A stretch of 64,000 bases of DNA from Myroides pelagicus. Lineage in GTDB: Bacteria; Bacteroidota; Bacteroidia; Flavobacteriales; Flavobacteriaceae. Shown in pieces: positions 1-64,000 of the stretch. Under the pieces are notes generated by a model. It did not search any database, had not been told where the DNA came from, and saw only the letters and a list, made by a program, of their open reading frames with translations. Within the stretch, counting starts at the first letter, position 1, and each line of letters opens with the position of its first letter. The stretch spans positions 62,001-126,000 of the forward strand of contig NZ_WMJY01000002.1 in assembly GCF_009711055.1 (NCBI RefSeq). Reading direction: 5' to 3'. The position numbers were made by a program, and so were the translations under genes.

Positions 1-369
1 CCATAGGGTAAGTGTAGGCTTATTAAGCGTGATATAATTAGCCTTTAGTCTGTGTTCCTTAAGGAGTGTCCATATTTCAACTCCTTGTATCTCAATTGAA
101 GAGACTGTTCCGTCAAGTTTTGTTTCATTTATGATTAGGCTATCTTTCTTAGGTTTTATTGATAGTCCTTCAAGTGTTAGCTTCCTTAACGCTAGAGAAT
201 AGTTGATTCCTGTATAAGTAAATTCGTATGGTGTATGATTTTTTTCTGCAATTATTTTTGGAAGTTCACGTCGTATAAAGCGGTCAAAAGCATATTGCCC
301 CAATGTGTATAGCACAAGGAGGAAAAGGAATAGACCACTTATTTTGAGGAAGTTCTTTTTAAATGCCAT
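1..369 (-). CDS. Partial membrane-anchored protein, N-terminal 123 residues
   Basis: The gene starts at 369 and runs off the left edge, so only its N-terminus is present. A short basic stretch is followed by one hydrophobic segment (about residues 8-24, rich in Leu and Phe), which suggests a single membrane anchor or uncleaved signal. The following part has alternating hydrophobic residues and phrases such as LEGLSI and PTLTLW, like the beta-rich periplasmic domain of AsmA-type or DUF748-type proteins. That family link is an inference. The next gene on the same strand lies about 55 nt upstream (425-997), so the two could be co-transcribed. I do not recognise a specific function. Confidence 0.7.
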   Translation of the reverse strand, partial: MAFKKNFLKISGLFLFLLVLYTLGQYAFDRFIRRELPKIIAEKNHTPYEFTYTGINYSLALRKLTLEGLSIKPKKDSLIINETKLDGTVSSIEIQGVEIWTLLKEHRLKANYITLNKPTLTLW

Positions 370-424
370 TTCTTAATTTCTGTTGAATTCGATTCTAATT
401 TACGGAAATTAATATTGAATTTTA

Positions 425-997
425 CTATTTTAGGACTAATTGATGTTTGGATAATAAACCAGCTAAGCCATCTTTTGAAAAGATTGCTTTTTTAAGTTTA
501 GTAGATTGAGGATCAATATCGTAATTGTAACTGGTGTAGAAGTCTGCTCTTTCGGCAATAGCCTTAGTAAATACAGCTCGGTACAAGTTGCAATTGTCAA
601 ACATAGCCATTGTTAGGTCTGTTTCCATGAAGTCTGCACTAATCAGACTACAATTAGTGAAGAGTTGTTTTTTTAGTTTAAGCCCATAGAATTGAGCAAA
701 CTCTAAATTACAATCTGTGAAGGTAAACTCATAGATAGTTTGGTCGATCTGAGCAAAATTAACATTGGTGAAATTACACTGATTAAAGTGACAAGATCGC
801 AAACCAACATAATTAATAGCCGCTTCTTTAAAGTTGCAGTTAATGAAATCACTATCTATAAATAACGTTGCTAGAAATGAGCATTGTGTAAAATCACAGT
901 TGATAAATTTACAATTTTCAAATTCTTTAAAAGAGATTGCATTTAGATCAAAGGTAGTATCTGAGTAAGTTTTATCATAGATAAATTCAGGAGTCAT
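425..997 (-). CDS. Pentapeptide-repeat protein
   Basis: This 190-residue protein is almost entirely pentapeptide repeats of the A(D/N)(L/F)xx type. From about residue 22 to 145 there is a run of units with a central Phe or Leu every five residues, often preceded by Cys-Asn or Cys-Asp (for example FINCDF, FNQCNF, FTDCNL). Such proteins fold as a right-handed quadrilateral beta-helix, and some (Qnr, MfpA) mimic DNA and protect gyrase. The C-terminal 40 residues are not repeat-like. There is no signal peptide, so the protein is probably cytoplasmic. The fold is clear, but a Qnr-like role cannot be concluded from repeats alone. Confidence 0.85.
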   Translation of the reverse strand: MTPEFIYDKTYSDTTFDLNAISFKEFENCKFINCDFTQCSFLATLFIDSDFINCNFKEAAINYVGLRSCHFNQCNFTNVNFAQIDQTIYEFTFTDCNLEFAQFYGLKLKKQLFTNCSLISADFMETDLTMAMFDNCNLYRAVFTKAIAERADFYTSYNYDIDPQSTKLKKAIFSKDGLAGLLSKHQLVLK

Positions 998-1053
998 AGG
1001 CTGTGATAAATATAGGGTGTATTAGTAATATGTTATTTGATGAGGTGGTGGTC

Positions 1054-1084
1054 AAAAAAAGCTGATAGCTCAAGACTATCAGCT
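1054..1084 (-). terminator. Rho-independent terminator of the ygiC-like operon
   Basis: On the minus strand a 9-bp stem (AGCTGATAG / CTATCAGCT) with a 7-nt loop is followed by a run of T. It lies just past the stop codon at 1095 and closes the three-gene minus-strand operon 1095-2926. Confidence 0.85.
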
Positions 1085-1094
1085 TATGAATTGT

Positions 1095-2237
1095 TTATTC
1101 TATTATATGAGGTATAAATCTACTTTTGTCCGTGGTGATCAGTTGATTGCTTTCTCGGAAAGTGATCCCACAAGGTTGTTGTCCAATTAACCAGCTACCT
1201 ATTATTGAATAGCCTGTTGTTTCTTGATGTAAATTAGCCAAAGCTTGGCAAATATATCCTTCATCACCATACTCTCCAGGTGTTGCTTCAACGATTTGCC
1301 CATTTTTGTACAAGGTTACATTTGCACCTTCTCTGGATAAGAAAGGTTTTTTTACATAATCTTTCATTCTATGTGGCTCATCAAAGTAGGCTTCTAATAA
1401 TAATGGGTGGTTTGGGTATAGTTTCCATAAAATTGGCAATATTGCTTTGTTTGAAAGCAATAGTTTCCAAGATGGTTCAATCCAATTGGCCTGTGCTATA
1501 TCATTCGGAATATGGAGTGAGAACCGCTCGTATATCAGCCATTCCCATGGGTATAACTTAAATATATCTGTGATTACTTCATCTTCTAGATCAGTAAATG
1601 TCTCTCCGTCCCAACCAATATCTTCGACAAAGACTAGTTTGGTTTGTATTCCTGCTTGTATCGCACAATCTCTTAGGTACTCTACGTTTGTTAAGTCTTC
1701 TAAATGATCTTTTATACAGCTAAAATGTAGTATATGACCTTTTAAATAGGGCTTGATTTCTTTCCAGGTATGTATTAGCTGATCGTGAACAGAGTTGAAT
1801 TGATCTACTCTAGAGCCAAAGTAGTGCTGCATCCACTGCCATTGTATGACTCCTGTCTCGAAGAGTGAAGTAGGTGTATCTGCATTAAATTCTAGTACTT
1901 TGAGTTGTTTTAACTTGTGATCATACGCAAAGTCAAAGCGACCATAGATACTTGGAGAGTCATTCTCCCAGCTGTTCTCAATGTGCTCTTGAATGTATAA
2001 GGGGATGTGAAACTGATCATATAGTTTGTTGCTGATCACGTGTTCCACTGCTTCTAGACACATTGTCCACAATTCAGCAGTTGCCTCAAAAACTTCATCA
2101 GCAAAGTCTTCAGAAATACTATAGTAATATTCTTCGATCCAATAAGGAATATTGTTTTCGTCTGTATGGAAGCCAAAACCATTATCTTCTAATCGTTTTT
2201 TCCATTCTCTATCAACCGTTAGGTATTTAATCTTCAT
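1095..2237 (-). CDS. Glutathionylspermidine synthase-family ATP-grasp protein (YgiC-like)
   Basis: This 380-residue protein matches the pre-ATP-grasp/ATP-grasp fold of the glutathionylspermidine synthase family. Recognisable segments are YYYSISED near residue 37, GRFDFAYD near 99, LEFNADTPTS near 114, KPFLSREGANV near 297 and SWLIGQQPCG near 348. The length fits YgiC/YjfC rather than full bifunctional Gss, which also carries an amidase domain. For YgiC-type enzymes the substrate is not settled, so no ligase reaction is assigned. It is the last gene of an operon with two small lipoproteins. The upstream neighbour resembles YgiB, the usual partner of YgiC, which supports the assignment. Confidence 0.88.
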   Translation of the reverse strand: MKIKYLTVDREWKKRLEDNGFGFHTDENNIPYWIEEYYYSISEDFADEVFEATAELWTMCLEAVEHVISNKLYDQFHIPLYIQEHIENSWENDSPSIYGRFDFAYDHKLKQLKVLEFNADTPTSLFETGVIQWQWMQHYFGSRVDQFNSVHDQLIHTWKEIKPYLKGHILHFSCIKDHLEDLTNVEYLRDCAIQAGIQTKLVFVEDIGWDGETFTDLEDEVITDIFKLYPWEWLIYERFSLHIPNDIAQANWIEPSWKLLLSNKAILPILWKLYPNHPLLLEAYFDEPHRMKDYVKKPFLSREGANVTLYKNGQIVEATPGEYGDEGYICQALANLHQETTGYSIIGSWLIGQQPCGITFRESNQLITTDKSRFIPHIIE

Positions 2238-2246
2238 TGGTGTTGC

Positions 2247-2618
2247 TTAAGAAGTTGCGCCACTTGACTTTGCTTTAGAAGTACTTCCAAAGCCTCCTCG
2301 TGTCGTTGTTTTTACAGCATTTGCTTTAGCTGTGTTAGTTCCTACATTAGACTGAGGGTGTAAACCATTACTCGTATATCCCATACCAGCGCCCATCATT
2401 GGACGGAATGCCATATACCATAATAAGGCGCTTCCCATTCCTCCACCATGTGAACGTTGGTTTTGATACTGATCGGTTACTTCGGTGTATTGTGCAGTAC
2501 TATCTGCTCGCATATATACGCGTTGTGCCTCTTCTTTTGGTTCATTCACTCTTGAACATGAAGCTAAGGCTGCTGTGATTAAAACTAGACTTACCGCTTT
2601 ACTACTCTTTCTATTCAT
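2247..2618 (-). CDS. YgiB-like lipoprotein (DUF1190-like)
   Basis: This is a 123-residue protein with a lipoprotein signal (lipobox ending ALASC, Cys21). The middle is rich in Gly and Met and contains a short hydrophobic run (LLWYMAFRPMMG). The C-terminus has the phrase TTTRGGFGS followed by a Ser/Lys/Ala tail. From memory, E. coli YgiB (DUF1190) has the same layout: lipobox, Gly/Met-rich middle, and a TTxTRGGFG tail. Together with the 9-nt gap to the YgiC-like gene, this makes a diverged YgiB homolog likely. Its biochemical role is unknown, and an unrelated low-complexity lipoprotein remains possible. Confidence 0.72.
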   Translation of the reverse strand: MNRKSSKAVSLVLITAALASCSRVNEPKEEAQRVYMRADSTAQYTEVTDQYQNQRSHGGGMGSALLWYMAFRPMMGAGMGYTSNGLHPQSNVGTNTAKANAVKTTTRGGFGSTSKAKSSGATS

Positions 2619-2620
2619 AA

Positions 2621-2926
2621 TTACTCAACAGTTACATAAATTGGTGCCTTCACTAATGTCGTGATTTGTTCATTATTCCAGCCTTTTACTTCTTTGACTG
2701 TTTTTATTGTATCTCTTTTTTCGATGATTAACTGACCATTTGCCCATACTTTTTGATCAGTGATGTGGAAGATACTATCACCTACTGCTACTGACTTTAA
2801 AGAGACTTCTCTTGCTGATTTCTTGTCTAGTGTTGCTAAGTTATTCTGAGAACGAGAAGAACCTGTACATGAGGTTATCGTTAGGAATAGTCCTAACAGT
2901 ACAACTAAAGTATATATCTTTTTCAT
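2621..2926 (-). CDS. Small lipoprotein of the ygiBC-like operon
   Basis: This is a 101-residue protein with a clear lipoprotein signal peptide (Lys-Lys start, hydrophobic core, Cys20 after TITS). The mature part is mixed alpha/beta with no motif I recognise. It is 2 nt upstream of the YgiB-like gene and is the first gene of the operon. The position suggests it acts with the YgiB/YgiC-like pair at the envelope. That is inference from context only. Confidence 0.75.
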   Translation of the reverse strand: MKKIYTLVVLLGLFLTITSCTGSSRSQNNLATLDKKSAREVSLKSVAVGDSIFHITDQKVWANGQLIIEKRDTIKTVKEVKGWNNEQITTLVKAPIYVTVE

Positions 2927-3045
2927 TCGATTGTTTGATTTAGGGTTAAAGATAAGAAAGTTTACTAAAAATGGAAGTATATGACTTATAGGTTTATCTC
3001 AATAGGATCTTTTTTATTTTGTGAAGTAAATTCGTCTTTATCTTC

Positions 3046-3053
3046 TATTTTTG
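3046..3053 (+). promoter_or_regulatory. Bacteroidota-type -7 box (TATTTTTG) upstream of the AraC gene
   Basis: TATTTTTG fits the TAnnTTTG consensus, with TTTG at 3018-3021 about 24 nt upstream as a possible -33 element. This would give a leader of roughly 75 nt. Confidence 0.45.
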
Positions 3054-3133
3054 TATTTACTTCTAAGACTACTTCAATATTTGTCTAGTCTAGATGGAAG
3101 ATGAAAGAGTAGTATATTCTAATTTTATTGTCT

Positions 3134-4009
3134 ATGAGTGACATTACTGTATTGCAAATGGGAGATCTTACGCATGATCAAAATAGAAGTGTTTTTTATG
3201 CGAATACGATTCCAAAACATTTAATGACAAACCACGAACACATTGCTAAGCCACATAAGCACAATTTTTATGTTTGTATGTTGTTTACTAAGGGTAGTGG
3301 TAAGCACGAAATAGACTTTAATACTTATGATGTGATTCCAGGGAGTGTTTTTATGATGGCACCTGGGCAAACACATAGCTGGGTATTGTCAGAGGATATA
3401 GATGGCTATATTTTCTTCCATACGCAAGAGTTTTTTGATTTATATTACGTTCGTGAGACCATAAGAGAATACCCTGTTTTTCGTTCTGTTTTTGCGCCTA
3501 ATGGGTTCTATGTCTCAGGGAAGGAATTAATGAGTATATCGACATGGTTTCAGCTGATGGTTGAAGAGTTTTTACAGCAGCAATGGAAAAAGAATCAGCT
3601 GCTGTTAAATCTAGTTTCGTTATTTTATATTGAGGCCAATCGAAAATTGCTGACAGATGAAACGTTGAGTATGCAGTACAATTCAGCTTATTACAACCAT
3701 TTTCAAGCCTTTGAAGATCTGTTGGAGAAATTCTTTATTTTTGAAAAGTCGGCTGCGGTGTATGCAAATAAATTAAATATGACGCAAAAGCATCTTAATC
3801 GCATATGCCGTACACTGGTGAATCAAACGACAACGGATATAATCTTAGATCGCGTAGTGCTGGAAGGAAAGCGTATGTTGATGTACACAGGTAAAAGTTT
3901 TTCTGAAATTGCCCTAGATTTAGGATATGAAGATTATTCTTATTTTTCTAAAGTGTTTAAAAAAAGGGCTGGTTGTACACCTAAAGAGTTTCAAAAACGT
4001 TATGAATAA
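3134..4009 (+). CDS. AraC-family transcriptional regulator
   Basis: The N-terminal half is a cupin-like sensor: a His-containing stretch near residue 30 (HIAKPHKHNFYV) and PGSVFMMAPGQTHSW near 70, typical of AraC ligand domains. The C-terminal ~100 residues form the double helix-turn-helix (KLNMTQKHLNRICR, then SEIALDLGYEDYSYFSKVFKK). I chose the ATG at 3134; a TTG two codons earlier is less likely. It is a single-gene unit, transcribed away from the lipoprotein operon at 2926 and closed by a strong terminator. Its target is unknown; the divergent operon is one candidate. Confidence 0.93.
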   Translation: MSDITVLQMGDLTHDQNRSVFYANTIPKHLMTNHEHIAKPHKHNFYVCMLFTKGSGKHEIDFNTYDVIPGSVFMMAPGQTHSWVLSEDIDGYIFFHTQEFFDLYYVRETIREYPVFRSVFAPNGFYVSGKELMSISTWFQLMVEEFLQQQWKKNQLLLNLVSLFYIEANRKLLTDETLSMQYNSAYYNHFQAFEDLLEKFFIFEKSAAVYANKLNMTQKHLNRICRTLVNQTTTDIILDRVVLEGKRMLMYTGKSFSEIALDLGYEDYSYFSKVFKKRAGCTPKEFQKRYE

Positions 4010-4010
4010 A

Positions 4011-4043
4011 AAAAGCTCCTTTACAATTGTAAAGGAGCTTTTT
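4011..4043 (+). terminator. Bidirectional terminator between the araC-type gene and tRNA-Trp
   Basis: A near-perfect 12-bp palindrome (AGCTCCTTTACA / TGTAAAGGAGCT) is flanked by A and T runs on both sides. It can end both the plus-strand regulator and the minus-strand tRNA transcript. Confidence 0.9.
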
Positions 4044-4050
4044 CGTTGTG

Positions 4051-4121
4051 CACGGGTGGAGGGATTCGAACCCCCATCAACGGTTTTGGAGACCGCTATT
4101 CTACCCTTGAACTACACCCGT
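4051..4121 (-). tRNA. tRNA-Trp (CCA)
   Basis: The minus strand folds into a full cloverleaf. The acceptor stem is ACGGGTG / CACCCGT, the anticodon loop is TCTCCAA with CCA at the anticodon position, the T-loop is GGTTCGAATCC, and the discriminator is G. CCA is not encoded. Length is 71 nt. Confidence 0.95.
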
Positions 4122-4172
4122 TTCTGCGTTTCGTGGGGCAAATATAATAACTTTTATTTTAATAATCCTAGC

Positions 4173-4547
4173 CTATTCGTCATCTTTTTTATAAAAGATA
4201 TTTAACCACATGATTCTTGATACTCGGTAGTTGAACGTCCATAAAACAAATACTAAAACGACAATCGCTATAAATGCCTGAAGCATAGTTATGTTAAGTC
4301 CAAATGCACTGTTTAGAATTAAACGGATCACCATAACTGCTACCATTTCTGCTACTGTTAAAGCATAACTTACATACATTGCTCCAAAGTAAAATCCTGT
4401 CTCTCGGTGAAAGTTATATCCACAAGAACTACATTCTTTTGTCATTTTAGGCATGCGGAAAGTGATTGGGTTTCCTTTATCGTGAAATATTTTCTCTTTA
4501 TTACAGTTAGGACATTTTCCTCCTATTACTTTACTTAAATATGACAT
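4173..4547 (-). CDS. DUF983 family zinc-ribbon membrane protein
   Basis: With the start at 4547 the protein has 125 residues. It carries two CxxC knuckles (C12/C15 and C39/C42), a likely zinc ribbon, then two hydrophobic segments (about residues 55-78 and 88-108), as in DUF983. I prefer ATG 4547 over the in-frame ATG at 4565 because a TTTG-type promoter box (about 4566-4573) abuts the upstream one and homologs begin close to the first CxxC. The function of the family is unknown. It stands alone between tRNA-Trp and a terminator. Confidence 0.88.
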   Translation of the reverse strand: MSYLSKVIGGKCPNCNKEKIFHDKGNPITFRMPKMTKECSSCGYNFHRETGFYFGAMYVSYALTVAEMVAVMVIRLILNSAFGLNITMLQAFIAIVVLVFVLWTFNYRVSRIMWLNIFYKKDDE

Positions 4548-4670
4548 AATCTTCTTTTTGTGCAAATTTCGCTAAAAAAATGAAACATAACTTGGTTAAT
4601 ATACTTGAATTATTGTCTAATTCGGACATTTTTACCTCAAAAGTGATACTCGCTACTAGTAGTGCATAAA

Positions 4671-4698
4671 AAAAGGAGATTGTACAATCTCCTTTTTT
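4671..4698 (-). terminator. Terminator of the 17-residue-repeat protein gene
   Basis: Perfect palindrome AAAAGGAGATTGTACAATCT continuing to CCTTTTTT. On the minus strand it follows the stop codon at 4716. Confidence 0.9.
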
Positions 4699-4715
4699 GC
4701 TTGACCTTAAGTCGG

Positions 4716-5681
4716 TTATTTTTTCTTTAAGTTACCATACTCGTCATATAGTTCCTCATTGATTGGCTCTGGGTTGATTAGATTACCATACTCATCGTAT
4801 AGCTCTTCATTAATCGGTTCTTTGTTAATTAAGTTGCCGTATTCGTCGTATAATTCCTCATTGATTGGTTGAGTATTAATTAAATTACCATATTCATCAT
4901 ATTGTTCTTCTTTGATGTCTAAATAATCTAGTGCATTTGTATTGTTCTGTTTGTCATAGTACTCATCGTAATCTTTGTAAAGATTAGCAATTTCCTCTAG
5001 TGTCAATACTCTGTTTTCTTCATCTACGATACCATTTTCTTTATTTCGGTATTCTTCTATAAGATCACGTTTTTGCGTTTCATAAGCTTTTTTAGCAATA
5101 TTTCGCTGTGCGTAGTAGATTTTGCGATCGTATTTGTATTGTTTGTATATCCTCTTTGTTTCTATTTTATATTCGTGATTTAAATCTCTTAGAACAGTTT
5201 TTAAGTCTTTTTCCTCTTCTTTAACGGTATTGTTTTTCTTGATAATAGCCCATTGATCGATTTGTTCTTTGTTTAATGTTCTACTAATAAAGTTCTCATA
5301 CGATACAAATAATTTTCGTACACGAGCTTCTTTTTCAATAGGGTGCATTATCTTATTACTGTTTATGGTAAAAAGATCTCTTTTGATGTATTCATTTTTG
5401 ATATTGAAAGCTATAGCTTGTTCGTTTGTCAGTTTTAATTCTTGTTGGTTGTCTAAAATTAATTTGACATCTGTATATTCTACGATTACATTTTCTTCTT
5501 TTTTCTGATCTCTTTCTTTTTCAGCTTTTTTCTGTGCCTTTAAAAGTTCTTTCTCAGCCTTTCGAATCTCTTTTTCGGCTTCTTTTTCAGCTTTTAAGGT
5601 CTCCTTATCTTCTCCATTTTGAGCAAATGAGGTAGAGGTAATAGCAATGGTTGCTAGAAGTATGGTAAATATTCTTTTCAT
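4716..5681 (-). CDS. Secreted coiled-coil protein with C-terminal 17-residue repeats
   Basis: This 321-residue protein starts with a signal peptide (cleavage likely after TSFAQ, about residue 21). It has a highly charged Lys/Glu stretch (about 25-65) expected to be helical, and a middle domain of about 190 residues with many Lys, Tyr and Glu. From residue 258 to the end there are three full copies and one partial copy of a 17-residue unit, E-E-x-Y-D-E-Y-G-N-L-I-N-x-x-P-I-N. The copies differ at DNA level mainly by synonymous changes, so the peptide sequence appears to be under selection. I do not recognise the family. The location is periplasmic or outer surface. Confidence 0.8.
   Translation of the reverse strand: MKRIFTILLATIAITSTSFAQNGEDKETLKAEKEAEKEIRKAEKELLKAQKKAEKERDQKKEENVIVEYTDVKLILDNQQELKLTNEQAIAFNIKNEYIKRDLFTINSNKIMHPIEKEARVRKLFVSYENFISRTLNKEQIDQWAIIKKNNTVKEEEKDLKTVLRDLNHEYKIETKRIYKQYKYDRKIYYAQRNIAKKAYETQKRDLIEEYRNKENGIVDEENRVLTLEEIANLYKDYDEYYDKQNNTNALDYLDIKEEQYDEYGNLINTQPINEELYDEYGNLINKEPINEELYDEYGNLINPEPINEELYDEYGNLKKK
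4719..4910 (-). repeat. 51-bp tandem repeat, 3.75 copies, inside the secreted coiled-coil gene
   Basis: The period is 51 bp (17 codons). The peptide core YDEYGNL is unchanged in all four units, while codons vary (for example TAT/TAC, GAT/GAC, GGT/GGC and TTA/CTA forms). The last copy is cut short and replaced by a Lys-Lys-Lys end. Confidence 0.92.
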
Positions 5682-5919
5682 TCCAATTTTTTTTATATTT
5701 TCTTTTCCCTAATTAAAATCAATATTACAAATTTATAATAAATAATGGTATGTTAATTTGCTTTTGCTTCCTTTTTATCTACTCGAATTTAAAAAGAAAG
5801 TTTTTCGTTCAAACACAATTCCTTTGATTTCTTATAACGTTTGATATAGGTGTTTATTGTATGGGGTTTAATTCTTTTGTATTGTTAATTAAATGAGTTT
5901 TATTTATTTATAATCATAT

Positions 5920-5927
5920 TATATTTG
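5920..5927 (+). promoter_or_regulatory. TAnnTTTG -7 box (TATATTTG) for the cytochrome b gene
   Basis: TATATTTG lies 39 nt before the ATG at 5966. No convincing TTTG -33 element is seen. The preceding gene-free stretch (5682-5919) shows nothing else beyond AT-rich DNA. Confidence 0.5.
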
Positions 5928-5965
5928 TATTTTAATGGTTTGAAATGTAGTAGGAATTATATAAG

Positions 5966-6541
5966 ATGACAAAAGGATATAGTGTTTTTTATCGATTGAT
6001 GCATTGGTCAATAGCGATAGTTATGTTATTATTACTATTGACGATTATACTTCGTATGACTTGGCTTAATAAATCGGCGATGAGTGAACTGATACTGTCT
6101 TATGCTAGTCAGCACGATATTAGTATCTCTAAAGGTGATGCTATTAATATGGCTAAGACTATTCGCTATCCGATGTGGCGTTGGCATATTTACCTAGGTT
6201 ATGTATTATTAGGGTTGTTTGCTATTCGTATCTTTGCAGGTATATTTAATATTATTCACTTTCAAAATCCTTTCAAACAGAATATTACTTTTAAAGTTCG
6301 TTTTCAACGCTTGGTGTATATTGTTTTTTATTTGAGTGTGATTGTTTCGTTAATCACTGGTTTGATGTTGGAATTCGGTATTACGAAGTATGTAAACTTG
6401 GTAAAAGATATTCATAAAGCATCGATTTATTATTTTGCCATCTTTCTTGGTTTACACTTTATAGGAATCCTCATTGCTGAGTTTACTTATGAGCGCGGTA
6501 TAGTTTCTAGGATGGTTAATGGAAGAGATAAATTCGAATGA
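5966..6541 (+). CDS. Di-heme cytochrome b561/b6-type membrane protein
   Basis: This 191-residue protein has four hydrophobic segments (about 15-31, 74-95, 115-135 and 150-172). Four His residues sit at membrane positions: H13 in LMHW, H74 in WRWH, H150 in DIHK and H164 in GLHF. This is the ligand pattern of two b hemes in the cytochrome b/b6 or Ni-Fe hydrogenase b-subunit fold (COG3038-like). It probably passes electrons between quinone and a periplasmic partner that is not encoded nearby. A single gene for a small secreted protein follows. The family is confident; the partner is unknown. Confidence 0.88.
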   Translation: MTKGYSVFYRLMHWSIAIVMLLLLLTIILRMTWLNKSAMSELILSYASQHDISISKGDAINMAKTIRYPMWRWHIYLGYVLLGLFAIRIFAGIFNIIHFQNPFKQNITFKVRFQRLVYIVFYLSVIVSLITGLMLEFGITKYVNLVKDIHKASIYYFAIFLGLHFIGILIAEFTYERGIVSRMVNGRDKFE

Positions 6542-6605
6542 TTTTTTTGCTAGATTAGATTGTGTATAGTATTTTAGTTTGTAATTAACTAAAAATACGG
6601 CTTAA

Positions 6606-7043
6606 ATGAAATCATTCTTCTTATTGATTGTAATATTTTTTATAGGTGGTACTTTTAAGGGAAGTGCTCAGCAATTAATGACTTCTCAATTCTTTGAATA
6701 CATAGATACACAGGATATGGGTAATATCAAGGAAGAATTGGAACTTTTTCGATTTGCCGTACTTGGTAGCAGAGAAAAAGAAGGGAAGCACTCAACCGCT
6801 TTTCAGAAGAAAAGTTCCTTAGGAGAGGAGTATATTACAATAGTTGTAGACTCTGTGTATTTTAAAATTTTTTACAAAACAACTTTTTCACCTACTTATG
6901 ATCATTACAAACAGCAATTGTTAATAGGGAGTAAGAATTATCTTAAAACGTTGAATAACACAAAATACTATGGGCTTTATGATATAATTGTAGGTTTTAA
7001 CGATGAAACAAAGGTGATTTCATTTATTAAAGAAGTCAAGTAA
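6606..7043 (+). CDS. Secreted hypothetical protein
   Basis: This 145-residue protein has a cleavable signal peptide (basic start, hydrophobic core, cleavage likely after GSAQ near residue 22). The mature part is alpha/beta with no Cys and no motif I recognise. It follows the cytochrome gene by 64 nt on the same strand and may be co-transcribed, but no functional link is evident. Confidence 0.75.
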   Translation: MKSFFLLIVIFFIGGTFKGSAQQLMTSQFFEYIDTQDMGNIKEELELFRFAVLGSREKEGKHSTAFQKKSSLGEEYITIVVDSVYFKIFYKTTFSPTYDHYKQQLLIGSKNYLKTLNNTKYYGLYDIIVGFNDETKVISFIKEVK

Positions 7044-7787
7044 ACCTATTGTTTCTTTGGTTGAATTACATCTCGTCACGTCTTTTTTTTAAATCATAAA
7101 AGTTTACAATTAGTATAGCAGTGGTTATTCACGTAAAGTTATAATGATATTATGTGTTAGGTCAAATATGTAATAAGTGAGTCACTGAACAGTCGTTTTA
7201 TTTCCTCTTAATCATGAATAGGCTAAAGGGTAGTGACTATCATATTGTACCGATAGAATTGATAGCAAATTATTGTTTCAGTCAATCGTTTTTTTTATTT
7301 TCAAACATTTTTCTTCTTATCTATTCTATTACTAAAAGGAAGGAGTAGATCGATATTTGCCTATATAGGCATACATACTTTAGTCTTTTAAAACACCTGA
7401 AACTTAGGTAGAAAATAGGGCTTTTGTTGCCAAGCTTGTGCTATGCCTGCAGTATACGTGCAGTATAGTAGCCCAGAAACATGTTCTTGGCAAGGAAAGT
7501 GCACGCATACTGCACGTATAGGTCAAGAATGTGTGGTTAAGATATAGTGCTATGGGGATTATAGTCTATAAGTCGCTCAACTTGTGTTGACGAATTAGAA
7601 TAAATTGATCTGTTAATAATAAATAGAGTTTCAGTTACTCAATTGTTTAAGTGAAGTTCAGTTTTGAACTATGTATTTAAAGTACGCAAAATCGTTTTTT
7701 AGAGTCTGGTATATTGTATTGTAAGTTGATCAAAATTTTAAGGAATGAACTAAAGTTTTTTCCTGAATGAACTCCCCTAAAAAAATA
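7044..7787. other. Gene-poor intergenic stretch carrying a dispersed repeat element
   Basis: About 740 bases without a supported gene. It holds repeat element A at 7423-7529. The rest is AT-rich with no tRNA, riboswitch or good promoter seen. One 44-codon ATG frame (7214-7348) has no supporting features and is not called. Confidence 0.7.
7423..7529 (+). repeat. Dispersed intergenic element, copy A (107 bp)
   Basis: It begins TTTGTTGCCAAG and ends GGTCAAGAA. Two inverted repeats are interleaved: arm a TTGCCAAG (7427-7434) pairs with CTTGGCAA (7486-7493), and arm b TATACGTGCAGTAT (7453-7466) pairs perfectly with ATACTGCACGTATA (7507-7520). Copy B (24779-24885) has the same length and arm order on the other strand, and copy C (55826-55940) is a diverged relative. 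It carries no coding capacity. The family is not recognised. Confidence 0.9.
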
Positions 7788-7817
7788 AACCCCTCATACA
7801 CAAATTGTTGAAGGGTT
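7788..7817 (-). terminator. Terminator of the tandem tRNA transcript
   Basis: On the minus strand AACCCTTCA pairs with TGAGGGGTT (one wobble) and is followed by TATTTTTTT. It lies directly past the 3' end of the second tRNA. Confidence 0.75.
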
Positions 7818-7823
7818 CTTTTG

Positions 7824-7897
7824 TGGTCCCACCTGGGCTCGAACCAGGGACATGCTGATTATGAGTCAGCTACTCTAACCAACTGAGTTATAGGACC
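7824..7897 (-). tRNA. tRNA with CAU anticodon (Ile2 or elongator Met), copy 1
   Basis: Complete cloverleaf on the minus strand: acceptor GGTCCTA / TGGGACC, anticodon loop CTCATAA (CAT), T-loop GGTTCGAGCC, discriminator A. A CAU anticodon can mean elongator Met, or Ile2 after lysidine modification. Positions 4-69 and 5-68 are both C-G, the pairs reported to favour TilS (Ile2) over Met in E. coli. That would point to Ile2, but other tRNAs of this genome are needed to decide. It is not initiator-like: the anticodon stem lacks the three G-C pairs. Confidence 0.93.
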
Positions 7898-7923
7898 GGT
7901 CTCTTGACCGTAAAATTTCGTGG

Positions 7924-7997
7924 TGGTCCCACCTGGGCTCGAACCAGGGACTTGCTGATTATGAGTCAGCTACTCTAACCAACTGAGTTATAGGACC
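7924..7997 (-). tRNA. tRNA with CAU anticodon (Ile2 or elongator Met), copy 2
   Basis: Same cloverleaf as the copy at 7824-7897, with one difference in the variable loop (AAGTC instead of ATGTC). The two genes are 26 nt apart and are probably one transcript, this copy first. Confidence 0.93.
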
Positions 7998-8066
7998 AGT
8001 TAAAGCTGCGTTTAACGGGTGCAATATTACTGCGTTTTATTGGTTTTTGCAAGAGAAAAAACAAAA

Positions 8067-8468
8067 TTATCTAATTTCTTGACATAATTCTATTAGGACT
8101 CCGTTGGTCGTTTTTGGGTGAAGAAAGGCAACTAGCTTATTGTCAGCACCTTTTTTGGGTGTTTCGTTTATTACTGAGAATCCTTCTGCTTTCAGACGTA
8201 GAATTTCTTCTTTTATATTATCTACTTCAAAAGCGATATGGTGAATACCTTCACCTTTTTTTTCGATGAATTTAGCGATAGGACTATCTGGATTTGTTGC
8301 TTCTAGAAGTTCTATTTTGTTCGGTCCTGTTTGAAAAAAAGAGGTGGTTACTCCTTCGCTTTCGACTGTTTCTTGTTTGTATGCGGGTGTATTGAATAGT
8401 TTTTCAAATAATAAGTTAGAGGCTTTTATGTCTTTGACAGCAATGCCTATATGTTCAATCTTTTTCAT
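8067..8468 (-). CDS. mce: Methylmalonyl-CoA epimerase
   Basis: With the start at 8468 the protein has 133 residues, the usual length. It is a vicinal-oxygen-chelate fold of two beta-alpha-beta-beta-beta modules: KKIEHIGIAV at the start with metal ligand His6, GEGIHHIAFEVDN near residue 75, and VLIELCQE at the end with the ligand Glu. The enzyme interconverts (R)- and (S)-methylmalonyl-CoA in propionate and odd-chain metabolism. The in-frame upstream extension to 8537 is rejected because it would include the promoter box at 8491-8498 and overlap rbfA. The gene is divergent from rbfA. No mutase gene is in the window. Confidence 0.95.
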   Translation of the reverse strand: MKKIEHIGIAVKDIKASNLLFEKLFNTPAYKQETVESEGVTTSFFQTGPNKIELLEATNPDSPIAKFIEKKGEGIHHIAFEVDNIKEEILRLKAEGFSVINETPKKGADNKLVAFLHPKTTNGVLIELCQEIR

Positions 8469-8490
8469 ATCTTTATTTTTGGGTGATATA

Positions 8491-8498
8491 CAAATATA
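8491..8498 (-). promoter_or_regulatory. TAnnTTTG -7 box (TATATTTG) for mce
   Basis: On the minus strand TATATTTG lies 22 nt before the mce ATG, giving a very short leader. It also excludes the longer start of mce. Confidence 0.6.
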
Positions 8499-8523
8499 AC
8501 AAAGTTTGCAATTTAAAAAATTG

Positions 8524-8531
8524 TATTTTTG
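8524..8531 (+). promoter_or_regulatory. TAnnTTTG -7 box (TATTTTTG) for rbfA, near-leaderless
   Basis: TATTTTTG ends only 4 nt before the rbfA ATG at 8536. TTTG at 8505-8508, 15 nt upstream, is a possible -33 element. Transcription would begin at or within a few bases of the start codon. Confidence 0.6.
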
Positions 8532-8535
8532 CAGC

Positions 8536-8928
8536 ATGGAAACGAATAGACAGAAAAAAATGGGGGCATTATTGCAAAATGATATCGTTGATATTTTGCA
8601 AGGAGAAGTGCGTAAAAACGGGATATCAAATTTGATTATCTCTGTTTCTAAAGTTAATATATCATCAGATTTATCTATAGCTAAAGTATATTTGAGTATT
8701 TTCCCTGTGGATAAAGGGGGGGAGTTGTTGAAAGCTATTCAATCTAATTCGCCTTTAATTAAACATGAATTAGCAAAACGCGTTAGACATCAATTGCGAA
8801 AAGTACCAGATTTAAACTTCTATATAGATGATAGCTTAGAGTATATTGACCAAATCGATAAGGCATTAAAAGGGGATGAAAACCCAATTGAAAACCGTGA
8901 TTTATTGGAAAAAAGAAAAAAGAAATAA
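8536..8928 (+). CDS. rbfA: Ribosome-binding factor A
   Basis: This 130-residue protein has the KH-type RbfA fold: RQKKMGALLQNDIVDIL at the start, ISVSKVNISSDLSIAKVYLS in the middle, and LAKRVRHQLRKVPDLNFYID with the family's Arg-rich helix. It matures the 5' end of 16S rRNA in the small subunit and is needed at low temperature. The start at 8536 is preferred because upstream codons overlap the promoter box. Its stop codon directly abuts the TTG start of the next gene, so the two are probably translationally coupled. Confidence 0.96.
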   Translation: METNRQKKMGALLQNDIVDILQGEVRKNGISNLIISVSKVNISSDLSIAKVYLSIFPVDKGGELLKAIQSNSPLIKHELAKRVRHQLRKVPDLNFYIDDSLEYIDQIDKALKGDENPIENRDLLEKRKKK

Positions 8929-10143
8929 TTGAACTTCTCGTACTACATCGCTAAGCGATACGCTTTTAGTAAAAGTAAGAATAAAGCGATTAATATTATA
9001 ACAGCAATTGCTTCTGCTGGTATAATTGTGAGTGCTATTGCGATGTTTGTAGTATTATCTGTATTTAGTGGGTTGCGTACCTATTCTTTATCATTTGTCA
9101 ATGATTTAGATCCTGATTTAAAGGTTTATCCTGAGGAAGGAAAGAGCTTCTTCGTAGGAGATAATCAAGTGCAGCAGTTGTGGGAGTCAGGACTTTTTGA
9201 AGGTGTTAGTCGTGTCATAGAGGATAGGGTGCTTATCAATTATAAAGAAAAGCAAACGGTAGTCTATATCAAAGGGGTAGATTCTGATTTTACCTATGTG
9301 AGTGATTATGATGAAAAAGTTGAGTACGGCAATTGGCTTGAATATGATACCAAAGAGTGTGTAGTTGGGCTAGGTGTAGCTAGACTACTTTCTTTGGGGT
9401 TATATGATAATGAAAACTCTTTTGAAGCAATAGCTATTAAGCCTGGAAAAGGGGTTATTGATAACCCTGAGTCTGGATTTCTACGCAAGAATTTCTTTCC
9501 TGTGGGAGTCTATTATGTATCTAATGATGAGCTTGATGACAAGTATATTTTTGCTGAGATAGATGAGGTTCGCCAATTATTAAGTCTTTCTGATAGACAT
9601 ATTAGCAGTTTGGAGCTGAAGTTGACTCAAGGAGTATCTGAGCGAGAAGCAAAGAAATTGTTGGGACAAGTCTTTGGGACAAGTGTTCTGGTTAAGAATA
9701 AAATTCAGTTAAACGATGCTTTGTATCGCATGTTGAATACGGAGAATTTTGTAGTTTATTTAATTTTTGTCTTGGTCGTTATCATGGCTCTATTTACGTT
9801 AGTGGGTGCATTGATTATGATAATTTTAGAGAAACAAGCAAATATTCGTACGCTGTTTAACTTAGGGGTTGAGCAGAAAAGCTTGAAGCGTGTGTTTCTA
9901 TATCAAGGACTGATTATCACTATTGTTGGTAGTGTGATGGGTATATTTTTAGGTGTGCTATTGGTTCTTTTACAAGAAAAATTTAGTTTATTGATGATTC
10001 GAGAAGGGTTAGCCTATCCTGTTGAATTTGACTTTTACAATGTTGTCATTGTGTTTTTATCGATTACTGTGTTAGGGTATGTGGCATCTTATATAGCCTC
10101 AACTCGTGTAAATAGAAATTACTTAGATCTGCCAAAAGAGTAA
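8929..10143 (+). CDS. ABC transporter permease, LolC/LolE-FtsX family
   Basis: This 404-residue inner-membrane protein has the MacB-core plus FtsX layout: one N-terminal membrane segment (about 20-45), a large periplasmic domain (about 46-270), and three C-terminal membrane segments (about 275-300, 325-348 and 370-390). It resembles the permease of the lipoprotein-releasing (Lol) system, which moves lipoproteins to the outer membrane. The start is TTG at 8929, immediately after the rbfA stop. The N-terminus (NFSYYIAKRY) fits family members, so the unusual start is credible. The ATPase partner is not in this window. Another FtsX-type exporter cannot be excluded. Confidence 0.9.
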   Translation: MNFSYYIAKRYAFSKSKNKAINIITAIASAGIIVSAIAMFVVLSVFSGLRTYSLSFVNDLDPDLKVYPEEGKSFFVGDNQVQQLWESGLFEGVSRVIEDRVLINYKEKQTVVYIKGVDSDFTYVSDYDEKVEYGNWLEYDTKECVVGLGVARLLSLGLYDNENSFEAIAIKPGKGVIDNPESGFLRKNFFPVGVYYVSNDELDDKYIFAEIDEVRQLLSLSDRHISSLELKLTQGVSEREAKKLLGQVFGTSVLVKNKIQLNDALYRMLNTENFVVYLIFVLVVIMALFTLVGALIMIILEKQANIRTLFNLGVEQKSLKRVFLYQGLIITIVGSVMGIFLGVLLVLLQEKFSLLMIREGLAYPVEFDFYNVVIVFLSITVLGYVASYIASTRVNRNYLDLPKE

Positions 10144-10371
10144 TAATCGATTAAATCTATCTTATATTTTTAATTTTTATGTTTGACACTTGATTTTTTT
10201 AAGTGTTCATATTCCTGTGTTTGAAGTTATAGCTTACTAGGAAAACGCTCCAATGTAAAATACCTTGGTTTTAGTGTATTTAGGTACATATTATTTTGTA
10301 TTTTTAGTTCTGAATATCGGTTTTAGAATGTTACTATAAAATAGTGTCTTATTTGTAATAAGAGGCTTAAT

Positions 10372-10379
10372 TATATTTG
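10372..10379 (+). promoter_or_regulatory. Promoter of the SEL1-HSP90 cluster (TTTG-N16-TATATTTG)
   Basis: TATATTTG at 10372-10379, with TTTG at 10352-10355 sixteen nt upstream, is close to the Bacteroidota consensus. The leader would be about 55 nt. The rest of the gene-free stretch 10144-10371 shows only a weak hairpin (GACACTT / AAGTGTT near 10184-10206), perhaps ending the permease transcript. Confidence 0.6.
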
Positions 10380-10439
10380 GTTGTTTTTTTAAAATCGGTT
10401 TAATACAATAAAATAAATACACTTGATTAGATTAAAGTT

Positions 10440-12968
10440 ATGGGAACATTTAATACAGAATACTTGAATTATGTAAGTCAGGTAGCAAACGATTCAAAAT
10501 CTTTGGTTGATCACGCGCGTGAGCTACTTCAGTTAAACAATTATGAAGATCCGCATATGTGGTTTAAAGCACATGCAGTATGTATGTTTGCTACTCAAAT
10601 TGGAGAAGAAAGTGAGGAGATTATCAAGTTATACAATCAGTTGTTTGAAGAATCAAATTGTATTCATAGTGGGATGAGATTAAATGAAGCAGATTACCGT
10701 TTGTGGTTTGCAGATGTTCAGGAGTTAAATAGAGTATATATCGAAAAAGGGTACGCACGTGCGTATGCCTATCAATATGAGTTATACGAAAGAGGGCGTT
10801 ATGGCTTTAAAAATAAAGAAATTTGCAAAGAACTATTAGATAAAGGTTGTTTAAGTGGTGATGATTATTGTCAAATATACAAAGGGAACTGTATATACTA
10901 CGGTATCTTTGGCTATGAAGAGAATAGAGAAGAAGGGTTGCGATTAGTTACTGAAATAGCAGATCGCACAGGAGGAGATTTAGCTGAGTTGTTCTTATTA
11001 AATATGAAGACTCGTTCATGTGAAACGAGTGAAGAGTTATGGGCAATTATTGAACAATATGATAAACTGCTTAACATAGATAAGAAAGGGAAGTATATAC
11101 TCGCTGATTACTATCTACGTGTAGAAAATGATGCGAAAGCTGTCGAGTCTTTATTAGAAGGAATTGATAACGGTAGTCCATTTTGCAATTACCTTATGGG
11201 GTTATTAATTGTCAATGGTCGTTTTGCTTCGTTTGGTTATACAGAAGAACAAGGAAGGGCTTATTTAGATGTAGCTTTTGATTATGGTGTTATTCACGCA
11301 GGATTTATACAAGGCTATTTTTATTTGTATCCAGTAGATGGAGGAGCAAATGATTTTGAGCATGCACTTCCTTATTTAAAAGCTGCTGCACTGTATAATT
11401 CTCCAGAGGCATTACTTGAATTGGCAATGTTATCAATGTATCATAACGATTATAAAGATATTGCGCAAGGGAGGGTATATTTGGATAGAGCAGTAGAAGA
11501 AGAATTTGTTAAAGCGTATACAGAAAAAGCTTATATGCTGTTAGATTTCCCTGAAGTAGAACGCAATGTTCCTGAAGCAAAACGATTGTTGGAACTAGCG
11601 ATGGATAAAGGAAATGATTATGCACCTTACCGTTTGGGATTAGGATATCAAAATGCTGAGTTTGAGGAAGAGTCAGATTATGAAAAAGCTTTGTATCTAT
11701 ATGAATTAGCTGCAGAGCGCAATAATTTGTCAGGATTGGAAATGGCAGGAAGATATAATCGATATGGTTATGTAAATGAGCCTAATCTAGCAAAAGCTAT
11801 AGCGCATTATGAGCGTGGAATTGCCGATTTTGGGTCAGATTATTGTCGCGTAGAATTAGCTATGATGTTAGTGAATGGAGAAGGACAAGAGCCAGATGCA
11901 GTTCGTGCAGAGCAATTGTTTCATGAGGCATTGGAAAACGGGTATATATACGCATCGTTACGACTTGGATTTTTATATGAAGATGGTTATTTAGGAGAAT
12001 CAGATCCAGTTAAAGCGAGAGAATATTTTGAAAAAGGTGCTTTAGGCGAGCAGCCATTGGCAGAGTCAGTGTACCATTTGGGACGTTGTTATCGCTATGG
12101 AATTGGAGGAGAAGAAGATCACGTGAAAGCAATGGAGTTATTCGAGCAAGCATTAGAATTAGGTTTTGTAGATGCGAATGTAGATATTGCTTTAGCTTAT
12201 GAAGAAGGAACTTGTGGAAAGGAGAGTAATCCTCAAGAAGCGATTAAATACATGAGTATAGCTGCTGAGGCAGGTATTAATTATGCGCAGTATAAGTTAG
12301 GATCTTATTATCTTTTTGGTTATGACATGGACGTTAATTTAGAAGAAGGTAAAAAGTGGTTGATGTCTGCTGTAGATAATGGTTCTCCATTAGCTATGCT
12401 AACGATGGGGGATTATTACTTATATGGATATGAACCAGAAACTGTCTATGATCCTGCTTTTGAGTTTTACAAAGGAGCCGAAGAAAGAGGCTATATATCG
12501 GAAGGATTAGGTATCTGTTATCAATATGGTGTAGGAGTAGAAAAAGATGAGACACTAGCTTATAGTTGTTATACACGTGCAGCAGAACGTGGATACGATT
12601 CGGCTACTTACCGTTTAGCACAATGTTATTATTTTGGAATTGGTACAGATAAAGACAGAGTAGAGGCGTTTCATTATTTTAAAGAAGTTGCGGATAGAGG
12701 TAATATAGATGCAGCTGGTTATGTAGGGATAATGTTAGTAAGTGGAGATGGTGTAGAGCAAGATGCAGAATATGGGGTAAGTTATCTAATACAAGCGGCA
12801 GATGCGGATAATGATTTAGCTCAATATGAATTGGCAAATTGTTATTTGAAGGGTGAAGGAGTAGAACAAAGTGATGATCTGGCAATGGAATGGTATAGTA
12901 AAGCTGCAGAGAACGGAAATGAGGACGCTCAAAAAATAATAGGAGGGCCACGTAAACGAAGAAGATAA
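10440..12968 (+). CDS. SEL1-repeat protein of the HSP90 cluster
   Basis: This 842-residue soluble protein consists of SEL1-type helical repeats from about residue 130 to the end. The pattern is A-x-Y-x-L-G-x-x-Y-x-x-G, then D, K/E-A, Y/F, A-x-x-x-G about every 36-38 residues (for example AQYKLGSYYLFGYDMD, ATYRLAQCYYFGIGTD). There is no signal peptide. The first 120 residues are helical without clear repeats. SEL1 repeats form superhelical protein-binding scaffolds. Its stop overlaps the HSP90 start by one base (TAATG), so the two are translationally coupled. It probably works as an adaptor for that ATPase, but the partner proteins are unknown. It ends in a basic tail (PRKRRR). Confidence 0.93.
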   Translation: MGTFNTEYLNYVSQVANDSKSLVDHARELLQLNNYEDPHMWFKAHAVCMFATQIGEESEEIIKLYNQLFEESNCIHSGMRLNEADYRLWFADVQELNRVYIEKGYARAYAYQYELYERGRYGFKNKEICKELLDKGCLSGDDYCQIYKGNCIYYGIFGYEENREEGLRLVTEIADRTGGDLAELFLLNMKTRSCETSEELWAIIEQYDKLLNIDKKGKYILADYYLRVENDAKAVESLLEGIDNGSPFCNYLMGLLIVNGRFASFGYTEEQGRAYLDVAFDYGVIHAGFIQGYFYLYPVDGGANDFEHALPYLKAAALYNSPEALLELAMLSMYHNDYKDIAQGRVYLDRAVEEEFVKAYTEKAYMLLDFPEVERNVPEAKRLLELAMDKGNDYAPYRLGLGYQNAEFEEESDYEKALYLYELAAERNNLSGLEMAGRYNRYGYVNEPNLAKAIAHYERGIADFGSDYCRVELAMMLVNGEGQEPDAVRAEQLFHEALENGYIYASLRLGFLYEDGYLGESDPVKAREYFEKGALGEQPLAESVYHLGRCYRYGIGGEEDHVKAMELFEQALELGFVDANVDIALAYEEGTCGKESNPQEAIKYMSIAAEAGINYAQYKLGSYYLFGYDMDVNLEEGKKWLMSAVDNGSPLAMLTMGDYYLYGYEPETVYDPAFEFYKGAEERGYISEGLGICYQYGVGVEKDETLAYSCYTRAAERGYDSATYRLAQCYYFGIGTDKDRVEAFHYFKEVADRGNIDAAGYVGIMLVSGDGVEQDAEYGVSYLIQAADADNDLAQYELANCYLKGEGVEQSDDLAMEWYSKAAENGNEDAQKIIGGPRKRRR

Positions 12969-14749
12969 TGGAGGATAATCAGAAACAATATCAATTTCAA
13001 GTAAATATGAAAGGAATGATAGAGTTGTTGTCAGAGCATATTTATAGCTCTCCGACAGTCTTTATCAGAGAATTACTACAAAATGGGATGGATGCCGTTA
13101 CTATGCGTAAAGGTATTGATCCAACATTTATAGGACAGATAACAGTAACATTTAATGGAGATCAGTTAATCTTTCAAGACAACGGTATTGGTTTAACACA
13201 AGATGATGTTCATCAATTTTTATCAGTAATAGGACAGAGTTCAAAACGTGGAGAGTTAGCCGACAAGGATTTGATTGGAAAATTTGGGATTGGTTTGTTG
13301 TCTTGTTTGGTTGTTAGCGAAACGATTGTGGTAGAGACTCGATCTCTTTATAAAGAAGAGTCTGTTCGCTGGATAGGACATGCAGATGGTACTTATGATG
13401 TAGAACAAATTGACTTATTACCTGAAATAGGGACAAAAGTTATTTTGAATGCAAAGAGAGCTTGGCGTACACTATTTAAGAAATCAGAGGTAAAAGAAAA
13501 TATCTTGTTTTATGGTAGTGCTCTACCAATAGCAGTGAGCTTAGTAGAGGAAGATACGACAGAGTTAATATTAGATGGTAATCCAGTATGGTTAGATCCA
13601 GAAAGTTCTAAGGAGGACTTGTTGCATTATGGAAAAGAGGTATTTAAGACTAAATTTTTAGATGTATTTAGACTTGAATCAACTACAGGGGAACTTCAAG
13701 GTGTAGCTTATATTATCCCTAATAAAGTAAATTCAAGCTCAACCAAAGAGCACAAGATCTTCCTAAAGCGCATGTATTTGTGTGATCAGGCTACAAATTT
13801 ATTGCCTGAATGGACTTCTTTTGTTCGCTGTATTATTAATTCAAATGCATTGCAGCCTACAGCTTCAAGAGAATCATTGATGAATAATACGGTTCTACAA
13901 GAGACTAAAAAAGAGTTGAGTGAGTGTTTTAAAGACTATCTAAAGACTCTATCCCTGACCAATATCGATGTACTAGAAAAGATTATTTCGATACATCATA
14001 TATACATTAAATCTCTAGCAGCAATAGATACAGAGATAATGAAAATGTTTGAAGATTATCTACCTTTTGAAACAAATCAAGGGTTGATGTCATTTGGAAT
14101 GATTAAGGAGTCTTACCGAGAGATTTATTATACCCCTTCGTTAGACGACTATAGACAGATTCGTCGAATAGCAGGTTCTCAAAAGAAATTAGTTATAAAT
14201 GCGGCCTATAGTTATGAGACTGATTTAATAGATAAAATTAAGCGATTGAATTCGGATTTAATAATTGAAAAGATTGCTCCGAATGATATTTTACAAGAGT
14301 TTGAAGCTGCTATTGTAAAAGATGATACTATTCATGAGTTTGTCAATAAGGCAAATGCAGTATTGAAAAAACATTATTGTAAGGCAGAAGTCAAACGATT
14401 TGAGCCTAAAGATACAACTGCTATATACATAGCAAATGAAGATGCGCTGTCTAGTAAGAATATACAGAGTTTGTCAGAATCTGCTAATCCATTTGCTTCC
14501 ACATTAAAGCATTTCAAAAAACAAGAAGAGGTAATGCCGACGCTTTGCTTTAATCAACAAAATGAGTTGGTTGAAAAAATTATGGTGATCGATGATCAGG
14601 AGTTGTTTGAAGCTTTGATTAATGTATTGTATGTACAATCATTGATGTTAGGAGGGTACACGATTAATAAGCGAGAAATGGATACTTTTAATGATGCATT
14701 ATATCAGTTTATGATTCTGGGAATGTCTAGTTTTTTACCTAAAATATAA
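12968..14749 (+). CDS. Divergent HSP90-family chaperone ATPase
   Basis: This 593-residue protein has all HSP90 (GHKL) ATPase motifs: E35 and N39 in RELLQNGMDA, D71 in QDNGIG, the lid GKFGIG at 104-109, GTKVI near 155, and the catalytic-loop Arg301 in TASRES. It differs from ordinary HtpG: it is shorter, with a reduced and diverged C-terminal dimerisation region from about residue 330, and its start (MKGMIELLSEHIYSSP) follows the divergent bacterial HSP90 clade rather than canonical HtpG. There is no MEEVD-type tail. It sits between a SEL1 protein and four helical paralogs, so it probably serves a dedicated set of clients rather than general folding. Whether the genome also has htpG is not visible here. 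Confidence 0.93.
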   Translation: MEDNQKQYQFQVNMKGMIELLSEHIYSSPTVFIRELLQNGMDAVTMRKGIDPTFIGQITVTFNGDQLIFQDNGIGLTQDDVHQFLSVIGQSSKRGELADKDLIGKFGIGLLSCLVVSETIVVETRSLYKEESVRWIGHADGTYDVEQIDLLPEIGTKVILNAKRAWRTLFKKSEVKENILFYGSALPIAVSLVEEDTTELILDGNPVWLDPESSKEDLLHYGKEVFKTKFLDVFRLESTTGELQGVAYIIPNKVNSSSTKEHKIFLKRMYLCDQATNLLPEWTSFVRCIINSNALQPTASRESLMNNTVLQETKKELSECFKDYLKTLSLTNIDVLEKIISIHHIYIKSLAAIDTEIMKMFEDYLPFETNQGLMSFGMIKESYREIYYTPSLDDYRQIRRIAGSQKKLVINAAYSYETDLIDKIKRLNSDLIIEKIAPNDILQEFEAAIVKDDTIHEFVNKANAVLKKHYCKAEVKRFEPKDTTAIYIANEDALSSKNIQSLSESANPFASTLKHFKKQEEVMPTLCFNQQNELVEKIMVIDDQELFEALINVLYVQSLMLGGYTINKREMDTFNDALYQFMILGMSSFLPKI

Positions 14750-14754
14750 GTGTA

Positions 14755-15831
14755 GTGTATAGACTAGAAATACAGAAAATACTATTAGCTATAGAAGAGA
14801 ATTTTTCTGATCCAGAGTATTGTATGAATTTGTTGAAGCAAGGTATACAAATAGCAGATAAACACAATGATTTGGCTTGGGGTATAGACCTGCGCTATGA
14901 TTTAATTCACGAAGAGCGAGCAACGTCTTCTTGTAGTGAGAGTATAGCAGCATTTGCTTGGATATTAAATATATGTGATCTGTATCCTGAGGAATTTGAC
15001 GAGTCAGAGTTTATGTTAGAGTATCAATGGATGTTGTGCTCTGCTTATAGCAATTCACTTTTAACACTCGATCAGATAAATGAAGTTGCCAAAGACCTAT
15101 ATATTCGACTGGATAGAAATAATTTATCTAAGCGAGGATATTATTTTACAATGGCCGAGTTTGCACATAATTTGGGAGATTATGTGACGAGTGAAGAATA
15201 TATAGCAAAAGGAGTTCTAGAAGCTTATGACGACGAGAATACTGAAGCCAGTGAATATGACTATCGCATAGAGCATTTGTGTTTGATTAAGGATTTTGAT
15301 CAAGCTATTCGGTTGATGGATCAGATGGAGGTCAAAAAGTTAGCTGCTTTTGCACTGCCTTTTGAAACTTATTGTGCAATGGCATATACGATGGCACGTG
15401 CAAATGATAAACGAGCAATAATATATCTCAATAGAGCTAAAGAGGCTTTCGATCATTTGAAAGAGGTTAATAGTTCAATGCTGTATAGCGTTGTTCGTTT
15501 AACCTATGCCATGTACCAATTGGGTGATGAAATGTATTTGCAATTATATGAACGTATAGCGGAATGGGAAATTGATGCAGAAGATGACTTACTATATATG
15601 TTAAGTAGACACATGACTGTGATCTTTCGCAAAGGCGGAACCTTAACTTTAAACCTTTCTTCTCGATTGATTTTCTATGAAGAAACAGGGATCTACGATT
15701 TAGGTCAGTTAGCTGTTTATTATGAAGGTGTTGCTAAGCAATTAGCGACTCAATTTGATCATCGCAATGGGAGTTTGTTTGCGTCAAGTGAATATTCAGA
15801 ATTGCTATTAGAAAACACAAAAAAAGACTAG
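14755..15831 (+). CDS. Helical paralog 1 of the HSP90 cluster
   Basis: This 358-residue soluble protein has no signal peptide and no recognised domain name. It is the first of four tandem relatives that share LEIQKxLL at the start, ADxxxDxxWGxxxR near residue 35, a FAW(I/M)L segment near 65, and near the C-terminus an E-T/D-G-x-YDLGxL pattern followed by FDxRNG. The regular amphipathic helices resemble a TPR-like solenoid, but consensus TPRs are not obvious. The start is GTG at 14755, five nt after the HSP90 stop, chosen because the other three paralogs begin at the same alignment point. The function is unknown; an HSP90 client or co-chaperone is an inference from position. Confidence 0.85.
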   Translation: MYRLEIQKILLAIEENFSDPEYCMNLLKQGIQIADKHNDLAWGIDLRYDLIHEERATSSCSESIAAFAWILNICDLYPEEFDESEFMLEYQWMLCSAYSNSLLTLDQINEVAKDLYIRLDRNNLSKRGYYFTMAEFAHNLGDYVTSEEYIAKGVLEAYDDENTEASEYDYRIEHLCLIKDFDQAIRLMDQMEVKKLAAFALPFETYCAMAYTMARANDKRAIIYLNRAKEAFDHLKEVNSSMLYSVVRLTYAMYQLGDEMYLQLYERIAEWEIDAEDDLLYMLSRHMTVIFRKGGTLTLNLSSRLIFYEETGIYDLGQLAVYYEGVAKQLATQFDHRNGSLFASSEYSELLLENTKKD

Positions 15832-15833
15832 TC

Positions 15834-16898
15834 ATGAATTATAACTTGGAAATACAAAAAATTCTGCTGAAAGTAGAGCAGATGGAAAAATTTAGTGATA
15901 AAGTTGTTGCTTTGAAAGAGGCAATTCAAATAGCAGATCAACATAATGATATTGATTGGGGATTTGATTTGCGTTTAGATTTGATAAGAAATGAACGGAA
16001 TACTTCGCGCTGTGAAGAGAGTTTCCCTGCTTTTGCTTGGATATTAGCTACAAGTGATAAAAATGAAGGATATTTTGAAGAGTCAGATTTTTTGTGGGAA
16101 TATAAATGGATGTTCTGTTCGGCTTATCGCAATGTTTCTATTCCTTTAGAACAAGTATTGGAGATTGGAGAAGATTTAAAAGCACGCTTAACTAAAAATG
16201 GATATAGTCTAAGAGCGTATTACAATGTAATGACAGGCTTACATCTACACTTAAGAGATTATGCGAAGGCTCAAGAATATGTAGCTTTAGCAGATAATGA
16301 GGTGATTGATGATATGACGAATTGCCCAGCTTGTGAATTGGATACTAAAGTGGAGATATTAGTTGATTTAGGAAAAATGGAAGAAGCTTTGGCAAAAGCA
16401 CAAGATCTTATTAATAAGAAACTAACATGTTATTCAATGCCTTTTCAAACGTTTTGTTGTTTTGCTTATAATTTATATCTTTTAGAAGATGATCGTGCAA
16501 CTACGTATTTTGATAAGGCACTAGAAGAGTATTATGCTCATGATAAATACGATAGTTCAGTGGGGTATTCAATGGCTCAATTGATTTGTTATATGCACGC
16601 AACTAATCATCCAGATACTTGGACGTTCTTTAGTCGTGTAGCTGAATGGCAGTTGGGAGCAGAAGATGTTCATATTTATAATTTTGCAAGATATATGAGC
16701 GTAATAACGAAAGGTAAAGGAGAAGTAAACTTGGCATTATCCCCTCAGTTACCTTACTATAGAGCAGACGGTGTATATGATATTTCAGTTTTGCACGCTT
16801 ACTTTAAGCAATTAGCTTTTGAATATGCAGATGCTTTTGATCGACGAAATAAACAGGACGGTGTGTACCGTCAAGAAGTAGAGAGTTTACTTCGATAG
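15834..16898 (+). CDS. Helical paralog 2 of the HSP90 cluster
   Basis: This 354-residue protein is closely related along its whole length to paralog 1, from which it is separated by 2 nt. Shared blocks include LEIQKILLKVE, ADQHNDIDWGFDLR, ESFPAFAWILA, EYKWMFCSAYRN, SLRAYY and, near the end, GVYDISVLHAYFKQLAFEYA then FDRRNK. It contains a CxxC (NCPACE, near residue 165) absent from its relatives, possibly incidental. It is the last gene before an intrinsic terminator, so SEL1-HSP90-paralog 1-paralog 2 form the core operon. No function is assigned. Confidence 0.88.
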   Translation: MNYNLEIQKILLKVEQMEKFSDKVVALKEAIQIADQHNDIDWGFDLRLDLIRNERNTSRCEESFPAFAWILATSDKNEGYFEESDFLWEYKWMFCSAYRNVSIPLEQVLEIGEDLKARLTKNGYSLRAYYNVMTGLHLHLRDYAKAQEYVALADNEVIDDMTNCPACELDTKVEILVDLGKMEEALAKAQDLINKKLTCYSMPFQTFCCFAYNLYLLEDDRATTYFDKALEEYYAHDKYDSSVGYSMAQLICYMHATNHPDTWTFFSRVAEWQLGAEDVHIYNFARYMSVITKGKGEVNLALSPQLPYYRADGVYDISVLHAYFKQLAFEYADAFDRRNKQDGVYRQEVESLLR

Positions 16899-16903
16899 AT
16901 AAT

Positions 16904-16939
16904 AAAAGCGGAAAGAATATATTCTCTTTTCGCTTTTTT
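16904..16939 (+). terminator. Terminator inside the paralog array
   Basis: AAAAGCG pairs with CGCTTTT, and AAAGAATA pairs with TATTCT(C)TTT, giving a long stem followed by a T run. It separates paralogs 1-2 from paralogs 3-4, so the last two genes probably depend on read-through or on a second promoter in 16940-17006. Confidence 0.85.
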
Positions 16940-17006
16940 ATTGTGTGTTATGCTACACGTACTAGGAAATGAATAACTAAGTAATAGAAAATGATTAGAC
17001 TAATAG

Positions 17007-18080
17007 ATGGATAACTATATATTAGAAATACACAAAACATTATTAAAGAGTCAAGGTTTATCTAATCCACAAGATCGGATAAAACTAATTAATAGTGCAG
17101 TTGCATTAGCAGATAAACACAATGATGTTCTTTGGGGATTTGAGACGCGAATGTTTTTGATTAATGCAGAAAATTATACACCTAGCTCTCGTTATAGTTT
17201 TCCAGCATTTGCTTGGATTCTAGACCAACATGAGCGAAATATAGGGTTATTTGAGGAGAAGGAGTTTTTACTAGAGTATAAGTGGCTTTTAGGAACTGCT
17301 TATGGGTTGACAAGTATTTCGCTGGATCAAATTCATCGAATAGCTAATGATTTTAAGGAAAAGCTGCTGGCAAATGGATATAGTTTACGGGGATTGTATC
17401 ACCTTGAGGCTTTAGGGTTACAGCAATTTAGAGATTTCGAAAAGGCAAAAGAAGTGATAGCATTAATTAAAGCATCGCCTTTAGATGAGTTATCTGACAA
17501 TCCACCTTTTGAACAAACGTTAGAGGTGTTTAATTATTTAGGTACTGGAGATATTGATGCAGCATTAATTGCAGCCCAAGAGTTATTTTTGGATCGATAT
17601 GAAGGACTGAATACTGCTTTTGAGACCTATACTATTTTTGCAATGGAGTTTTATCGAATAAAAGATTCTCGTCAATTTGAATACTTTGAGTTAGCCCAAA
17701 GAAAACTTCCTGTTTTTGATTCAAATGACTGTATAACAAATATTCGTTCTCGAGTTTTGTATATGTACTTATTACATCAATACGAAGATGAGGTTTGTTG
17801 GGATTATTTTGAAAAAATATGTATATGGGCACATGAGAGTGATGATTATTATTCTTTCTTTTTTCTAAAGTACGCTTCTTGTATGTTGAAAAATGGAGGA
17901 AAACGCAAGTTTAGTTTCCCTGTTTATTTGCCATATTATAGAGAAGGGATGTATGATTTAGGAGAGTTATTTGTCTATTTTAAGGCTAGAGCATTGGAAT
18001 ATGCGCTAGCTTTTGATAAGCGAAATAACAATGGAAATTTTGTAAGAGAATTAGATAATTTGTTAGCTTTAAGTAAATAG
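17007..18080 (+). CDS. Helical paralog 3 of the HSP90 cluster
   Basis: This 357-residue member of the same family has LEIHKTLLKSQG at the start, ADKHNDVLWGFETR near residue 33, FPAFAWILDQHERN near 64, EYKWLLGTAYG near 88, SLRGLYHLEA near 127 and GMYDLGELFVYFKARALEY near 322. It is about as distant from paralogs 1 and 2 as they are from each other. It follows the internal terminator by 67 nt. No TAnnTTTG box is obvious in that gap. The spread of sequence among the copies suggests old duplications kept for different partners rather than recent amplification. Confidence 0.87.
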   Translation: MDNYILEIHKTLLKSQGLSNPQDRIKLINSAVALADKHNDVLWGFETRMFLINAENYTPSSRYSFPAFAWILDQHERNIGLFEEKEFLLEYKWLLGTAYGLTSISLDQIHRIANDFKEKLLANGYSLRGLYHLEALGLQQFRDFEKAKEVIALIKASPLDELSDNPPFEQTLEVFNYLGTGDIDAALIAAQELFLDRYEGLNTAFETYTIFAMEFYRIKDSRQFEYFELAQRKLPVFDSNDCITNIRSRVLYMYLLHQYEDEVCWDYFEKICIWAHESDDYYSFFFLKYASCMLKNGGKRKFSFPVYLPYYREGMYDLGELFVYFKARALEYALAFDKRNNNGNFVRELDNLLALSK

Positions 18081-18111
18081 GTTTTAAGATAATCAGAAAA
18101 GAATACAAATC

Positions 18112-19194
18112 ATGGCAACTAATTACGGTTTAGAAATACAGAAATTGTTACTACAAGTAGGAAGTAGTAAAGATGCTCGTAAAAATATAAAACTGCTAAA
18201 GCAAGGAGTCAATTTGGCTGATGCCAGTCAGGATTTAGATTGGGGGATTGACTTGCGAATGCGGTTGATTAATATGGAGTCTGAAATATTTGAGTGTAAG
18301 GAGAGTTTTCCTGCTTTTTCATGGATGTTAGAAAAGTATAATAGTAATCCAGATTATTTTGATGATGAAGATTTCTTATGGTTTTATAATGCCATGTTTT
18401 CTTCATGTACTACCAGTGTTTCTATATCAAAAGAAAAGATGATTGAAATCGTGGAAGATTACAAGGTAAAATTAGTAGTAGCGGGGTATAGTTTACGTTC
18501 TTATTATCATTTATTAGCGTTATTTTATATTCGTACCAAAAACTTTGAAAAGTCTTTAGAAGTAATTGATTTAGCTGAAGCAACAATTATTGATGCTCTG
18601 AGTGGAGGAAGTAATCAGACATGGGAAAAGGAGATGAGGGTAGGAAACTTATTAGCCTTAGATAGCTTAGAGGAAGCACTCGTAGTTATACAGCCACTGT
18701 TTTTAGTTCGTGATGAGTATAATCTTACGGCATCTTGTGCTTATATTGAAATAGCCTTTCACTATGCTAAATTAAGAGAAGACGAGATTGCTAAAGAGTA
18801 TTTATCAACTGGGTTGAGTTTGTTTGATTTAGGAGCTCTATATAATACGAATTACGTTGTGACTACAAAAGCGATGCTGATGTATTTACTCAATCGATAT
18901 GATATGGAAGGAACTTATTCTCTTTTTGAAGAACTAAGTCGATGGGGAGAAGAAATTGAAGATTTCTTGTTTTTCTTTTTTGCGAAGTTTGCGGCTGTTA
19001 TATTTAAAGGAGGTGGGAAAGCTAGATTAGATTTACAATCTCATTTATCCATATATCAAGATACTGGAGAGTATGATTTGCATGTATTGCATGAGTTTTA
19101 TAAAACGAAGGCTTTCGAATTAGCAGATCAATTTGACTTGAGGAATGGTAATACTTGGCAACGTGATGAATTAGAACGTTTGTTAATGAACTAA
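18112..19194 (+). CDS. Helical paralog 4 of the HSP90 cluster
   Basis: This 360-residue protein is the last copy of the array. It keeps LEIQKLLLQVG, DLDWGIDLRMRLIN, ESFPAFSWMLE, SLRSYYHLLALFY and GEYDLHVLHEFYKTKAFELA followed by FDLRNG. The gap to paralog 3 is 31 nt, so the two are one unit. The array ends in a terminator that also faces the convergent gene at 19230. As with the other copies, there is no signal peptide, no catalytic motif and no recognised family. Confidence 0.87.
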   Translation: MATNYGLEIQKLLLQVGSSKDARKNIKLLKQGVNLADASQDLDWGIDLRMRLINMESEIFECKESFPAFSWMLEKYNSNPDYFDDEDFLWFYNAMFSSCTTSVSISKEKMIEIVEDYKVKLVVAGYSLRSYYHLLALFYIRTKNFEKSLEVIDLAEATIIDALSGGSNQTWEKEMRVGNLLALDSLEEALVVIQPLFLVRDEYNLTASCAYIEIAFHYAKLREDEIAKEYLSTGLSLFDLGALYNTNYVVTTKAMLMYLLNRYDMEGTYSLFEELSRWGEEIEDFLFFFFAKFAAVIFKGGGKARLDLQSHLSIYQDTGEYDLHVLHEFYKTKAFELADQFDLRNGNTWQRDELERLLMN

Positions 19195-19200
19195 ACAAAG

Positions 19201-19226
19201 AAAGGAGACTACAATAGCTCCTTTTT
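19201..19226. terminator. Terminator closing the HSP90 cluster
   Basis: AAAGGAG pairs with CTCCTTT across a 10-nt loop, followed by TTT. It lies between convergent stop codons at 19194 and 19230. Confidence 0.85.
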
Positions 19227-19229
19227 ATA

Positions 19230-20342
19230 TTAAAATAAACTTATTTGTCCTTCTGAAGTAGAGGTGTTGTTTTTCTTTTCCTTCTTTTTACTGTCTGATT
19301 TACTGTTTTTGGGCTCAACGAAATCTTTTGTTGTAGATGCTGTATTTGCCTCAAATATATCTCCTTGTATAGTTAACTTTTCTTCATCTAAGTTGTTTAT
19401 ACTAGGCATATTAATTGTTGCTGATACGTCGTTATTTAAACCTCTTTTAGGGAAGTCAAAGTATGCTGCAAAAGTACCTGTTTCTTTTTGAAGCTTATCG
19501 TTTTTAGAGTTTTCTTTTGATGTGTCATCTAGTTCTAGAATAAGATGGTTGTTTTCATCAAGTGTCTCACTAAATAATAGAGAAGAATTCTCTAAAGGAA
19601 TGTCTTTTGTTTGTCTTGATTGAGTATTAATTTCTTGTTTTTCAAGAGTATCTAGTTGGCTAGTTACATTTAATTCACTTTGTTCGTTAGAAATCAAGTC
19701 ATTACAATTTGGAATTATCTTGATTTCATCAAATGATCCATCTAGTCTAAATTGAATAGTAGTCTTGTTTGTATTATCTATTTCCTCGTTTTCTAAGTTT
19801 TTTTCAACTAACGGTTGTTGTGCGTTGGTTGTTGTATCGATTACCTTGGCACAAGGAGTTTTGCCAGTGTTTTCTTGTTGGTCAAGTGTTTCTTGTACCG
19901 GAAAAAGCAAAGGATTGATGTTAGTTTGAACCTCACGATTCATATGTAAGTCAATGGTCTCCTCTTCAAGATCTCTAAAATCATCTTCTTTTGCAAAGAT
20001 GTCCACCTTGTCTTTTAATTCTAAGATCAGTTTCTTTATCTTCTTTATGTATATATGATCATTGAATATGCCTTTTTCTTCTACAGACTGTATTAACTTG
20101 AATAAAGAGTATGCTTCGTGATATTTAAGTATAATCGAATGCTTTTTGTTGTGATCAAGAATTGATGTTTGTTTTTGTATGTTTTTCGCTTTGTCTTCCA
20201 ACTTAGTTATAAGATCTTCTTTTACACTAATTAAAAGTGCATCTGTAACATTTTCAATGATATAGTCATTGGTTTGTTTGACCATTTGTATAACTGTGAG
20301 TAAGATATCATTATTAAGTTTAAGTTGAATTTTTGCAATCAT
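19230..20342 (-). CDS. Low-complexity protein ending in a sliding-clamp-type motif
   Basis: This 370-residue protein is not recognised. Residues 1-125 are predicted helical (Ile/Lys/Leu-rich, coiled-coil-like), with no signal peptide. Residues 130-350 are rich in Asn, Gln, Thr, Asp and Glu and look disordered. Residues 345-365 are strongly basic (KKKEKKNN). The last five residues, QISLF, match the pentapeptide consensus QL(S/D)LF by which DNA polymerases, MutS and Hda bind the beta sliding clamp, and a basic linker before it is common in such tails. The gene is convergent with the HSP90 cluster. A DNA-replication or repair role is an inference from the tail only. Confidence 0.75.
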   Translation of the reverse strand: MIAKIQLKLNNDILLTVIQMVKQTNDYIIENVTDALLISVKEDLITKLEDKAKNIQKQTSILDHNKKHSIILKYHEAYSLFKLIQSVEEKGIFNDHIYIKKIKKLILELKDKVDIFAKEDDFRDLEEETIDLHMNREVQTNINPLLFPVQETLDQQENTGKTPCAKVIDTTTNAQQPLVEKNLENEEIDNTNKTTIQFRLDGSFDEIKIIPNCNDLISNEQSELNVTSQLDTLEKQEINTQSRQTKDIPLENSSLLFSETLDENNHLILELDDTSKENSKNDKLQKETGTFAAYFDFPKRGLNNDVSATINMPSINNLDEEKLTIQGDIFEANTASTTKDFVEPKNSKSDSKKKEKKNNTSTSEGQISLF

Positions 20343-20717
20343 TGTGAGGTATTGAAAAAGCTTGTTTTGTATAGTAAATGAGAAGGCACAAAATAATGAA
20401 AAATTCTCGTAATTTCTACTTATATAATGAAATTAATTAGCCGTTTAAATTGTCGTGTAGTTATGCCTGTTTTTATTTATTCTAGTGAAAGAAATGCTGT
20501 GAGTAAACGTTTAGATTTCTAAGTAATTTTGAAATAAATAATATCTTACGCAGACTTGATTTACTTGTTATTTTTACATAAAAACAAGTGCTTTTACGTA
20601 TTTATAAGTTGATTTATAAGTGGGATATATGGGGAATAATGAGTAAATTTATTAGTTCGAAAATCAATGTATATTTTCACTTACCACAAATAAAATATAA
20701 TATTAAAACACACATTT
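20343..20717. other. Intergenic stretch, no clear feature
   Basis: 375 AT-rich bases between divergent genes. I see a 7-bp inverted repeat (ACTTGTT at 20563-20569 with AACAAGT at 20583-20589) and a 31-codon ATG frame at 20427-20522 with no supporting evidence. No consensus TAnnTTTG box precedes the dehydrogenase. Confidence 0.5.
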
Positions 20718-21716
20718 ATGAAAATAGCTTTTTTCTCATCACAACCTTACGATATTACTTTTTTTAATAAGTGTAATAAAGACTTCGGTTTTGATTTAGA
20801 TTACTTTGACATGGCTTTAGACGAACAGTCAGTTAACTTGGTGACAAGTGAGTTTGATGTAATCTGTGTTTTTGTCAATGATAAAGTTGATGCAGGAGTT
20901 ATAGAAGTTCTTAGTGAACGAGGTGTTAAATACATTGCTTTGCGTTGTGCGGGGTTTAACAATGTAGATTTAGAAGTAGCACATAAAAAGGGAATACGCG
21001 TATGTAGAGTACCAGCTTATTCGCCAGAAGCAGTTGCTGAACATACTTTAGCTATGCTATTTACATTAAACCGAAAAATACATAAGGCGTATAACCGTGT
21101 GCGCGAGCAGAATTATTCTCTTAATGGACTATTAGGAACAAATATTTATAAGAAAACAGTAGGGGTTATCGGCACAGGGAATATAGGAGCTGTTTTTTGT
21201 CGTATGATGAAAGCCTTAGGGACAGAAGTGCTAGCGTACGATTTGTATCCTAATGAACAATTGAAGGCGGAAGGAATTAGATATGTCGATTTGGATACTA
21301 TTTTCAGTCAATCGGATATTATTTCTTTACATTGTCCATTGACACCAGAGACCCTGCATTTGATTAATGATGATTCTATTGTAAAGATGAAATCAGGTGT
21401 AATGCTGATCAATACTAGTAGAGGTAAATTGATAGATACTAATGCTGTGATCCAAGGTTTACGTGAAAAGAAAATAGGAGCGCTAGGTATTGACGTTTAT
21501 GAGCAAGAAGAGAAGGTGTTTTTTAGAGATTTATCAGAGACTATATTGGAGGACGAAAGGTTACAGTTGTTAACGTCTTTTCCTAATGTTTTAGTGACCG
21601 CACATCAAGCTTTCTTTACTGATGAAGCATTAACTCAGATAGCCTTTGTTACTTTAGATAATTTAAAGCAATTAGATGCTACTAATGAGATAATAGGTAG
21701 AAATGCTGAGTTATAA
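20718..21716 (+). CDS. ldhA: D-lactate dehydrogenase (2-hydroxyacid dehydrogenase)
   Basis: This 332-residue member of the D-isomer-specific 2-hydroxyacid dehydrogenases resembles LdhA. The substrate-side Arg76 lies in LRCAGFNN, the NAD-binding GTGNIG at 152-157, the catalytic Arg235 in NTSRG, Glu264 in VYEQE, and His296 in TAHQAF. The FFRDLSET stretch after the Glu is typical of fermentative LdhA rather than of glycerate or phosphoglycerate enzymes. It reduces pyruvate to D-lactate with NADH in the cytoplasm. The promoter is not obvious. A small gene of unknown function follows directly. Confidence 0.93.
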   Translation: MKIAFFSSQPYDITFFNKCNKDFGFDLDYFDMALDEQSVNLVTSEFDVICVFVNDKVDAGVIEVLSERGVKYIALRCAGFNNVDLEVAHKKGIRVCRVPAYSPEAVAEHTLAMLFTLNRKIHKAYNRVREQNYSLNGLLGTNIYKKTVGVIGTGNIGAVFCRMMKALGTEVLAYDLYPNEQLKAEGIRYVDLDTIFSQSDIISLHCPLTPETLHLINDDSIVKMKSGVMLINTSRGKLIDTNAVIQGLREKKIGALGIDVYEQEEKVFFRDLSETILEDERLQLLTSFPNVLVTAHQAFFTDEALTQIAFVTLDNLKQLDATNEIIGRNAEL

Positions 21717-21974
21717 ATGTATGTCATCAAGCGCAAAACTTTTATAGCACTTAAAGGGAATGTGATTGATTATCACACTGTGTCAGATTGTTTAGGAAGT
21801 AATCGTCGAATGGTTGATTATTTTGCAAAAGAGTGGACAACTCTGGTGGGTAAGAATGAAATAATTTATACCCGAAATCCTGAAGGTAGAACACGGTTAC
21901 TATCTTCGCGTATCAATAGTTTATCTAATATATTAAGCAATAATCCAATTGAGGAAGGTACAATATGGACATAA
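21717..21974 (+). CDS. Small protein directly downstream of ldhA
   Basis: This frame of 85 residues begins with ATG exactly at the base after the ldhA stop, so it would be translated by coupling. The composition is ordinary for a soluble, slightly basic protein, with a possible helix-turn-helix-like stretch (VSDCLGSNRRMVDYFAKEW), but I recognise no family. The position and the strong terminator that follows support a real gene. A chance frame cannot be fully excluded. Confidence 0.6.
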   Translation: MYVIKRKTFIALKGNVIDYHTVSDCLGSNRRMVDYFAKEWTTLVGKNEIIYTRNPEGRTRLLSSRINSLSNILSNNPIEEGTIWT

Positions 21975-22054
21975 TGTATTTGAATATGCATGTCGATGTG
22001 ATTATAATTAGTAGATAAGCTTACTGTGAGTAAGCTATTATGTGGCGATGATAA

Positions 22055-22082
22055 AAAAGAACACCTGCTAAGGTGTTCTTTT
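22055..22082. terminator. Bidirectional terminator between ldhA unit and receptor gene
   Basis: AAAAGAACACCT pairs with AGGTGTTCTTTT around a 4-nt loop and serves both convergent units. A second inverted repeat (AGCTTAC / GTAAGCT, 22018-22034) lies just before it. Confidence 0.9.
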
Positions 22083-22106
22083 ACTAACTAAGTCAATCAT
22101 ATCTAT

Positions 22107-24473
22107 TTATATGTTACTACGGTTTTTATCTTCGAAGTTTACTTCTTTAATTGCTTTTTTGTTTTTACTATTACCAAATTGATAGGTAGCGCCAATTATA
22201 ATTTTTCGTGAGCTCCAATCGTTACTGTAGGTTTGTGTATTGTCTGTGAAATACATTGTCCCAGAACTTTTACCCGTATTGAATATATCATATAGGGTTA
22301 GGTTTACGCTAAGTTTATCTTCTAGTAACTTTAATTTTAAACCAGTGGATAAAGTCATGTATTCGTTGTATTTAGTATTGTCTTCTTTGTTGGGTAACAT
22401 GTGATACCAATTTAAGAAGGCATTAATCGTTTTCTCTTGATTAAGGTTAATTGTATTCTGAGAATAGTAGCTAAAGGTCGAGCCAGGCATTCTTTTTTGT
22501 TTCGCTTCAGCTGAATAAAAAGGTGATGAAAAATAATAGTTTGCACCTGTACTAGTTTCCCACCAAGAGATAACTTTATTATTGTATGATACGTCAATAC
22601 CATAGTTGTCGCTATTGAGCATGTTGTACCAAGATTCCTTAAAATAGCCATTCTCAAGTACGCTCAATTGATCAAATGAATCAACTATATGATAGTAATT
22701 TAATGAAAAGGATAAGGTACTCTTGAATACATAGTTTAATTCATAATTATCGGTAAAAGATGGATTTAAATTCGGGTTACCAGAAGTATAAGAATAGGTG
22801 TTACCATAATATTTGAATGGGTTTAAAATATAAGAATTAGGTCTATTGATACGTTTGGAATAACTAAAACTAAAAGCGTGGTCATCGTGAGGGTTATATG
22901 CTATATAAGCTGTGGGAAACCATTTGTGATATGATTTTGAGAATTTCTCGTTACTGTCAATTAAAGTGCCTTTAACTTCAGTTTGTTCAAATCTAAGGCC
23001 TCCTTTTATTTCCCATTTATCACTTAACTTTTTGCCTAGGCTTATGTAAGCGGCATAGTTGTCCTCTTTATAATTAAACTTGTTGCTCTTAGTGGGATCA
23101 TAGAGTGGTGTGCCATCTTCAATCGTATAGAAATACACTTTAGATTTGTTATCAAAGTTTGTGAACTTAGCTCCAGTTTCTATATTAATCCATTTTAGAT
23201 CATAGTTCAAGTCGATATTAGCACTCCATACATTGTAGTTTAATAAACTTTGATTGAGTATTTGATTTTTTAATGTATTCGCGCTGTTGAAATCATTTAT
23301 CTGGGCTTTTGTCTCAGGGCTATTGTTAAAATAGTTTATTCCAAAAGATAATTTATTGCCCAAGGTATCTAGTTTTTGATCATAAAAAACATTGAACGTA
23401 TGATAAGAAGTTTTATCATCATTATAAATTGTAGATTTTAATATTGAGTCATTTACTACTCTTGGCACTGAAAAATATTCCATAACTCCATTCTTAGTGT
23501 TATTACTATTTGAGTTTGTATAGTTATAGGTCAATCCCACTAGTGCTAAGTCAGTAACCTGATAGTTAGTAGTAAAATCAATACTTTGGCTTTTATACTC
23601 ACCTGTTTGATTACTAGTGTTTTCTAATCCATTTTTTGTGCCAGTATAGGAATAATTGTTTTTGATTTCGTTGCGTCCATCATTTGCATTAGCTTTTAAG
23701 GAAAAGTTCCATTTGTCTTTCTGATAGTTGATGTTGCTATTGATACCCATAGTACGTTTATTATTGTAACTAAAGCTGCCTCCAACTGAGCCATAGAGTC
23801 CTTGGCGCTTGTTTTTTTTAAGGATAATATTGATTAATCCACTATTTCCTGCCGCTTCGTATTTAGCGGGAGGACTAGTGATAACTTCTATTTTTTCTAT
23901 ATCGTCAGAGCGAAGTGTTTTTAAGTAGTTTGCTAATGCATCACCATCTAAGTGTATGATTCGATCATCTATCATCACTGTGACACTACTTTTTCCTATA
24001 ATAGATATTTTATCATTTTGTACTTTAACCATTGGTGTATTCGACAGGGACTCCATTGCATCCATTCCTTGAGCCGTAATGCTATTTGACGTATTAAACA
24101 CTAATCGGTCTGCTTTTCGTTCGATTAGTTTCTTTTCAGCCTTTATGACAATTTCTTCTAATTGATTATTTCCCTCCACTAGTATATCTTCTAATACAAT
24201 GTCTTGCGCAAGATGTATATTTAGTTCCTTTAAGATACTTCCTAGATATAGGGCTTTTAGTTTGTATTGACCAGTAGCTAGATTATCAATGTTGAAAATC
24301 CCCAATTCATTAGAGAATGCTTGTTTGATAAGAACTTCATCTTTTTGCAGTTGTATTTCAGCATATTCGATTGGTACCTTTTCTTTGGTTAATACTTTTC
24401 CTTTGATACTGAATTGTGCTTGTGAGATTAGGCTACAAAGTAGTAAAATCAATGTTATTGTAAGTCTATTCAT
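22107..24473 (-). CDS. Outer-membrane beta-barrel receptor, TonB-dependent-like (copy 1)
   Basis: This 788-residue protein begins with a signal peptide ending at LISQAQ (about residue 20). A carboxypeptidase-regulatory-like domain follows (about 22-95), then a plug domain (about 110-220; VITSPPAKYEAAGNSGLINI near 197) and a large beta-barrel with many aromatic strand ends. This is the layout of the outer-membrane beta-barrel family close to TonB-dependent receptors in Bacteroidota. The substrate is unknown, and no SusD partner is next to it. A paralog with the same plug motif follows upstream (25099-27483), so the two are an old tandem duplication. A 625-nt spacer between them suggests separate promoters. 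Confidence 0.9.
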   Translation of the reverse strand: MNRLTITLILLLCSLISQAQFSIKGKVLTKEKVPIEYAEIQLQKDEVLIKQAFSNELGIFNIDNLATGQYKLKALYLGSILKELNIHLAQDIVLEDILVEGNNQLEEIVIKAEKKLIERKADRLVFNTSNSITAQGMDAMESLSNTPMVKVQNDKISIIGKSSVTVMIDDRIIHLDGDALANYLKTLRSDDIEKIEVITSPPAKYEAAGNSGLINIILKKNKRQGLYGSVGGSFSYNNKRTMGINSNINYQKDKWNFSLKANANDGRNEIKNNYSYTGTKNGLENTSNQTGEYKSQSIDFTTNYQVTDLALVGLTYNYTNSNSNNTKNGVMEYFSVPRVVNDSILKSTIYNDDKTSYHTFNVFYDQKLDTLGNKLSFGINYFNNSPETKAQINDFNSANTLKNQILNQSLLNYNVWSANIDLNYDLKWINIETGAKFTNFDNKSKVYFYTIEDGTPLYDPTKSNKFNYKEDNYAAYISLGKKLSDKWEIKGGLRFEQTEVKGTLIDSNEKFSKSYHKWFPTAYIAYNPHDDHAFSFSYSKRINRPNSYILNPFKYYGNTYSYTSGNPNLNPSFTDNYELNYVFKSTLSFSLNYYHIVDSFDQLSVLENGYFKESWYNMLNSDNYGIDVSYNNKVISWWETSTGANYYFSSPFYSAEAKQKRMPGSTFSYYSQNTINLNQEKTINAFLNWYHMLPNKEDNTKYNEYMTLSTGLKLKLLEDKLSVNLTLYDIFNTGKSSGTMYFTDNTQTYSNDWSSRKIIIGATYQFGNSKNKKAIKEVNFEDKNRSNI

Positions 24474-24778
24474 AGCTTTGATTGTTTTTCTTTATATGTT
24501 AAAACGTATATTGTTGTTTTATGTTTTACTTAATTTTTTAAATATTTGATTTGTTATTGTTTTTTTTAAAATCAATATAGGTAAAATTATAGCTCTTCAA
24601 AATAGCATTTTAACGTTATTGTCTTACAAAAATATTAACTTACCTATTTCTTACATTAGTCATATATTCATAAACGCCTTTTAAATCCTACTAACTAATT
24701 CTTTAATAAGTATTGTATTATAAAATGGATGTGGTTACTGCAATTGATAATCTAGTTACAGACCTTTTTTTCCCAGCT
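24474..24778. other. Intergenic stretch upstream of receptor copy 1
   Basis: About 305 AT-rich bases forming the 5' side of the minus-strand receptor gene. I see no consensus TAnnTTTG box close to its start. The stretch borders repeat element B. Confidence 0.5.
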
Positions 24779-24885
24779 TTCTTGACCTATACTTGCAGAA
24801 TGCGTGCACTTTGCTTGCCAAGGATCTAATCCTGGGGTAGTATACTGCACGAATACTGCATTTATAGCTATAACTTGGCAACAAA
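24779..24885 (-). repeat. Dispersed intergenic element, copy B (107 bp)
   Basis: Read on the minus strand it starts TTTGTTGCCAAG and ends GGTCAAGAA, the same length and order as copy A at 7423-7529. Blocks such as CGTGCAGTATA, CTTGGCAAG, AAAGTGCACGCAT and GTATAGGTCAAGAA are shared. The outer arms TTGCCAAG / CTTGGCAA are perfect. The inner arms are weaker than in A but still pair. It lies between the two receptor genes. Confidence 0.9.
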
Positions 24886-25098
24886 TGTTTGTATTCTAAC
24901 TTCTTTAAGAGTTAAAAACAAGTTACCTAGTTAAAAAAAAATTAGCACTTTCGTTTAGTAGCAGACTAATAATTTAGTAGAGAAAACCAATATCTTATCG
25001 AAAAAAACAATATGTAGTCTTTTTATGTAGTAATCTTAGGTTATTTTGTTTGATAATTATCAAGGCCTTCTCTTGATTACGTCAAGCACTATATATTT
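24886..25098. other. Spacer downstream of receptor copy 2
   Basis: AT-rich bases past the stop of the 25099-27483 gene. No hairpin with a T run is evident here. Confidence 0.4.
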
Positions 25099-27483
25099 TT
25101 ATTTTCTACTTTTTTCGTCAGTATTTCCTCCTTGGTGTTCTTTTACTTTGATTTTAGCGTTACCAAAAGAATAACTAATTCCTACATTGATATAACGCTG
25201 GTCATAATCTGTCTTATATTTTTGTCTAATATCATTAGTTGTAGTATATACCGTTTTTGCATAAGAGCGGAAGATGTCATCCGCGTAGATAGACATATTT
25301 AGCTTGTTATCTAGCATGCTATACTTTACACCAACCCCCAATTTGAAGGAAGGATCTAACTCCCATAAATTAGCTTTTACTTTTGATTCATAAGTAAAGT
25401 CAACTTGTGCACTAAGTGATTTTTCAGTGTTGAAGTAAATCGTGTTATTCGTTGAAAAGAATACTGCGCCTCCATCTTTAAAATTTATACTTACATCTTT
25501 GATTAGTTTATTTTCTAAATAAAATGCGTTTACATTCAACTGTGATTGTAGCCAAGGAAGTCTATTGTACATATAGTTTACACTTAGTGAGTAATAGGTA
25601 GAATTCATAATGTTGTCTCTTAAGTAGATTTGTCTGTTTAGCTCTTTGTCAATTGTAGGGTATTGAGAAAACATATTGTCCGCTTTGGAGTAAGTTAGGG
25701 TTGTAGTCAATTTGTTTTTATAGGTGTGACTTAATTCTACCTTATTGGTATAAGAGGGTTCTAATTTAGGGTTTCCACTAGCTATAGCGTAAGCTGATAC
25801 ATACCATTGAAAAGGATTTAATTCCCAAAAAGCAGGCCTTCTAATTCGTCTATTATAGTTTAAAATGAATGTATTGTCATCGTTTAATGTATGGGATATA
25901 TATAAAGTTGGAAATAGTTTAGTGTAGTTTTTTTTGCTTTCAGTTTCGTATGTAACTGAATAACCTTTTGTTTGAGTGTTTTCTAAACGCAAGCCAGCTT
26001 GTACTGTCCATTTGTCATTTATTTTTTTGTTTGCACTAGCATAGATAGCTTGGGTATTTTCGTTGTATTGGAAGTTATCTTTCTGTTTTATATCTTCTAC
26101 TGCATGACCATTAGTTAGATCATAAAAGTTATTCTTGTTTTTTGTTGTCACAAAACTTGTTTTTATTCCATAAGATAAATTCATCCAATTCAATGGTTGT
26201 TCAATATCAACTTTCGCACTGATATTTTCGATGTTTTGGTTTCCAGTGGTTGAAGCTATTAACAACTTATCACCAATGTTATTAACACCTTCTGTTTTTG
26301 TGTTGAAAAGTCTTGTTTGATCATTAGTATAATTGAAGTAATCTAGGTCTGAATTTAATTTAGTTCCTAGAGTATCAATATTATGTGTTAGGTGTAGGTT
26401 TACAGCATGGCTATTGTTTACCCCTGTATTTTTAGCGTTAGTATAGATGTTTTGAACAGAGTTATCAACATAGTTATTCACAGTTATGTGATCGGTATCA
26501 TCTGACTTTGGATCATATACATTACCCATGTATTGTATTCCTATTGAAGTTTTGTTGTTGAGCTGATAATCTAGTTGAAAGTTTCCAGCGATGTTATTGT
26601 TGTTGTCAAAACGAATGGATTGACCATCCCATAGTTTTTCAGGATAGTATATAGTAGCATTTTCGTTGATTTGGCTTTTTCCTAACGCTGTGCTGAAACT
26701 ACTTTTGATAGAGACTTTACCTTTATTATAGCTGAATACATTGCTTAATCGGTATGTTCCTTTGCGACCTTGTTTATAGCCTGTACTGATGCTATTGTTC
26801 CATGCATTAGCTCGGTTTTCTTTCAGTACAATATTAATCAATCCGCTATCTCCTTCTGCTTCGTATTTTGCTGGTGGAGTTGTGATTACTTCTATTTTTT
26901 TAATGGAATTAGAAGGTAGGCTTTTTAAGTATTGTATAAGTTCTTCTCCATTCAGTTGAACAAATTTGTCGTTTATCATTACGCGTAATTCATTTTTACC
27001 AATAAGTTTGATTGATTGATTGTCAACTTGTAGTCCTGGAGTTAGTTTTAATAACTCTACAGCGTCATTGTTGATGGCATGAACAGAGTTTTCAATATTA
27101 AATACAGTGCGATCAGCTTTACGTTCAAATACTTTTTTATTTGTTTTAACGACAATTTCCTCTAATTGGGTATCTTGTTCTATGATGACTGTTCCTAGAT
27201 CTATAGGTTTATTTATGAAAATTTCTTTATCGAAGTGCTTTTTACCTAAACTATATATTTGTACTAGATAAGTTGCTTCCTTTATACTATCTATAGTAAA
27301 TGAACCATCTGTTGAGGTGTAAGATTGCTTAGCTATAGCCCCATTACTCTTTAATAGGTAAATTTCCGCGAAATCAACTGGAGATTGATTAGATGTTTGG
27401 ATATTACCTGTCAGAGAGTTTTGCGCATAATTATTTGTAATTGATAGTAGAATAATGCTAATTAAGGATGCTAGTGTTTTCAT
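25099..27483 (-). CDS. Outer-membrane beta-barrel receptor, TonB-dependent-like (copy 2)
   Basis: This 794-residue paralog of the receptor at 22107 has the same order: a signal peptide (cleavage near NNYAQ, residue 21), a carboxypeptidase-like domain (about 24-95), a plug with VITTPPAKYEAEGDSGLINI near residue 200, and a long barrel ending in an aromatic strand before a charged tail. The two share the KADR-VFN, LIGKNELRVMIND and PPAKYEA blocks but are diverged elsewhere, most in the barrel loops, as expected for different ligands. The 346-nt upstream region is shared with a divergent XRE regulator, which is a candidate for its control. Confidence 0.9.
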   Translation of the reverse strand: MKTLASLISIILLSITNNYAQNSLTGNIQTSNQSPVDFAEIYLLKSNGAIAKQSYTSTDGSFTIDSIKEATYLVQIYSLGKKHFDKEIFINKPIDLGTVIIEQDTQLEEIVVKTNKKVFERKADRTVFNIENSVHAINNDAVELLKLTPGLQVDNQSIKLIGKNELRVMINDKFVQLNGEELIQYLKSLPSNSIKKIEVITTPPAKYEAEGDSGLINIVLKENRANAWNNSISTGYKQGRKGTYRLSNVFSYNKGKVSIKSSFSTALGKSQINENATIYYPEKLWDGQSIRFDNNNNIAGNFQLDYQLNNKTSIGIQYMGNVYDPKSDDTDHITVNNYVDNSVQNIYTNAKNTGVNNSHAVNLHLTHNIDTLGTKLNSDLDYFNYTNDQTRLFNTKTEGVNNIGDKLLIASTTGNQNIENISAKVDIEQPLNWMNLSYGIKTSFVTTKNKNNFYDLTNGHAVEDIKQKDNFQYNENTQAIYASANKKINDKWTVQAGLRLENTQTKGYSVTYETESKKNYTKLFPTLYISHTLNDDNTFILNYNRRIRRPAFWELNPFQWYVSAYAIASGNPKLEPSYTNKVELSHTYKNKLTTTLTYSKADNMFSQYPTIDKELNRQIYLRDNIMNSTYYSLSVNYMYNRLPWLQSQLNVNAFYLENKLIKDVSINFKDGGAVFFSTNNTIYFNTEKSLSAQVDFTYESKVKANLWELDPSFKLGVGVKYSMLDNKLNMSIYADDIFRSYAKTVYTTTNDIRQKYKTDYDQRYINVGISYSFGNAKIKVKEHQGGNTDEKSRK

Positions 27484-27587
27484 GTTGATTTGTTTTACAC
27501 TATAGGTTTCACCAATTTTGTTCCAATTAGTTTTTATTTTGTAATCATTTGTAAATCAGTGTTTTTTATTGCTGATAATTTTATGAG

Positions 27588-27626
27588 TTGTTCATTTTCG
27601 TACAATTTTTTTGCGGTAATGAACAA
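27588..27626. promoter_or_regulatory. 9-bp perfect inverted repeat between receptor 2 and the XRE gene
   Basis: TTGTTCATT (27588-27596) and AATGAACAA (27618-27626) are separated by 21 nt. The site lies 105-143 nt upstream of the receptor start and about 200 nt upstream of the regulator. It could be an operator or the stem of a leader RNA. No other structure is seen in 27484-27797. Confidence 0.4.
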
Positions 27627-27797
27627 TAAGTGCTACTTAGTGAGTGTTCAGTGAGATATTATTTTTTCTCTAAGTTAGAGATTCTATGGTCTTTTAAAAA
27701 GTATATTATAGGTTATTTTACTTACTTATTCTTAAATCATTGTGTTAAGTGTCTTAAAATTATTAGTTAATTGTGTAATTTGTTAAGATATTAATGT

Positions 27798-27805
27798 TAC
27801 TTTTG
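27798..27805 (+). promoter_or_regulatory. TAnnTTTG -7 box (TACTTTTG) of the XRE gene
   Basis: TACTTTTG lies 25 nt before the GTG at 27830. Possible -33 TTG elements are at 27771 and 27780. Confidence 0.55.
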
Positions 27806-27829
27806 TAGTAGAAAAGTAAAGTTAATCGT

Positions 27830-28120
27830 GTGAATATGGATACAGATAAAATAAAAGAGAGAAGAAAGGCCCTAGGTTTTTCTCAGGAGTATGTAGCTAT
27901 GAAGCTAGGTATATCGCAAAAAGCGTATTCTGATATAGAAAGTGGTAAAACTAAGTTGAAAACAGAAGTGCTTAATGAAATAGCCGAAATTTTAGAAATT
28001 TCTCCATTTTCAGTATGTCCAATTGCATGTGACTGTACCAAAACGTTAGAAAAAAAGCATGAACGCTTGCTTAATTATCTTTCAGATAAAGGTATTGCAG
28101 TTCCCAAAGAATATTTATAA
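27830..28120 (+). CDS. Small XRE-family transcriptional regulator
   Basis: This 96-residue protein has a helix-turn-helix of the XRE/Cro type at about residues 7-60 (KERRKALGFSQEYVA, then LGISQKAYSDIESGK, with the usual alanine and glycine spacing). A tail follows with a CxxxCxC cluster (C63, C67, C69) and a short helix. The Cys cluster could bind a metal or sense redox, but this is speculative. The start is GTG at 27830; ATG at 27836 is equally possible. A terminator follows immediately. The adjacent divergent receptor gene is its most likely target. Confidence 0.9.
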   Translation: MNMDTDKIKERRKALGFSQEYVAMKLGISQKAYSDIESGKTKLKTEVLNEIAEILEISPFSVCPIACDCTKTLEKKHERLLNYLSDKGIAVPKEYL

Positions 28121-28148
28121 AAAAAGAGGCAATTAATTGCCTCTTTTT
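28121..28148. terminator. Bidirectional terminator between XRE gene and fabH
   Basis: Perfect palindrome AGAGGCAATTAATTGCCTCT flanked by A and T runs. It serves both convergent genes. Confidence 0.92.
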
Positions 28149-29150
28149 TTATATTGTCCATTTAAGTATACTAGCTCCCCAAGAGAAGCCTGCTCCGAAG
28201 GCTGTTAGTAATAAACGATCTCCTTTTTTGAATTTTTCTTTATGCTCCCATATACACAATGGAATAGTCGCTGCTATAGTATTTCCATAATAGGTAATAT
28301 TATTTAAGGCTTTATCTGATTCGATACCTATTTCTTTTCCAACAGCATCTATAATGCGTTTGTTTGCTTGATGAGGTACTAACCAATCAATATCATTTAT
28401 TGTGAAATTATTGCGATTTAGCAAATCTTTACATGCTTCAGACATACCGATAACTGCATTTTTGAAGACTACTTTGCCATCTTGTTTGATGTAGGCTTTT
28501 TCTTTGTCTTCGTTGCTGCTGTTCAAAGGATATAGTGAGCCTCCTCCTTCTATATTTAGGTATTCTTTTCCAAGGCCGTTACTTAATAGTAGGGCATCTG
28601 TGATTCCTTCCTCATCGGTTGGCTCTAGCCATACCACACCAGCGCCATCTCCAAATAAGATATTCGTTGATCGGTCATTAATATCTACGAAAGTACTGAT
28701 CTTATCAGCTCCTATTACTAATATATTTGAGTACCTCCCTGTTTCTACTAATGAAGCCCCCATATCTAAGGCATATAAAAAACCAGAGCATGCAGCATTT
28801 ATGTCAAAAGCCCATACATTTTTTAAGTTTAGTTTACCACAGATGATATTTGCGGTGGAAGGCATCGGCATATCAGGTGTCGAGGTGGCAACAATAATTG
28901 CATCAATTGAGGAAAGTTCTTTGTTATGATTTACTAAAAGGTTCTCTATTGCGCGAATAGCCATATCTGAAGTAGCTAAATCTTTATCTAATATGCGACG
29001 TTCTTTAATTCCTGTTCGCTTGGTAATCCATTCGTCGTTTGTGTTTGATATTTTCTCTAAGTCTTCATTTGTTCGTTTATTCTCAGGAACATATCCACCG
29101 ATAGCTGTAATGCTAGGGTAGGTTGTTTTTTTTTGTGGTTTATTTGTCAT
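28149..29150 (-). CDS. fabH: 3-oxoacyl-[ACP] synthase III (KASIII)
   Basis: This 333-residue thiolase-fold enzyme has the FabH triad: Cys121 in NAACSGF, His260 in VPHQAN and Asn290 in YGNTIAA. The Arg-containing WITKRTGI near residue 41 and the C-terminal FGAGFSWG are also typical. It condenses acetyl- or branched acyl-CoA with malonyl-ACP to start fatty-acid synthesis. Flavobacteria often carry more than one fabH. This copy is not next to plsX or rpmF, so it may be the secondary enzyme or one with a specialised primer. It is a single gene, with an AraC regulator just upstream on the same strand. Confidence 0.95.
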   Translation of the reverse strand: MTNKPQKKTTYPSITAIGGYVPENKRTNEDLEKISNTNDEWITKRTGIKERRILDKDLATSDMAIRAIENLLVNHNKELSSIDAIIVATSTPDMPMPSTANIICGKLNLKNVWAFDINAACSGFLYALDMGASLVETGRYSNILVIGADKISTFVDINDRSTNILFGDGAGVVWLEPTDEEGITDALLLSNGLGKEYLNIEGGGSLYPLNSSNEDKEKAYIKQDGKVVFKNAVIGMSEACKDLLNRNNFTINDIDWLVPHQANKRIIDAVGKEIGIESDKALNNITYYGNTIAATIPLCIWEHKEKFKKGDRLLLTAFGAGFSWGASILKWTI

Positions 29151-29305
29151 GTAGCAACTTTTTTATACTAGTTTTTTGCTTCAAACAATGTGATATACGT
29201 TGTGTTTATTGCGAATTCAAATGTCTCTTATTTTTCTATGAGGTAAGTAGAGATTTAAACGTTTTAATTTGTTATAAAGACGTATTTATACTAAAACCTT
29301 CTGAA

Positions 29306-30205
29306 TTAATATTGCTTGTTTTTGAAGTCTGTAGGTGTTGTATTGGTATGCGTTTTAAAGAATTTACTGAACATTGATAGATCGGTGAAGTTCAATTCTG
29401 ATACAACTTCAGATACTGTTGTCTTTGGATTTTTTAGTAACATTTTAGCTTCGAGTATTATAGTTTCAGAAATAATATCTTTAGGCGTTTTATTTAATAC
29501 TTCTACAATTACCTTTGTTAAATGTTTTCTACTGATGTATAAGTGGTCTGCATAGAATTGTACACTTCTCTCTTTCTTGAAGTGTGCTGATACGAGATAT
29601 AAAAATTGCTTTGAAATCTCATCTCTACGTATAGGTTTATCTGTTTCTTTTTTGAGGATTGTTTTCCCGTGAAACTCTCCGATTTCATACATTAGAATGC
29701 AAAAGTGATGAAGCACTTGGTTTTTAGCGAATAAGTGATCACTATTGTAGCTTAATTTTTTAAGTTTGAACAAGTGGTAGTTTACCTCTTTTAGACAAGA
29801 GCGGTTTAAGGATATTATTTTAGGGTATTGGGAGGATAAGAATTGAACTAAGCTATTTGCTTTTAGGTGAAAGCCCGCTTCTAAGATCATATCAGGATCA
29901 ATAAAAATGGTCTTGACGGCAAAGTCCTTAGAACAATTTTTAATTTCAAAAAATTGCTGGGTTAGAACAATTAGTAAATCTCCTTTTTTGATAATCTGTG
30001 GTTCTAAATTTACTGTGACTTCGCATTGTCCTGCTGTTACTAGTATCAATCCAAATGTTGTAAATTGATAAGGTTTATTTACTACGAAATATTTACTGTG
30101 TTTCGGACCAATGTCTAGGATGACTAGGCGAGGATCCGTAAGCACATTGATATAGCGTTTGGCTATGTCCTGATGGGTGTAAACTTGTATATGTGATCTA
30201 GGCAC
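29306..30205 (-). CDS. AraC-family transcriptional regulator
   Basis: This 299-residue protein has an N-terminal cupin-type sensor (about 20-150; FGLILVTAGQCEVTVN and IKKGDLLIV) and two C-terminal helix-turn-helix motifs (FYADHLYISRKHLTKVI and TVSEVVSELNFTDLSMFSKFFK). It lies 155 nt upstream of fabH on the same strand, with no strong terminator between them, so it may regulate or be co-transcribed with fabH. It also precedes the efflux operon terminator. Targets are unknown. Confidence 0.92.
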   Translation of the reverse strand: MPRSHIQVYTHQDIAKRYINVLTDPRLVILDIGPKHSKYFVVNKPYQFTTFGLILVTAGQCEVTVNLEPQIIKKGDLLIVLTQQFFEIKNCSKDFAVKTIFIDPDMILEAGFHLKANSLVQFLSSQYPKIISLNRSCLKEVNYHLFKLKKLSYNSDHLFAKNQVLHHFCILMYEIGEFHGKTILKKETDKPIRRDEISKQFLYLVSAHFKKERSVQFYADHLYISRKHLTKVIVEVLNKTPKDIISETIILEAKMLLKNPKTTVSEVVSELNFTDLSMFSKFFKTHTNTTPTDFKNKQY

Positions 30206-30245
30206 TGCTTGAGATTATTTAGGTTGTTCGTTTCTGTAAATAGAC

Positions 30246-30285
30246 AAAAAAGGGAGATAAAAATACTAGTTTTATCCCCTTTTTT
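30246..30285 (-). terminator. Terminator of the RND efflux operon
   Basis: AAAAAAGGG..GATAAAA pairs with TTTTATC..CCCTTTTTT around a short loop, 20 nt past the stop of the RND gene on the minus strand. Confidence 0.85.
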
Positions 30286-30305
30286 GATTGTATTGTTACA
30301 ACTTC

Positions 30306-33300
30306 CTAGTTGTGTTTTTTTGGTTCAAATTCGTCAACGTAATCTTTGTTTAGTGTATACTCTTGGCTGATTAGGCTTGAATAATCAATAGGTTCTTTTT
30401 TACCAAAGAAATTGCTAATCTTGTCAAAGATGTAATAAACTATAGGAACAATTACCAAGGTTAAAAGTAATGAGGAAAGTAGCCCTCCTATAATTACAAT
30501 GGCTAGTCCATTGTTCATCTCCGCTCCCGCACCATCTGCCAATGCAATTGGAATCATACCGATAACCATAGCTATCGTTGTCATTAAAATAGGACGTAAC
30601 CTAGCGTGGTTAGCTGCAATTAGAGCATCGTGTACACTATCTCCCGCTTGAACGCGATGGTTAGCAAAGTCAACTAACAAGATGGCATTTTTACATACTA
30701 AACCAATCAACATAATAATTCCTAAAATGGTAAATATGTTTAATGATATATTAGTAAGCGCCATAGCTAGTAGGGCTCCAATGAACGATAGAGGAACTGA
30801 AAAGATTACAATAAACGGTTTACTGAAACTATCGTATAGTGCTACCATTACTAAGTAAACTAAGATGATTGCTGCTAATAAAGCTATTCCAAGTGTTCCA
30901 AAACCTTCTTGTTGATCTTCCATAGATCCAGACCATAAATAATTAACTCCTGGTTTCTTTTCTAGTGTGTCAAATTTTGATGTCCACTCATCAGCGATAG
31001 CTCCTGCAGAACGTCCGATGGTTTGTGATTTAATAGTTACTGACGGTGTTTTATCTCTTCTTTCAAGGACAGATGGCCCTGAACTATAAATTACTTGTGC
31101 AAATTGTTGTAATTTGATTTGTTGACCCATTGCATTTGTGAACGTGATATCTTTGACATCGTCTATTGTCCTTCTAGCATAATCCTGAAAGCGTATGTTA
31201 ATGTCATATTCATATTCTCCTGCTCTAAATTTACCATCAGTGTTTCCGTTAAAGGCAGTTTGCATGGTCATACCGACAGTATACATATCTAGTCCTAGTG
31301 CTGCCATTTTATCTCGATCAACTTGTACATTGATTTCTGGACTTCCTGTTTCAGCAGTCAGCTTAACTTCCATTGAACCTGGTATCTGCTCCAAGAGTTC
31401 TTTTGCTTGAATGGCAAAGTCCATGGCGTCATCTATCGTTGATCCCGTTACTGTTAGTGAAATAGGTGCTTCCTCAGCTCCCATCATTCCCACGGGTACT
31501 GTTTTTACTTTTGCATTAACAACAATTGGAATTAGTTCATTCTTCAATTTAGCTGCATAAACAAATGAGTTTTCTTTACGCAATTTCTTGTCAGTTAGTA
31601 TAACTTGTATCTCTGATTTGTATTTTGTCGCTTGAATACCTCCATACCCTTCTGATGATTGCCCTACTGTAGTGATCATGTCAACTATTTCTGGTTTCGT
31701 TCTTAGGTAAGTTTCTACTTCTTGTGTTAGCTGGTTTGTTTGCTGAACAGATGCGTCTTTATCTAGTTCTAACTGTACTAAGAACTCGCCTTTATCTGTT
31801 TTTGGGAAAAAGTCAAACCCTATGTATCCCATTGGCAGTAATGCTATAGATACAAAGAAAGATATTCCTACTACAATGATTACGATAATTGTATTTTTAG
31901 TTGATTTTAATGACCATACAAGTAAATCTGATATACCGTGTGTAAAACTATTTAACCCTTTTTCAAATCCATGGATAATCTTACCAAAAAAAGATGTTGG
32001 CTTGATTACTTCTATTTTTCCAAATCTAGAAAACAACCAAGGAACAACGGTAAAGGACACTAATAAGGATAGCATGGTGGCTATAATTACAGTAACACAG
32101 AATTGTTTAATAATGTTCGGTACTAATCCTGACGACATAGCTATAGGGAGAAATACGACAACGATTACTAAGGTAATTGCTGTAACTGTAAAACCTATTT
32201 CTTTTGCACCATCGTAAGAAGCGCGAACTTTGTTTTTTCCCATTTCCATGTGGCGGTGTATATTTTCAATTACCACAATAGCATCATCTACTAGGATACC
32301 TACTACTAGTGAAAGGGCCAATAAACTCAGTAAGTTTAGTGTATAGTCAAATAAGTACAATCCTATAAATGTAGCTACTAAGGATAAAGGTATTGCTACC
32401 ATTACGATTACTGCATTTCTCAAACTATGTAAGAAGAACAACATTACAAAAGCTACTAATACGATCGCCAGGAATAAGTCAAACATTACTCCATCTGCTG
32501 CCTCTAAGGTAAAGTCAGAGGTGTCATTGGCAATATTAAAATGTATATCTGAATCCGCATAGTTCTTTTCTACTTCTGTGATTGCCTGTTTGGTCAATTG
32601 ACTTACAGATACTGCATTTGCATCTGACTGTTTGATCACTTGCATTAAGATCGTTGATTCTTGATTGAATCGAGCTATTTTCTCTATTTCTTTGATCCCG
32701 TCTTGTACGTCTGCGATTTCTCCTAGACGGATATCTATTCCTCCTTGAGAAGCGATTACTAGATTACGCATCTCTTCAATATCTTTGTATTTACCTGCTA
32801 GACGAATAATGGTCTGCTTGTCATCTGTCTTAACATTTCCTGTTGGGAAATCAAGGTTTGAAGCTAATATTACTTGCTGTACCATTGGCACATTTAACCC
32901 ATAAGCTTCTAATCTTTTTGGGTCAAGTAAAACTTGTATTTGCCTTTCTTCTCCTCCTATAAGGTCTACTTTTGCTACTCCATTAATACGTGAAAAAATT
33001 GGTTGAATCTTTTTGTCTAATAAATCATAGAGCTCTTTTTCACTTAAATTACTCGTGATACTCAAGGTCATAATCGGTAAATCACTCAAAGAGTATTTTT
33101 GAAGTGAGGGTGGATCTACGTCCTTTGGTAAGTCTTTTAGGATTGCATTAATTTTTCGTTGTGCATCATTCAGTGAAAGGTCAGCGTCAGCATCAGAGTT
33201 TAGGTAAATCATAATGGTTGATAGACTTTCGAATGACATCGCTTCTACTTTTTTTACATTTTCAAGGGAAGCGACTGCATCTTCTATCTTTTTTGTAACG

Positions 33301-33485
33301 GTGTTTTCTATTTCTGAAGGTGATGCTCCTGGGTAGACGGTTGCTACTGTAATTACGTTAATTTCAAATTTTGGAATTAACTCGTAACTAAGGTTTTTGT
33401 AACTAAATATTCCCCCAAGTAATAGCGCAATAAACATTACGATGATTATACTTGGACGTTTTATAGAAATTTCTGCTATTTTCAT
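30306..33485 (-). CDS. RND efflux transporter permease (HAE1/AcrB family)
   Basis: With the start at 33485 the protein has 1059 residues. It is a typical trimeric inner-membrane pump: an N-terminal membrane segment (IKRPSIIIVMF), two large periplasmic loops, and two groups of membrane helices. The proton-relay Asp pair is present in GILVDDAIVVIEN near residue 390. It exports drugs or lipophilic compounds to the TolC-like channel through the adaptor encoded just upstream. I chose MKIAEIS at 33485 as the start; an in-frame ATG at 33515 would overlap the adaptor gene by 8 nt and adds residues not usual in the family. It is the last gene of the tetR-tolC-adaptor-pump operon. Confidence 0.95.
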   Translation of the reverse strand: MKIAEISIKRPSIIIVMFIALLLGGIFSYKNLSYELIPKFEINVITVATVYPGASPSEIENTVTKKIEDAVASLENVKKVEAMSFESLSTIMIYLNSDADADLSLNDAQRKINAILKDLPKDVDPPSLQKYSLSDLPIMTLSITSNLSEKELYDLLDKKIQPIFSRINGVAKVDLIGGEERQIQVLLDPKRLEAYGLNVPMVQQVILASNLDFPTGNVKTDDKQTIIRLAGKYKDIEEMRNLVIASQGGIDIRLGEIADVQDGIKEIEKIARFNQESTILMQVIKQSDANAVSVSQLTKQAITEVEKNYADSDIHFNIANDTSDFTLEAADGVMFDLFLAIVLVAFVMLFFLHSLRNAVIVMVAIPLSLVATFIGLYLFDYTLNLLSLLALSLVVGILVDDAIVVIENIHRHMEMGKNKVRASYDGAKEIGFTVTAITLVIVVVFLPIAMSSGLVPNIIKQFCVTVIIATMLSLLVSFTVVPWLFSRFGKIEVIKPTSFFGKIIHGFEKGLNSFTHGISDLLVWSLKSTKNTIIVIIVVGISFFVSIALLPMGYIGFDFFPKTDKGEFLVQLELDKDASVQQTNQLTQEVETYLRTKPEIVDMITTVGQSSEGYGGIQATKYKSEIQVILTDKKLRKENSFVYAAKLKNELIPIVVNAKVKTVPVGMMGAEEAPISLTVTGSTIDDAMDFAIQAKELLEQIPGSMEVKLTAETGSPEINVQVDRDKMAALGLDMYTVGMTMQTAFNGNTDGKFRAGEYEYDINIRFQDYARRTIDDVKDITFTNAMGQQIKLQQFAQVIYSSGPSVLERRDKTPSVTIKSQTIGRSAGAIADEWTSKFDTLEKKPGVNYLWSGSMEDQQEGFGTLGIALLAAIILVYLVMVALYDSFSKPFIVIFSVPLSFIGALLAMALTNISLNIFTILGIIMLIGLVCKNAILLVDFANHRVQAGDSVHDALIAANHARLRPILMTTIAMVIGMIPIALADGAGAEMNNGLAIVIIGGLLSSLLLTLVIVPIVYYIFDKISNFFGKKEPIDYSSLISQEYTLNKDYVDEFEPKKHN

Positions 33486-33507
33486 ATTTAATGCTTGTTG
33501 ATTGACA

Positions 33508-34572
33508 TTAGTCAATGATTGTTATTGGACTATTATCACTTAGATTGATTTGTCCAGATGTAATAATTGTCTCTCCTGCTTTCAATCCATCAAGCACCTC
33601 TACTAGGTCTCCAAAATTTCTTCCAGCGACAACTTTGGTTTCGATTGCTTTGCCATTTTTTGCTATAAATACTGTGTTCGAACTAACACTTCCAACGAAG
33701 GCATTTCTAGGAATTAACAATAAAGGAGTGTCTTGATCTGCACTAGCATCAAAATATGCTGAACCATACATTCCAGCTCTTAGTTTTGCTTTTTCATTGT
33801 TGTTTTCAACGAGTAAATCTACAGGATAGTTTAATGTAGCATCAGCTTTTGGCGCAATAAATGTTACTTTGCCTTGAAAATCAATGTTCGGTAATACGCT
33901 AGCTTTTATTTTGATAATATCTCCCTCAGTTAGCGTAGCTACATGACTTTCATCTACATTGACTCTTAGTTTTAGTCTTTGTACATTTACTATGTCAAAC
34001 ATTGGCACTCCTGGACCTACGAAAGTTCCTATTTCAATGTGCTTTTTATTTATAATTCCATTTATAGGTGCTTTGACATTAGCATTACTAGCTGTGATTT
34101 TTGCGGAATTCAAATTCGCCTCAGCATTTTTAAGCATCATTTGTACTTGATCAAGTTGTTGTTTAGTTACACCTCCTGTATCATATGCACTTTCAAATCT
34201 CGCTGCATCTGCTTTTGCAGTAGCATAGGCAGAAGTTGCGTTCTGTAGTTGTACATTGATTTGATCGATGTTTACACGTGCTAAGATTTGCCCTTGTGTA
34301 ACTTTTTGTCCTTCTTTTACAAATATTTGAGTTATTCTGCCTGGAGTTTCTGCAGAGACTATTACTTCATGCTCTGGCAAAAAGTTACCGTTAACTTTGT
34401 ATTGCGTATCTGTTTTTTGAAGTGTTGCTTTTTGTGTTCGGACACTTACTGTAGCACTCTTTTGTGCTACAATTGCTGTTTCTTCAGCGTTTTTGGCTTT
34501 ATTGTTATTTAATATATATACGGCTCCACCAATTAAGAAGAGAACGACTAAGGCTGTAATTATTTTTTTCAT
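33508..34572 (-). CDS. RND efflux periplasmic adaptor (HlyD/AcrA family)
   Basis: This 354-residue membrane-fusion protein has an N-terminal hydrophobic anchor (about 5-22, no lipobox Cys) and a split lipoyl domain (AETPGRITQIFVKEGQKVTQGQ near 80 and NVKAPINGIINKKHIEIG near 165). A helical hairpin lies between them, and a beta-barrel and membrane-proximal domain follow to the end. It connects the RND pump to the outer-membrane channel. The gaps are 25 nt to the TolC gene upstream and 22 nt to the pump downstream. A single operon is clear. Confidence 0.95.
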   Translation of the reverse strand: MKKIITALVVLFLIGGAVYILNNNKAKNAEETAIVAQKSATVSVRTQKATLQKTDTQYKVNGNFLPEHEVIVSAETPGRITQIFVKEGQKVTQGQILARVNIDQINVQLQNATSAYATAKADAARFESAYDTGGVTKQQLDQVQMMLKNAEANLNSAKITASNANVKAPINGIINKKHIEIGTFVGPGVPMFDIVNVQRLKLRVNVDESHVATLTEGDIIKIKASVLPNIDFQGKVTFIAPKADATLNYPVDLLVENNNEKAKLRAGMYGSAYFDASADQDTPLLLIPRNAFVGSVSSNTVFIAKNGKAIETKVVAGRNFGDLVEVLDGLKAGETIITSGQINLSDNSPITIID

Positions 34573-34597
34573 TGGAGTTCTTTTTTCTGATGACTAT

Positions 34598-35926
34598 CTA
34601 TTCTGCTAAGGTTGATAGATTACCCTTTGCTTTTATTAATTGAATTTCTGCTAGTTTGAAGTCTAATAGTGAATTGGTATAGTTGTTTTCTGCTTCAGTA
34701 AATGCATTTTCGGCATTTAGAAGATCTGTTAGTGTAGCTAAACCATGCTTATAGTTGTTTTGAATGTTTCCTAAAATACTTTTAGCTAGTGTTACATTTT
34801 CTTTTTGAATATTGATTGTTATTAATGCATTCTCAATACTCTTTTGTGCATTTCTAAAATCTAGATCAAGTGCTTGTTTTGTATCTGCTATTTGTAAGTC
34901 AACCTTCTTTAATTCGACATTTACCTGTTTTACTTTTGCTCTTGTTTCAAAACCGTTGAATAATGGTATTTTTAGACTTACCCCTACTACTGCATTACTC
35001 GTCCAAAAAACGCCTTCACTTGGTTTGCCTCCCCATACAAAATCATCGCCAAACCCTTGGTAGCTCATTGTTCCAAAGGCAGCAAGGGATGGATAGTAGT
35101 CTGCTAGTGTTGCTTTTTTCTTGTAGTAGAGTAAATCCTTTTGTTTTTCTAATAGGTGTAATTCAGTTCTATTGTTTACATCATTTTCTGCCAATACTAT
35201 TGATTCATCTATTGTGAATGTATTGTCTGGAAAATTTAGATCTGTATCTAAGGGCATTCCCATAAAAAACTTTAATGCATTTTGTTGAAGTTCAACTGCA
35301 TTCATTACTTGCTGTTTTTTAGCTTGAAGATTACTCAGTGCTACTGTTGTTCTGTCTAAGTCTATTTTAGTTGCTAATCCATTGGAATATAACCCCTCAA
35401 TGATTTCCTTTATTTTTGTTGTACTATTTATTGTTGTTTCAAATGTTCTAAGCATTTCTTTAGTTTGGAAAACTTGGTAGTATGTCGTCGAGACTTTTTC
35501 GATGATTTGCTCATCCGTCAGCTCTTTGTTTATCACATAGAATTCCTTTGCTGTGCGTGCCGCTTTTAGTCCCATGAATACAGCTTGATTGAAGAGTACT
35601 TGGGTTAAGGTTGCTGAAGCTTGTGAATTCCACTCTTTATTGAAGGGGATCATTTGTGTTTGTCCTCCCATGGTCAAGGGCATTTCTTGAATTAGGGGGT
35701 TGTTTGTCAGATTTGCTTCTACGTTGAGATGAGGTAAGGCATTAGCTCTTACTTCTTCTATCTGATATTGACTGTTTTCGATATCAAGTGAGGCTTGTTT
35801 TGCCTCAGCTTTATGTTCTAAAGCATACTGAAGTGCCTGTTGAAGGGTTAGTTCGCTCGACTGGGCCGAAGTATAGGTGATACCTCCTATTAAGAATAGT
35901 AAACCTATGTATAGGTGTTTGTACAT
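34598..35926 (-). CDS. TolC-family outer-membrane efflux channel
   Basis: This 442-residue protein has a signal peptide (cleavage near TSAQ, residue 21) and two internally repeated halves of long helices with TolC signatures: LQQALQYALEHKAEA near residue 27, AGL-type KTKEMLRTFE helices in the middle, and YKHGLATLTDLLNAENAFTEAENNY near 400. It forms the trimeric outer-membrane duct of the RND system. It is the second gene of the operon, 16 nt past tetR. Confidence 0.95.
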   Translation of the reverse strand: MYKHLYIGLLFLIGGITYTSAQSSELTLQQALQYALEHKAEAKQASLDIENSQYQIEEVRANALPHLNVEANLTNNPLIQEMPLTMGGQTQMIPFNKEWNSQASATLTQVLFNQAVFMGLKAARTAKEFYVINKELTDEQIIEKVSTTYYQVFQTKEMLRTFETTINSTTKIKEIIEGLYSNGLATKIDLDRTTVALSNLQAKKQQVMNAVELQQNALKFFMGMPLDTDLNFPDNTFTIDESIVLAENDVNNRTELHLLEKQKDLLYYKKKATLADYYPSLAAFGTMSYQGFGDDFVWGGKPSEGVFWTSNAVVGVSLKIPLFNGFETRAKVKQVNVELKKVDLQIADTKQALDLDFRNAQKSIENALITINIQKENVTLAKSILGNIQNNYKHGLATLTDLLNAENAFTEAENNYTNSLLDFKLAEIQLIKAKGNLSTLAE

Positions 35927-35942
35927 CTTTTTGATTAATTAT

Positions 35943-36542
35943 TTATAGTTCTTTTTTTAGTTTTAGAAACAAGGCTCTTCCTTCTTCTGTTGCAATACTT
36001 CGAATGAAATATTCAAGGTGTAAGGCGTGTAATTCTGAGTAAGCATATTCAGACTCGGGAAAGTAATCTAGATCTTCTACTGCAATCAATGATGCGATGT
36101 GAAAACGCGAGATAAAGTCTATGTCTATATCTGCTCGATAAACTCCTTCTGTAATTCCTTTTATAATGTTTGCCTCTATTAATTTGACATATTTTTTTTC
36201 ATGAAATACCTTTTGTTTGTGTGCTAACTTTGGGTAGTATTTTGACAATTGGTAGAAACAGCCTGTTGAGTCAACCAAAAGCAAATCATTAATTTTTTTA
36301 TGTGCATTTAATAACTCTGGAATTGCCTCTTGATTTAGTGATAAAGTTGTCTCTAATAGCTTAAGAAAATTTGCATTTATACTCGCTAAGCTTTTTTCAA
36401 TTAATTCTGGTTTCGAGCTGTAATGTTGGTAAATGGTTTTTTTTGAAATGGCTAAGTCATTAGCAATATCATCCATCGTTACGGTTTTAAATCCTTGTTT
36501 TAGAAATAATTCTGTTGCTTTTTCTAGTATTTTTTTATCCAT
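35943..36542 (-). CDS. TetR/AcrR-family repressor of the efflux operon
   Basis: This 199-residue protein has an N-terminal helix-turn-helix (TVTMDDIANDLAISKKTIYQHY, about residues 21-42) and an all-helical ligand domain. It is the first gene of the efflux operon and almost certainly represses its own promoter until a pump substrate binds, as for AcrR and relatives. The 626-nt upstream region includes a large palindromic element (36918-36998), although that is about 380 nt away and nearer the divergent gene. Confidence 0.93.
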   Translation of the reverse strand: MDKKILEKATELFLKQGFKTVTMDDIANDLAISKKTIYQHYSSKPELIEKSLASINANFLKLLETTLSLNQEAIPELLNAHKKINDLLLVDSTGCFYQLSKYYPKLAHKQKVFHEKKYVKLIEANIIKGITEGVYRADIDIDFISRFHIASLIAVEDLDYFPESEYAYSELHALHLEYFIRSIATEEGRALFLKLKKEL

Positions 36543-36917
36543 TATTCTATTGTTTTGTAGTACAAATATAGTTAGGAAACTTTTTCTCTGTAGAAGTTTT
36601 TCTGTTTATTTATGAAAACTTTAGCAAATATTATTGTTTCTGTTTTATTGTAATAAATTGATAGTTAAGTAAATATGTTGTGTTTTGATGGAAACTTTTT
36701 AGATGTATTTAGTTTCTTTGTTTGTAGGTGACTATTGAGAGAGTGGTTTAATTTGGGAGTTTTGATTTTGAATAAGGTGATGATATTCTGTCTTACTGTT
36801 TATTTTAAATAAGGGATAAGTCATTAGAACTATTGACCTGTTGGAGGTGGGGAGGTTTGCATTGGATTTTTTTTCGTTTTTTGATGGTTTCTAAAGTTAT
36901 AGGGAAATCATCAGAAT
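36543..36917. other. Intergenic stretch upstream of the efflux operon
   Basis: About 375 bases without a gene. It presumably holds the efflux promoter (minus strand) close to 36543-36600, but I see no clear operator or TAnnTTTG box. Confidence 0.4.
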
Positions 36918-36998
36918 GTGATTAGGACATGGTCGGGATATTTTTAGCTTAAATATCCTGACCATATCCCAATCACCTCTCGATCATATCCCGACCAT
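36918..36998. repeat. Three-armed palindromic intergenic element
   Basis: Arm 1 (36918-36943) pairs with arm 2 (36951-36976) in 23 of 26 positions around a 7-nt loop. The core of arm 1, ATGGTCGGGATAT (36929-36941), also pairs perfectly over 13 bp with arm 3 at 36986-36998. The three arms are thus copies of one unit (about TGGTCnGGATAT) in alternating orientation, allowing two exclusive hairpins. It is distinct from the 107-bp family A/B/C. Confidence 0.85.
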
Positions 36999-37168
36999 TG
37001 AAAAAAGGAAGTCGGATCATTTTGGATGACATTACTACGTTAGTTTGTTAAAATGATTTAATTGTTATGTATCTCGATGTGTTTCAGTAGAAATAAAGTC
37101 AGAAATAAGAGGTGTGTATAAGTTATGAACTTCCGAAAAAACACGTATTTTTACGAAAATTTTAAAAA

Positions 37169-38146
37169 ATGCAATCAATAGTAAAATATAAAGAGCAAAT
37201 AGCAGAGTTTATTGATTCTATTTCATTGACAGGTACTCCAAAAGAACTATACGACCCGATATCATATATATTATCACTAGGAGGAAAACAAATTCGTCCA
37301 GTTTTGACTTTAATGGCGGCGGATATTTTTGGGATAGATTCTAGAAAGGCAATTTATGCGGCTACAGCGATTGAGCTGTTTCACAATTTTTCATTAATGC
37401 ACGATGATATTATGGATGATGCTCCACTGAGACGTGGACATCAAACTGTTCATGAGAAATGGAATGTAAATACAGCTATTTTATCTGGAGATGCCATGCT
37501 AATTTTGGCATATCAATATTTTGAAAATTATGAACCAGTTATTTTTAGAGATTTGGCGAAGCTGTTTAGTAAAACAGCGATAGAAGTATGCGAAGGTCAG
37601 CAATGGGACATTTGTTTTGAAGAACGCAATGATGTTGCGATTCCAGAATATATTCAGATGATTAAGTTTAAGACAGCTGTATTAGTTGGTGCTGCACTTA
37701 AAATGGGTGCTATTGTAGCAGAAACGACTGAGGATAATGCAAATAAAATTTATGACTTTGGTTTAAATTTAGGAATTGCTTTCCAATTACAAGATGATTA
37801 TCTAGACGCTTTTGGAGATGAGGCTACATTTGGAAAGACGATTGGAGGAGATATTCTTGAGAATAAGAAGACGTACTTATATCTGAAAGCTTTGATTAAT
37901 GGTACAGATGCACAAAAAGAAGAGTTAGAGAAGTTTTTTTCAACGACTAGTTGTAACGACAAACAAGTTAAGATTAATCGCGTTAAGGAATTATTCGTTG
38001 AAACTAAATCAGCAGAAGATTCTCAAAAACTGATCGAGGAATATACTTCAATTGCATTGAGGTTATTAGATGAAATGGATATTGCAGAAGAGAAAAAAGA
38101 GCAATTGCGTATCTTTAGTAATGAATTGATGAATAGACGAGTATAA
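37169..38146 (+). CDS. Polyprenyl (octaprenyl-type) diphosphate synthase
   Basis: This 325-residue trans-isoprenyl diphosphate synthase has the first Asp-rich motif in LMHDDIMDDAPLRRG near residue 73, the second in FQLQDDYLDAFGD near 208, GGKQIRP near 33 and a Lys in FKTAVL near 170. It elongates farnesyl diphosphate with isopentenyl diphosphate, most likely for the menaquinone side chain. Chain length cannot be fixed by eye, although small residues before the first motif (FHNFSLMHDD) suggest a long product. A small conserved gene follows 60 nt downstream and the unit ends in a terminator. Confidence 0.95.
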   Translation: MQSIVKYKEQIAEFIDSISLTGTPKELYDPISYILSLGGKQIRPVLTLMAADIFGIDSRKAIYAATAIELFHNFSLMHDDIMDDAPLRRGHQTVHEKWNVNTAILSGDAMLILAYQYFENYEPVIFRDLAKLFSKTAIEVCEGQQWDICFEERNDVAIPEYIQMIKFKTAVLVGAALKMGAIVAETTEDNANKIYDFGLNLGIAFQLQDDYLDAFGDEATFGKTIGGDILENKKTYLYLKALINGTDAQKEELEKFFSTTSCNDKQVKINRVKELFVETKSAEDSQKLIEEYTSIALRLLDEMDIAEEKKEQLRIFSNELMNRRV

Positions 38147-38206
38147 CGGATCGAAAAATAGTATTTTAGAAATTTATTGAAGACATTTGGTCGTAAATAG
38201 TAGTTT

Positions 38207-38551
38207 ATGCAAGAATTGGTAACTTTTATTGAAGAGCGAGTAGTAAAAAAGGATTTTTTCGAAGACTTGGTTTCTCAGATACAAAAGGACTTTCAGACAG
38301 CTGTTGATGTAGATATTGTTTTTACAGCTTCTACACCTGAGGTTTTAGTAAGTCAAGTGGAAGGAGAATTACACCGCGTAATAAGTTCGACTACGGTGTC
38401 TCGATTTTCTAATTTACTTTATCGAATTGATGTTCCTGAAAGCGATGTGAAATCAATTTCAGGGGTTGATATTCAGGAGTTTGTTCGTCAAATTACGTAT
38501 TTAATTATCAAAAGAGAATTTCAAAAAGTATATATACGCAAGACGTTGTAA
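38207..38551 (+). CDS. Conserved small hypothetical protein
   Basis: This 114-residue soluble protein has an N-terminal helical half (EERVVKKDFFEDLVSQIQKDF) and an alpha/beta C-terminal half. It has no signal peptide, Cys cluster or known motif. It follows the polyprenyl synthase by 60 nt and precedes a terminator, so it is probably co-transcribed. I do not recognise a function. Confidence 0.8.
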   Translation: MQELVTFIEERVVKKDFFEDLVSQIQKDFQTAVDVDIVFTASTPEVLVSQVEGELHRVISSTTVSRFSNLLYRIDVPESDVKSISGVDIQEFVRQITYLIIKREFQKVYIRKTL

Positions 38552-38555
38552 AATA

Positions 38556-38595
38556 AAAACACCAATCCCAAAATGGTTTGTGATTGGTGTTTTTT
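38556..38595. terminator. Bidirectional terminator
   Basis: AAAACACCAATC pairs with GATTGGTGTTTT, with an inner CAAA / TTTG pair, followed by T residues. It lies between convergent stops at 38551 and 38613. Confidence 0.92.
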
Positions 38596-38612
38596 ACTTT
38601 TATAGAATTGAT

Positions 38613-39188
38613 TTAAAAGTACATTCGTACAAATGGCATATATGCACTTCCGTAAACCATGTCTTTTTCTTTAAAAAGGACATTGTATCTAATGCCAACA
38701 GTAACAGGACCACTACTATATCCAATTCCTAAGAATAACGCAGTATTCCAGAAGTTAGCCTCTCTTTTTTCTGCATCTTTATAGGTATAAGTATTGTTTA
38801 CTCTTAATTGCTCTAATTCAGCAGAGAGTTGAAGTTGAGGGATTGGGTTGGATAGGGCAATCAAGCTACCTCCATAGATCCAAGATTGATACTCTCGGAT
38901 TGAATTATAGTAATAGCCTCGGTCCTTACTCTTAATGTAACTGCCTTGTAATCCAATACCTGCGCTAAAATAAGGGTTGAATTGGTACAAAGCACTAGGA
39001 GCTATCATAAGGTCAGTATAGCCACTTCCGATTCCTAGCCCAAAGCCTCCTCCGAATTTCCAATTTTTATTAAAATCATAATTTTTTGCTTCATTTTCCT
39101 TTTCTTGTGCGATAATTGAAATGCTATTAGTTAAAAAAAATGAAATTGTCAAAAAAAAGGGCATTATGTTAGTAGAATATCTTTTCAT
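38613..39188 (-). CDS. Outer-membrane beta-barrel-like protein
   Basis: This 191-residue protein has a long signal sequence (cleavage near IIAQ, about residue 28). It then has about eight alternating aromatic/hydrophobic stretches with glycine-rich turns (FGGGFGLGIGSGYTD, LFLGIGYSSGPVTVGIRYNV), and it ends in a strand closing on Phe. This is the look of a small outer-membrane barrel of the OmpW/porin-like type. It is divergent from sucA. No role in 2-oxoglutarate metabolism should be inferred from that. Confidence 0.8.
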   Translation of the reverse strand: MKRYSTNIMPFFLTISFFLTNSISIIAQEKENEAKNYDFNKNWKFGGGFGLGIGSGYTDLMIAPSALYQFNPYFSAGIGLQGSYIKSKDRGYYYNSIREYQSWIYGGSLIALSNPIPQLQLSAELEQLRVNNTYTYKDAEKREANFWNTALFLGIGYSSGPVTVGIRYNVLFKEKDMVYGSAYMPFVRMYF

Positions 39189-39257
39189 GTTGTGGGAATT
39201 TAGTAGAATAGTGTATAAAAATAAGTAAAAGTTTGTACAATTGTCATATAAGAGTTG

Positions 39258-39265
39258 TATTTTTG
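39258..39265 (+). promoter_or_regulatory. sucA promoter (TTTG-N22-TATTTTTG)
   Basis: TATTTTTG at 39258-39265 with TTTG at 39232-39235, 22 nt upstream, fits the Bacteroidota consensus. The leader is about 33 nt to the ATG at 39305. Confidence 0.7.
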
Positions 39266-39304
39266 TAGTTATAATATTTAAACAAAAGGTCTTTAGACGA
39301 AATT

Positions 39305-42076
39305 ATGGATAGATATTCCTTTTTAAATGCGGCTCACACAGCATTTTTTGCAGATTTATATGATCAATATTTAGAAAGTCCAGATAGCGTAGAACCTAGC
39401 TGGAGAGCTTTCTTTCAAGGATTTGACTTTGCAAATGAATACAACGATGGGCCTGTTGAGCAGTTATCGCAAGCTTATACATCAAGTAAGAGTGTTAGTG
39501 GAGATAGTTCAGCGCAGTTAGGGCAAATTCAAAAAGAATTTGCTGTATTAAGATTAATTGACGCATACAGAACTTATGGGCATTTATTGACTAAAACAAA
39601 CCCATTAAGAGACAGAAATGTAGAGCATCCAGATTTAAGTTTAGAGAAGTTTGGTCTTTCTCAAGCAGATTTGAATGTTAATTTTGAGGCTGCAAAAACT
39701 ATACAACTACCAACTACAACATTAGGGCAAATAATTGCTCAATTAGAGAAAATTTACTGTACCACATTAGGTATTGAGTACAAGTACATCACGAATGAGT
39801 CGACTGTACAATGGATTCAAGATCACTATGAAGCTACAGAAGCAAAATTTGATAATGAAGAGAAAAAAGAAATCTTGCACAAGTTAATTGAAGCAGTTTC
39901 TTTTGAAAACTTCTTAAACACAAAGTACGTAGGACAAAAACGTTTCTCATTAGAGGGGCTTGAAGCTGCAATACCAGCGATGGACTTCTTGATGGATGCT
40001 GCTGCTGAAAAAGGGGTAGAGGAAATCGTGGTAGGAATGGCACACCGTGGTCGTCTTAATGTGTTAGCAAACGTATTCAAAAAGCCAGCACAAGATATTT
40101 TTGCTGAGTTTGATGGTAAAGATTATGATGCAGTTGAAGGTTTTGACGGTGATGTTAAATATCATTTGGGACTTACTTCTACTCGTAAAACTCGTTCTGG
40201 TAAAAACATTCACGTTAATTTGACGCCAAATCCTTCTCACTTAGAGACTGTAGGAGCTGTTATTGAAGGTATTGCTCGAGCGAAGCAAGATACTGTTTTT
40301 GTCGATCAACCAGCTAAAGTATTACCTATCGCTCTTCATGGAGACGCGGCTATTTCAGGACAAGGTATTGTTTATGAAATTGTTCAAATGGCTAAATTAA
40401 GAGGATACAATACTCAAGGAACTATCCACGTGGTGTTGAATAATCAAGTTGGTTTTACTACAAACTATACTGATGGTCGTTCGTCAACGTATTCTACAGA
40501 TATTGCTAAAGTAACTCAATCTCCAGTATTGCACGTAAATGCTGATGATACTGAAGCGGCTGTAAGAGCATTCTTATTTGCATTGGATTATCGTATGCAC
40601 TTCGGAACAGATGTGTTTATCGACTTAGTAGGTTACCGTAAGTATGGACATAATGAAGGTGATGAGCCTAAGTTTACCCAGCCAATTCTTTATAAATTGA
40701 TCTCTAAACATCCTAATTCTCGTAATATCTATAACGCTAGATTACTTGAAGATAAGATTGTTGATGATGCATTTGTAAAGTCATTAGAACAGCAATATAA
40801 AGATGTATTGGAGCAGGAATTATCAACTTCTCGTGAAGGAGAGTTCGCTAAAGTGAGAACTTTCATGGAAGAGAATTGGGAAGGATTCCATATTGCTGAC
40901 CGCGATAAAATGGTAGCTGATTACGATACAAAAATTTCTAAAGAGGAATTAACAAGTATTGCAGAAGTTATTACCGAATTGCCAGGTGATAAGAAATTTA
41001 TTAATAAAGTTAAGAAGCTTATCGGAGACAGAAAAACGATGTTCTTCGAGAAAGATGCTTTAGATTGGGCGATGGGTGAGTTGTTAGCTTATGGATCTTT
41101 ATTGACTGAAGGGTATGATGTACGTATGTCAGGACAAGATGTAGAGCGTGGTACTTTCTCTCACAGACATGCTGTTGTGAAAACAGAAGATACTGAAGAG
41201 CCAATTATCTTACTTAATCAATTAAAAGAGCAAAAAGGTAAATTGAGAATTTTCAATTCTCTTTTAGCAGAATATGCTGTTTTAGGATTTGAGTATGGAT
41301 ATGCATTGACTAATCCAAATACATTAACAATCTGGGAAGCACAGTTTGGAGATTTCTCTAATGGTGCTCAGATTATGATGGATCAATATATTTCTGCAGC
41401 TGAAGATAAGTGGAGTAACCAAAATGGTATCGTGATGTTATTGCCTCATGGATATGAAAACCAAGGTGCTGAACACTCTTCTGCTAGATTAGAGCGCTAT
41501 TTACAGTTGTGTGCTGAAAGTAATATGTTCGTTACGAATATTACTACTCCAGCTAACTTCTTCCACTTAATGAGAAGACAAATGATTACTGACTTCAGAA
41601 AGCCATTGATCAATATGTCTCCTAAGAGTTTATTAAGACATCCTGCTGCTGTATCATCGATTAGTGAGTTTACAGATGGTAAGTTCCAATATGTGATTGA
41701 TGACGCAAATGTAAATGCTGCTGATGTTAAGTCTGTGGTATTGTGTAGTGGTAAGTTTTACTATGACTTGGTAGCTAAGCGTGAAGAATTAGGACGAAAA
41801 GATATTGCTTTTGTACGTATAGAGCAGTTGTTCCCATTGCCGATTGAGCAGATTGCAGAAGTATTCGCGAAGTATACAAATGCAGATGACTATGTATGGG
41901 CACAGGAAGAGCCTAAAAACATGGGAGCGTATAGTCATATGTTGATGAACTTTGATTTGAAACCATTGCGTTATGCAGGTAATCAAGCATTTAGTGCGCC
42001 AGCTTCAGGAAGTTCAGTACGTTCTAAAAAACGTTACGCTGAGGCAATCGCAAAAGTATTCGACAAGAATTTATAA
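39305..42076 (+). CDS. sucA: 2-oxoglutarate dehydrogenase E1 component
   Basis: This 923-residue thiamine-diphosphate enzyme has the full E1o layout: an N-terminal E2-binding segment (FLNAAHTAFFADLYDQY), VVGMAHRGRLNVLANV near 241, the ThDP-binding GDAAISGQGIVYE near 347 through LNNQVGFTTN near 380, a HNEGDEP loop near 455, and the C-terminal pyrimidine-binding domain with QFGDFSNGAQ near 680. It decarboxylates 2-oxoglutarate and transfers succinyl to the lipoyl arm of E2 in the citric-acid cycle. sucB follows at 50 nt. The E3 gene is elsewhere. Confidence 0.98.
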   Translation: MDRYSFLNAAHTAFFADLYDQYLESPDSVEPSWRAFFQGFDFANEYNDGPVEQLSQAYTSSKSVSGDSSAQLGQIQKEFAVLRLIDAYRTYGHLLTKTNPLRDRNVEHPDLSLEKFGLSQADLNVNFEAAKTIQLPTTTLGQIIAQLEKIYCTTLGIEYKYITNESTVQWIQDHYEATEAKFDNEEKKEILHKLIEAVSFENFLNTKYVGQKRFSLEGLEAAIPAMDFLMDAAAEKGVEEIVVGMAHRGRLNVLANVFKKPAQDIFAEFDGKDYDAVEGFDGDVKYHLGLTSTRKTRSGKNIHVNLTPNPSHLETVGAVIEGIARAKQDTVFVDQPAKVLPIALHGDAAISGQGIVYEIVQMAKLRGYNTQGTIHVVLNNQVGFTTNYTDGRSSTYSTDIAKVTQSPVLHVNADDTEAAVRAFLFALDYRMHFGTDVFIDLVGYRKYGHNEGDEPKFTQPILYKLISKHPNSRNIYNARLLEDKIVDDAFVKSLEQQYKDVLEQELSTSREGEFAKVRTFMEENWEGFHIADRDKMVADYDTKISKEELTSIAEVITELPGDKKFINKVKKLIGDRKTMFFEKDALDWAMGELLAYGSLLTEGYDVRMSGQDVERGTFSHRHAVVKTEDTEEPIILLNQLKEQKGKLRIFNSLLAEYAVLGFEYGYALTNPNTLTIWEAQFGDFSNGAQIMMDQYISAAEDKWSNQNGIVMLLPHGYENQGAEHSSARLERYLQLCAESNMFVTNITTPANFFHLMRRQMITDFRKPLINMSPKSLLRHPAAVSSISEFTDGKFQYVIDDANVNAADVKSVVLCSGKFYYDLVAKREELGRKDIAFVRIEQLFPLPIEQIAEVFAKYTNADDYVWAQEEPKNMGAYSHMLMNFDLKPLRYAGNQAFSAPASGSSVRSKKRYAEAIAKVFDKNL

Positions 42077-42126
42077 AGAAAAAAAACGTATTTTTACATA
42101 ACAATATTTAAATAAAGCAAATACAG

Positions 42127-43347
42127 ATGAGCATCTTAGAAATGAAAGTTCCTTCACCAGGTGAGTCAATTACTGAAGTGGAAATCGCTACTTGGTTAGT
42201 AAAAGATGGGGATTACGTTGAAAAAGACCAAGCTATTGCTGAAGTAGATTCAGATAAAGCAACTTTAGAATTACCAGCTGAAGAAAGTGGTATTATCACT
42301 TTGAAAGCGGAAGAAGGTGATGCAGTTGCTGTAGGTCAAGTAGTATGTCTAATCGATATGAGCGCTGCAAAACCTGCAGGAGGTGCTTCAGTAGAAGCTA
42401 AGCCAGCTCAAGAGGCTCCTAAGGCAGAAGCTCCTAAAGTAGAAGCAGCTCCAGCTGCTGCAAATACTTATGCAACAGGATCAGCTTCTCCAGCAGCTAA
42501 AAAGATTTTAGATGAGAAGAATATTAATCCAGCTACAATAACTGGTACTGGAAAAGATGGTAGAGTTACTAAAGAAGATGCAGTAAATGCTAAACCATCT
42601 ATGGGTACTCCAACAGGAGGACCTAGAGGTGAAGAGCGTAAGAAAATGTCTATGTTACGTCGTAAAGTTGCTGAGCGTTTAGTTGAAGCTAAAAATACGA
42701 CTGCTATGTTAACTACTTTCAATGAAGTTAACTTAACAAATGTAAACAAATTAAGAGCTGAGTACAAAGAAGCGTTCAAAGCGAAACATGGTGTTAGCTT
42801 AGGATTTATGTCTTTCTTTACTAAAGCTGTTACTCGTGCTTTAGCATTGTACCCAGATGTAAACTCTATGATCGATGGTCAAGAGCAAATTAAATATGAC
42901 TTCGCTGATATCTCTATCGCTGTATCAGGTCCTAAAGGATTAATGGTACCAGTAGTGAGAAATGCTGAGTTATTATCATTCCGTGGTGTAGAAGCTGAAA
43001 TTAAACGTTTAGCTCTAAGAGCACGTGATGGTCAAATTACTGTTGACGAAATGACAGGAGGTACTTTCACTATAACTAATGGTGGTGTATTCGGATCTAT
43101 GTTATCTACTCCAATTATTAACCCTCCTCAGTCAGGTATCTTAGGAATGCACAATATCATCGAGCGTCCTATAGCTGTAAATGGTAAAGTGGAGATTCAC
43201 CCAATGATGTATGTAGCGTTATCTTATGACCACAGAATCATCGATGGACGTGAGTCGGTAGGTTTCTTAGTAGCTGTAAAAGAGGCGTTAGAAAACCCAA
43301 CAGAATTATTAATGGATAATAATCCTAAGAAAGCTTTAGAACTTTAG
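42127..43347 (+). CDS. sucB: Dihydrolipoyl succinyltransferase (E2 of 2-oxoglutarate dehydrogenase)
   Basis: This 406-residue protein has an N-terminal lipoyl domain with Lys44 in [10 protein letters not shown], an Ala/Pro linker (about 80-115), a peripheral subunit-binding domain ([13 protein letters not shown] to [12 protein letters not shown], about 122-155) and a catalytic domain with His369 and Asp373 in [10 protein letters not shown]. It transfers the succinyl group from E1 to CoA. It is co-transcribed with sucA and followed by a terminator. The order sucA-sucB is typical. Confidence 0.98.
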
Positions 43348-43374
43348 TAGTTTTAGACTTTAGAAATAGATTAG

Positions 43375-43403
43375 ACGGCAACTGTTTTAGTTGCCGTTTT
43401 TTT
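43375..43403 (+). terminator. Terminator after sucAB
   Basis: ACGGCAACT pairs with AGTTGCCGT around a 4-nt TTTT loop, followed by TTTTTT. Confidence 0.93.
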
Positions 43404-43654
43404 GTTGTATAGTTGAGGTTTTTCGCTGTCTTTAATAGGTCTGAGGACTATAAGGAGATATTTATTGTGATTTTAAGTTGTTGTGCGTTAGTGATTTGTG
43501 TAACTAGTTGATTATTAGTAATTGTTGATAACTATGCTTTTTTGTGAATAAGTTCGAATGTTAATCTTTTTAAATTGGAGGTAAAAAGTTTAATCTTTGT
43601 AGATATACCAATCTTCGATTGAAGAACATTTTTAAACTTAAAAATCAAATTGTT
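43404..43654. other. Upstream region of nrdB, no clear operator
   Basis: About 250 AT-rich bases. A TTTG box (43596-43599) lies 56 nt before the nrdB ATG, with TTG at 43575. The extended box AATCTTTG is only a partial match. I see no pair of NrdR-box-like repeats. Confidence 0.4.
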
Positions 43655-44632
43655 ATGATAAATCAAGAGCCTATTTTAACCGAAAATAAGAATCGTTTTG
43701 TTATTTTTCCAATTAAACACCATGATATTTGGGACTGGTATAAAAAAATGGAGGCTAGTTTTTGGACAGCAGAGGAGATTGATTTACAGCAAGATTTGGT
43801 CGATTGGAATAATAAGTTAAACGATGATGAACGTTACTTCATCAAACATATTCTTGCCTTTTTTGCTGCGTCTGATGGTATTGTAAACGAAAACTTAGCA
43901 GAGAATTTTGTGAATGAAGTTCAATATCCAGAAGCTAAGTTTTTTTACGGATTTCAGATTATGATGGAAAATATTCACAGCGAAACCTATTCTTTGTTAA
44001 TTGATACGTATGTGAAGAATGAAGAGGAGAAAGATCAATTGTTTCGCGCAATAGAAGTATTTCCTGCGATTAAAGAAAAGGCTGAGTGGGCATTAAAATG
44101 GATTGAATCAGATTCATTTGCAGAGCGTTTGATTGCTTTTGCAGCTGTTGAGGGAATTTTCTTCTCGGGAGCATTTTGTTCTATTTTCTGGTTAAAGAAA
44201 AGAGGTTTAATGCCTGGGCTGACATTCTCTAATGAATTAATTTCAAGAGACGAGGGTGTACATTGTGACTTTGCGGTACACTTACATAATAATCACTTAA
44301 TAAATAAAGTATCAAAAGAGCGTATTAGAGAAATTTTAGTCAACGCCTTAAATATTGAAAGAGAGTTTATCACAGAATCTTTACCAGTTAGTTTAATTGG
44401 AATGAATGCTACTTTGATGACACAATACTTAGAGTTTGTAACAGATAGACTATTGGTAGAGTTAGGATGTGCAAAAGAGTATAACGTAGGTAATCCATTT
44501 GATTTTATGGACATGATTTCATTACAAGGGAAAACAAATTTCTTTGAGAAGCGTGTATCAGAATATCAGAAATCAGGTGTTATTTCAAAAGAAGAGGGTG
44601 GAAATACAATTAGCTTTGATGCTGATTTTTAA
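43655..44632 (+). CDS. nrdB: Ribonucleotide reductase class Ia, small subunit
   Basis: With the start at 43655 the protein has 325 residues, the usual length. Diiron ligands are visible in the expected order: an Asp/Glu in the [11 protein letters not shown] region, Glu and His in [11 protein letters not shown] near residue 100, and Glu and His in [10 protein letters not shown] near 200. It holds the diiron-tyrosyl cofactor that starts catalysis in NrdA. The TTG frame extending to 43619 adds a promoter-proximal Lys/Asn-rich stretch not typical of the family. nrdA follows at 18 nt. Confidence 0.97.
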
Positions 44633-44650
44633 TTTTTAAAGAAGAAAAGT

Positions 44651-47044
44651 ATGTATGTAATAAAAAGAGATGGAAGAAGAGAACCTGTTAGTTTTGATAA
44701 AATTACAGACAGAATTCGTATTCTTTGTTATGAATTAAGCGATTTAGTAGACCCTGTTAAAGTAGCTATGCGCGTAATCGAGGGGCTGTATGATGGAGTG
44801 CAAACAGCTGAATTAGACAATTTAGCTGCTGAAACCGCAGCATCTATGACAGTTTCACATCCTGATTATGCTTTATTGGCTGCACGTATTGCTGTATCTA
44901 ACCTTCACAAAAATACAAAGAAGGTATTTTCTGAAGTTGTAGAAGATTTATATACTTATGTTAATCCGAGAACTAATCAGGAGGCACCACTTATTTCTGA
45001 CGAAGTTTATGAAGTAATTAAAGCAAATGCGGAGCGTTTAGATTCTGCTATTATTTATCAACGTGATTTTAACTATGATTACTTTGGGTTTAAAACTTTG
45101 GAGCGTTCATATCTTTTAAAATTGAATGGAAAAATTGTAGAGAGACCACAGCACATGTTGATGCGCGTGTCTGTAGGGATACATCTAGGAGATATTGATG
45201 CGGCTATAGAGACATATGAATTAATGTCTAAAAAGTACTTTACTCATGCTACTCCTACACTTTTTAATTCAGGAACACCAAAACCTCAGATGTCTTCATG
45301 TTTCTTGTTAACCATGAAAGATGATAGTATCGAGGGAATTTATGATACCTTAAAGCAAACGGCTAATATTTCTCAGTCGGCTGGGGGTATTGGGCTTTCA
45401 ATTCACAATATTAGAGCGACGGGCTCTTATATTAGAGGTACAAATGGTACGTCAAATGGTATTGTGCCAATGCTACGCGTATTTAATGATACTGCTCGCT
45501 ATGTAGATCAGGGTGGAGGAAAGCGCAAAGGTAGTTTTGCTATCTATTTGGAACCATGGCATGCTGATGTTTTCGATTTTATTGAGTTGAGAAAAAACCA
45601 CGGAAAGGAAGAAATGCGTGCACGTGATTTATTCTTGGCATTATGGATGAATGATTTGTTTATGAAACGCGTTGAGTCTGATGCACAGTGGACATTAATG
45701 TGTCCGAATGAGTGTCCAGGTTTATGCGATGTGTACGGAGATGAATTTGAACAAATGTACACCTCATACGAAGCAGCAGGTAAAGGACGTCGAACAATAA
45801 AGGCGCGTGAGTTGTGGGAGGCTATATTAGATGCTCAGATTGAAACAGGAACGCCTTATATTTTATATAAAGACGCAGCAAATAAAAAATCAAACCAGAA
45901 GAATTTAGGTGTTATTCGTTCTTCTAATTTGTGTACAGAGATTATGGAGTACACATCACCAGATGAAGTAGCTGTATGTAACTTAGCATCTATTGCTCTA
46001 CCAATGTTCGTGGAGAATGGAGTGTTTAATCATCAGTATTTGTTTGATGTTACTAAGCGTATTACTCGTAACTTGAATAAAGTAATTGACCGTAATTACT
46101 ACCCAGTAGAAGAAGCGCGTAATTCTAATATGAGACATAGACCTGTAGGTCTAGGAGTTCAAGGATTGGCGGATGCCTTTATTTTAATGCGTTTGCCTTT
46201 TACAAGTCCTGAAGCGAAGAAGTTAAATCACGAAATATTTGAAACGATTTATTTTGCGGCTGTAACGGCTTCGATGGAAATGGCAAAAGAAGAAGGAGCT
46301 TACTCTACATTTGAAGGGTCTCCAATTTCACAAGGGGATTTCCAATATAATCTATGGGGAATGAAAGATGAAGAGTTAAGTGGTCGTTGGGATTGGGCTT
46401 CTTTGAGAAAAGAAGTAATGGCAGCAGGAGTTAGAAACTCTTTATTGTTAGCACCAATGCCTACAGCTTCTACTTCACAAATCTTAGGTAACAATGAGGC
46501 TTTTGAGCCATATACTTCTAATATTTATACTAGACGTGTATTGTCAGGAGAGTTTATTGTTGTGAATAAACACTTATTAAAAGATTTGGTAGAATTAGGT
46601 CTATGGAATGAAGAGCTTAAGCAAGAAATAATGCGTGCAAATGGATCTATTCAACATATAAACTATATTCCACAAGATATTAGAGACTTGTATAAGACTG
46701 TATGGGAGCTGAGTATGAAAGATATTATTGATATGTCTCGTGATCGAGGTGTGTTTATTGATCAGTCTCAATCACTTAATCTGTTTATGGAAGGAGCAAA
46801 TTACGCTAAGTTAACTTCTATGCATTTTTATGCATGGAAGGCAGGACTGAAGACAGGTATGTATTATTTGCGTACAAAATCTGCTGTTGATGCAATTAAG
46901 TTTACCTTGAATAATGATAAGAAAGAAGTTGTAAAACAAACAGAAGAAGTACAGAATATATCAGTTGAAGATTATCAAGCTATGATACAACGAGCTAGAA
47001 TGGCAGCAAATAATGATGATGACTGTGAAATGTGCGGTTCATAA
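44651..47044 (+). CDS. nrdA: Ribonucleotide reductase class Ia, large subunit
   Basis: This 797-residue protein has an N-terminal ATP-cone ([17 protein letters not shown], residues 2-18 onward), which gives overall activity control by ATP/dATP. Next come the catalytic barrel with active-site Cys in QMSSCFLL near 220 and [14 protein letters not shown] near 430, and the [18 protein letters not shown] region near 604. The C-terminal redox pair is C792-x-x-C795 (CEMC), re-reduced by thioredoxin or glutaredoxin. It reduces ribonucleoside diphosphates to deoxy forms. It forms an operon with nrdB and is closed by a terminator. Confidence 0.98.
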
Positions 47045-47049
47045 TATTG

Positions 47050-47079
47050 AAAAGGAGAACTTTGTGTTCTCCTTTTTTT
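47050..47079 (+). terminator. Terminator after nrdBA
   Basis: AAAAGGAGAAC pairs with GTTCTCCTTTT, followed by TTT. Confidence 0.93.
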
Positions 47080-47127
47080 ATTTAGTAAGTTATTTTCTAT
47101 TCGTGTCAGAAGCAGTTAATAACTATG

Positions 47128-47135
47128 TATATTTG
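47128..47135 (+). promoter_or_regulatory. TAnnTTTG -7 box (TATATTTG) before the 75-residue gene
   Basis: It lies 22 nt before the ATG at 47157, giving a short leader of about 15 nt. Confidence 0.6.
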
Positions 47136-47156
47136 CGCTTTAAATTGTAACGCATT

Positions 47157-47384
47157 ATGGGTAAAGAAACTAAAAAAGGAGTTTTTAGAGGGATTATAGA
47201 GAAAGACGAAAAAGGGAATTACTTCTGTGGTCCGTATATGTTGGATTATCAATATACTGAAGCTAACTTCAAGTTAGGAGATTTGATTAGTATAAAAAAG
47301 GTTATAGCTAACCCAAGTAGTAAAAGTAATGAGACTTATCCAATGAAGTCTTTAAAGTTTTTCTTGGCGAGTGACGAAGAATAG
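47157..47384 (+). CDS. Small conserved-looking hypothetical protein
   Basis: This 75-residue charged protein (GKETKKGVFRGIIEKDEKGN at the start, then YFCGPYMLDYQY, LGDLISIKKVI) is predicted mostly beta, like a small OB- or SH3-type domain. It has its own promoter box and terminator, which supports a real monocistronic gene. I do not recognise a family. Confidence 0.78.
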   Translation: MGKETKKGVFRGIIEKDEKGNYFCGPYMLDYQYTEANFKLGDLISIKKVIANPSSKSNETYPMKSLKFFLASDEE

Positions 47385-47389
47385 TAAGA

Positions 47390-47422
47390 AAGGCGATGAT
47401 TTAGAAATCATTGCCTTTTTTC
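47390..47422 (+). terminator. Terminator after the 75-residue gene
   Basis: AAAGGCGATGATTT pairs with AAATCATTGCCTTT around AG, followed by TTT. Confidence 0.93.
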
Positions 47423-47530
47423 TTATATGTATATTTTAGCTTTTTACCTTATGTGACTCATTGGCTAACTTATTTCATCATTAGGTTCTGTAGTTTACAT
47501 TTCTTATTTTTAGCATTAAATAAAAAGGAA

Positions 47531-48607
47531 ATGAGCAGATCGATTATAAGTGGTGTTTTACTAATGAGTAGTTTTTATGTTTATAGTCAAACATATTTTA
47601 ATACGAAGATTGGTGTAAATGATATCAAACAGTTGTTGGGTTCTAATGCTAAAATAAGTACAATATTGGTCGATGAAGAAGAGAGTTTTGAAGCCAACTA
47701 TTTGTTTCATCTAAATAATGGTGAGGATTTGCGTATCGAAAGTCAGAATGTTTATTATTATGACAATGGGACCGCTGATGTTGCTTCAGAGGGATATATT
47801 CGGTTTATTGATGACCAAACTAGATTAGTTGGCTTGTATGATGAAAAAGGAGAAGTTGCTATACCTGCAGTCTATAATTACTTGACAAGGGTAGAGAATG
47901 GGTTAGTTGTTGGTATTAAGGGGGCTGAGAAAAAGTATTTAGGTAATGACAAGGAGCACTTTACTTATGATGGTGGGGATCGGTTGTTAATGAATGTAAA
48001 AGGGGAAGTGTTGGTAGATGATTTTACTGCCTCAAAATCACTTGATTTTTTCAGTTTATCAATTGAGGAAAACAATCTGATTGAATTGCCTTGTCGTACA
48101 TATTTTAAAGGAAATGATGGGTTATATTATTCATTCGTCATATTAGAAGACTTCTTTCAATCCTTTATAATGAAGGATTTTATACCTGGTTTAAGAAAAG
48201 AAGGAATAGAACAATATTTACAGCCTAATGAATTTAAGCTGTACTATCAGATCGGCGATGAGGACGAAGGGGTATATGAAACGCTCATTAAGCAAGGAGA
48301 TACTTATTATGAAGTGTTGAAAAACGAAGACACCTCTAGGGTGTTGTCTATTGTACAGAAAGTTTTGTCTCCTGAAAATAAGGAGAAAGGAGCGTATTTT
48401 GTCGGTAATACGTTTTTAGATCCTTCTATAGTAGGTGAGTCAGTTTATTATGATGGTCATGGTGAATGGTTAGAAAGTGTATTTCCAACGTTTACGTATG
48501 TGATTACAGAAGATAATAATAGGAAGGTAAAGCAGCACTTGTTTAGTTTTTTTCGTGATATAAACGGAAATATGAAATTGTATCAAGTTTATATTAGAAA
48601 CGAGTAG
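47531..48607 (+). CDS. Secreted WG-repeat-like protein
   Basis: With the ATG at 47531 the protein has 358 residues and a good signal peptide (cleavage near YVYSQ, about residue 20). A longer frame back to 47411 overlaps the terminator and is rejected. The mature part has WG/KWG-like beta units (IRFIDDQTRLVGLYDEKGEVAIPAVY near 98, then VENGLVVGIKG) and a long C-terminal region that is not recognised. The export location is periplasm or surface. It is a single gene without obvious partners. Confidence 0.78.
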   Translation: MSRSIISGVLLMSSFYVYSQTYFNTKIGVNDIKQLLGSNAKISTILVDEEESFEANYLFHLNNGEDLRIESQNVYYYDNGTADVASEGYIRFIDDQTRLVGLYDEKGEVAIPAVYNYLTRVENGLVVGIKGAEKKYLGNDKEHFTYDGGDRLLMNVKGEVLVDDFTASKSLDFFSLSIEENNLIELPCRTYFKGNDGLYYSFVILEDFFQSFIMKDFIPGLRKEGIEQYLQPNEFKLYYQIGDEDEGVYETLIKQGDTYYEVLKNEDTSRVLSIVQKVLSPENKEKGAYFVGNTFLDPSIVGESVYYDGHGEWLESVFPTFTYVITEDNNRKVKQHLFSFFRDINGNMKLYQVYIRNE

Positions 48608-48700
48608 GAGTAATGCGAATATATAGTTGGATTAATGTATAATATTCGTAATTGTTGTCTTATTAGTGTAAAGTATAATTATTCTGAATGAGATTCGAAG

Positions 48701-48708
48701 TATATTTG
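48701..48708 (+). promoter_or_regulatory. TAnnTTTG -7 box (TATATTTG) of the AAA+ gene
   Basis: It lies 37 nt before the ATG at 48745. It falls inside a longer in-frame extension and so decides the start. Confidence 0.65.
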
Positions 48709-48744
48709 CATTTAGACAACACAAAACTAAACACAATTTATATT

Positions 48745-49449
48745 ATGAGTTCTTTGTATTATTTAGATCGAAGCAAGATATCTTTAGACGATGTCATGTT
48801 CAATGACAATGTGAAAGAAGCGTTAGAGCAATTTTTAAAAGAGTACAAGTATCGTGAAGTTATCATGAAGTACAATTTACCTGTGAGTAATAAGATATTG
48901 CTTTATGGTAAAACAGGCTGTGGAAAAACAATGACCGCAAAGGCAATCGCTAAACACTTAGATAAAAAGCTTATTGTGGTAAATCTAGCGACTATTGTCT
49001 CGTCTAAATTAGGTGAAACAGCTAAAAATATTGAAAGTCTTTTTAAAGAAGTTCAATATGAAAGCTCAGTATTATTCTTTGATGAGTTTGACTCATTGGG
49101 TCAAATTAGGGATTATGATAATAAAGATAATAGTGAGATGAAGCGTGTGGTAAATGCCATTCTTCAGTTGATTGACAATTTGCCTGAAAAGTCTATTTTA
49201 ATGGCAGCAACTAATCAGATTCACATGATAGATGAAGCTTTGAGACGTCGTTTTGAACTGCAGTTGGAATATACTTCTCCTAATGCGGAAGCATTAGATT
49301 CTTATTACGATAAGATGTTGGCTGTATATCCAGAGGAGTATAGAGCTGTAGAGCGTATTTACGATATCTCTTATGCCGAGGCTAAGACACATATTTTTAA
49401 AACAGTAAAAGATAATATCATTAATAGTCAAATTGCTTTAGAGCAATAG
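48745..49449 (+). CDS. Small AAA+ ATPase
   Basis: With the start at 48745 the protein has 234 residues. It is a single AAA+ module: Walker A GKTGCGKT at 55-62, Walker B LFFDE at 110-114, sensor-1 Asn157 in MAATNQ, and an Arg-finger region ALRRRFE near 166. The N-terminal 45 residues are helical and lack a protease or ClpX-type zinc domain. It resembles the classical AAA/FtsH-like core more than Lon or ClpB. It is 24 nt upstream of dgt on the same strand, so the two are an operon. The substrate is unknown. Confidence 0.9.
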   Translation: MSSLYYLDRSKISLDDVMFNDNVKEALEQFLKEYKYREVIMKYNLPVSNKILLYGKTGCGKTMTAKAIAKHLDKKLIVVNLATIVSSKLGETAKNIESLFKEVQYESSVLFFDEFDSLGQIRDYDNKDNSEMKRVVNAILQLIDNLPEKSILMAATNQIHMIDEALRRRFELQLEYTSPNAEALDSYYDKMLAVYPEEYRAVERIYDISYAEAKTHIFKTVKDNIINSQIALEQ

Positions 49450-49473
49450 TTAAACTTAATATAAGAGAGATAT

Positions 49474-50811
49474 ATGATGAAATGGGAGAAGCTTTTGTCG
49501 CTTAAAAAACAAGGAGATACATTCGAAAGACATCGTTTAGATGAACGAGAGACACGTATAGGGTTTGAAGTTGATTACGATCGTATTGTGTTTTCATCTG
49601 CCTTTCGAAGTCTTCAAGATAAGACACAAGTTATCCCTTTGTCAAAGACCGACTTTGTGCATACTCGATTGACACACAGTTTAGAGGTTTCTGTCGTTGG
49701 ACGTTCTTTAGGTAGGAATGTAGGAGAGAAATTACTTAGTAAATATTCTTATTTAGCGCAAGAATATGGTTACACGGTTAATGATTTTGGCGCAATTGTA
49801 GCTGCGGCTGCTTTGGCACATGATATTGGAAACCCTCCATTTGGTCATTCTGGGGAGAAAGCAATAGGTGATTTCTTTTCGACAGGTAAGGGTCAACAAT
49901 ACAAAAAGTTCTTAACAGCTTTAGAATGGCAAGACTTTGTCGATTTCGAAGGGAATGCTAATGGATTTACTGTATTGACGAGGTCTAGGCCAGGAGTATC
50001 AGGTGGACTTCGTATTTCGTATGCTACTTTAGGGGCTTTTATGAAGTATCCTAAAGAGAGTTTACCAAAACGACCATCTACTGATATTTCAGATAAGAAA
50101 TATGGCTTTTTTCAAGGAGATAAGCAGGCATTTTTAGATGTAGTGGAAGAGTTAGGAATGATTAGAAAGGATAAGAATACGATTCGTTATCATCGTCATC
50201 CATTAGCTTACCTAGTAGAGGCTGCAGACGATATCTGCTATACAATTATTGATTTTGAAGACGGTATTAATCTAGGGTGGATTGCTGAAGAGCGTGCTTT
50301 AGAGTTTTTGATTAAGATTGTAGAGAAGAATATTAACCGTGATACATATTCTCAACTTACTTCAAAAGAAGATCGTATTAGCTATTTACGTGCGTTAGCG
50401 ATTGGAAGTTTAATTCAAGATGTTACACGTGTGTTTATTGAGAATGAAGAAAGGATTTTAGCAGGTGACTTTCCATATTCCTTAACGGATAAATGTAGCT
50501 TTATTGCACAGATGAAAGATATCATTGGTGTTAGTGTAGAGAATGTTTATCACAGCAAGGAGGTTGTAGAGAAGGAAATCATAGGGTATAAGGTTATCCA
50601 TAGTCTATTGGATAGCTTTACAACAGCTGTTAATAATAAGCATAATCAATGTGAGACGCATTACGATGAGTTAGTATTAAAGTTATTACCAGAAAAATAT
50701 TACCTAGAGACAGATAACCTTTATGATCGATTGATGAGCATTTGCTATTTTGTATCAATGCTTACAGATGGGAAAGCATTGGAATTATATCACTCGTTGA
50801 AAGTAGAATAA
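49474..50811 (+). CDS. dgt: dGTP triphosphohydrolase (dGTPase)
   Basis: This 445-residue HD-domain enzyme has the metal ligands in THSLEVS (His68), the HD pair in AAALAHDIGNPPFGHSGE (116-117) and an Asp in AADDICYTIIDFEDGI near 250. The start (ERHRLDERETRIGFEVDYDRIVFSSAFRSLQDKTQV) is characteristic of Dgt. It hydrolyses dGTP to deoxyguanosine and triphosphate, lowering the dNTP pool, and in some bacteria helps resist phage. It is preceded by the AAA+ gene and lies 2.4 kb after nrdBA. A terminator follows. Confidence 0.95.
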   Translation: MMKWEKLLSLKKQGDTFERHRLDERETRIGFEVDYDRIVFSSAFRSLQDKTQVIPLSKTDFVHTRLTHSLEVSVVGRSLGRNVGEKLLSKYSYLAQEYGYTVNDFGAIVAAAALAHDIGNPPFGHSGEKAIGDFFSTGKGQQYKKFLTALEWQDFVDFEGNANGFTVLTRSRPGVSGGLRISYATLGAFMKYPKESLPKRPSTDISDKKYGFFQGDKQAFLDVVEELGMIRKDKNTIRYHRHPLAYLVEAADDICYTIIDFEDGINLGWIAEERALEFLIKIVEKNINRDTYSQLTSKEDRISYLRALAIGSLIQDVTRVFIENEERILAGDFPYSLTDKCSFIAQMKDIIGVSVENVYHSKEVVEKEIIGYKVIHSLLDSFTTAVNNKHNQCETHYDELVLKLLPEKYYLETDNLYDRLMSICYFVSMLTDGKALELYHSLKVE

Positions 50812-50831
50812 TAACGTCAATTATATTATAC

Positions 50832-50869
50832 AAAAAAAAGCACTTAATTTATAATTAAGTGCTTTTTTT
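50832..50869. terminator. Bidirectional terminator between dgt and rpmA
   Basis: AAAAAAGCACTTAATT pairs with AATTAAGTGCTTTTTT around TAT. Confidence 0.95.
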
Positions 50870-50899
50870 ATTTTGTTACCTATAAAAGGTATTTGATTC

Positions 50900-51160
50900 T
50901 TAAGCTTCAAATGGAATTACAGAAACGTATGACTTGTTGTCTTTTTTCTTTTGAAATTTAACAACACCGTCAATTTTCGCGTGTAAAGTGTGATCTTTAC
51001 CCATGTAAACGTTTTCACCAGCATTGTGCTTAGAACCTCTTTGTCTAATGATGATGTTACCAGCGATAGCTGCTTGACCACCGTAAATCTTAACACCTAA
51101 GCGTTTCGATTCTGATTCTCTACCGTTCTTAGAACTACCTACACCTTTTTTGTGTGCCAT
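50900..51160 (-). CDS. rpmA: Ribosomal protein L27
   Basis: This 86-residue protein starts [16 protein letters not shown] and contains LGVKIYGGQ and [13 protein letters not shown], the L27 signature. The N-terminus reaches the peptidyl-transferase centre. It is not the Firmicute-type that needs cleavage of an N-terminal extension. It follows rplU by 24 nt and is probably co-transcribed. Confidence 0.98.
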
Positions 51161-51184
51161 GACGTTTTAAATTTTGTTTGTTAA

Positions 51185-51544
51185 TTACTCAGCTGCTTCA
51201 GCTGTTTTTTTTGTTGCTTTCTTTTTAGCTCCACTTGCATTGATTCCTTCAATAACAATTTGAGTTAAAGCTTGTCTGTGACCGTTTTTCTTTTTGTAAC
51301 CTTTTCTTCTTTTCTTTTTGAAAACGATTACTTTATCACCTTGTAGGTGTTGTAAAACTTTAGCTTCTACAGAAGCACCTTCTATAGCTGGGGCGCCAAG
51401 AGTAACGTTGTTGTCTTCATCGATTAAAAGAACTTTGTCAAAAGTAACAGTTGTTCCTTCTTCAGATGCTAAACGGTGAACGTATACTTTTTGGTCTTTG
51501 CTCACTTTGAATTGTTGCCCTGCTATCTCTACGATTGCGTACAT
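51185..51544 (-). CDS. rplU: Ribosomal protein L21
   Basis: This 119-residue protein has YAIVEIAGQQFKVSK at the start and KRRKGYKKKNGHRQALT in the middle, the 23S-binding L21 motif. It is about 15 residues longer than the usual 103-104, owing to a C-terminal Ala/Lys-rich tail (GAKKKATKKTAEAAE) that is seen in other Bacteroidota. It is the first gene of the rplU-rpmA operon. Confidence 0.98.
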   Translation of the reverse strand: MYAIVEIAGQQFKVSKDQKVYVHRLASEEGTTVTFDKVLLIDEDNNVTLGAPAIEGASVEAKVLQHLQGDKVIVFKKKRRKGYKKKNGHRQALTQIVIEGINASGAKKKATKKTAEAAE

Positions 51545-51575
51545 AACAATAAAATTAAAATGTTAATTAAGGCTG

Positions 51576-51583
51576 CAAATATA
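51576..51583 (-). promoter_or_regulatory. TAnnTTTG -7 box (TATATTTG) of rplU-rpmA
   Basis: On the minus strand it ends 31 nt before the rplU ATG, leaving a short leader. The rest of the gene-free stretch up to 51886 shows only AT-rich DNA and no clear box for the plus-strand peptidase gene. Confidence 0.6.
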
Positions 51584-51886
51584 GTTTTATTTTTTGGTTT
51601 CTAAAAATATATCATTCATAATTTTTGTTATTGATTCATTATATACTTCTGTATAGTAGTGTTTTATCAGTGAGTGACTTACCTTTTTTATTTCGTTTCC
51701 TCTTTTTGCTTTTAGCGATTGTGATTTTGTACTGAATATGTCATGATTTTTTTCTGCCTAAGATGTTTGTGTAATTATTTATCGGTGCGAAAGTGTATTT
51801 AAAAAAAAATGCGAATTATTTGTAACAAACTTTATAAAGTACCGACTCATTAGGTAGAATAACCTAATTTCAAAAATAAATATAGA

Positions 51887-53206
51887 ATGAGAAAATCCTT
51901 TTTGATTTTGAGTGCTTTGCTTCTAGGTGTAGGAGCTACTGCTCAAAAAGTGGAATTTGAAGAGTACACGTTAGACAACGGTCTTCATGTGATCTTACAC
52001 CAAGACAAGTCTGCTCCTGTGGTAGTTACTTCTGTGCTATATCATGTAGGAGCAAAGAATGAGAATCCAGATAGAACTGGTTTTGCTCACTTTTTTGAAC
52101 ACTTATTGTTTGAAGGAACAAAGAATATTGAACGCGGTGAGTGGTTCAAGATTGTAACTGCTAATGGTGGACAGAATAATGCTTATACGTCAGACGATAA
52201 AACATATTATTATGAAGTTTTCCCGTCTAATAACTTGGAGCTTGGTTTATGGATGGAGTCTGAGCGTATGATGCATCCTGTAATTAACCAGATTGGTGTG
52301 GATACTCAAAATGAGGTGGTTAAAGAAGAAAAGCGTCTGCGTATGGATAACCAGCCTTATGGACAGTTGTTGCCTGAAGTTAAGAAAAACTTGTTTTCAA
52401 AACATCCTTATAGATGGGCGCCTATTGGTTCTATGGAACATTTAGATGCAGCCACTTTGGAGGAGTTTTTAGCTTTCAATAAGAAGTTTTATGTGCCAAA
52501 TAATGCTGTTTTAGTTGTTGCTGGGGATATTGATAAGACGCAGGCTAAAAAGTGGATTGAACAATATTTTGGACCTATCAAACGCGGGGCTGATGTAGAA
52601 CGTGTGATGGTAGAAGAAACACCAATCACTAAGGAGATCAGAGCGGAATACCAAGATCCAAATATTCAAGTGCCAATGCTTGTACAAGCTTACCGTATTC
52701 CTTCTATGAAAACTAGAGATGCTCGTGTATTAGAAATGATATCTTCTGTTTTATCAGGAGGAAAGAGCTCTCGTTTGTATAAAAAGATTGTTGACGAAAA
52801 GAAAATGGCTTTACAGCTTGCGTCATTTAGTTTTAGCCAAGAGGATTATGGTATCTACTTTATCTATGGATTGCCGATGGAGGGTTATACATTGAATGAT
52901 CTAACTAAAGAAATTGATGAGGAAATTGAGAAATTACAAACTGAACTTATTTCTGAACGTGATTTCCAAAAGTTACAGAACGTTTTTGAAAAGAATTATG
53001 TAGATGCAAATTCTGACATTGAAGACTTAGCGGATAACTTAGCGACTTACTACAAATTATACGGGGATATCAATTTGATCAATACTAATATTGATATTTA
53101 TAGAAGTGTAACTAGAGAAGAAATTAGAGAAGTTGCAAAGAAATATTTAAGCAAGAACCAACGTTTGATTCTTGACTATATTCCTGAAAAGAAAGCTAAT
53201 AACTAA
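51887..53206 (+). CDS. M16 family metalloprotease, catalytic subunit
   Basis: This 439-residue secreted protein has a signal peptide (cleavage near ATAQ, residue 20) and the inverted zinc motif HxxEH at 68-72 (HFFEH). The third ligand Glu lies in NEVVKEEKRLR near residue 148. The C-terminal inactive half of the fold follows. It is a pitrilysin-type peptidase of the periplasm or outer membrane. It is followed 17 nt later by a second M16 gene that lacks the zinc motif, and the two probably form the usual active/inactive heterodimer. Confidence 0.96.
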   Translation: MRKSFLILSALLLGVGATAQKVEFEEYTLDNGLHVILHQDKSAPVVVTSVLYHVGAKNENPDRTGFAHFFEHLLFEGTKNIERGEWFKIVTANGGQNNAYTSDDKTYYYEVFPSNNLELGLWMESERMMHPVINQIGVDTQNEVVKEEKRLRMDNQPYGQLLPEVKKNLFSKHPYRWAPIGSMEHLDAATLEEFLAFNKKFYVPNNAVLVVAGDIDKTQAKKWIEQYFGPIKRGADVERVMVEETPITKEIRAEYQDPNIQVPMLVQAYRIPSMKTRDARVLEMISSVLSGGKSSRLYKKIVDEKKMALQLASFSFSQEDYGIYFIYGLPMEGYTLNDLTKEIDEEIEKLQTELISERDFQKLQNVFEKNYVDANSDIEDLADNLATYYKLYGDINLINTNIDIYRSVTREEIREVAKKYLSKNQRLILDYIPEKKANN

Positions 53207-53223
53207 TTAATCGATTGAAAGAA

Positions 53224-55278
53224 ATGAAAAAAGTATATATATATGCAGCCTCTTTAGCTATTGCTTTTACAGCTATGCAGGGGTATGCTCAAGATAGAAA
53301 GCAACCAATACCTGGTCCAGCACCAACTATTAATGTAAGTGAACCAACAAGTTTTGTGTTGAAAAATGGCTTGAAGGTTATGGTTGTGAAAAATTCAAAA
53401 CTACCTCAAGTCTCTTATATGTTGACTATTGATAACCCTATTGTTTTTGAAGGTGAGAAAGCAGGGATGTCTAGTTTGGTTTCTGGACTGATGGGGACTG
53501 AAACTAAAACTAAAAAGAAAGATGTTTACAATGAAGAGATTGACTTTTTAGGTGCATCTATTCGCTTTCATGCTGGTGGAGCATATGGTTCAGGATTGTC
53601 AAAGTACAATACTGAAATCTTAAGTTTATTAGCTGATGGTGCTTTAAATTCTGTGTTTACGCAAGAGGAGTTTGACAAAGTTAAAACACAAACATTAGAG
53701 TCGCTTAAAGTAAACGAGAAGAGTGTAACAGCTGTTGCAAGACGTGTTGAAAATGCATTGCTTTATGGTAAGAACACTGCGGCTGGTGAATTTGAAACAG
53801 TTGAGTCAATTGAGAAAATTACACTTAAAGACGTAAATGATTACTACGCTAAATACTTTACACCAACTAATGCTTATTTAGTTATCGTAGGAGATGTTGA
53901 TGTGAAAGAAACAGAGAAGTTAGTTAAGAAATATTTTAATGCTTGGAAGGGTTCAAATGCTTCATTTGCACCAGTGAGCGTAAAAGGTAACGTAAATTCG
54001 ATGGAAATCGATTTTGTTAATATGCCAAATGCTGTTCAATCGGAAATTGCTCTAGTTAATGAAGTGGATTTAAAAATGAACGACAAGGATTACTTTGCGG
54101 CTTTAATGGCTAATCAAATTTTAGGAGGTGGAGGAGAAGGACGTCTATTTCTTAATTTGAGAGAAGCTCACGGTTGGACATACGGTGCGTATTCTGCGTT
54201 AACGACTAGCCGTAAGTATCCTGGGAAATTTAAAGCGACTGCTTCTGTTAGAAATGCTGTGACGGATAGTGCTGTGACTGAGTTTGTCAAAGAGATCGAC
54301 TTAATGAGAAATACTTTGGTAAAAGCGGAAGAGCTTAAAATGGCGAAAGCTAAGTATGTTGGTAATTTTGTGATGAGCATACAAAAACCAGAAACAGTGG
54401 CGCGTTTTGCTTTGAATAAACAGTTACATAAATTGCCTAATGATTTTTATGAATCATATATTAAGAATATTAATGCTGTAACGGCTGAAGATGTTCAACG
54501 CGTAGCTAAAAAGTATTTCTTAAAGGATAATATGCGTGTTGTCATTGTAGGAAAAGGTAGTGAAGTAGGTAAGCAAATTGAGCAATTAGGATTGCCTATT
54601 AATTACTTTAACACATTTGCGGATCCAATTGAAAAGCCTGTATTTGAAAAATCGGTTCCTGAAGGAGTTACTGTTCAGTCTGTATTAAATAAGTATATTG
54701 ACGCTATCGGTGGTGAAGCAAAACTTAAAGGGATTAAGTCTGTTGAAGTTACTAGTAGCGCTACAGTACAAGGAATGACATTAGAGTCTGTAACTAAGGT
54801 AAAAGATGGTTACCTTTCTTTAGAACAAAAAATGATGGGAAGTGTTGTTTCTAAGCAAATTGTTACTCCTACAGAGGCATTTGTTATGGCTCAAGGGCAA
54901 AAGATAGCGATGGAAGGTGATGTTCTAGCAGAGGCTAAAGAAAGTGCTTTCATTTTTCCTGAATTGAATTGGGTAAAAGATTTGTCTTCTTTTTCTATAC
55001 AAGGCATAGAGACTATTGATGGAAAGGATGCAGTAGGTATCAAGAAAGGTAATTCGGTACACTATTATGCTGTTGATTCTGGATTAAAATTGGCAACTAA
55101 AGTTACTAGAGAACAAATGGGACAAGTAATGGTACAGGCAACAACATATCAAGACTATAAAACAGTAGATGGAGTTAAATTTTCATTCAAACAGTTAATT
55201 AATGTTGGTGTAGAGTTTGAAAACGTTGTTAACGATATAGTTATAAATAAAGCATTTACAGACTCAGATTTTCAATAA
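53224..55278 (+). CDS. M16 family protein, non-catalytic partner with C-terminal extension
   Basis: With the ATG at 53224 the protein has 684 residues and a signal peptide (cleavage near GYAQ). It has the M16 fold (FVLKNGLKVMVVKNSKLPQ at the start) but no HxxEH: the region reads EKAGMSSLVSGLMGTET, so it is catalytically dead. It keeps the Arg/Tyr region REAHGWTYGAYS typical of the partner subunit. From about residue 450 there is an extra domain of about 230 residues (SVLNKYIDAIGGEAKLKGI onward), like the LolA/DUF4292-type beta fold of some Bacteroidota outer-membrane proteins. A TTG at 53215 is a less likely start. A terminator follows. Confidence 0.93.
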   Translation: MKKVYIYAASLAIAFTAMQGYAQDRKQPIPGPAPTINVSEPTSFVLKNGLKVMVVKNSKLPQVSYMLTIDNPIVFEGEKAGMSSLVSGLMGTETKTKKKDVYNEEIDFLGASIRFHAGGAYGSGLSKYNTEILSLLADGALNSVFTQEEFDKVKTQTLESLKVNEKSVTAVARRVENALLYGKNTAAGEFETVESIEKITLKDVNDYYAKYFTPTNAYLVIVGDVDVKETEKLVKKYFNAWKGSNASFAPVSVKGNVNSMEIDFVNMPNAVQSEIALVNEVDLKMNDKDYFAALMANQILGGGGEGRLFLNLREAHGWTYGAYSALTTSRKYPGKFKATASVRNAVTDSAVTEFVKEIDLMRNTLVKAEELKMAKAKYVGNFVMSIQKPETVARFALNKQLHKLPNDFYESYIKNINAVTAEDVQRVAKKYFLKDNMRVVIVGKGSEVGKQIEQLGLPINYFNTFADPIEKPVFEKSVPEGVTVQSVLNKYIDAIGGEAKLKGIKSVEVTSSATVQGMTLESVTKVKDGYLSLEQKMMGSVVSKQIVTPTEAFVMAQGQKIAMEGDVLAEAKESAFIFPELNWVKDLSSFSIQGIETIDGKDAVGIKKGNSVHYYAVDSGLKLATKVTREQMGQVMVQATTYQDYKTVDGVKFSFKQLINVGVEFENVVNDIVINKAFTDSDFQ

Positions 55279-55302
55279 TTGATTTTTGATACGTCTAGCA
55301 CG

Positions 55303-55331
55303 AAAAAGCAACTAGAAATAGTTGCTTTTTT
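55303..55331 (+). terminator. Terminator after the M16 operon
   Basis: AAAAAGCAACT pairs with AGTTGCTTTTT around AGAAAT, followed by T. Confidence 0.92.
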
Positions 55332-55367
55332 CTTACCTTTGAACTTATAATTTTCAAATAACATACT

Positions 55368-55745
55368 ATGAACTTTTCAAGATTAGCAATCGTATTTTTG
55401 GCTGCAGGAGCTGTATTCGTTAGTTGTAACGATAAAAAATCTCCTGCGGAGACTGTAACTGAAGCGACAAAAGAAGTTGCTAAACAAGAGGTAGCAGGAG
55501 TTGTGGAGAAAACAACTTTTCAAATTGAAGGAATGACATGCGCTATTGGTTGTGCTAAGTTAATTGAAGGAAAACTAGCTGGTCTAGATGGTGTGAAAGT
55601 TGCAACTGTAGATTTTGAAACAAAAACAGCTACAGTAGAGTTTGATGATAATAAGCAAAATGTTGAATCGCTTATTAAAACAGTGGAGAAAATAGCAAAT
55701 GGAATATACACAGTGGATACATCTAGTATAGCAAGTGTAAAATAG
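55368..55745 (+). CDS. Heavy-metal-associated domain lipoprotein
   Basis: This 125-residue protein has a lipoprotein signal (lipobox Cys20 in FVSC), a Lys/Glu-rich linker (21-48) and an HMA-type ferredoxin-like domain (49-118): TFQIEGMTC at the start, VKVATVDFETKTATVEFD in the middle. The metal site is C58-A-I-G-C62, a CxxxC, instead of the usual CxxC of CopZ and Atx1. It is probably a periplasmic metal-binding lipoprotein, for copper or a related ion by family. No transporter is adjacent. Confidence 0.92.
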   Translation: MNFSRLAIVFLAAGAVFVSCNDKKSPAETVTEATKEVAKQEVAGVVEKTTFQIEGMTCAIGCAKLIEGKLAGLDGVKVATVDFETKTATVEFDDNKQNVESLIKTVEKIANGIYTVDTSSIASVK

Positions 55746-55773
55746 GTAAAACAGTTGTTTTATGACAAGTTCG

Positions 55774-55806
55774 AGACTGCTTCTTAGTAATAAGGAGCAG
55801 TCTTTT
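55774..55806 (+). terminator. Terminator after the HMA lipoprotein
   Basis: GACTGCT..CTTA pairs with TAAG..AGCAGTC around GTAA, followed by TTTTT. Confidence 0.9.
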
Positions 55807-55825
55807 TGCTTTTATATTTGTCGTA

Positions 55826-55940
55826 TTTGTTGCCAAGAATGCAGATTTCTTCCACTATACCTGCAGTATGCATTGGAAAACGGTAGCTATTGGCAACAAA
55901 GGGTCAAGAAAACTGCACGTATTCTGCAGGCAGTGTAGTA
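55826..55940 (+). repeat. Dispersed intergenic element, copy C (diverged)
   Basis: It begins TTTGTTGCCAAG, as do copies A and B. Arm a TTTGTTGCCAA (55826-55836) pairs perfectly with TTGGCAACAAA (55890-55900). Arm b around CCTGCAG (55860-55866) pairs with CTGCAGG (55924-55930), again interleaved. It keeps GGTCAAGAA and ACTGCACGTAT, but in shifted positions. The rest of the gene-free stretch to 56105 shows nothing else. Confidence 0.8.
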
Positions 55941-56105
55941 AACGAATCCCAAACTTCATTCGTGAGCAGAGGAGATTAAGTTAGGGTCGATAAATGCATT
56001 TAAGAGCACTTTGACTTAAAAATAGCTAGGGTATTTCGTTTTGAGAAAAAGAGAAGTATTACTTGTTAAAATTGAGTCTTTTGGCTATTTATCTACTGTA
56101 TGTAC

Positions 56106-56705
56106 CTAATTGATTGATTTAGTAAGTGACGATTGGTTTTTCCATTGAAGGGTTTCAATCATTACTCTCATATCTTCAGCTATATACTCTTTTGCTGGAT
56201 AGATAGAATCGTAATTAGGCGTAACATAAAAGTATAACGATGCTGTCATAAAGTTATGGATACTATCAGTCGCATAAAATTGCACGTTAGTGGCGGCATC
56301 TCCTTGGAGGGTATAATACATTCCATACACTTTATGTGTGGGGTTTAAATAGGGCTGCTCTACGATATCATCAGCTTTGATAAAGTGTTCGTAAGTTAAC
56401 TTTTGAGCATCTTTAAGCAGATTGTCTAAATTGTTGTTTACAACTTTATAGTTTAGATATACCGTAGCTTTCATCTCAGGATAGTGAATTTCAACCGAAT
56501 TCGCTTTAACTTCTTTGATAGTTGTATTCTTGTTCTTTTCAAAAGTAAAGTTAGAATTTTTGTTTTCAAATAGGGTGTACTCCTGATTTGGATATTCTAA
56601 GGCTAAAAAGGCAGTAGGCTTAGGAAGACTATCGCGTTTGCATGAAAAAAATAATCCACTAATGAAGAGTAAAGACAATATGGTTAGACCTTTAAATTGA
56701 GGCAT
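56106..56705 (-). CDS. gldD: Gliding-motility lipoprotein GldD
   Basis: This 199-residue lipoprotein (lipobox Cys22 in LFFSC) has GldD features: RDSLPKPTAFLALEYP at the mature start, then Cys-free beta-rich sequence with NPTHKVYGMYYTLQGDAATNVQFYATDS near 120 and PNYDSIYPAKEYIAEDMRVMIETL near the end. GldD is required for gliding and type 9 secretion in Flavobacterium johnsoniae. It follows ssb by 20 nt. The hemolysin-like gldE that sits between ssb and gldD in F. johnsoniae is absent here. Confidence 0.93.
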   Translation of the reverse strand: MPQFKGLTILSLLFISGLFFSCKRDSLPKPTAFLALEYPNQEYTLFENKNSNFTFEKNKNTTIKEVKANSVEIHYPEMKATVYLNYKVVNNNLDNLLKDAQKLTYEHFIKADDIVEQPYLNPTHKVYGMYYTLQGDAATNVQFYATDSIHNFMTASLYFYVTPNYDSIYPAKEYIAEDMRVMIETLQWKNQSSLTKSIN

Positions 56706-56725
56706 GTGTTTGTTGATTTATTGAG

Positions 56726-57175
56726 TTAAAACGGAACGTTGTCATTATTGTTTTCTTTTGGAATGACGAAATTGTCAACGGCAGTTTGTTTTTGTTGAGC
56801 AATGTTATCTTGTGGTTGATTAGCGTTATTGCTAGTTTTTTTTACATCAAGAAATGTAAAGTCAGTAGCAGTAATTTCTACGATAGATCTGTTGCTACCA
56901 TCTTCGGCTACCCATTGACGAGTGCGAATTTTTCCTTCGATATAGATGCGGTCTCCTTTAGAAAGGTATTTCTCACACAGTTCAGCCATTTTGTTTTTCA
57001 CTACGATATTGTGCCATTCGGTTGAAGTGATGCGTTCATTCGTTGTCTTATTGGTATAAACTTCATTCGTTGCTAAAGAAAAACGACCAATACAATTTCC
57101 GCTTTCAAAATAGTGCATTTTCACATTGTCGCCTAGATGGCCGATTAAGATTACTTTGTTTAATGTACCGCTCAT
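56726..57175 (-). CDS. ssb: Single-stranded DNA-binding protein
   Basis: This 149-residue protein has an OB-fold (about 1-105): TLNKVILIGHLGDN at the start, the TEWHNIVVKNKMAELCEKYLSKGD core, and the YIEGKIRTRQW strand. A disordered Asn/Gln linker follows, and the tip ends Asn-Asp-Asn-Val-Pro-Phe, which binds partner proteins. It coats ssDNA in replication and repair. It lies 17 nt after mutY in the same transcript. Confidence 0.97.
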   Translation of the reverse strand: MSGTLNKVILIGHLGDNVKMHYFESGNCIGRFSLATNEVYTNKTTNERITSTEWHNIVVKNKMAELCEKYLSKGDRIYIEGKIRTRQWVAEDGSNRSIVEITATDFTFLDVKKTSNNANQPQDNIAQQKQTAVDNFVIPKENNNDNVPF

Positions 57176-57192
57176 GATGGAAATATTTAAGG

Positions 57193-58239
57193 TTAAAACG
57201 CTAGTGAGTTGATAAAATTATGTATAACAATTGGAAAAGCAAAGGTATTAATTTGTTGCCAATGTATTTTTTCGTGCTCTTTTTTTGCTGGTAGGGATAG
57301 ACAGTCAACAAGCCAAAAATTAATGTGTAATTTTTGGTGAGAGAGTTGGTGTATGATGGTTTCTTCGTTTAATTGTTTGATTTGGTTATAACTGATTTCT
57401 GGATATATTGTGTCAACTGTTGTTTGAATATTTATTTCTTTTTTGTCGAAATGATCGATTACAGGAAATTGATACAATTTTTGCCAAATGTCTTTTTCTT
57501 GCCGTTTTATTAGATAGGTGTTTTTTTCTTTATCTAAGAAAACGAGGAAATTAAGAAAGCGGCTTTTAACTTTCGTTTTCGTTAATTTTACAGGCAGTTG
57601 TTCAATTTTATTGGTTTGATAAGCTACACAGTTTACGATAAAAGGACAGGTATCACATAGTGGTTTTTTTGGAGTGCATTGGATCGCTCCAAAGTCCATA
57701 ATCGCTTGATTGAATAATGCGGGTGTCTCTTGAGAAATTAATTCAGCGGCTTTTAACTGAAACTCTTTTTTAGTAGGTCCTTTTGAAATATCAGAGGTGA
57801 TACCATATATTCGTGCGATTACTCGAAATACGTTACCATCTACTACGGGTACTATTTCACCAAAGGCAATAGAAGCAATCGCTGCAGCGGTGTATTCGCC
57901 AATCCCTTTTAGCTTAAGTAATTCTTTATAGTTGTTTGGAAACTGCCCGTTAAGTTCGTAAGCAACAGTCTTGGCAGTATGGTGAAGATTTCTTGCTCGG
58001 CTGTAATACCCTAAGCCTTGCCACAATTTTAATACGTCATCTTCTTCTGCATTAGCTAAATCAAAAACGGTTGGGTAATGCGTTAAAAAGGCTTGAAAAT
58101 AAGGTAATCCTTGGGCAACTCGTGTTTGTTGAAGTATAATTTCTGATAACCAAATTGCATATGGATCAGTTGTTTCTCGCCATGGTAAAGTTCGTTTATT
58201 TTCTAAATACCAAGTAATGAGTTTATTATAAAATATCAT
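57193..58239 (-). CDS. mutY: A/G-specific adenine glycosylase MutY
   Basis: With the start at 58239 the protein has 348 residues. Catalytic Glu33 lies in SEIILQQTR, the helix-hairpin-helix in LKGIGEYTAAAIAS, and catalytic Asp134 in VVDGNV. The [4Fe-4S] cluster is C188-x6-C195-x2-C198-x5-C204, and a C-terminal NUDIX-like domain (about 225-345) recognises 8-oxoG. It removes A opposite 8-oxoguanine. The in-frame ATG at 58260 would include a TTTG-type promoter box, so the shorter start is preferred. It is divergent from the HU gene. Confidence 0.96.
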   Translation of the reverse strand: MIFYNKLITWYLENKRTLPWRETTDPYAIWLSEIILQQTRVAQGLPYFQAFLTHYPTVFDLANAEEDDVLKLWQGLGYYSRARNLHHTAKTVAYELNGQFPNNYKELLKLKGIGEYTAAAIASIAFGEIVPVVDGNVFRVIARIYGITSDISKGPTKKEFQLKAAELISQETPALFNQAIMDFGAIQCTPKKPLCDTCPFIVNCVAYQTNKIEQLPVKLTKTKVKSRFLNFLVFLDKEKNTYLIKRQEKDIWQKLYQFPVIDHFDKKEINIQTTVDTIYPEISYNQIKQLNEETIIHQLSHQKLHINFWLVDCLSLPAKKEHEKIHWQQINTFAFPIVIHNFINSLAF

Positions 58240-58323
58240 TGTCAAAAGTCTTGAATGCAAACTTAAAACTTTATATAATTAAATTTTAATCGATTAAGGT
58301 TGAATTATTGGATTTTAAATTAA

Positions 58324-58331
58324 TATATTTG
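58324..58331 (+). promoter_or_regulatory. Promoter of the HU gene (TTG-N21-TATATTTG)
   Basis: TATATTTG at 58324-58331 with TTG at 58300-58302, 21 nt upstream. The leader is about 40 nt to the ATG at 58378. Confidence 0.7.
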
Positions 58332-58377
58332 CACACTCTAAAAATTCGGACAACAACAAAATAATTTATATCTAAAA

Positions 58378-58674
58378 ATGACGAAAGCAGACATTGTAGC
58401 TAAAATTTCTGAGAAATTAGGGCTTGAAAAAGGGGACGTACAGGCAACAGTTGAATCTTTTATGGATGAAGTAAAAGCGTCGTTAGAGTCAGGTGAAAAC
58501 GTGTATCTAAGAGGTTTTGGTAGTTTTATCATAAAGACAAGAGCTGAGAAAACAGGAAGAAATATTTCAAAAAATACTACAATTAGAATTCCTGCTCATA
58601 ATATTCCTGCATTTAAACCAGCAAAGGTTTTTGTAGAAGGAGTGAAGTCAAACACAGAAGTTAAAGTAAAATAA
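58378..58674 (+). CDS. HU-family DNA-binding protein
   Basis: This 98-residue protein shows the HU/IHF fold: TKADIVAKISEKLGL at the start, VYLRGFGSFIIKTRAEKTGRN with the beta-arm base near 45, and IRIPAHNIPAFKPAK with the proline tip near 68. It bends and compacts DNA. It is followed 27 nt later by the COX24-like mini-gene. Strong expression is likely given the consensus promoter. Confidence 0.96.
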   Translation: MTKADIVAKISEKLGLEKGDVQATVESFMDEVKASLESGENVYLRGFGSFIIKTRAEKTGRNISKNTTIRIPAHNIPAFKPAKVFVEGVKSNTEVKVK

Positions 58675-58701
58675 TTTATTAATCTCTAAATTACACACAT
58701 T

Positions 58702-58794
58702 ATGCCAAGTGGTAAAAAAAGAAAAAGACATAAGGTAGCGACTCACAAACGTAAAAAAAGAGCGAGAGCTAACCGTCACAAGAAGAAAAAGTAG
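58702..58794 (+). CDS. AURKAIP1/COX24-domain mini-protein (ribosome-associated)
   Basis: This gene encodes only 30 residues, starting MPSGKKRKRHKVATHKRKKR and ending in a Lys-rich tail. Sixteen or more residues are Lys or Arg. The GKKRKRHKxxTHKRKK core is the signature of the AURKAIP1/COX24 domain, found in mitochondrial mS38 and in small ribosome-associated proteins of Bacteroidota. It probably binds rRNA in the small subunit. It lies in the HU-rng interval, and its stop codon is inside a terminator stem. Confidence 0.85.
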   Translation: MPSGKKRKRHKVATHKRKKRARANRHKKKK

Positions 58795-58811
58795 TTTAAA
58801 ACTACTTTTTT
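58788..58811 (+). terminator. Terminator overlapping the mini-gene stop
   Basis: AAAGTAGTTT pairs with AAACTACTTT and is followed by TTT. The 5' arm includes the last Lys codon and the stop TAG at 58792. Confidence 0.85.
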
Positions 58812-58833
58812 CTTTTACAGAAAGAAAAAGAAA

Positions 58834-58864
58834 AAAGACTTATCTCTTCGAGAGATAGGTCTTT
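58834..58864 (-). terminator. Strong hairpin with T run on the minus strand
   Basis: AAAGAC.TATCTCT pairs with AGAGATA.GTCTTT around TCG. On the minus strand it is followed by TTTTTTC, but no minus-strand gene ends nearby. On the plus strand it is in the rng leader and may be a processing or attenuation hairpin. Confidence 0.6.
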
Positions 58865-58962
58865 CAGGTTATATACCTTTTATTGTTGTTTAATCCATCT
58901 ATACAAACTCATTTTTGTAGAAATAACTTATTAATGGATGAGTATGGATATAAATGTACAGT

Positions 58963-60519
58963 ATGAATAAAGAGCTAATTATTAGGTCGAATTCTGATAC
59001 AGTAGATTTTGCCTTATTAAAAGATGGAAAACTTATAGAATTACACAGAGAACGTGAACAAACAGAAGACAAGGGTTTTCAAGTAGGTGATATTTTCATT
59101 GCCAAAATTCGTAAACCAGTTGCAGGATTAAATGCCGCTTTCGTTCATGTAGGGTTCGAGAAAGATGCTTTTTTGCATTACCACGATTTAGGTCCTAACC
59201 TTAAAACTCTGTTGAAATTTAGTAAACTTGTAAGCGGAGGTAAGTTAAAAGATTTTTCTTTAAAGAATATTCCTTTTGAAGAGGAGATAAGTAAAGATGG
59301 TGTAATCACCGATGTACTTAGTGCAAATCAATCATTACTGGTTCAGATTGTAAAAGAACCTATATCTACAAAAGGACCGCGTATTAGTTCAGAATTGTCA
59401 ATTGCTGGACGTTATGTAGTTTTAGTTCCGTTCTCTAATCGAGTGTCAATCTCTCAAAAGATAGACTCAAAGGAAGAGAAAGAACGTTTAAAGAAAATGG
59501 TACAAACAATCAAGCCTAAGGGGTTTGGTGTTATTGTGCGTACTGTAGCAGAAGGTATGTCTGTTAGTGATATCGAGAAGGATTTAGAAAACTTGATGGA
59601 AAAATGGAATACCATGTGTAGAAAGTTAACAACTGCTCATCATCCTTCTAAAGTATTGGGAGAAGTAAATAAAGCTTCTTCGATCTTGAGAGATGTATTT
59701 AATGATACTTTTACAGGTATTATTACAGATGATGAGGACATGTATTACCACACGAAGGATTATTTGCAGGAGATAGCTCCTTCGAAGGTTTCTATTGTAA
59801 AGCATTATCAGTCGAGAGAAGTTCCAATTTTTGAAAAATATAGTATTGAGCGTCAGATAAAAACGTCTTTTGGTAAGACGGTTTCGATGAGCAAAGGTGC
59901 TTATTTAATAATCGAACACACGGAAGCTCTTCACGTAATTGATGTGAACAGTGGAAACAGGTCAAACAAAGCTCAGTCTCAAGAGGACACTGCTCTAGAA
60001 GTAAATTTAATCGCTGCGGCTGAAATAGCTAGGCAATTGCGATTAAGAGATATGGGAGGAATTATTGTTGTCGATTTTATTGATATGGGTAATCCAGAGA
60101 ATAGAAAAACACTATATGATTTCTTGAAAGAGGAAATGAGTGATGATAAGGCCAAACACAAAATCTTGCCGCCAAGTAAATTTGGATTGATCCAAATTAC
60201 AAGGCAAAGGGTTAGACCTGAAGTAAATATCGAAACGAGAGAGGAAGACCCTAATGAACATGGGGAGATAGAAGCTCCTATTCTTGTAATAGATAAGATT
60301 AAGGCTGACTTGGAAAGTATTATAGCAAAAGATAATTCGACGAAGATTATCTTGAATATGCATCCATTTGTGGCTGCTTATTTAAAAAATGGGTTTCCAT
60401 CAATCCGTATGAAGTGGTGGTTGGAGACTAAAAAGTGGATAAAGATTGTTCCACGTGATGCTTACACGTATTTAGAGTACCATTTCTTTGATAACAATGG
60501 AAATGATTTATCAGAATAA
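58963..60519 (+). CDS. rng: Ribonuclease E/G family protein
   Basis: This 518-residue protein (start at 58963; an ATG three codons earlier is possible) begins NKELIIRSNSDTVDFALLKDGKLIELHRE and has an S1-like domain (about 35-125, split by an insertion). It has the catalytic Asp residues in LHVIDVNSGNRS and GGIIVVDFIDM and the KILPPSKFGLIQITRQRVRP segment. It lacks the long disordered RNase E tail, so it is RNase G-like. It cleaves single-stranded RNA in rRNA maturation and mRNA decay. It is monocistronic, with a terminator following. Confidence 0.96.
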   Translation: MNKELIIRSNSDTVDFALLKDGKLIELHREREQTEDKGFQVGDIFIAKIRKPVAGLNAAFVHVGFEKDAFLHYHDLGPNLKTLLKFSKLVSGGKLKDFSLKNIPFEEEISKDGVITDVLSANQSLLVQIVKEPISTKGPRISSELSIAGRYVVLVPFSNRVSISQKIDSKEEKERLKKMVQTIKPKGFGVIVRTVAEGMSVSDIEKDLENLMEKWNTMCRKLTTAHHPSKVLGEVNKASSILRDVFNDTFTGIITDDEDMYYHTKDYLQEIAPSKVSIVKHYQSREVPIFEKYSIERQIKTSFGKTVSMSKGAYLIIEHTEALHVIDVNSGNRSNKAQSQEDTALEVNLIAAAEIARQLRLRDMGGIIVVDFIDMGNPENRKTLYDFLKEEMSDDKAKHKILPPSKFGLIQITRQRVRPEVNIETREEDPNEHGEIEAPILVIDKIKADLESIIAKDNSTKIILNMHPFVAAYLKNGFPSIRMKWWLETKKWIKIVPRDAYTYLEYHFFDNNGNDLSE

Positions 60520-60520
60520 A

Positions 60521-60554
60521 AAAAGACCTGCTAGTTGAGATTAGCAGGTCTTTT
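60521..60554. terminator. Bidirectional terminator between rng and pbpC
   Basis: AAAAGACCTGCTA pairs with TAGCAGGTCTTTT around GTTGAGAT. The stops at 60519 and 60568 converge on it. Confidence 0.95.
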
Positions 60555-60567
60555 ATATTTAACACGT

Positions 60568-62949
60568 TTAATCGTCGTGTGCATTCTGTATATTTAGTTC
60601 AATCGTTTTACTATCTCCGAGTGAGTTGACGATGGTTAGATAATGTATTCCAGGTGTTGCTTGGACAGGCATTTCATGGAAGAGTGTCGTTTGTCCTATA
60701 TACTCTTGGTCGATATACCAATAGAGGTTTTTATCTTCGGTGTTTACAGCCGCTTTAGCAACTATAGGTTGAAGGTCTGAATTAAAGTTTTTGGTAAGGT
60801 AAATAACTTCACCGTGAAGGGGGTATATGAACTCCAGACTCTTTTTGTTTATATCTTGTTTACAATCTTCTCTAAAAGGTGGTAGATCTAAGTATGTACT
60901 GTGAAAATTTTTGTAATAAGAAGCCATAGTAGGTGGTAGATTAAACCAAGGTTTAGCTATCATATTACCTACGAGTTCACATTTGCTATTTACACGGTAT
61001 GTTTCTGTTTGATCTAAATGTATCAGTATGTGATATGGGCACAGTTCCATTTTTTTAGAGCGATAAGGTATTAATTGAGTCGTGGTAGTGCAATATGGAC
61101 CTGCAGGATATCCAGATAAAGTACAAGTTTCTTGTTCTTCTAGATCATCAAGTGGTATGTCGAACCAATCTGATTTAGGAAGCAGTTTGAATAGGTCAAA
61201 CAGGATAGGTCCTGCCATGCGTACACCACTGATTGAAGGCCTTCCTTCTCCAGTAGCATTTCCAACCCATACGCCAATGACATATTTTTTGTTTGTTCCA
61301 ACTGCCCAAGCATCTCTACCTCCAAAACTTGTACCTGTTTTCCAGGCTATTTTCACTGCGGAATCATAATATCTCCAAGCAGAGTCATCTTCTGGTCGAT
61401 TGACTTGAGTAAGTGCTTTAAAAGTGCTGTAAATTGCTCCAGCACCTACTGTGGTAGATTCTTTTAGTGTGTTTCCGAAGTCCAGTGTGGAATTTTCAGT
61501 ATTCCAGATTAATTCTTGTGCTTCTTTTTCTCTATATTCTCCTTGGTGTGTATTAAAATGATTTAAGGTTGAAGTCATTGTCGTATAGGCTCTAGTAACC
61601 TCCCATAAACTACTTTCAGCTCCTCCCAGAACAAGTGAAAGTCCGTAGTGGTAAGGATGTTTGTCAATGCTACTAAACTTGAAATTATGTAGTTGATCAT
61701 AGAATTTATATACGCTGTATTTTTGTAACATTAGAACAAAAGGTATGTTAAGTGAACGAAATAAAGCTTCATCAGCAGGTACTCCTCCTTGATAGGTATT
61801 ATTGAAATTCTTTGGTTTATAACCAGAAATCACTATAGGGATATCTTGTACTAAAGTTTTTGGTAATAATTCAGCTTCATCAAGCATAGCGGCGTATAAG
61901 AAAGGTTTAAGTATACTACCTGTACTTCGTTGAGCTCGAATGATATCAACGTCTTTTTTATGTTCAATTGTAGTTGGTGAGTTACCAATATAACTTAGAA
62001 TTTGTCTAGTTTCAACATCTATAATAATTGCAGCTATATTGTGTACTTCTGTTTGACTGTAATTTTTGTAATAGTTAGCTATAATCGTGTTTGCTTGATT
62101 TTGAAGACTAAAATCAAGTGTTGTTTTGATGCGTTGCCCTTTGTGTTGTCCAGTAGCTAAGTGCAAAAGATGCTGTGCAATTTGAGGGAGTTCATGAGGT
62201 TTATTTGGCAAAGGCTCTATGAGCGATAGATCATATGTACTTTGATCAATAATATCATTCTCAAGTAATTTCTTGAGTAGTGTATTTCTTTTTTTAAGTA
62301 AAATTCCCTGATTTTTTCCAGGATAGATTAGTCTAGGAGCGTTTGGCAATATAGCTAAGGTAGCGGATTCAGCCCATGAGAGCTGATCAGGTGTAGTGCC
62401 AAAGTATCTCCATGCAGCCACATCGATACCAACTACATTACCTCCAAAAGGTGCATGCGAAGCATATAAGGCAAGAATTTTTTCTTTACTATATTTAAAT
62501 TCTAATCGCGTAGCTAATATAGCCTCAATTAGTTTCTCACCATAACTGCGTTCTTGTCCTTTTCGGGCTAAACGAATAGTTTGTTGGGTTAATGTACTTC
62601 CACCTCGAACGACTTTCTTGGCTTTTAGGTTTGCAACAAATGCTTTGGACATAGAGATAGGGTTTATTCCCCAATGGTAATCAAAATATTCATCTTCAAA
62701 ATATGTAATACACATTTCAAACTTATAGGGTACTGAATCAGTTTCAGGAAATCTCCATTGTCCATCTGTAGCAATTTGTGCTCCCATTAGCTGTCCTGTC
62801 CTACTCTCAATAACAGTAGAGTAGGGAGTTTTAAATAAAGTTTTTGGCAAGCAGAAGTAGTAAAGAACTAGTAGAATAAATAATAGACTAACTATTACCT
62901 TCTTTTTAGTACTCCACGTAGACCATTTTAAATGCTTTTGAGTAAACAT
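60568..62949 (-). CDS. pbpC: Penicillin-binding protein 1C
   Basis: This 793-residue bifunctional enzyme has an N-terminal membrane anchor (about 17-36). A GT51 transglycosylase domain follows, with the catalytic Glu-Asp in YFEDEYFDYHWG near 85 and GGSTLTQQTIRL near 116. The transpeptidase domain has SxxK in STGSILKPF near 345, SxN in FRSLNIPF and KTG in AWKTGTSFGG. A C-terminal BiPBP domain ends the protein (LPPFREDCKQDIN onward). It makes and crosslinks peptidoglycan, although PBP1C is usually auxiliary. The 61-nt gap to the A2M gene upstream on the same strand matches the usual A2M-pbpC pairing. Confidence 0.96.
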   Translation of the reverse strand: MFTQKHLKWSTWSTKKKVIVSLLFILLVLYYFCLPKTLFKTPYSTVIESRTGQLMGAQIATDGQWRFPETDSVPYKFEMCITYFEDEYFDYHWGINPISMSKAFVANLKAKKVVRGGSTLTQQTIRLARKGQERSYGEKLIEAILATRLEFKYSKEKILALYASHAPFGGNVVGIDVAAWRYFGTTPDQLSWAESATLAILPNAPRLIYPGKNQGILLKKRNTLLKKLLENDIIDQSTYDLSLIEPLPNKPHELPQIAQHLLHLATGQHKGQRIKTTLDFSLQNQANTIIANYYKNYSQTEVHNIAAIIIDVETRQILSYIGNSPTTIEHKKDVDIIRAQRSTGSILKPFLYAAMLDEAELLPKTLVQDIPIVISGYKPKNFNNTYQGGVPADEALFRSLNIPFVLMLQKYSVYKFYDQLHNFKFSSIDKHPYHYGLSLVLGGAESSLWEVTRAYTTMTSTLNHFNTHQGEYREKEAQELIWNTENSTLDFGNTLKESTTVGAGAIYSTFKALTQVNRPEDDSAWRYYDSAVKIAWKTGTSFGGRDAWAVGTNKKYVIGVWVGNATGEGRPSISGVRMAGPILFDLFKLLPKSDWFDIPLDDLEEQETCTLSGYPAGPYCTTTTQLIPYRSKKMELCPYHILIHLDQTETYRVNSKCELVGNMIAKPWFNLPPTMASYYKNFHSTYLDLPPFREDCKQDINKKSLEFIYPLHGEVIYLTKNFNSDLQPIVAKAAVNTEDKNLYWYIDQEYIGQTTLFHEMPVQATPGIHYLTIVNSLGDSKTIELNIQNAHDD

Positions 62950-63010
62950 AGGCGTATAAATAAGTATAGGGAGTTTCCTCCCTACACTTTGATTGTGTTT
63001 TTGAATATTT

Positions 63011-64000
63011 TTAAGGGGTTACCTCTATCCATTGACCAGCTTTTCGACATCTATAGGTATTGTCATACATTGCATCAGCATAGATTCCAGGCATGTAGTA
63101 TTTACCAATATATGAAGCATTAAGTGTTACTTTAAACGTTTTACTTTCTCTAGCTTTTAGGAAGAAGTAAAACTGTGTTCTATCGTCCCTTATATCTGTG
63201 TGGTCTACTTGGTTATTTTCGCCTCCTGCTTCTGTGAAACGAAGGTTAACAATTTCCCAACCAGAAGGTATAATCTGAGTTAATGCCACATTTTCAATAG
63301 ACTGACCGCTGTTATTGGTAATCGTAATATAAGCAGCAAACTCAGTACCTTGTCTAATAGTTGATGGATTAATCGGGACGTCATTTGTATTTGTAAAACC
63401 TATGCGGATATCAAGCTTACTTTCTTCTGTTAATTCTTTGCCTATCGGAAGAATACCACTCACGGCTACTTTAGCATATAATGTACCTTCTTCCTTATTA
63501 GTGATAGAAATTTCATTATTAGGTTTAACAGCTAAGTTTACATTTGCAATATTTGATTTTGAAGTCAAGGTATTATCCTTACCGTTAAAGTTGTACTCTG
63601 TTCTTATCGTAGAGGCAACTTTATTCTTTTGCAAGTATTTCGAAATAACATTTAAACTATATGCAGTAGTCTGTGTACTCATCCATGTATCAGAACCAAG
63701 TCTATTGGCTAGTTTGATTGCTAAATCATTTGTGAGGTTAGTGTCCGTCCCTGTACTTAATAATGTTTCAAGTTCCATGGCCATGTTGCGTTCATATGAG
63801 CCATAGTAGTAATAAGTGTCGTTTTCACTACTATCCGTTTTTGTTGTACTGATAAGTTTATTAGCCGCATCTTTTTGACCGATCAGGGCGTAAGTAGCCG
63901 CAAGACGCAATTGAGCTTGGTTGCTCAGTCCTTTAGTTTCTCTTAGTCGGTTCATAGCAGCTACTTCTGGAGCATTTGCTAAGGCTAAAGTGTACAAGCG
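63011..64000 (-). CDS. Alpha-2-macroglobulin family protein, C-terminal part
   Basis: The reading frame is open to the right edge, so only the last 330 residues are present. They are the thioester-domain helical end (RLRETKGLSNQAQLRLAATYALIGQ), a linker with TWMSTQTTAYSLNV, and macroglobulin-like beta domains (VALTQIIPSGWEIVNLRF) ending in the typical PGIYADAMYDN-x-RCR tail. Bacterial A2M is a periplasmic or surface protease trap, often paired with PBP1C, which lies directly downstream here. The thioester motif itself is outside the window. Confidence 0.93.
   Translation of the reverse strand, partial: RLYTLALANAPEVAAMNRLRETKGLSNQAQLRLAATYALIGQKDAANKLISTTKTDSSENDTYYYYGSYERNMAMELETLLSTGTDTNLTNDLAIKLANRLGSDTWMSTQTTAYSLNVISKYLQKNKVASTIRTEYNFNGKDNTLTSKSNIANVNLAVKPNNEISITNKEEGTLYAKVAVSGILPIGKELTEESKLDIRIGFTNTNDVPINPSTIRQGTEFAAYITITNNSGQSIENVALTQIIPSGWEIVNLRFTEAGGENNQVDHTDIRDDRTQFYFFLKARESKTFKVTLNASYIGKYYMPGIYADAMYDNTYRCRKAGQWIEVTP

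Follow-up and report, generated by a model that had tools for sequence, protein, structure and literature searches.

A 64,000-nucleotide stretch of Myroides pelagicus DNA (contig NZ_WMJY01000002.1, positions 62,001 to 126,000; hereafter the window) encodes an HSP90-family ATPase that belongs to a clade separate from HtpG and is followed directly by a family of TPR-fold proteins, a pairing that recurs in relatives from several phyla. We consider it somewhat likely that the locus specifies a dedicated bacterial HSP90/TPR co-chaperone machine with a metal-binding or redox-sensing cysteine site.

By ORF reading, six genes lie on the plus strand between positions 10440 and 19194 (Table 1), and the SEL1 and HSP90 genes share one base (position 12968), which bears out the preliminary description of six consecutive plus-strand genes with a one-base overlap. 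The six are probably not a single transcription unit, because a terminator-like hairpin (13 predicted pairs, a T-rich tail and a folding energy of -14.7 kcal/mol) lies between P2 and P3; a similar hairpin is present in Myroides albus. Compared with M. albus, dN/dS is 0.07-0.12 for the SEL1 gene and the four paralogs (NG86), values that are rough given the high dS, and the dS of the HSP90 gene is saturated and yields no ratio.

Table 1. Features of the HSP90/TPR locus (window coordinates)
Feature	Position	Strand	Basis or remark
SEL1-repeat protein, 842 aa	10440..12968	+	Pfam Sel1; large lineage-specific adaptor (putative)
SEL1 basic C-terminal tail GGPRKRRR, conserved	12942..12965	+	Ends RRR in 15/16 listed relatives
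HSP90-family chaperone ATPase, non-HtpG clade (NF010683 / PRK14083), 593 aa	12968..14749	+	Profile score, tree, motifs
HSP90 short C-terminal tail GMSSFLPKI, typical of SEL1-linked lineage	14720..14746	+	Listed relatives
P1, TPR-fold partner without Cys site, 358 aa, GTG start	14755..15831	+	Homology to P2
P2, ancestral-type TPR-fold partner, Cys site intact, 354 aa	15834..16898	+	AlphaFold2 model, alignment, tree
P2 CxxC...C site, Cys164/Cys167/Cys199	16323..16430	+	Invariant in alignment A2
P2 FDxRN signature, Phe335-Asn339, common to all four paralogs	16836..16850	+	Alignments
Terminator-like hairpin 3' of P2, separating core genes from P3-P4	16904..16937	+	Fold
P3, TPR-fold paralog that lost the Cys site, 357 aa	17007..18080	+	Homology to P2
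P4, TPR-fold paralog that lost the Cys site, 360 aa	18112..19194	+	Homology to P2

The HSP90 and its separation from HtpG

Although the module had been put forward as a candidate undescribed one, its HSP90 already belongs to a named NCBI family, NF010683 ('HSP90 family protein'), against which it scores 625.2 bits (cut-off 455), its residues 5-585 spanning positions 3-595 of the 604 in the model. Against the same model, the HSP90s of Listeria and S. globosus reach 799 and 825 bits. The HtpG model NF003555 gives 177.6 bits, below its cut-off of 371, and a separate HtpG is encoded elsewhere in the host genome (646 bits). A clade apart from HtpG, raised earlier as a possibility, is well supported by the HSP90 tree, in which one branch (support 100/99) parts 25 paired-clade rows from 15 HtpG rows. 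These 15 were used out of 33 available, L100, which is the same as M. albus, was left out, and the E. coli row is a cut sequence of 497 aa. Long-branch and uneven-composition warnings attach to this tree and to the partner tree, and the position of Listeria, Paenibacillus and one genus genome (G289) is unsure. Two separate Bacteroidota groups are present on the HSP90 tree.

The GHKL ATPase motifs (E35/N39, D71-N-G-x-G and G104-x-x-G-x-G) are all present and, as described, intact. The C-terminal half had been called both diverged and reduced; the divergence holds, but the reduction does not, as both the NF010683 and the HtpG models are matched nearly to their ends (the latter up to position 612 of 614). 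Similarly, the HSP90 structure model, of modest quality (pLDDT 72.6), superposes on full-length HSP90s to about residue 587, at a high rmsd of 8-10 Å. The protein ends in SSFLPKI, and a GM[ST]xFLP[KE][FIL] tail is found in 16 of 18 listed relatives, the two that lack it (L049 and L107) being those without SEL1. Neither the window HSP90 nor any of these 18 relatives ends in EEVD, and the tail was rejected as an EEVD equivalent.

The upstream protein is a clear SEL1-repeat protein (Pfam Sel1, E 5.3e-62, 204.5 bits against a cut-off of 30.7, in 10 stretches), of which no other relative was found in the host genome. It is a lineage-specific addition outside the core: the gene lies upstream of HSP90 in 16 of 18 HSP90-bearing genomes of the genus, is absent in G289 and G432, and has no annotated counterpart in the vicinity of either the Listeria or the S. 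globosus HSP90, so that SEL1 as a core component was rejected. Its RRR-ending tail is kept in all listed relatives but an apparently frameshifted one (L105/G367), including three (L101, L104 and L113) in which the HSP90 start does not overlap SEL1.

The partner family and its cysteine site

All four paralogs belong to a single TPR-fold family. P2, P3 and P4 are 39, 30 and 30% identical to P1, and 55 of 367 alignment columns are invariant. Their mutual relatedness, and the lack of any Pfam or NCBIfam model above cut-off for any of the four, agree with the preliminary description (matches to DUF3146, Usg, RAxF_45 and others were all below cut-off or unspecific); its remark that they hold no recognisable domain does not survive the AlphaFold2 model of P2 (pLDDT 94.3, pTM 0.90), a regular TPR-type superhelix with structural matches of Z up to 22.0 (319 aligned, rmsd 5.1). 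In a PDB profile search, TPR chains rank top. No Pfam TPR model exceeds its cut-off for the four paralogs, and any one such model is matched, weakly, by no more than 2 of 12 family members. The fold of P1, P3 and P4 is assigned through sequence homology to P2. Sequence kinship between SEL1 and the paralogs was rejected (hhalign probability 0.3%).

The partner is tied to the HSP90 clade, apart from HtpG. In a draw of 348 genomes from the genus of the window, NF010683 HSP90 exceeds its cut-off in 18, and a strong partner match is found in all 18 vs none of the 330 without it (Fisher p 1.8e-30 on the assumption of independent genomes, which does not hold for relatives). Weak matches in two of the 330 (G599 and G614) were set aside on E-value and HSP90 absence. 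The partner lies directly downstream of HSP90 in all 18 genomes, and likewise in a further MAG (L042); co-occurrence and adjacency together support the earlier reading of the locus as a chaperone module, and the family profile supports the link to this HSP90 clade that had been proposed as a check. In the phylum draw, HSP90s of the clade occur in 2 of 296 genomes. As a control, 16 of 16 other genomes of the window's genus in that draw have an HtpG-type match without a strong partner match; a weak one in G084 (E 6.5e-4), with ordinary gene surroundings and no clade HSP90, was taken as chance. A scan of genome contigs returned M. albus and a Flavobacteriaceae MAG only.

Named members beyond Bacteroidota come from plasmid and phage collections. 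All six plasmid records with a clade HSP90 (two Listeria, Paenibacillus and three Streptomyces) have an adjoining partner, as does a short 'Bacteriophage sp.' contig; the pairing in L053 was judged from tblastn coordinates, and Listeria phage records that carry parts of either gene were excluded as short fragments. Two of the eight partner-bearing plasmid records are without a clade HSP90. The Actinomyces oris copy keeps the Cys site (in a plasmid record, which does not cover the chromosome), and the Priestia copy is a weak match (E 3e-3) without it, the absence of a nearby HSP90 being judged there from ORF reading. On viral contigs, one HSP90-like match (L126) proved to be a different, longer protein, and a second (L127) was also seen. 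The Listeria HSP90 gene, which we take to be lmo0942, adjoins the non-heme ferritin gene fri, a neighbour that fits this assignment; in the accessible parts of the literature matches, lmo0942 appears in gene lists or tables.

The partner carries a CxxC...C site. Cys164, Cys167, Cys199 and Pro203 are invariant over 12 Cys-bearing copies from 11 loci (alignment A2), an invariance that is partly due to row choice, because each locus contributes a single Cys-bearing copy to A2 (Listeria contributes two) and P1, P3, P4 and Priestia are excluded. A Cys-bearing copy is present in 17 of 18 genomes, the exception being G335, in which a contig boundary falls between P1 and P3. On the partner tree, the site changes state twice, once toward P1 and once toward P3 and P4. 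One copy, here P2, keeps the site found across phyla, and P1, P3 and P4 lost theirs after duplication. The partner is single-copy in 5 of the 18 genomes, and a P4 orthologue was found only in M. albus. The four paralogs, suggested earlier to be dedicated clients, instead descend from one ancestral partner whose Cys site P2 retains; they are not four parallel clients. The order of duplication follows from a tree that excludes L100 and the copies from L054 and Priestia and has L049 once (as G289); its branching among P1, P2 and the G363/G551 copies is uncertain. From helix boundaries we infer that the three cysteines of P2 lie close together, and metal binding or a thiol switch is the most likely function predicted for the site.

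A sister HSP90 family is present in Pseudomonas, Xanthomonas and Salmonella, where the HSP90 gene is followed by one for a TPR-like protein with CxxC. The Pseudomonas pair is presumably PA1068/PA1069; 'PA1068' in the accessible part of PMC9995270 is a strain number, not the Pseudomonas gene. The Pseudomonas and Xanthomonas TPR proteins match the partner weakly (hhalign probability 32% and 3%) and have no aligned third Cys. A Nonomuraea relative of the sister-family protein has no HSP90-like ORF nearby and no CxxC; overall, CxxC is absent in two of three relatives without HSP90 alongside (Priestia and Nonomuraea) and kept in Actinomyces oris.

Possible roles of the pair

How might such a pair work? 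HSP90 would act as an ATP-driven dimeric clamp, apart from the cell's own HtpG, with the TPR superhelix encoded next door serving as its co-chaperone or client adaptor, and under stress the CxxC...C site of the ancestral partner could gate either the binding of clients or the engagement of HSP90. This putative machine was enlarged in the Myroides-like lineage, with a large SEL1-repeat adaptor added upstream and the partner duplicated up to three times to give the Cys-less P1, P3 and P4, which probably carry different clients or sit elsewhere in the complex. We infer the physical interaction, co-chaperone role, metal or redox function and client specificity of this machine. More broadly, it is tempting to speculate, although only tentatively, that there is a bacterial HSP90 branch with an obligate TPR co-chaperone bearing a metal- or redox-sensing CxxC, extending to the sister family, and that Cys-less copies and SEL1 diversified this machine in Myroides-like bacteria.

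The adjacency of HSP90 and partner fits a co-chaperone and an obligate client alike. The TPR protein might do the actual work, for example as a metal-containing sensor or scaffold, and HSP90 would then be devoted to folding or assembling it. One chaperone with several clients would account for a TPR gene that was multiplied in tandem next to an unexpanded HSP90 gene, and the cysteines might form a cofactor site whose assembly needs a chaperone. We nevertheless regard this as rather unlikely: TPR proteins are classic eukaryotic HSP90 partners, TPR repeats usually fold without chaperone help, and the P2 model is a confident, regular superhelix, even if this says nothing on folding in the cell.

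Less probable still is a general accessory function in stress or proteostasis, in which HSP90 would serve many substrates and the TPR and SEL1 proteins would be loose scaffolds. Housekeeping neighbours (RbfA and an FtsX-type permease upstream of the module in 16 of the 18 HSP90-bearing genus genomes) and the ferritin gene beside the Listeria locus would suit such a role, but exclusive pairing with one partner family over three phyla is tighter than it needs, and the host already has a canonical HtpG. That same stable RbfA/FtsX position also speaks against a conflict or anti-phage system built on an effector that HSP90 would switch on or hold back, as do the lack of any nuclease, toxin or other effector in the six proteins (Pfam, NCBIfam) and of any PADLOC match along most of a defence model. 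Such a system, suggested by the sporadic distribution in the phylum and genus draws, the two Bacteroidota groups on the HSP90 tree, and a distant Pseudanabaena HSP90-like protein that has a TIR gene alongside and a long extension at its C-terminus, seems to us very improbable.

The co-chaperone reading has wider implications. HtpG has been reported to cooperate with the DnaK/DnaJ system (in the accessible part of PMC10269695), and statements on bacterial HSP90 appear to rest mostly on the HtpG/hsp90A branch. In every complete locus examined, this little-studied bacterial HSP90 has a TPR-fold protein encoded beside it, and the arrangement points to a built-in helper like those best known from eukaryotic HSP90. 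If a fixed TPR partner is real, it would offer a minimal HSP90/co-chaperone pair for biochemistry, a prokaryotic counterpart to the eukaryotic HSP90-TPR system, a test of the origin of that partnership, and functional hypotheses for unannotated Listeria, Streptomyces and Pseudomonas genes. The Cys site renders the metal/redox idea directly testable.

Comparison with known systems

The window HSP90 is a member of NF010683 / PRK14083, an NCBIfam equivalog whose one-line description mentions neither a TPR partner nor tandem copies nor SEL1; no published work on a partner of this HSP90 (an HSP90-TPR pair) was among the matches listed in literature searches. Ancient non-A bacterial HSP90 lineages have been described, and Group C HSP90s include Firmicutes, Actinobacteria and Bacteroidetes members (Chen et al., 2006; Press et al., 2013; accessible parts of PMC1525184 and PMC3708813). 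In the accessible part of the latter, hsp90B and hsp90C were 'ignored throughout the analysis' (Press et al., 2013). Any identity of the window clade with HTPG Group C / hsp90C is conjecture, drawn solely from phyla and protein length. Canonical HtpG (NF003555) shares the HSP90 architecture and ATPase motifs, whereas Rhizobium HtpG has RELISN and PLNVSRE in place of the REL[LI]QN and P[TV]ASRE of the five clade members compared.

Among defence models, the best PADLOC match of the HSP90 was TmtA, over model residues 23-123 of 1302 (the ATPase end only); SEL1 matched Cas11f (E 0.006) and PtuA (E 0.18) weakly, and the paralogs matched nothing. Structurally, the P2 model has MalT domain III (Z 21.0, rmsd 5.3, 313 aligned) and the Rap/NprR TPR regulators (4i9c, Z 18.4, rmsd 5.7, 302 aligned; NprR 5dbk, Z 18.1, rmsd 4.5, 300 aligned) among its best matches, at 7-10% identity and high rmsd; TPR folds are widely alike, and a shared fold shows no function. 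No Hop- or FKBP-type TPR domain was among the 50 structural matches listed for P2. Hop/Sti1, FKBP51/52 and PP5 are TPR co-chaperones of eukaryotic HSP90, and the likeness to them is that of an HSP90 paired with TPR-fold proteins. Unlike theirs, the window HSP90 has no EEVD for a carboxylate clamp, and the superhelix of its partner is long and bears a Cys site.

HSP90 clade and its adjoining partner

The HSP90 of the window belongs to a known family: its score of 625 bits clears the cut-off of 455 for NF010683 'HSP90 family protein', its score with the HtpG model is 178 bits, under the cut-off of 371, and its own genome also encodes a distinct HtpG (646 bits on the HtpG model). In a tree of 43 rows, the 25 rows of the paired clade (non-HtpG HSP90s of NF010683 found beside the P1-P4 family) and the 15 HtpG rows each occupy one side of a branch with 100/99 support, and the separation from HtpG raised in the preliminary description is thereby borne out. 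Five printed members carry REL[LI]QN and P[TV]ASRE, whereas the Rhizobium HtpG has RELISN and PLNVSRE. The C-terminal half had been described as reduced, but this part is complete by profile coverage. The predicted model is only fair (pLDDT 72.6), with a high rmsd on alignment to full-length HSP90s.

In an even sample of 348 genomes from the window's genus, HSP90 exceeded the NF010683 cut-off in 18, and strong matches to the profile of the partner (the P1-P4 family) occurred in exactly those genomes; weak matches in two further genomes (E 1e-6 and 4.5e-6) came without a paired-clade HSP90. The regions were read for all 18, and in each the partner lies immediately 3' of HSP90, as it does in MAG locus L042. 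The proposed co-occurrence of the paralog family with this HSP90 clade thus held in both presence and position. Across the phylum, HSP90 exceeded the cut-off in 2 of 296 genomes, both from the window's genus, and a narrower profile from P1-P4 matched both, along with one chance-like match. Because the remaining 16 genomes of the genus in this sample all had an HtpG-type match and none a strong partner match, the partner pairs with the paired-clade HSP90 and not with HtpG.

HSP90-partner pairs also occur outside Bacteroidota. In a plasmid collection, the partner adjoins HSP90 in 6/6 records that carry a paired-clade HSP90 (two Listeria, one Paenibacillus, three Streptomyces); searched from the partner side, HSP90 is present in six of eight, the Actinomyces oris and Priestia records being without it. 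Another pair lies on a 6.6-kb 'Bacteriophage sp.' contig. Plasmid-labelled NZ_LT559118.1 (Nonomuraea, 11.85 Mb) and NZ_CP030101.1 (Listeria, 2.9 Mb) are chromosome-sized, so 'plasmid' matches here should not be taken as mobile. Listeria has two Cys-bearing partner copies; in S. globosus the partner domain opens a 1033-residue protein, and the ORFs of the other two Streptomyces are similarly long.

Predicted partner fold, cysteine site and probable duplication

P1-P4 (354-360 aa) matched no fitting family in Pfam, NCBIfam or PADLOC. The AlphaFold2 model of P2 is a confident all-helical superhelix (pLDDT 94.3, pTM 0.90) whose top structural matches are TPR-type proteins; it aligns with chain O of the anaphase-promoting complex, which we take to be APC5 (Z 22.0, rmsd 5.1, 319 aligned), and with MalT domain III (Z 21.0, rmsd 5.3, 313 aligned). 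In an alignment of 12 Cys-bearing partners from 11 loci and three phyla, with the Cys-less P1, P3 and P4 and the Priestia relative left out, invariant residues include Cys164, Cys167, Cys199, Pro203, Asp336 and Arg338. By the helix boundaries of the P2 model, helix 165-178 begins around Cys164 and Cys167, Cys199 belongs to the loop that leads into helix 202-216, and since such helix ends adjoin in a TPR superhelix, a three-Cys cluster is plausible.

Among the 18 genomes, partner copies number four in G000 and G315, three in G483 and G506, two in eight genomes and one in G363, G461, G551, G289 and G432; in G335, P1 and P3 are visible with a contig break between them. Exactly one copy in each of the 17 unbroken loci bears the Cys site. 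In the partner tree, P1, P3 and P4 each form clades, P3 and P4 are nested among P2 sequences (92/93), P1 attaches at an unsettled fork, and the state of the Cys site changes twice. The tree and the single Cys-bearing copy per unbroken locus make it most likely that the array grew by duplication of one Cys-bearing partner, the site being lost in each new branch.

Proposed operon layout and the SEL1 protein

The SEL1 and HSP90 genes overlap by 1 base, and gaps of 5 and 2 bases separate HSP90 from P1 and P1 from P2. The window comes from a relative of Myroides: gene order is identical in M. albus, whose HSP90 is 89% identical to the window's. M. albus also has a hairpin (-15.3 kcal/mol) at the position equivalent to that 3' of P2, and resembling ones were spotted by eye in the three other printed relatives; the terminator scanner called the M. 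albus hairpin on the minus strand only and did not call that of locus L111. In our reading, the core operon consists of SEL1, HSP90, P1 and P2, to which P3-P4 are an addition. In the 370-aa ORF downstream, which had no Pfam match, the C-terminal part is long, variable and of low complexity, and its last residues are GQISLF or similar.

The SEL1 protein is a less constant companion of HSP90 than had been supposed, as its gene lies upstream in 16 of the 18 genomes and is missing from G289 and G432. The HSP90s of these two genomes share 34 and 37% identity with that of the window and group with Listeria (98/94). The C-terminus of the SEL1 protein is RKRRR or a close variant in 15/16 listed relatives; in the exception (G367), the adjoining HSP90, P1 and P2 are intact. 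The HSP90 C-terminus GM[ST]xFLP[KE][FIL] is found in all 16 listed rows with SEL1 and in neither of the two without. Both may be docking tails.

Features of the window and of related loci
Record	Feature	Position	Strand	Details
Window	SEL1-repeat protein, HSP90, P1-P4	10440-19194	+	six genes, from ORF reading
Window	terminator-like hairpin, 3' of P2	16904-16937		13 pairs, -14.7 kcal/mol
Window	downstream ORF	19230-20342	-	370 aa, recurs in several relatives
L049 (G289)	nucleotidyltransferase-like gene	7370-8113		after the single partner gene; read from sequence
L105 (G367)	SEL1 gene	3472-5820		apparently frameshifted near 3' end; 782 aa, odd tail
L044 (Streptomyces globosus)	long partner protein	10870-13971		partner domain = N-terminal third of 1011-1033 aa, more TPRs in the protein
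L051 (Actinomyces oris)	long partner protein	8001-11036		as L044
L043 (Listeria)	SMI1/KNR4-family and low-molecular-weight tyrosine phosphatase genes	12867-14084		after HSP90 and two partners
L047 (Pseudanabaena plasmid)	locus of HSP90-like protein	7944-12807		877 aa, long C-terminal extension past HSP90 part
L126 (IMG/VR contig)	protein with HSP90-like ATPase region	6984-10166		1060 aa, region behind long N-terminal part

Distant relatives, proposed mechanism and known systems

Against NF010683, HSP90-like proteins from Pseudomonas (293 bits) and Xanthomonas (277 bits) fall below the cut-off, but their scores on the HtpG model are lower still (192 and 185); one from Salmonella shares 57% identity with that of Pseudomonas. 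This sister family has PTASRE, and directly 3' of its genes a protein of 764-774 aa is encoded, with weak TPR matches in the Pseudomonas and Xanthomonas versions; a second, short Xanthomonas record holds only the start of this gene. The downstream proteins share RIDPxWxCxxCL, which aligns with the CxxC of the partner, but the third Cys has no aligned counterpart, and statistically they are linked to the partner weakly (probability 32% and 3%). A relative from Nonomuraea (29.5% identity) lacks the CxxC, with no HSP90-like ORF within the 16 kb examined; the lone Priestia partner is without the Cys site and the lone A. oris partner has it. Absence of the CxxC from two of three relatives without an adjoining HSP90 is suggestive in so small a sample (n=3).

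In Pseudanabaena, a TIR-domain gene lies just upstream of the HSP90-like gene and a TPR protein is encoded by the second gene downstream; this locus may be related to the HSP90/TPR theme as a conflict-type version. The L126 protein, whose neighbours by eye are phage portal- and terminase-like genes, was rejected as a clade member, being a longer protein of a different family.

We postulate that the HSP90 clamp works with the partner as a fixed TPR co-chaperone or adaptor, in which the Cys site might act as a metal or redox gate, and that SEL1 and the Cys-less copies would be lineage-specific adaptors. The principal alternative casts the partner as an obligate client of HSP90, and a defence role for the locus has little support.

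Press et al. (2013; PMC3708813) state that bacteria have no identified obligate HSP90 co-chaperones and that their analysis ignored hsp90B and hsp90C. HSP90 Groups A-C are described by Chen et al. (2006; PMC1525184), and a 2012 review (PMC3603443) reports no evidence that HtpG has a specific function in a streptomycete. In our literature search, no bacterial HSP90-TPR module that is dedicated and carries a Cys site was among the matches listed. Partnership of TPR proteins with HSP90 is a known theme in eukaryotes.
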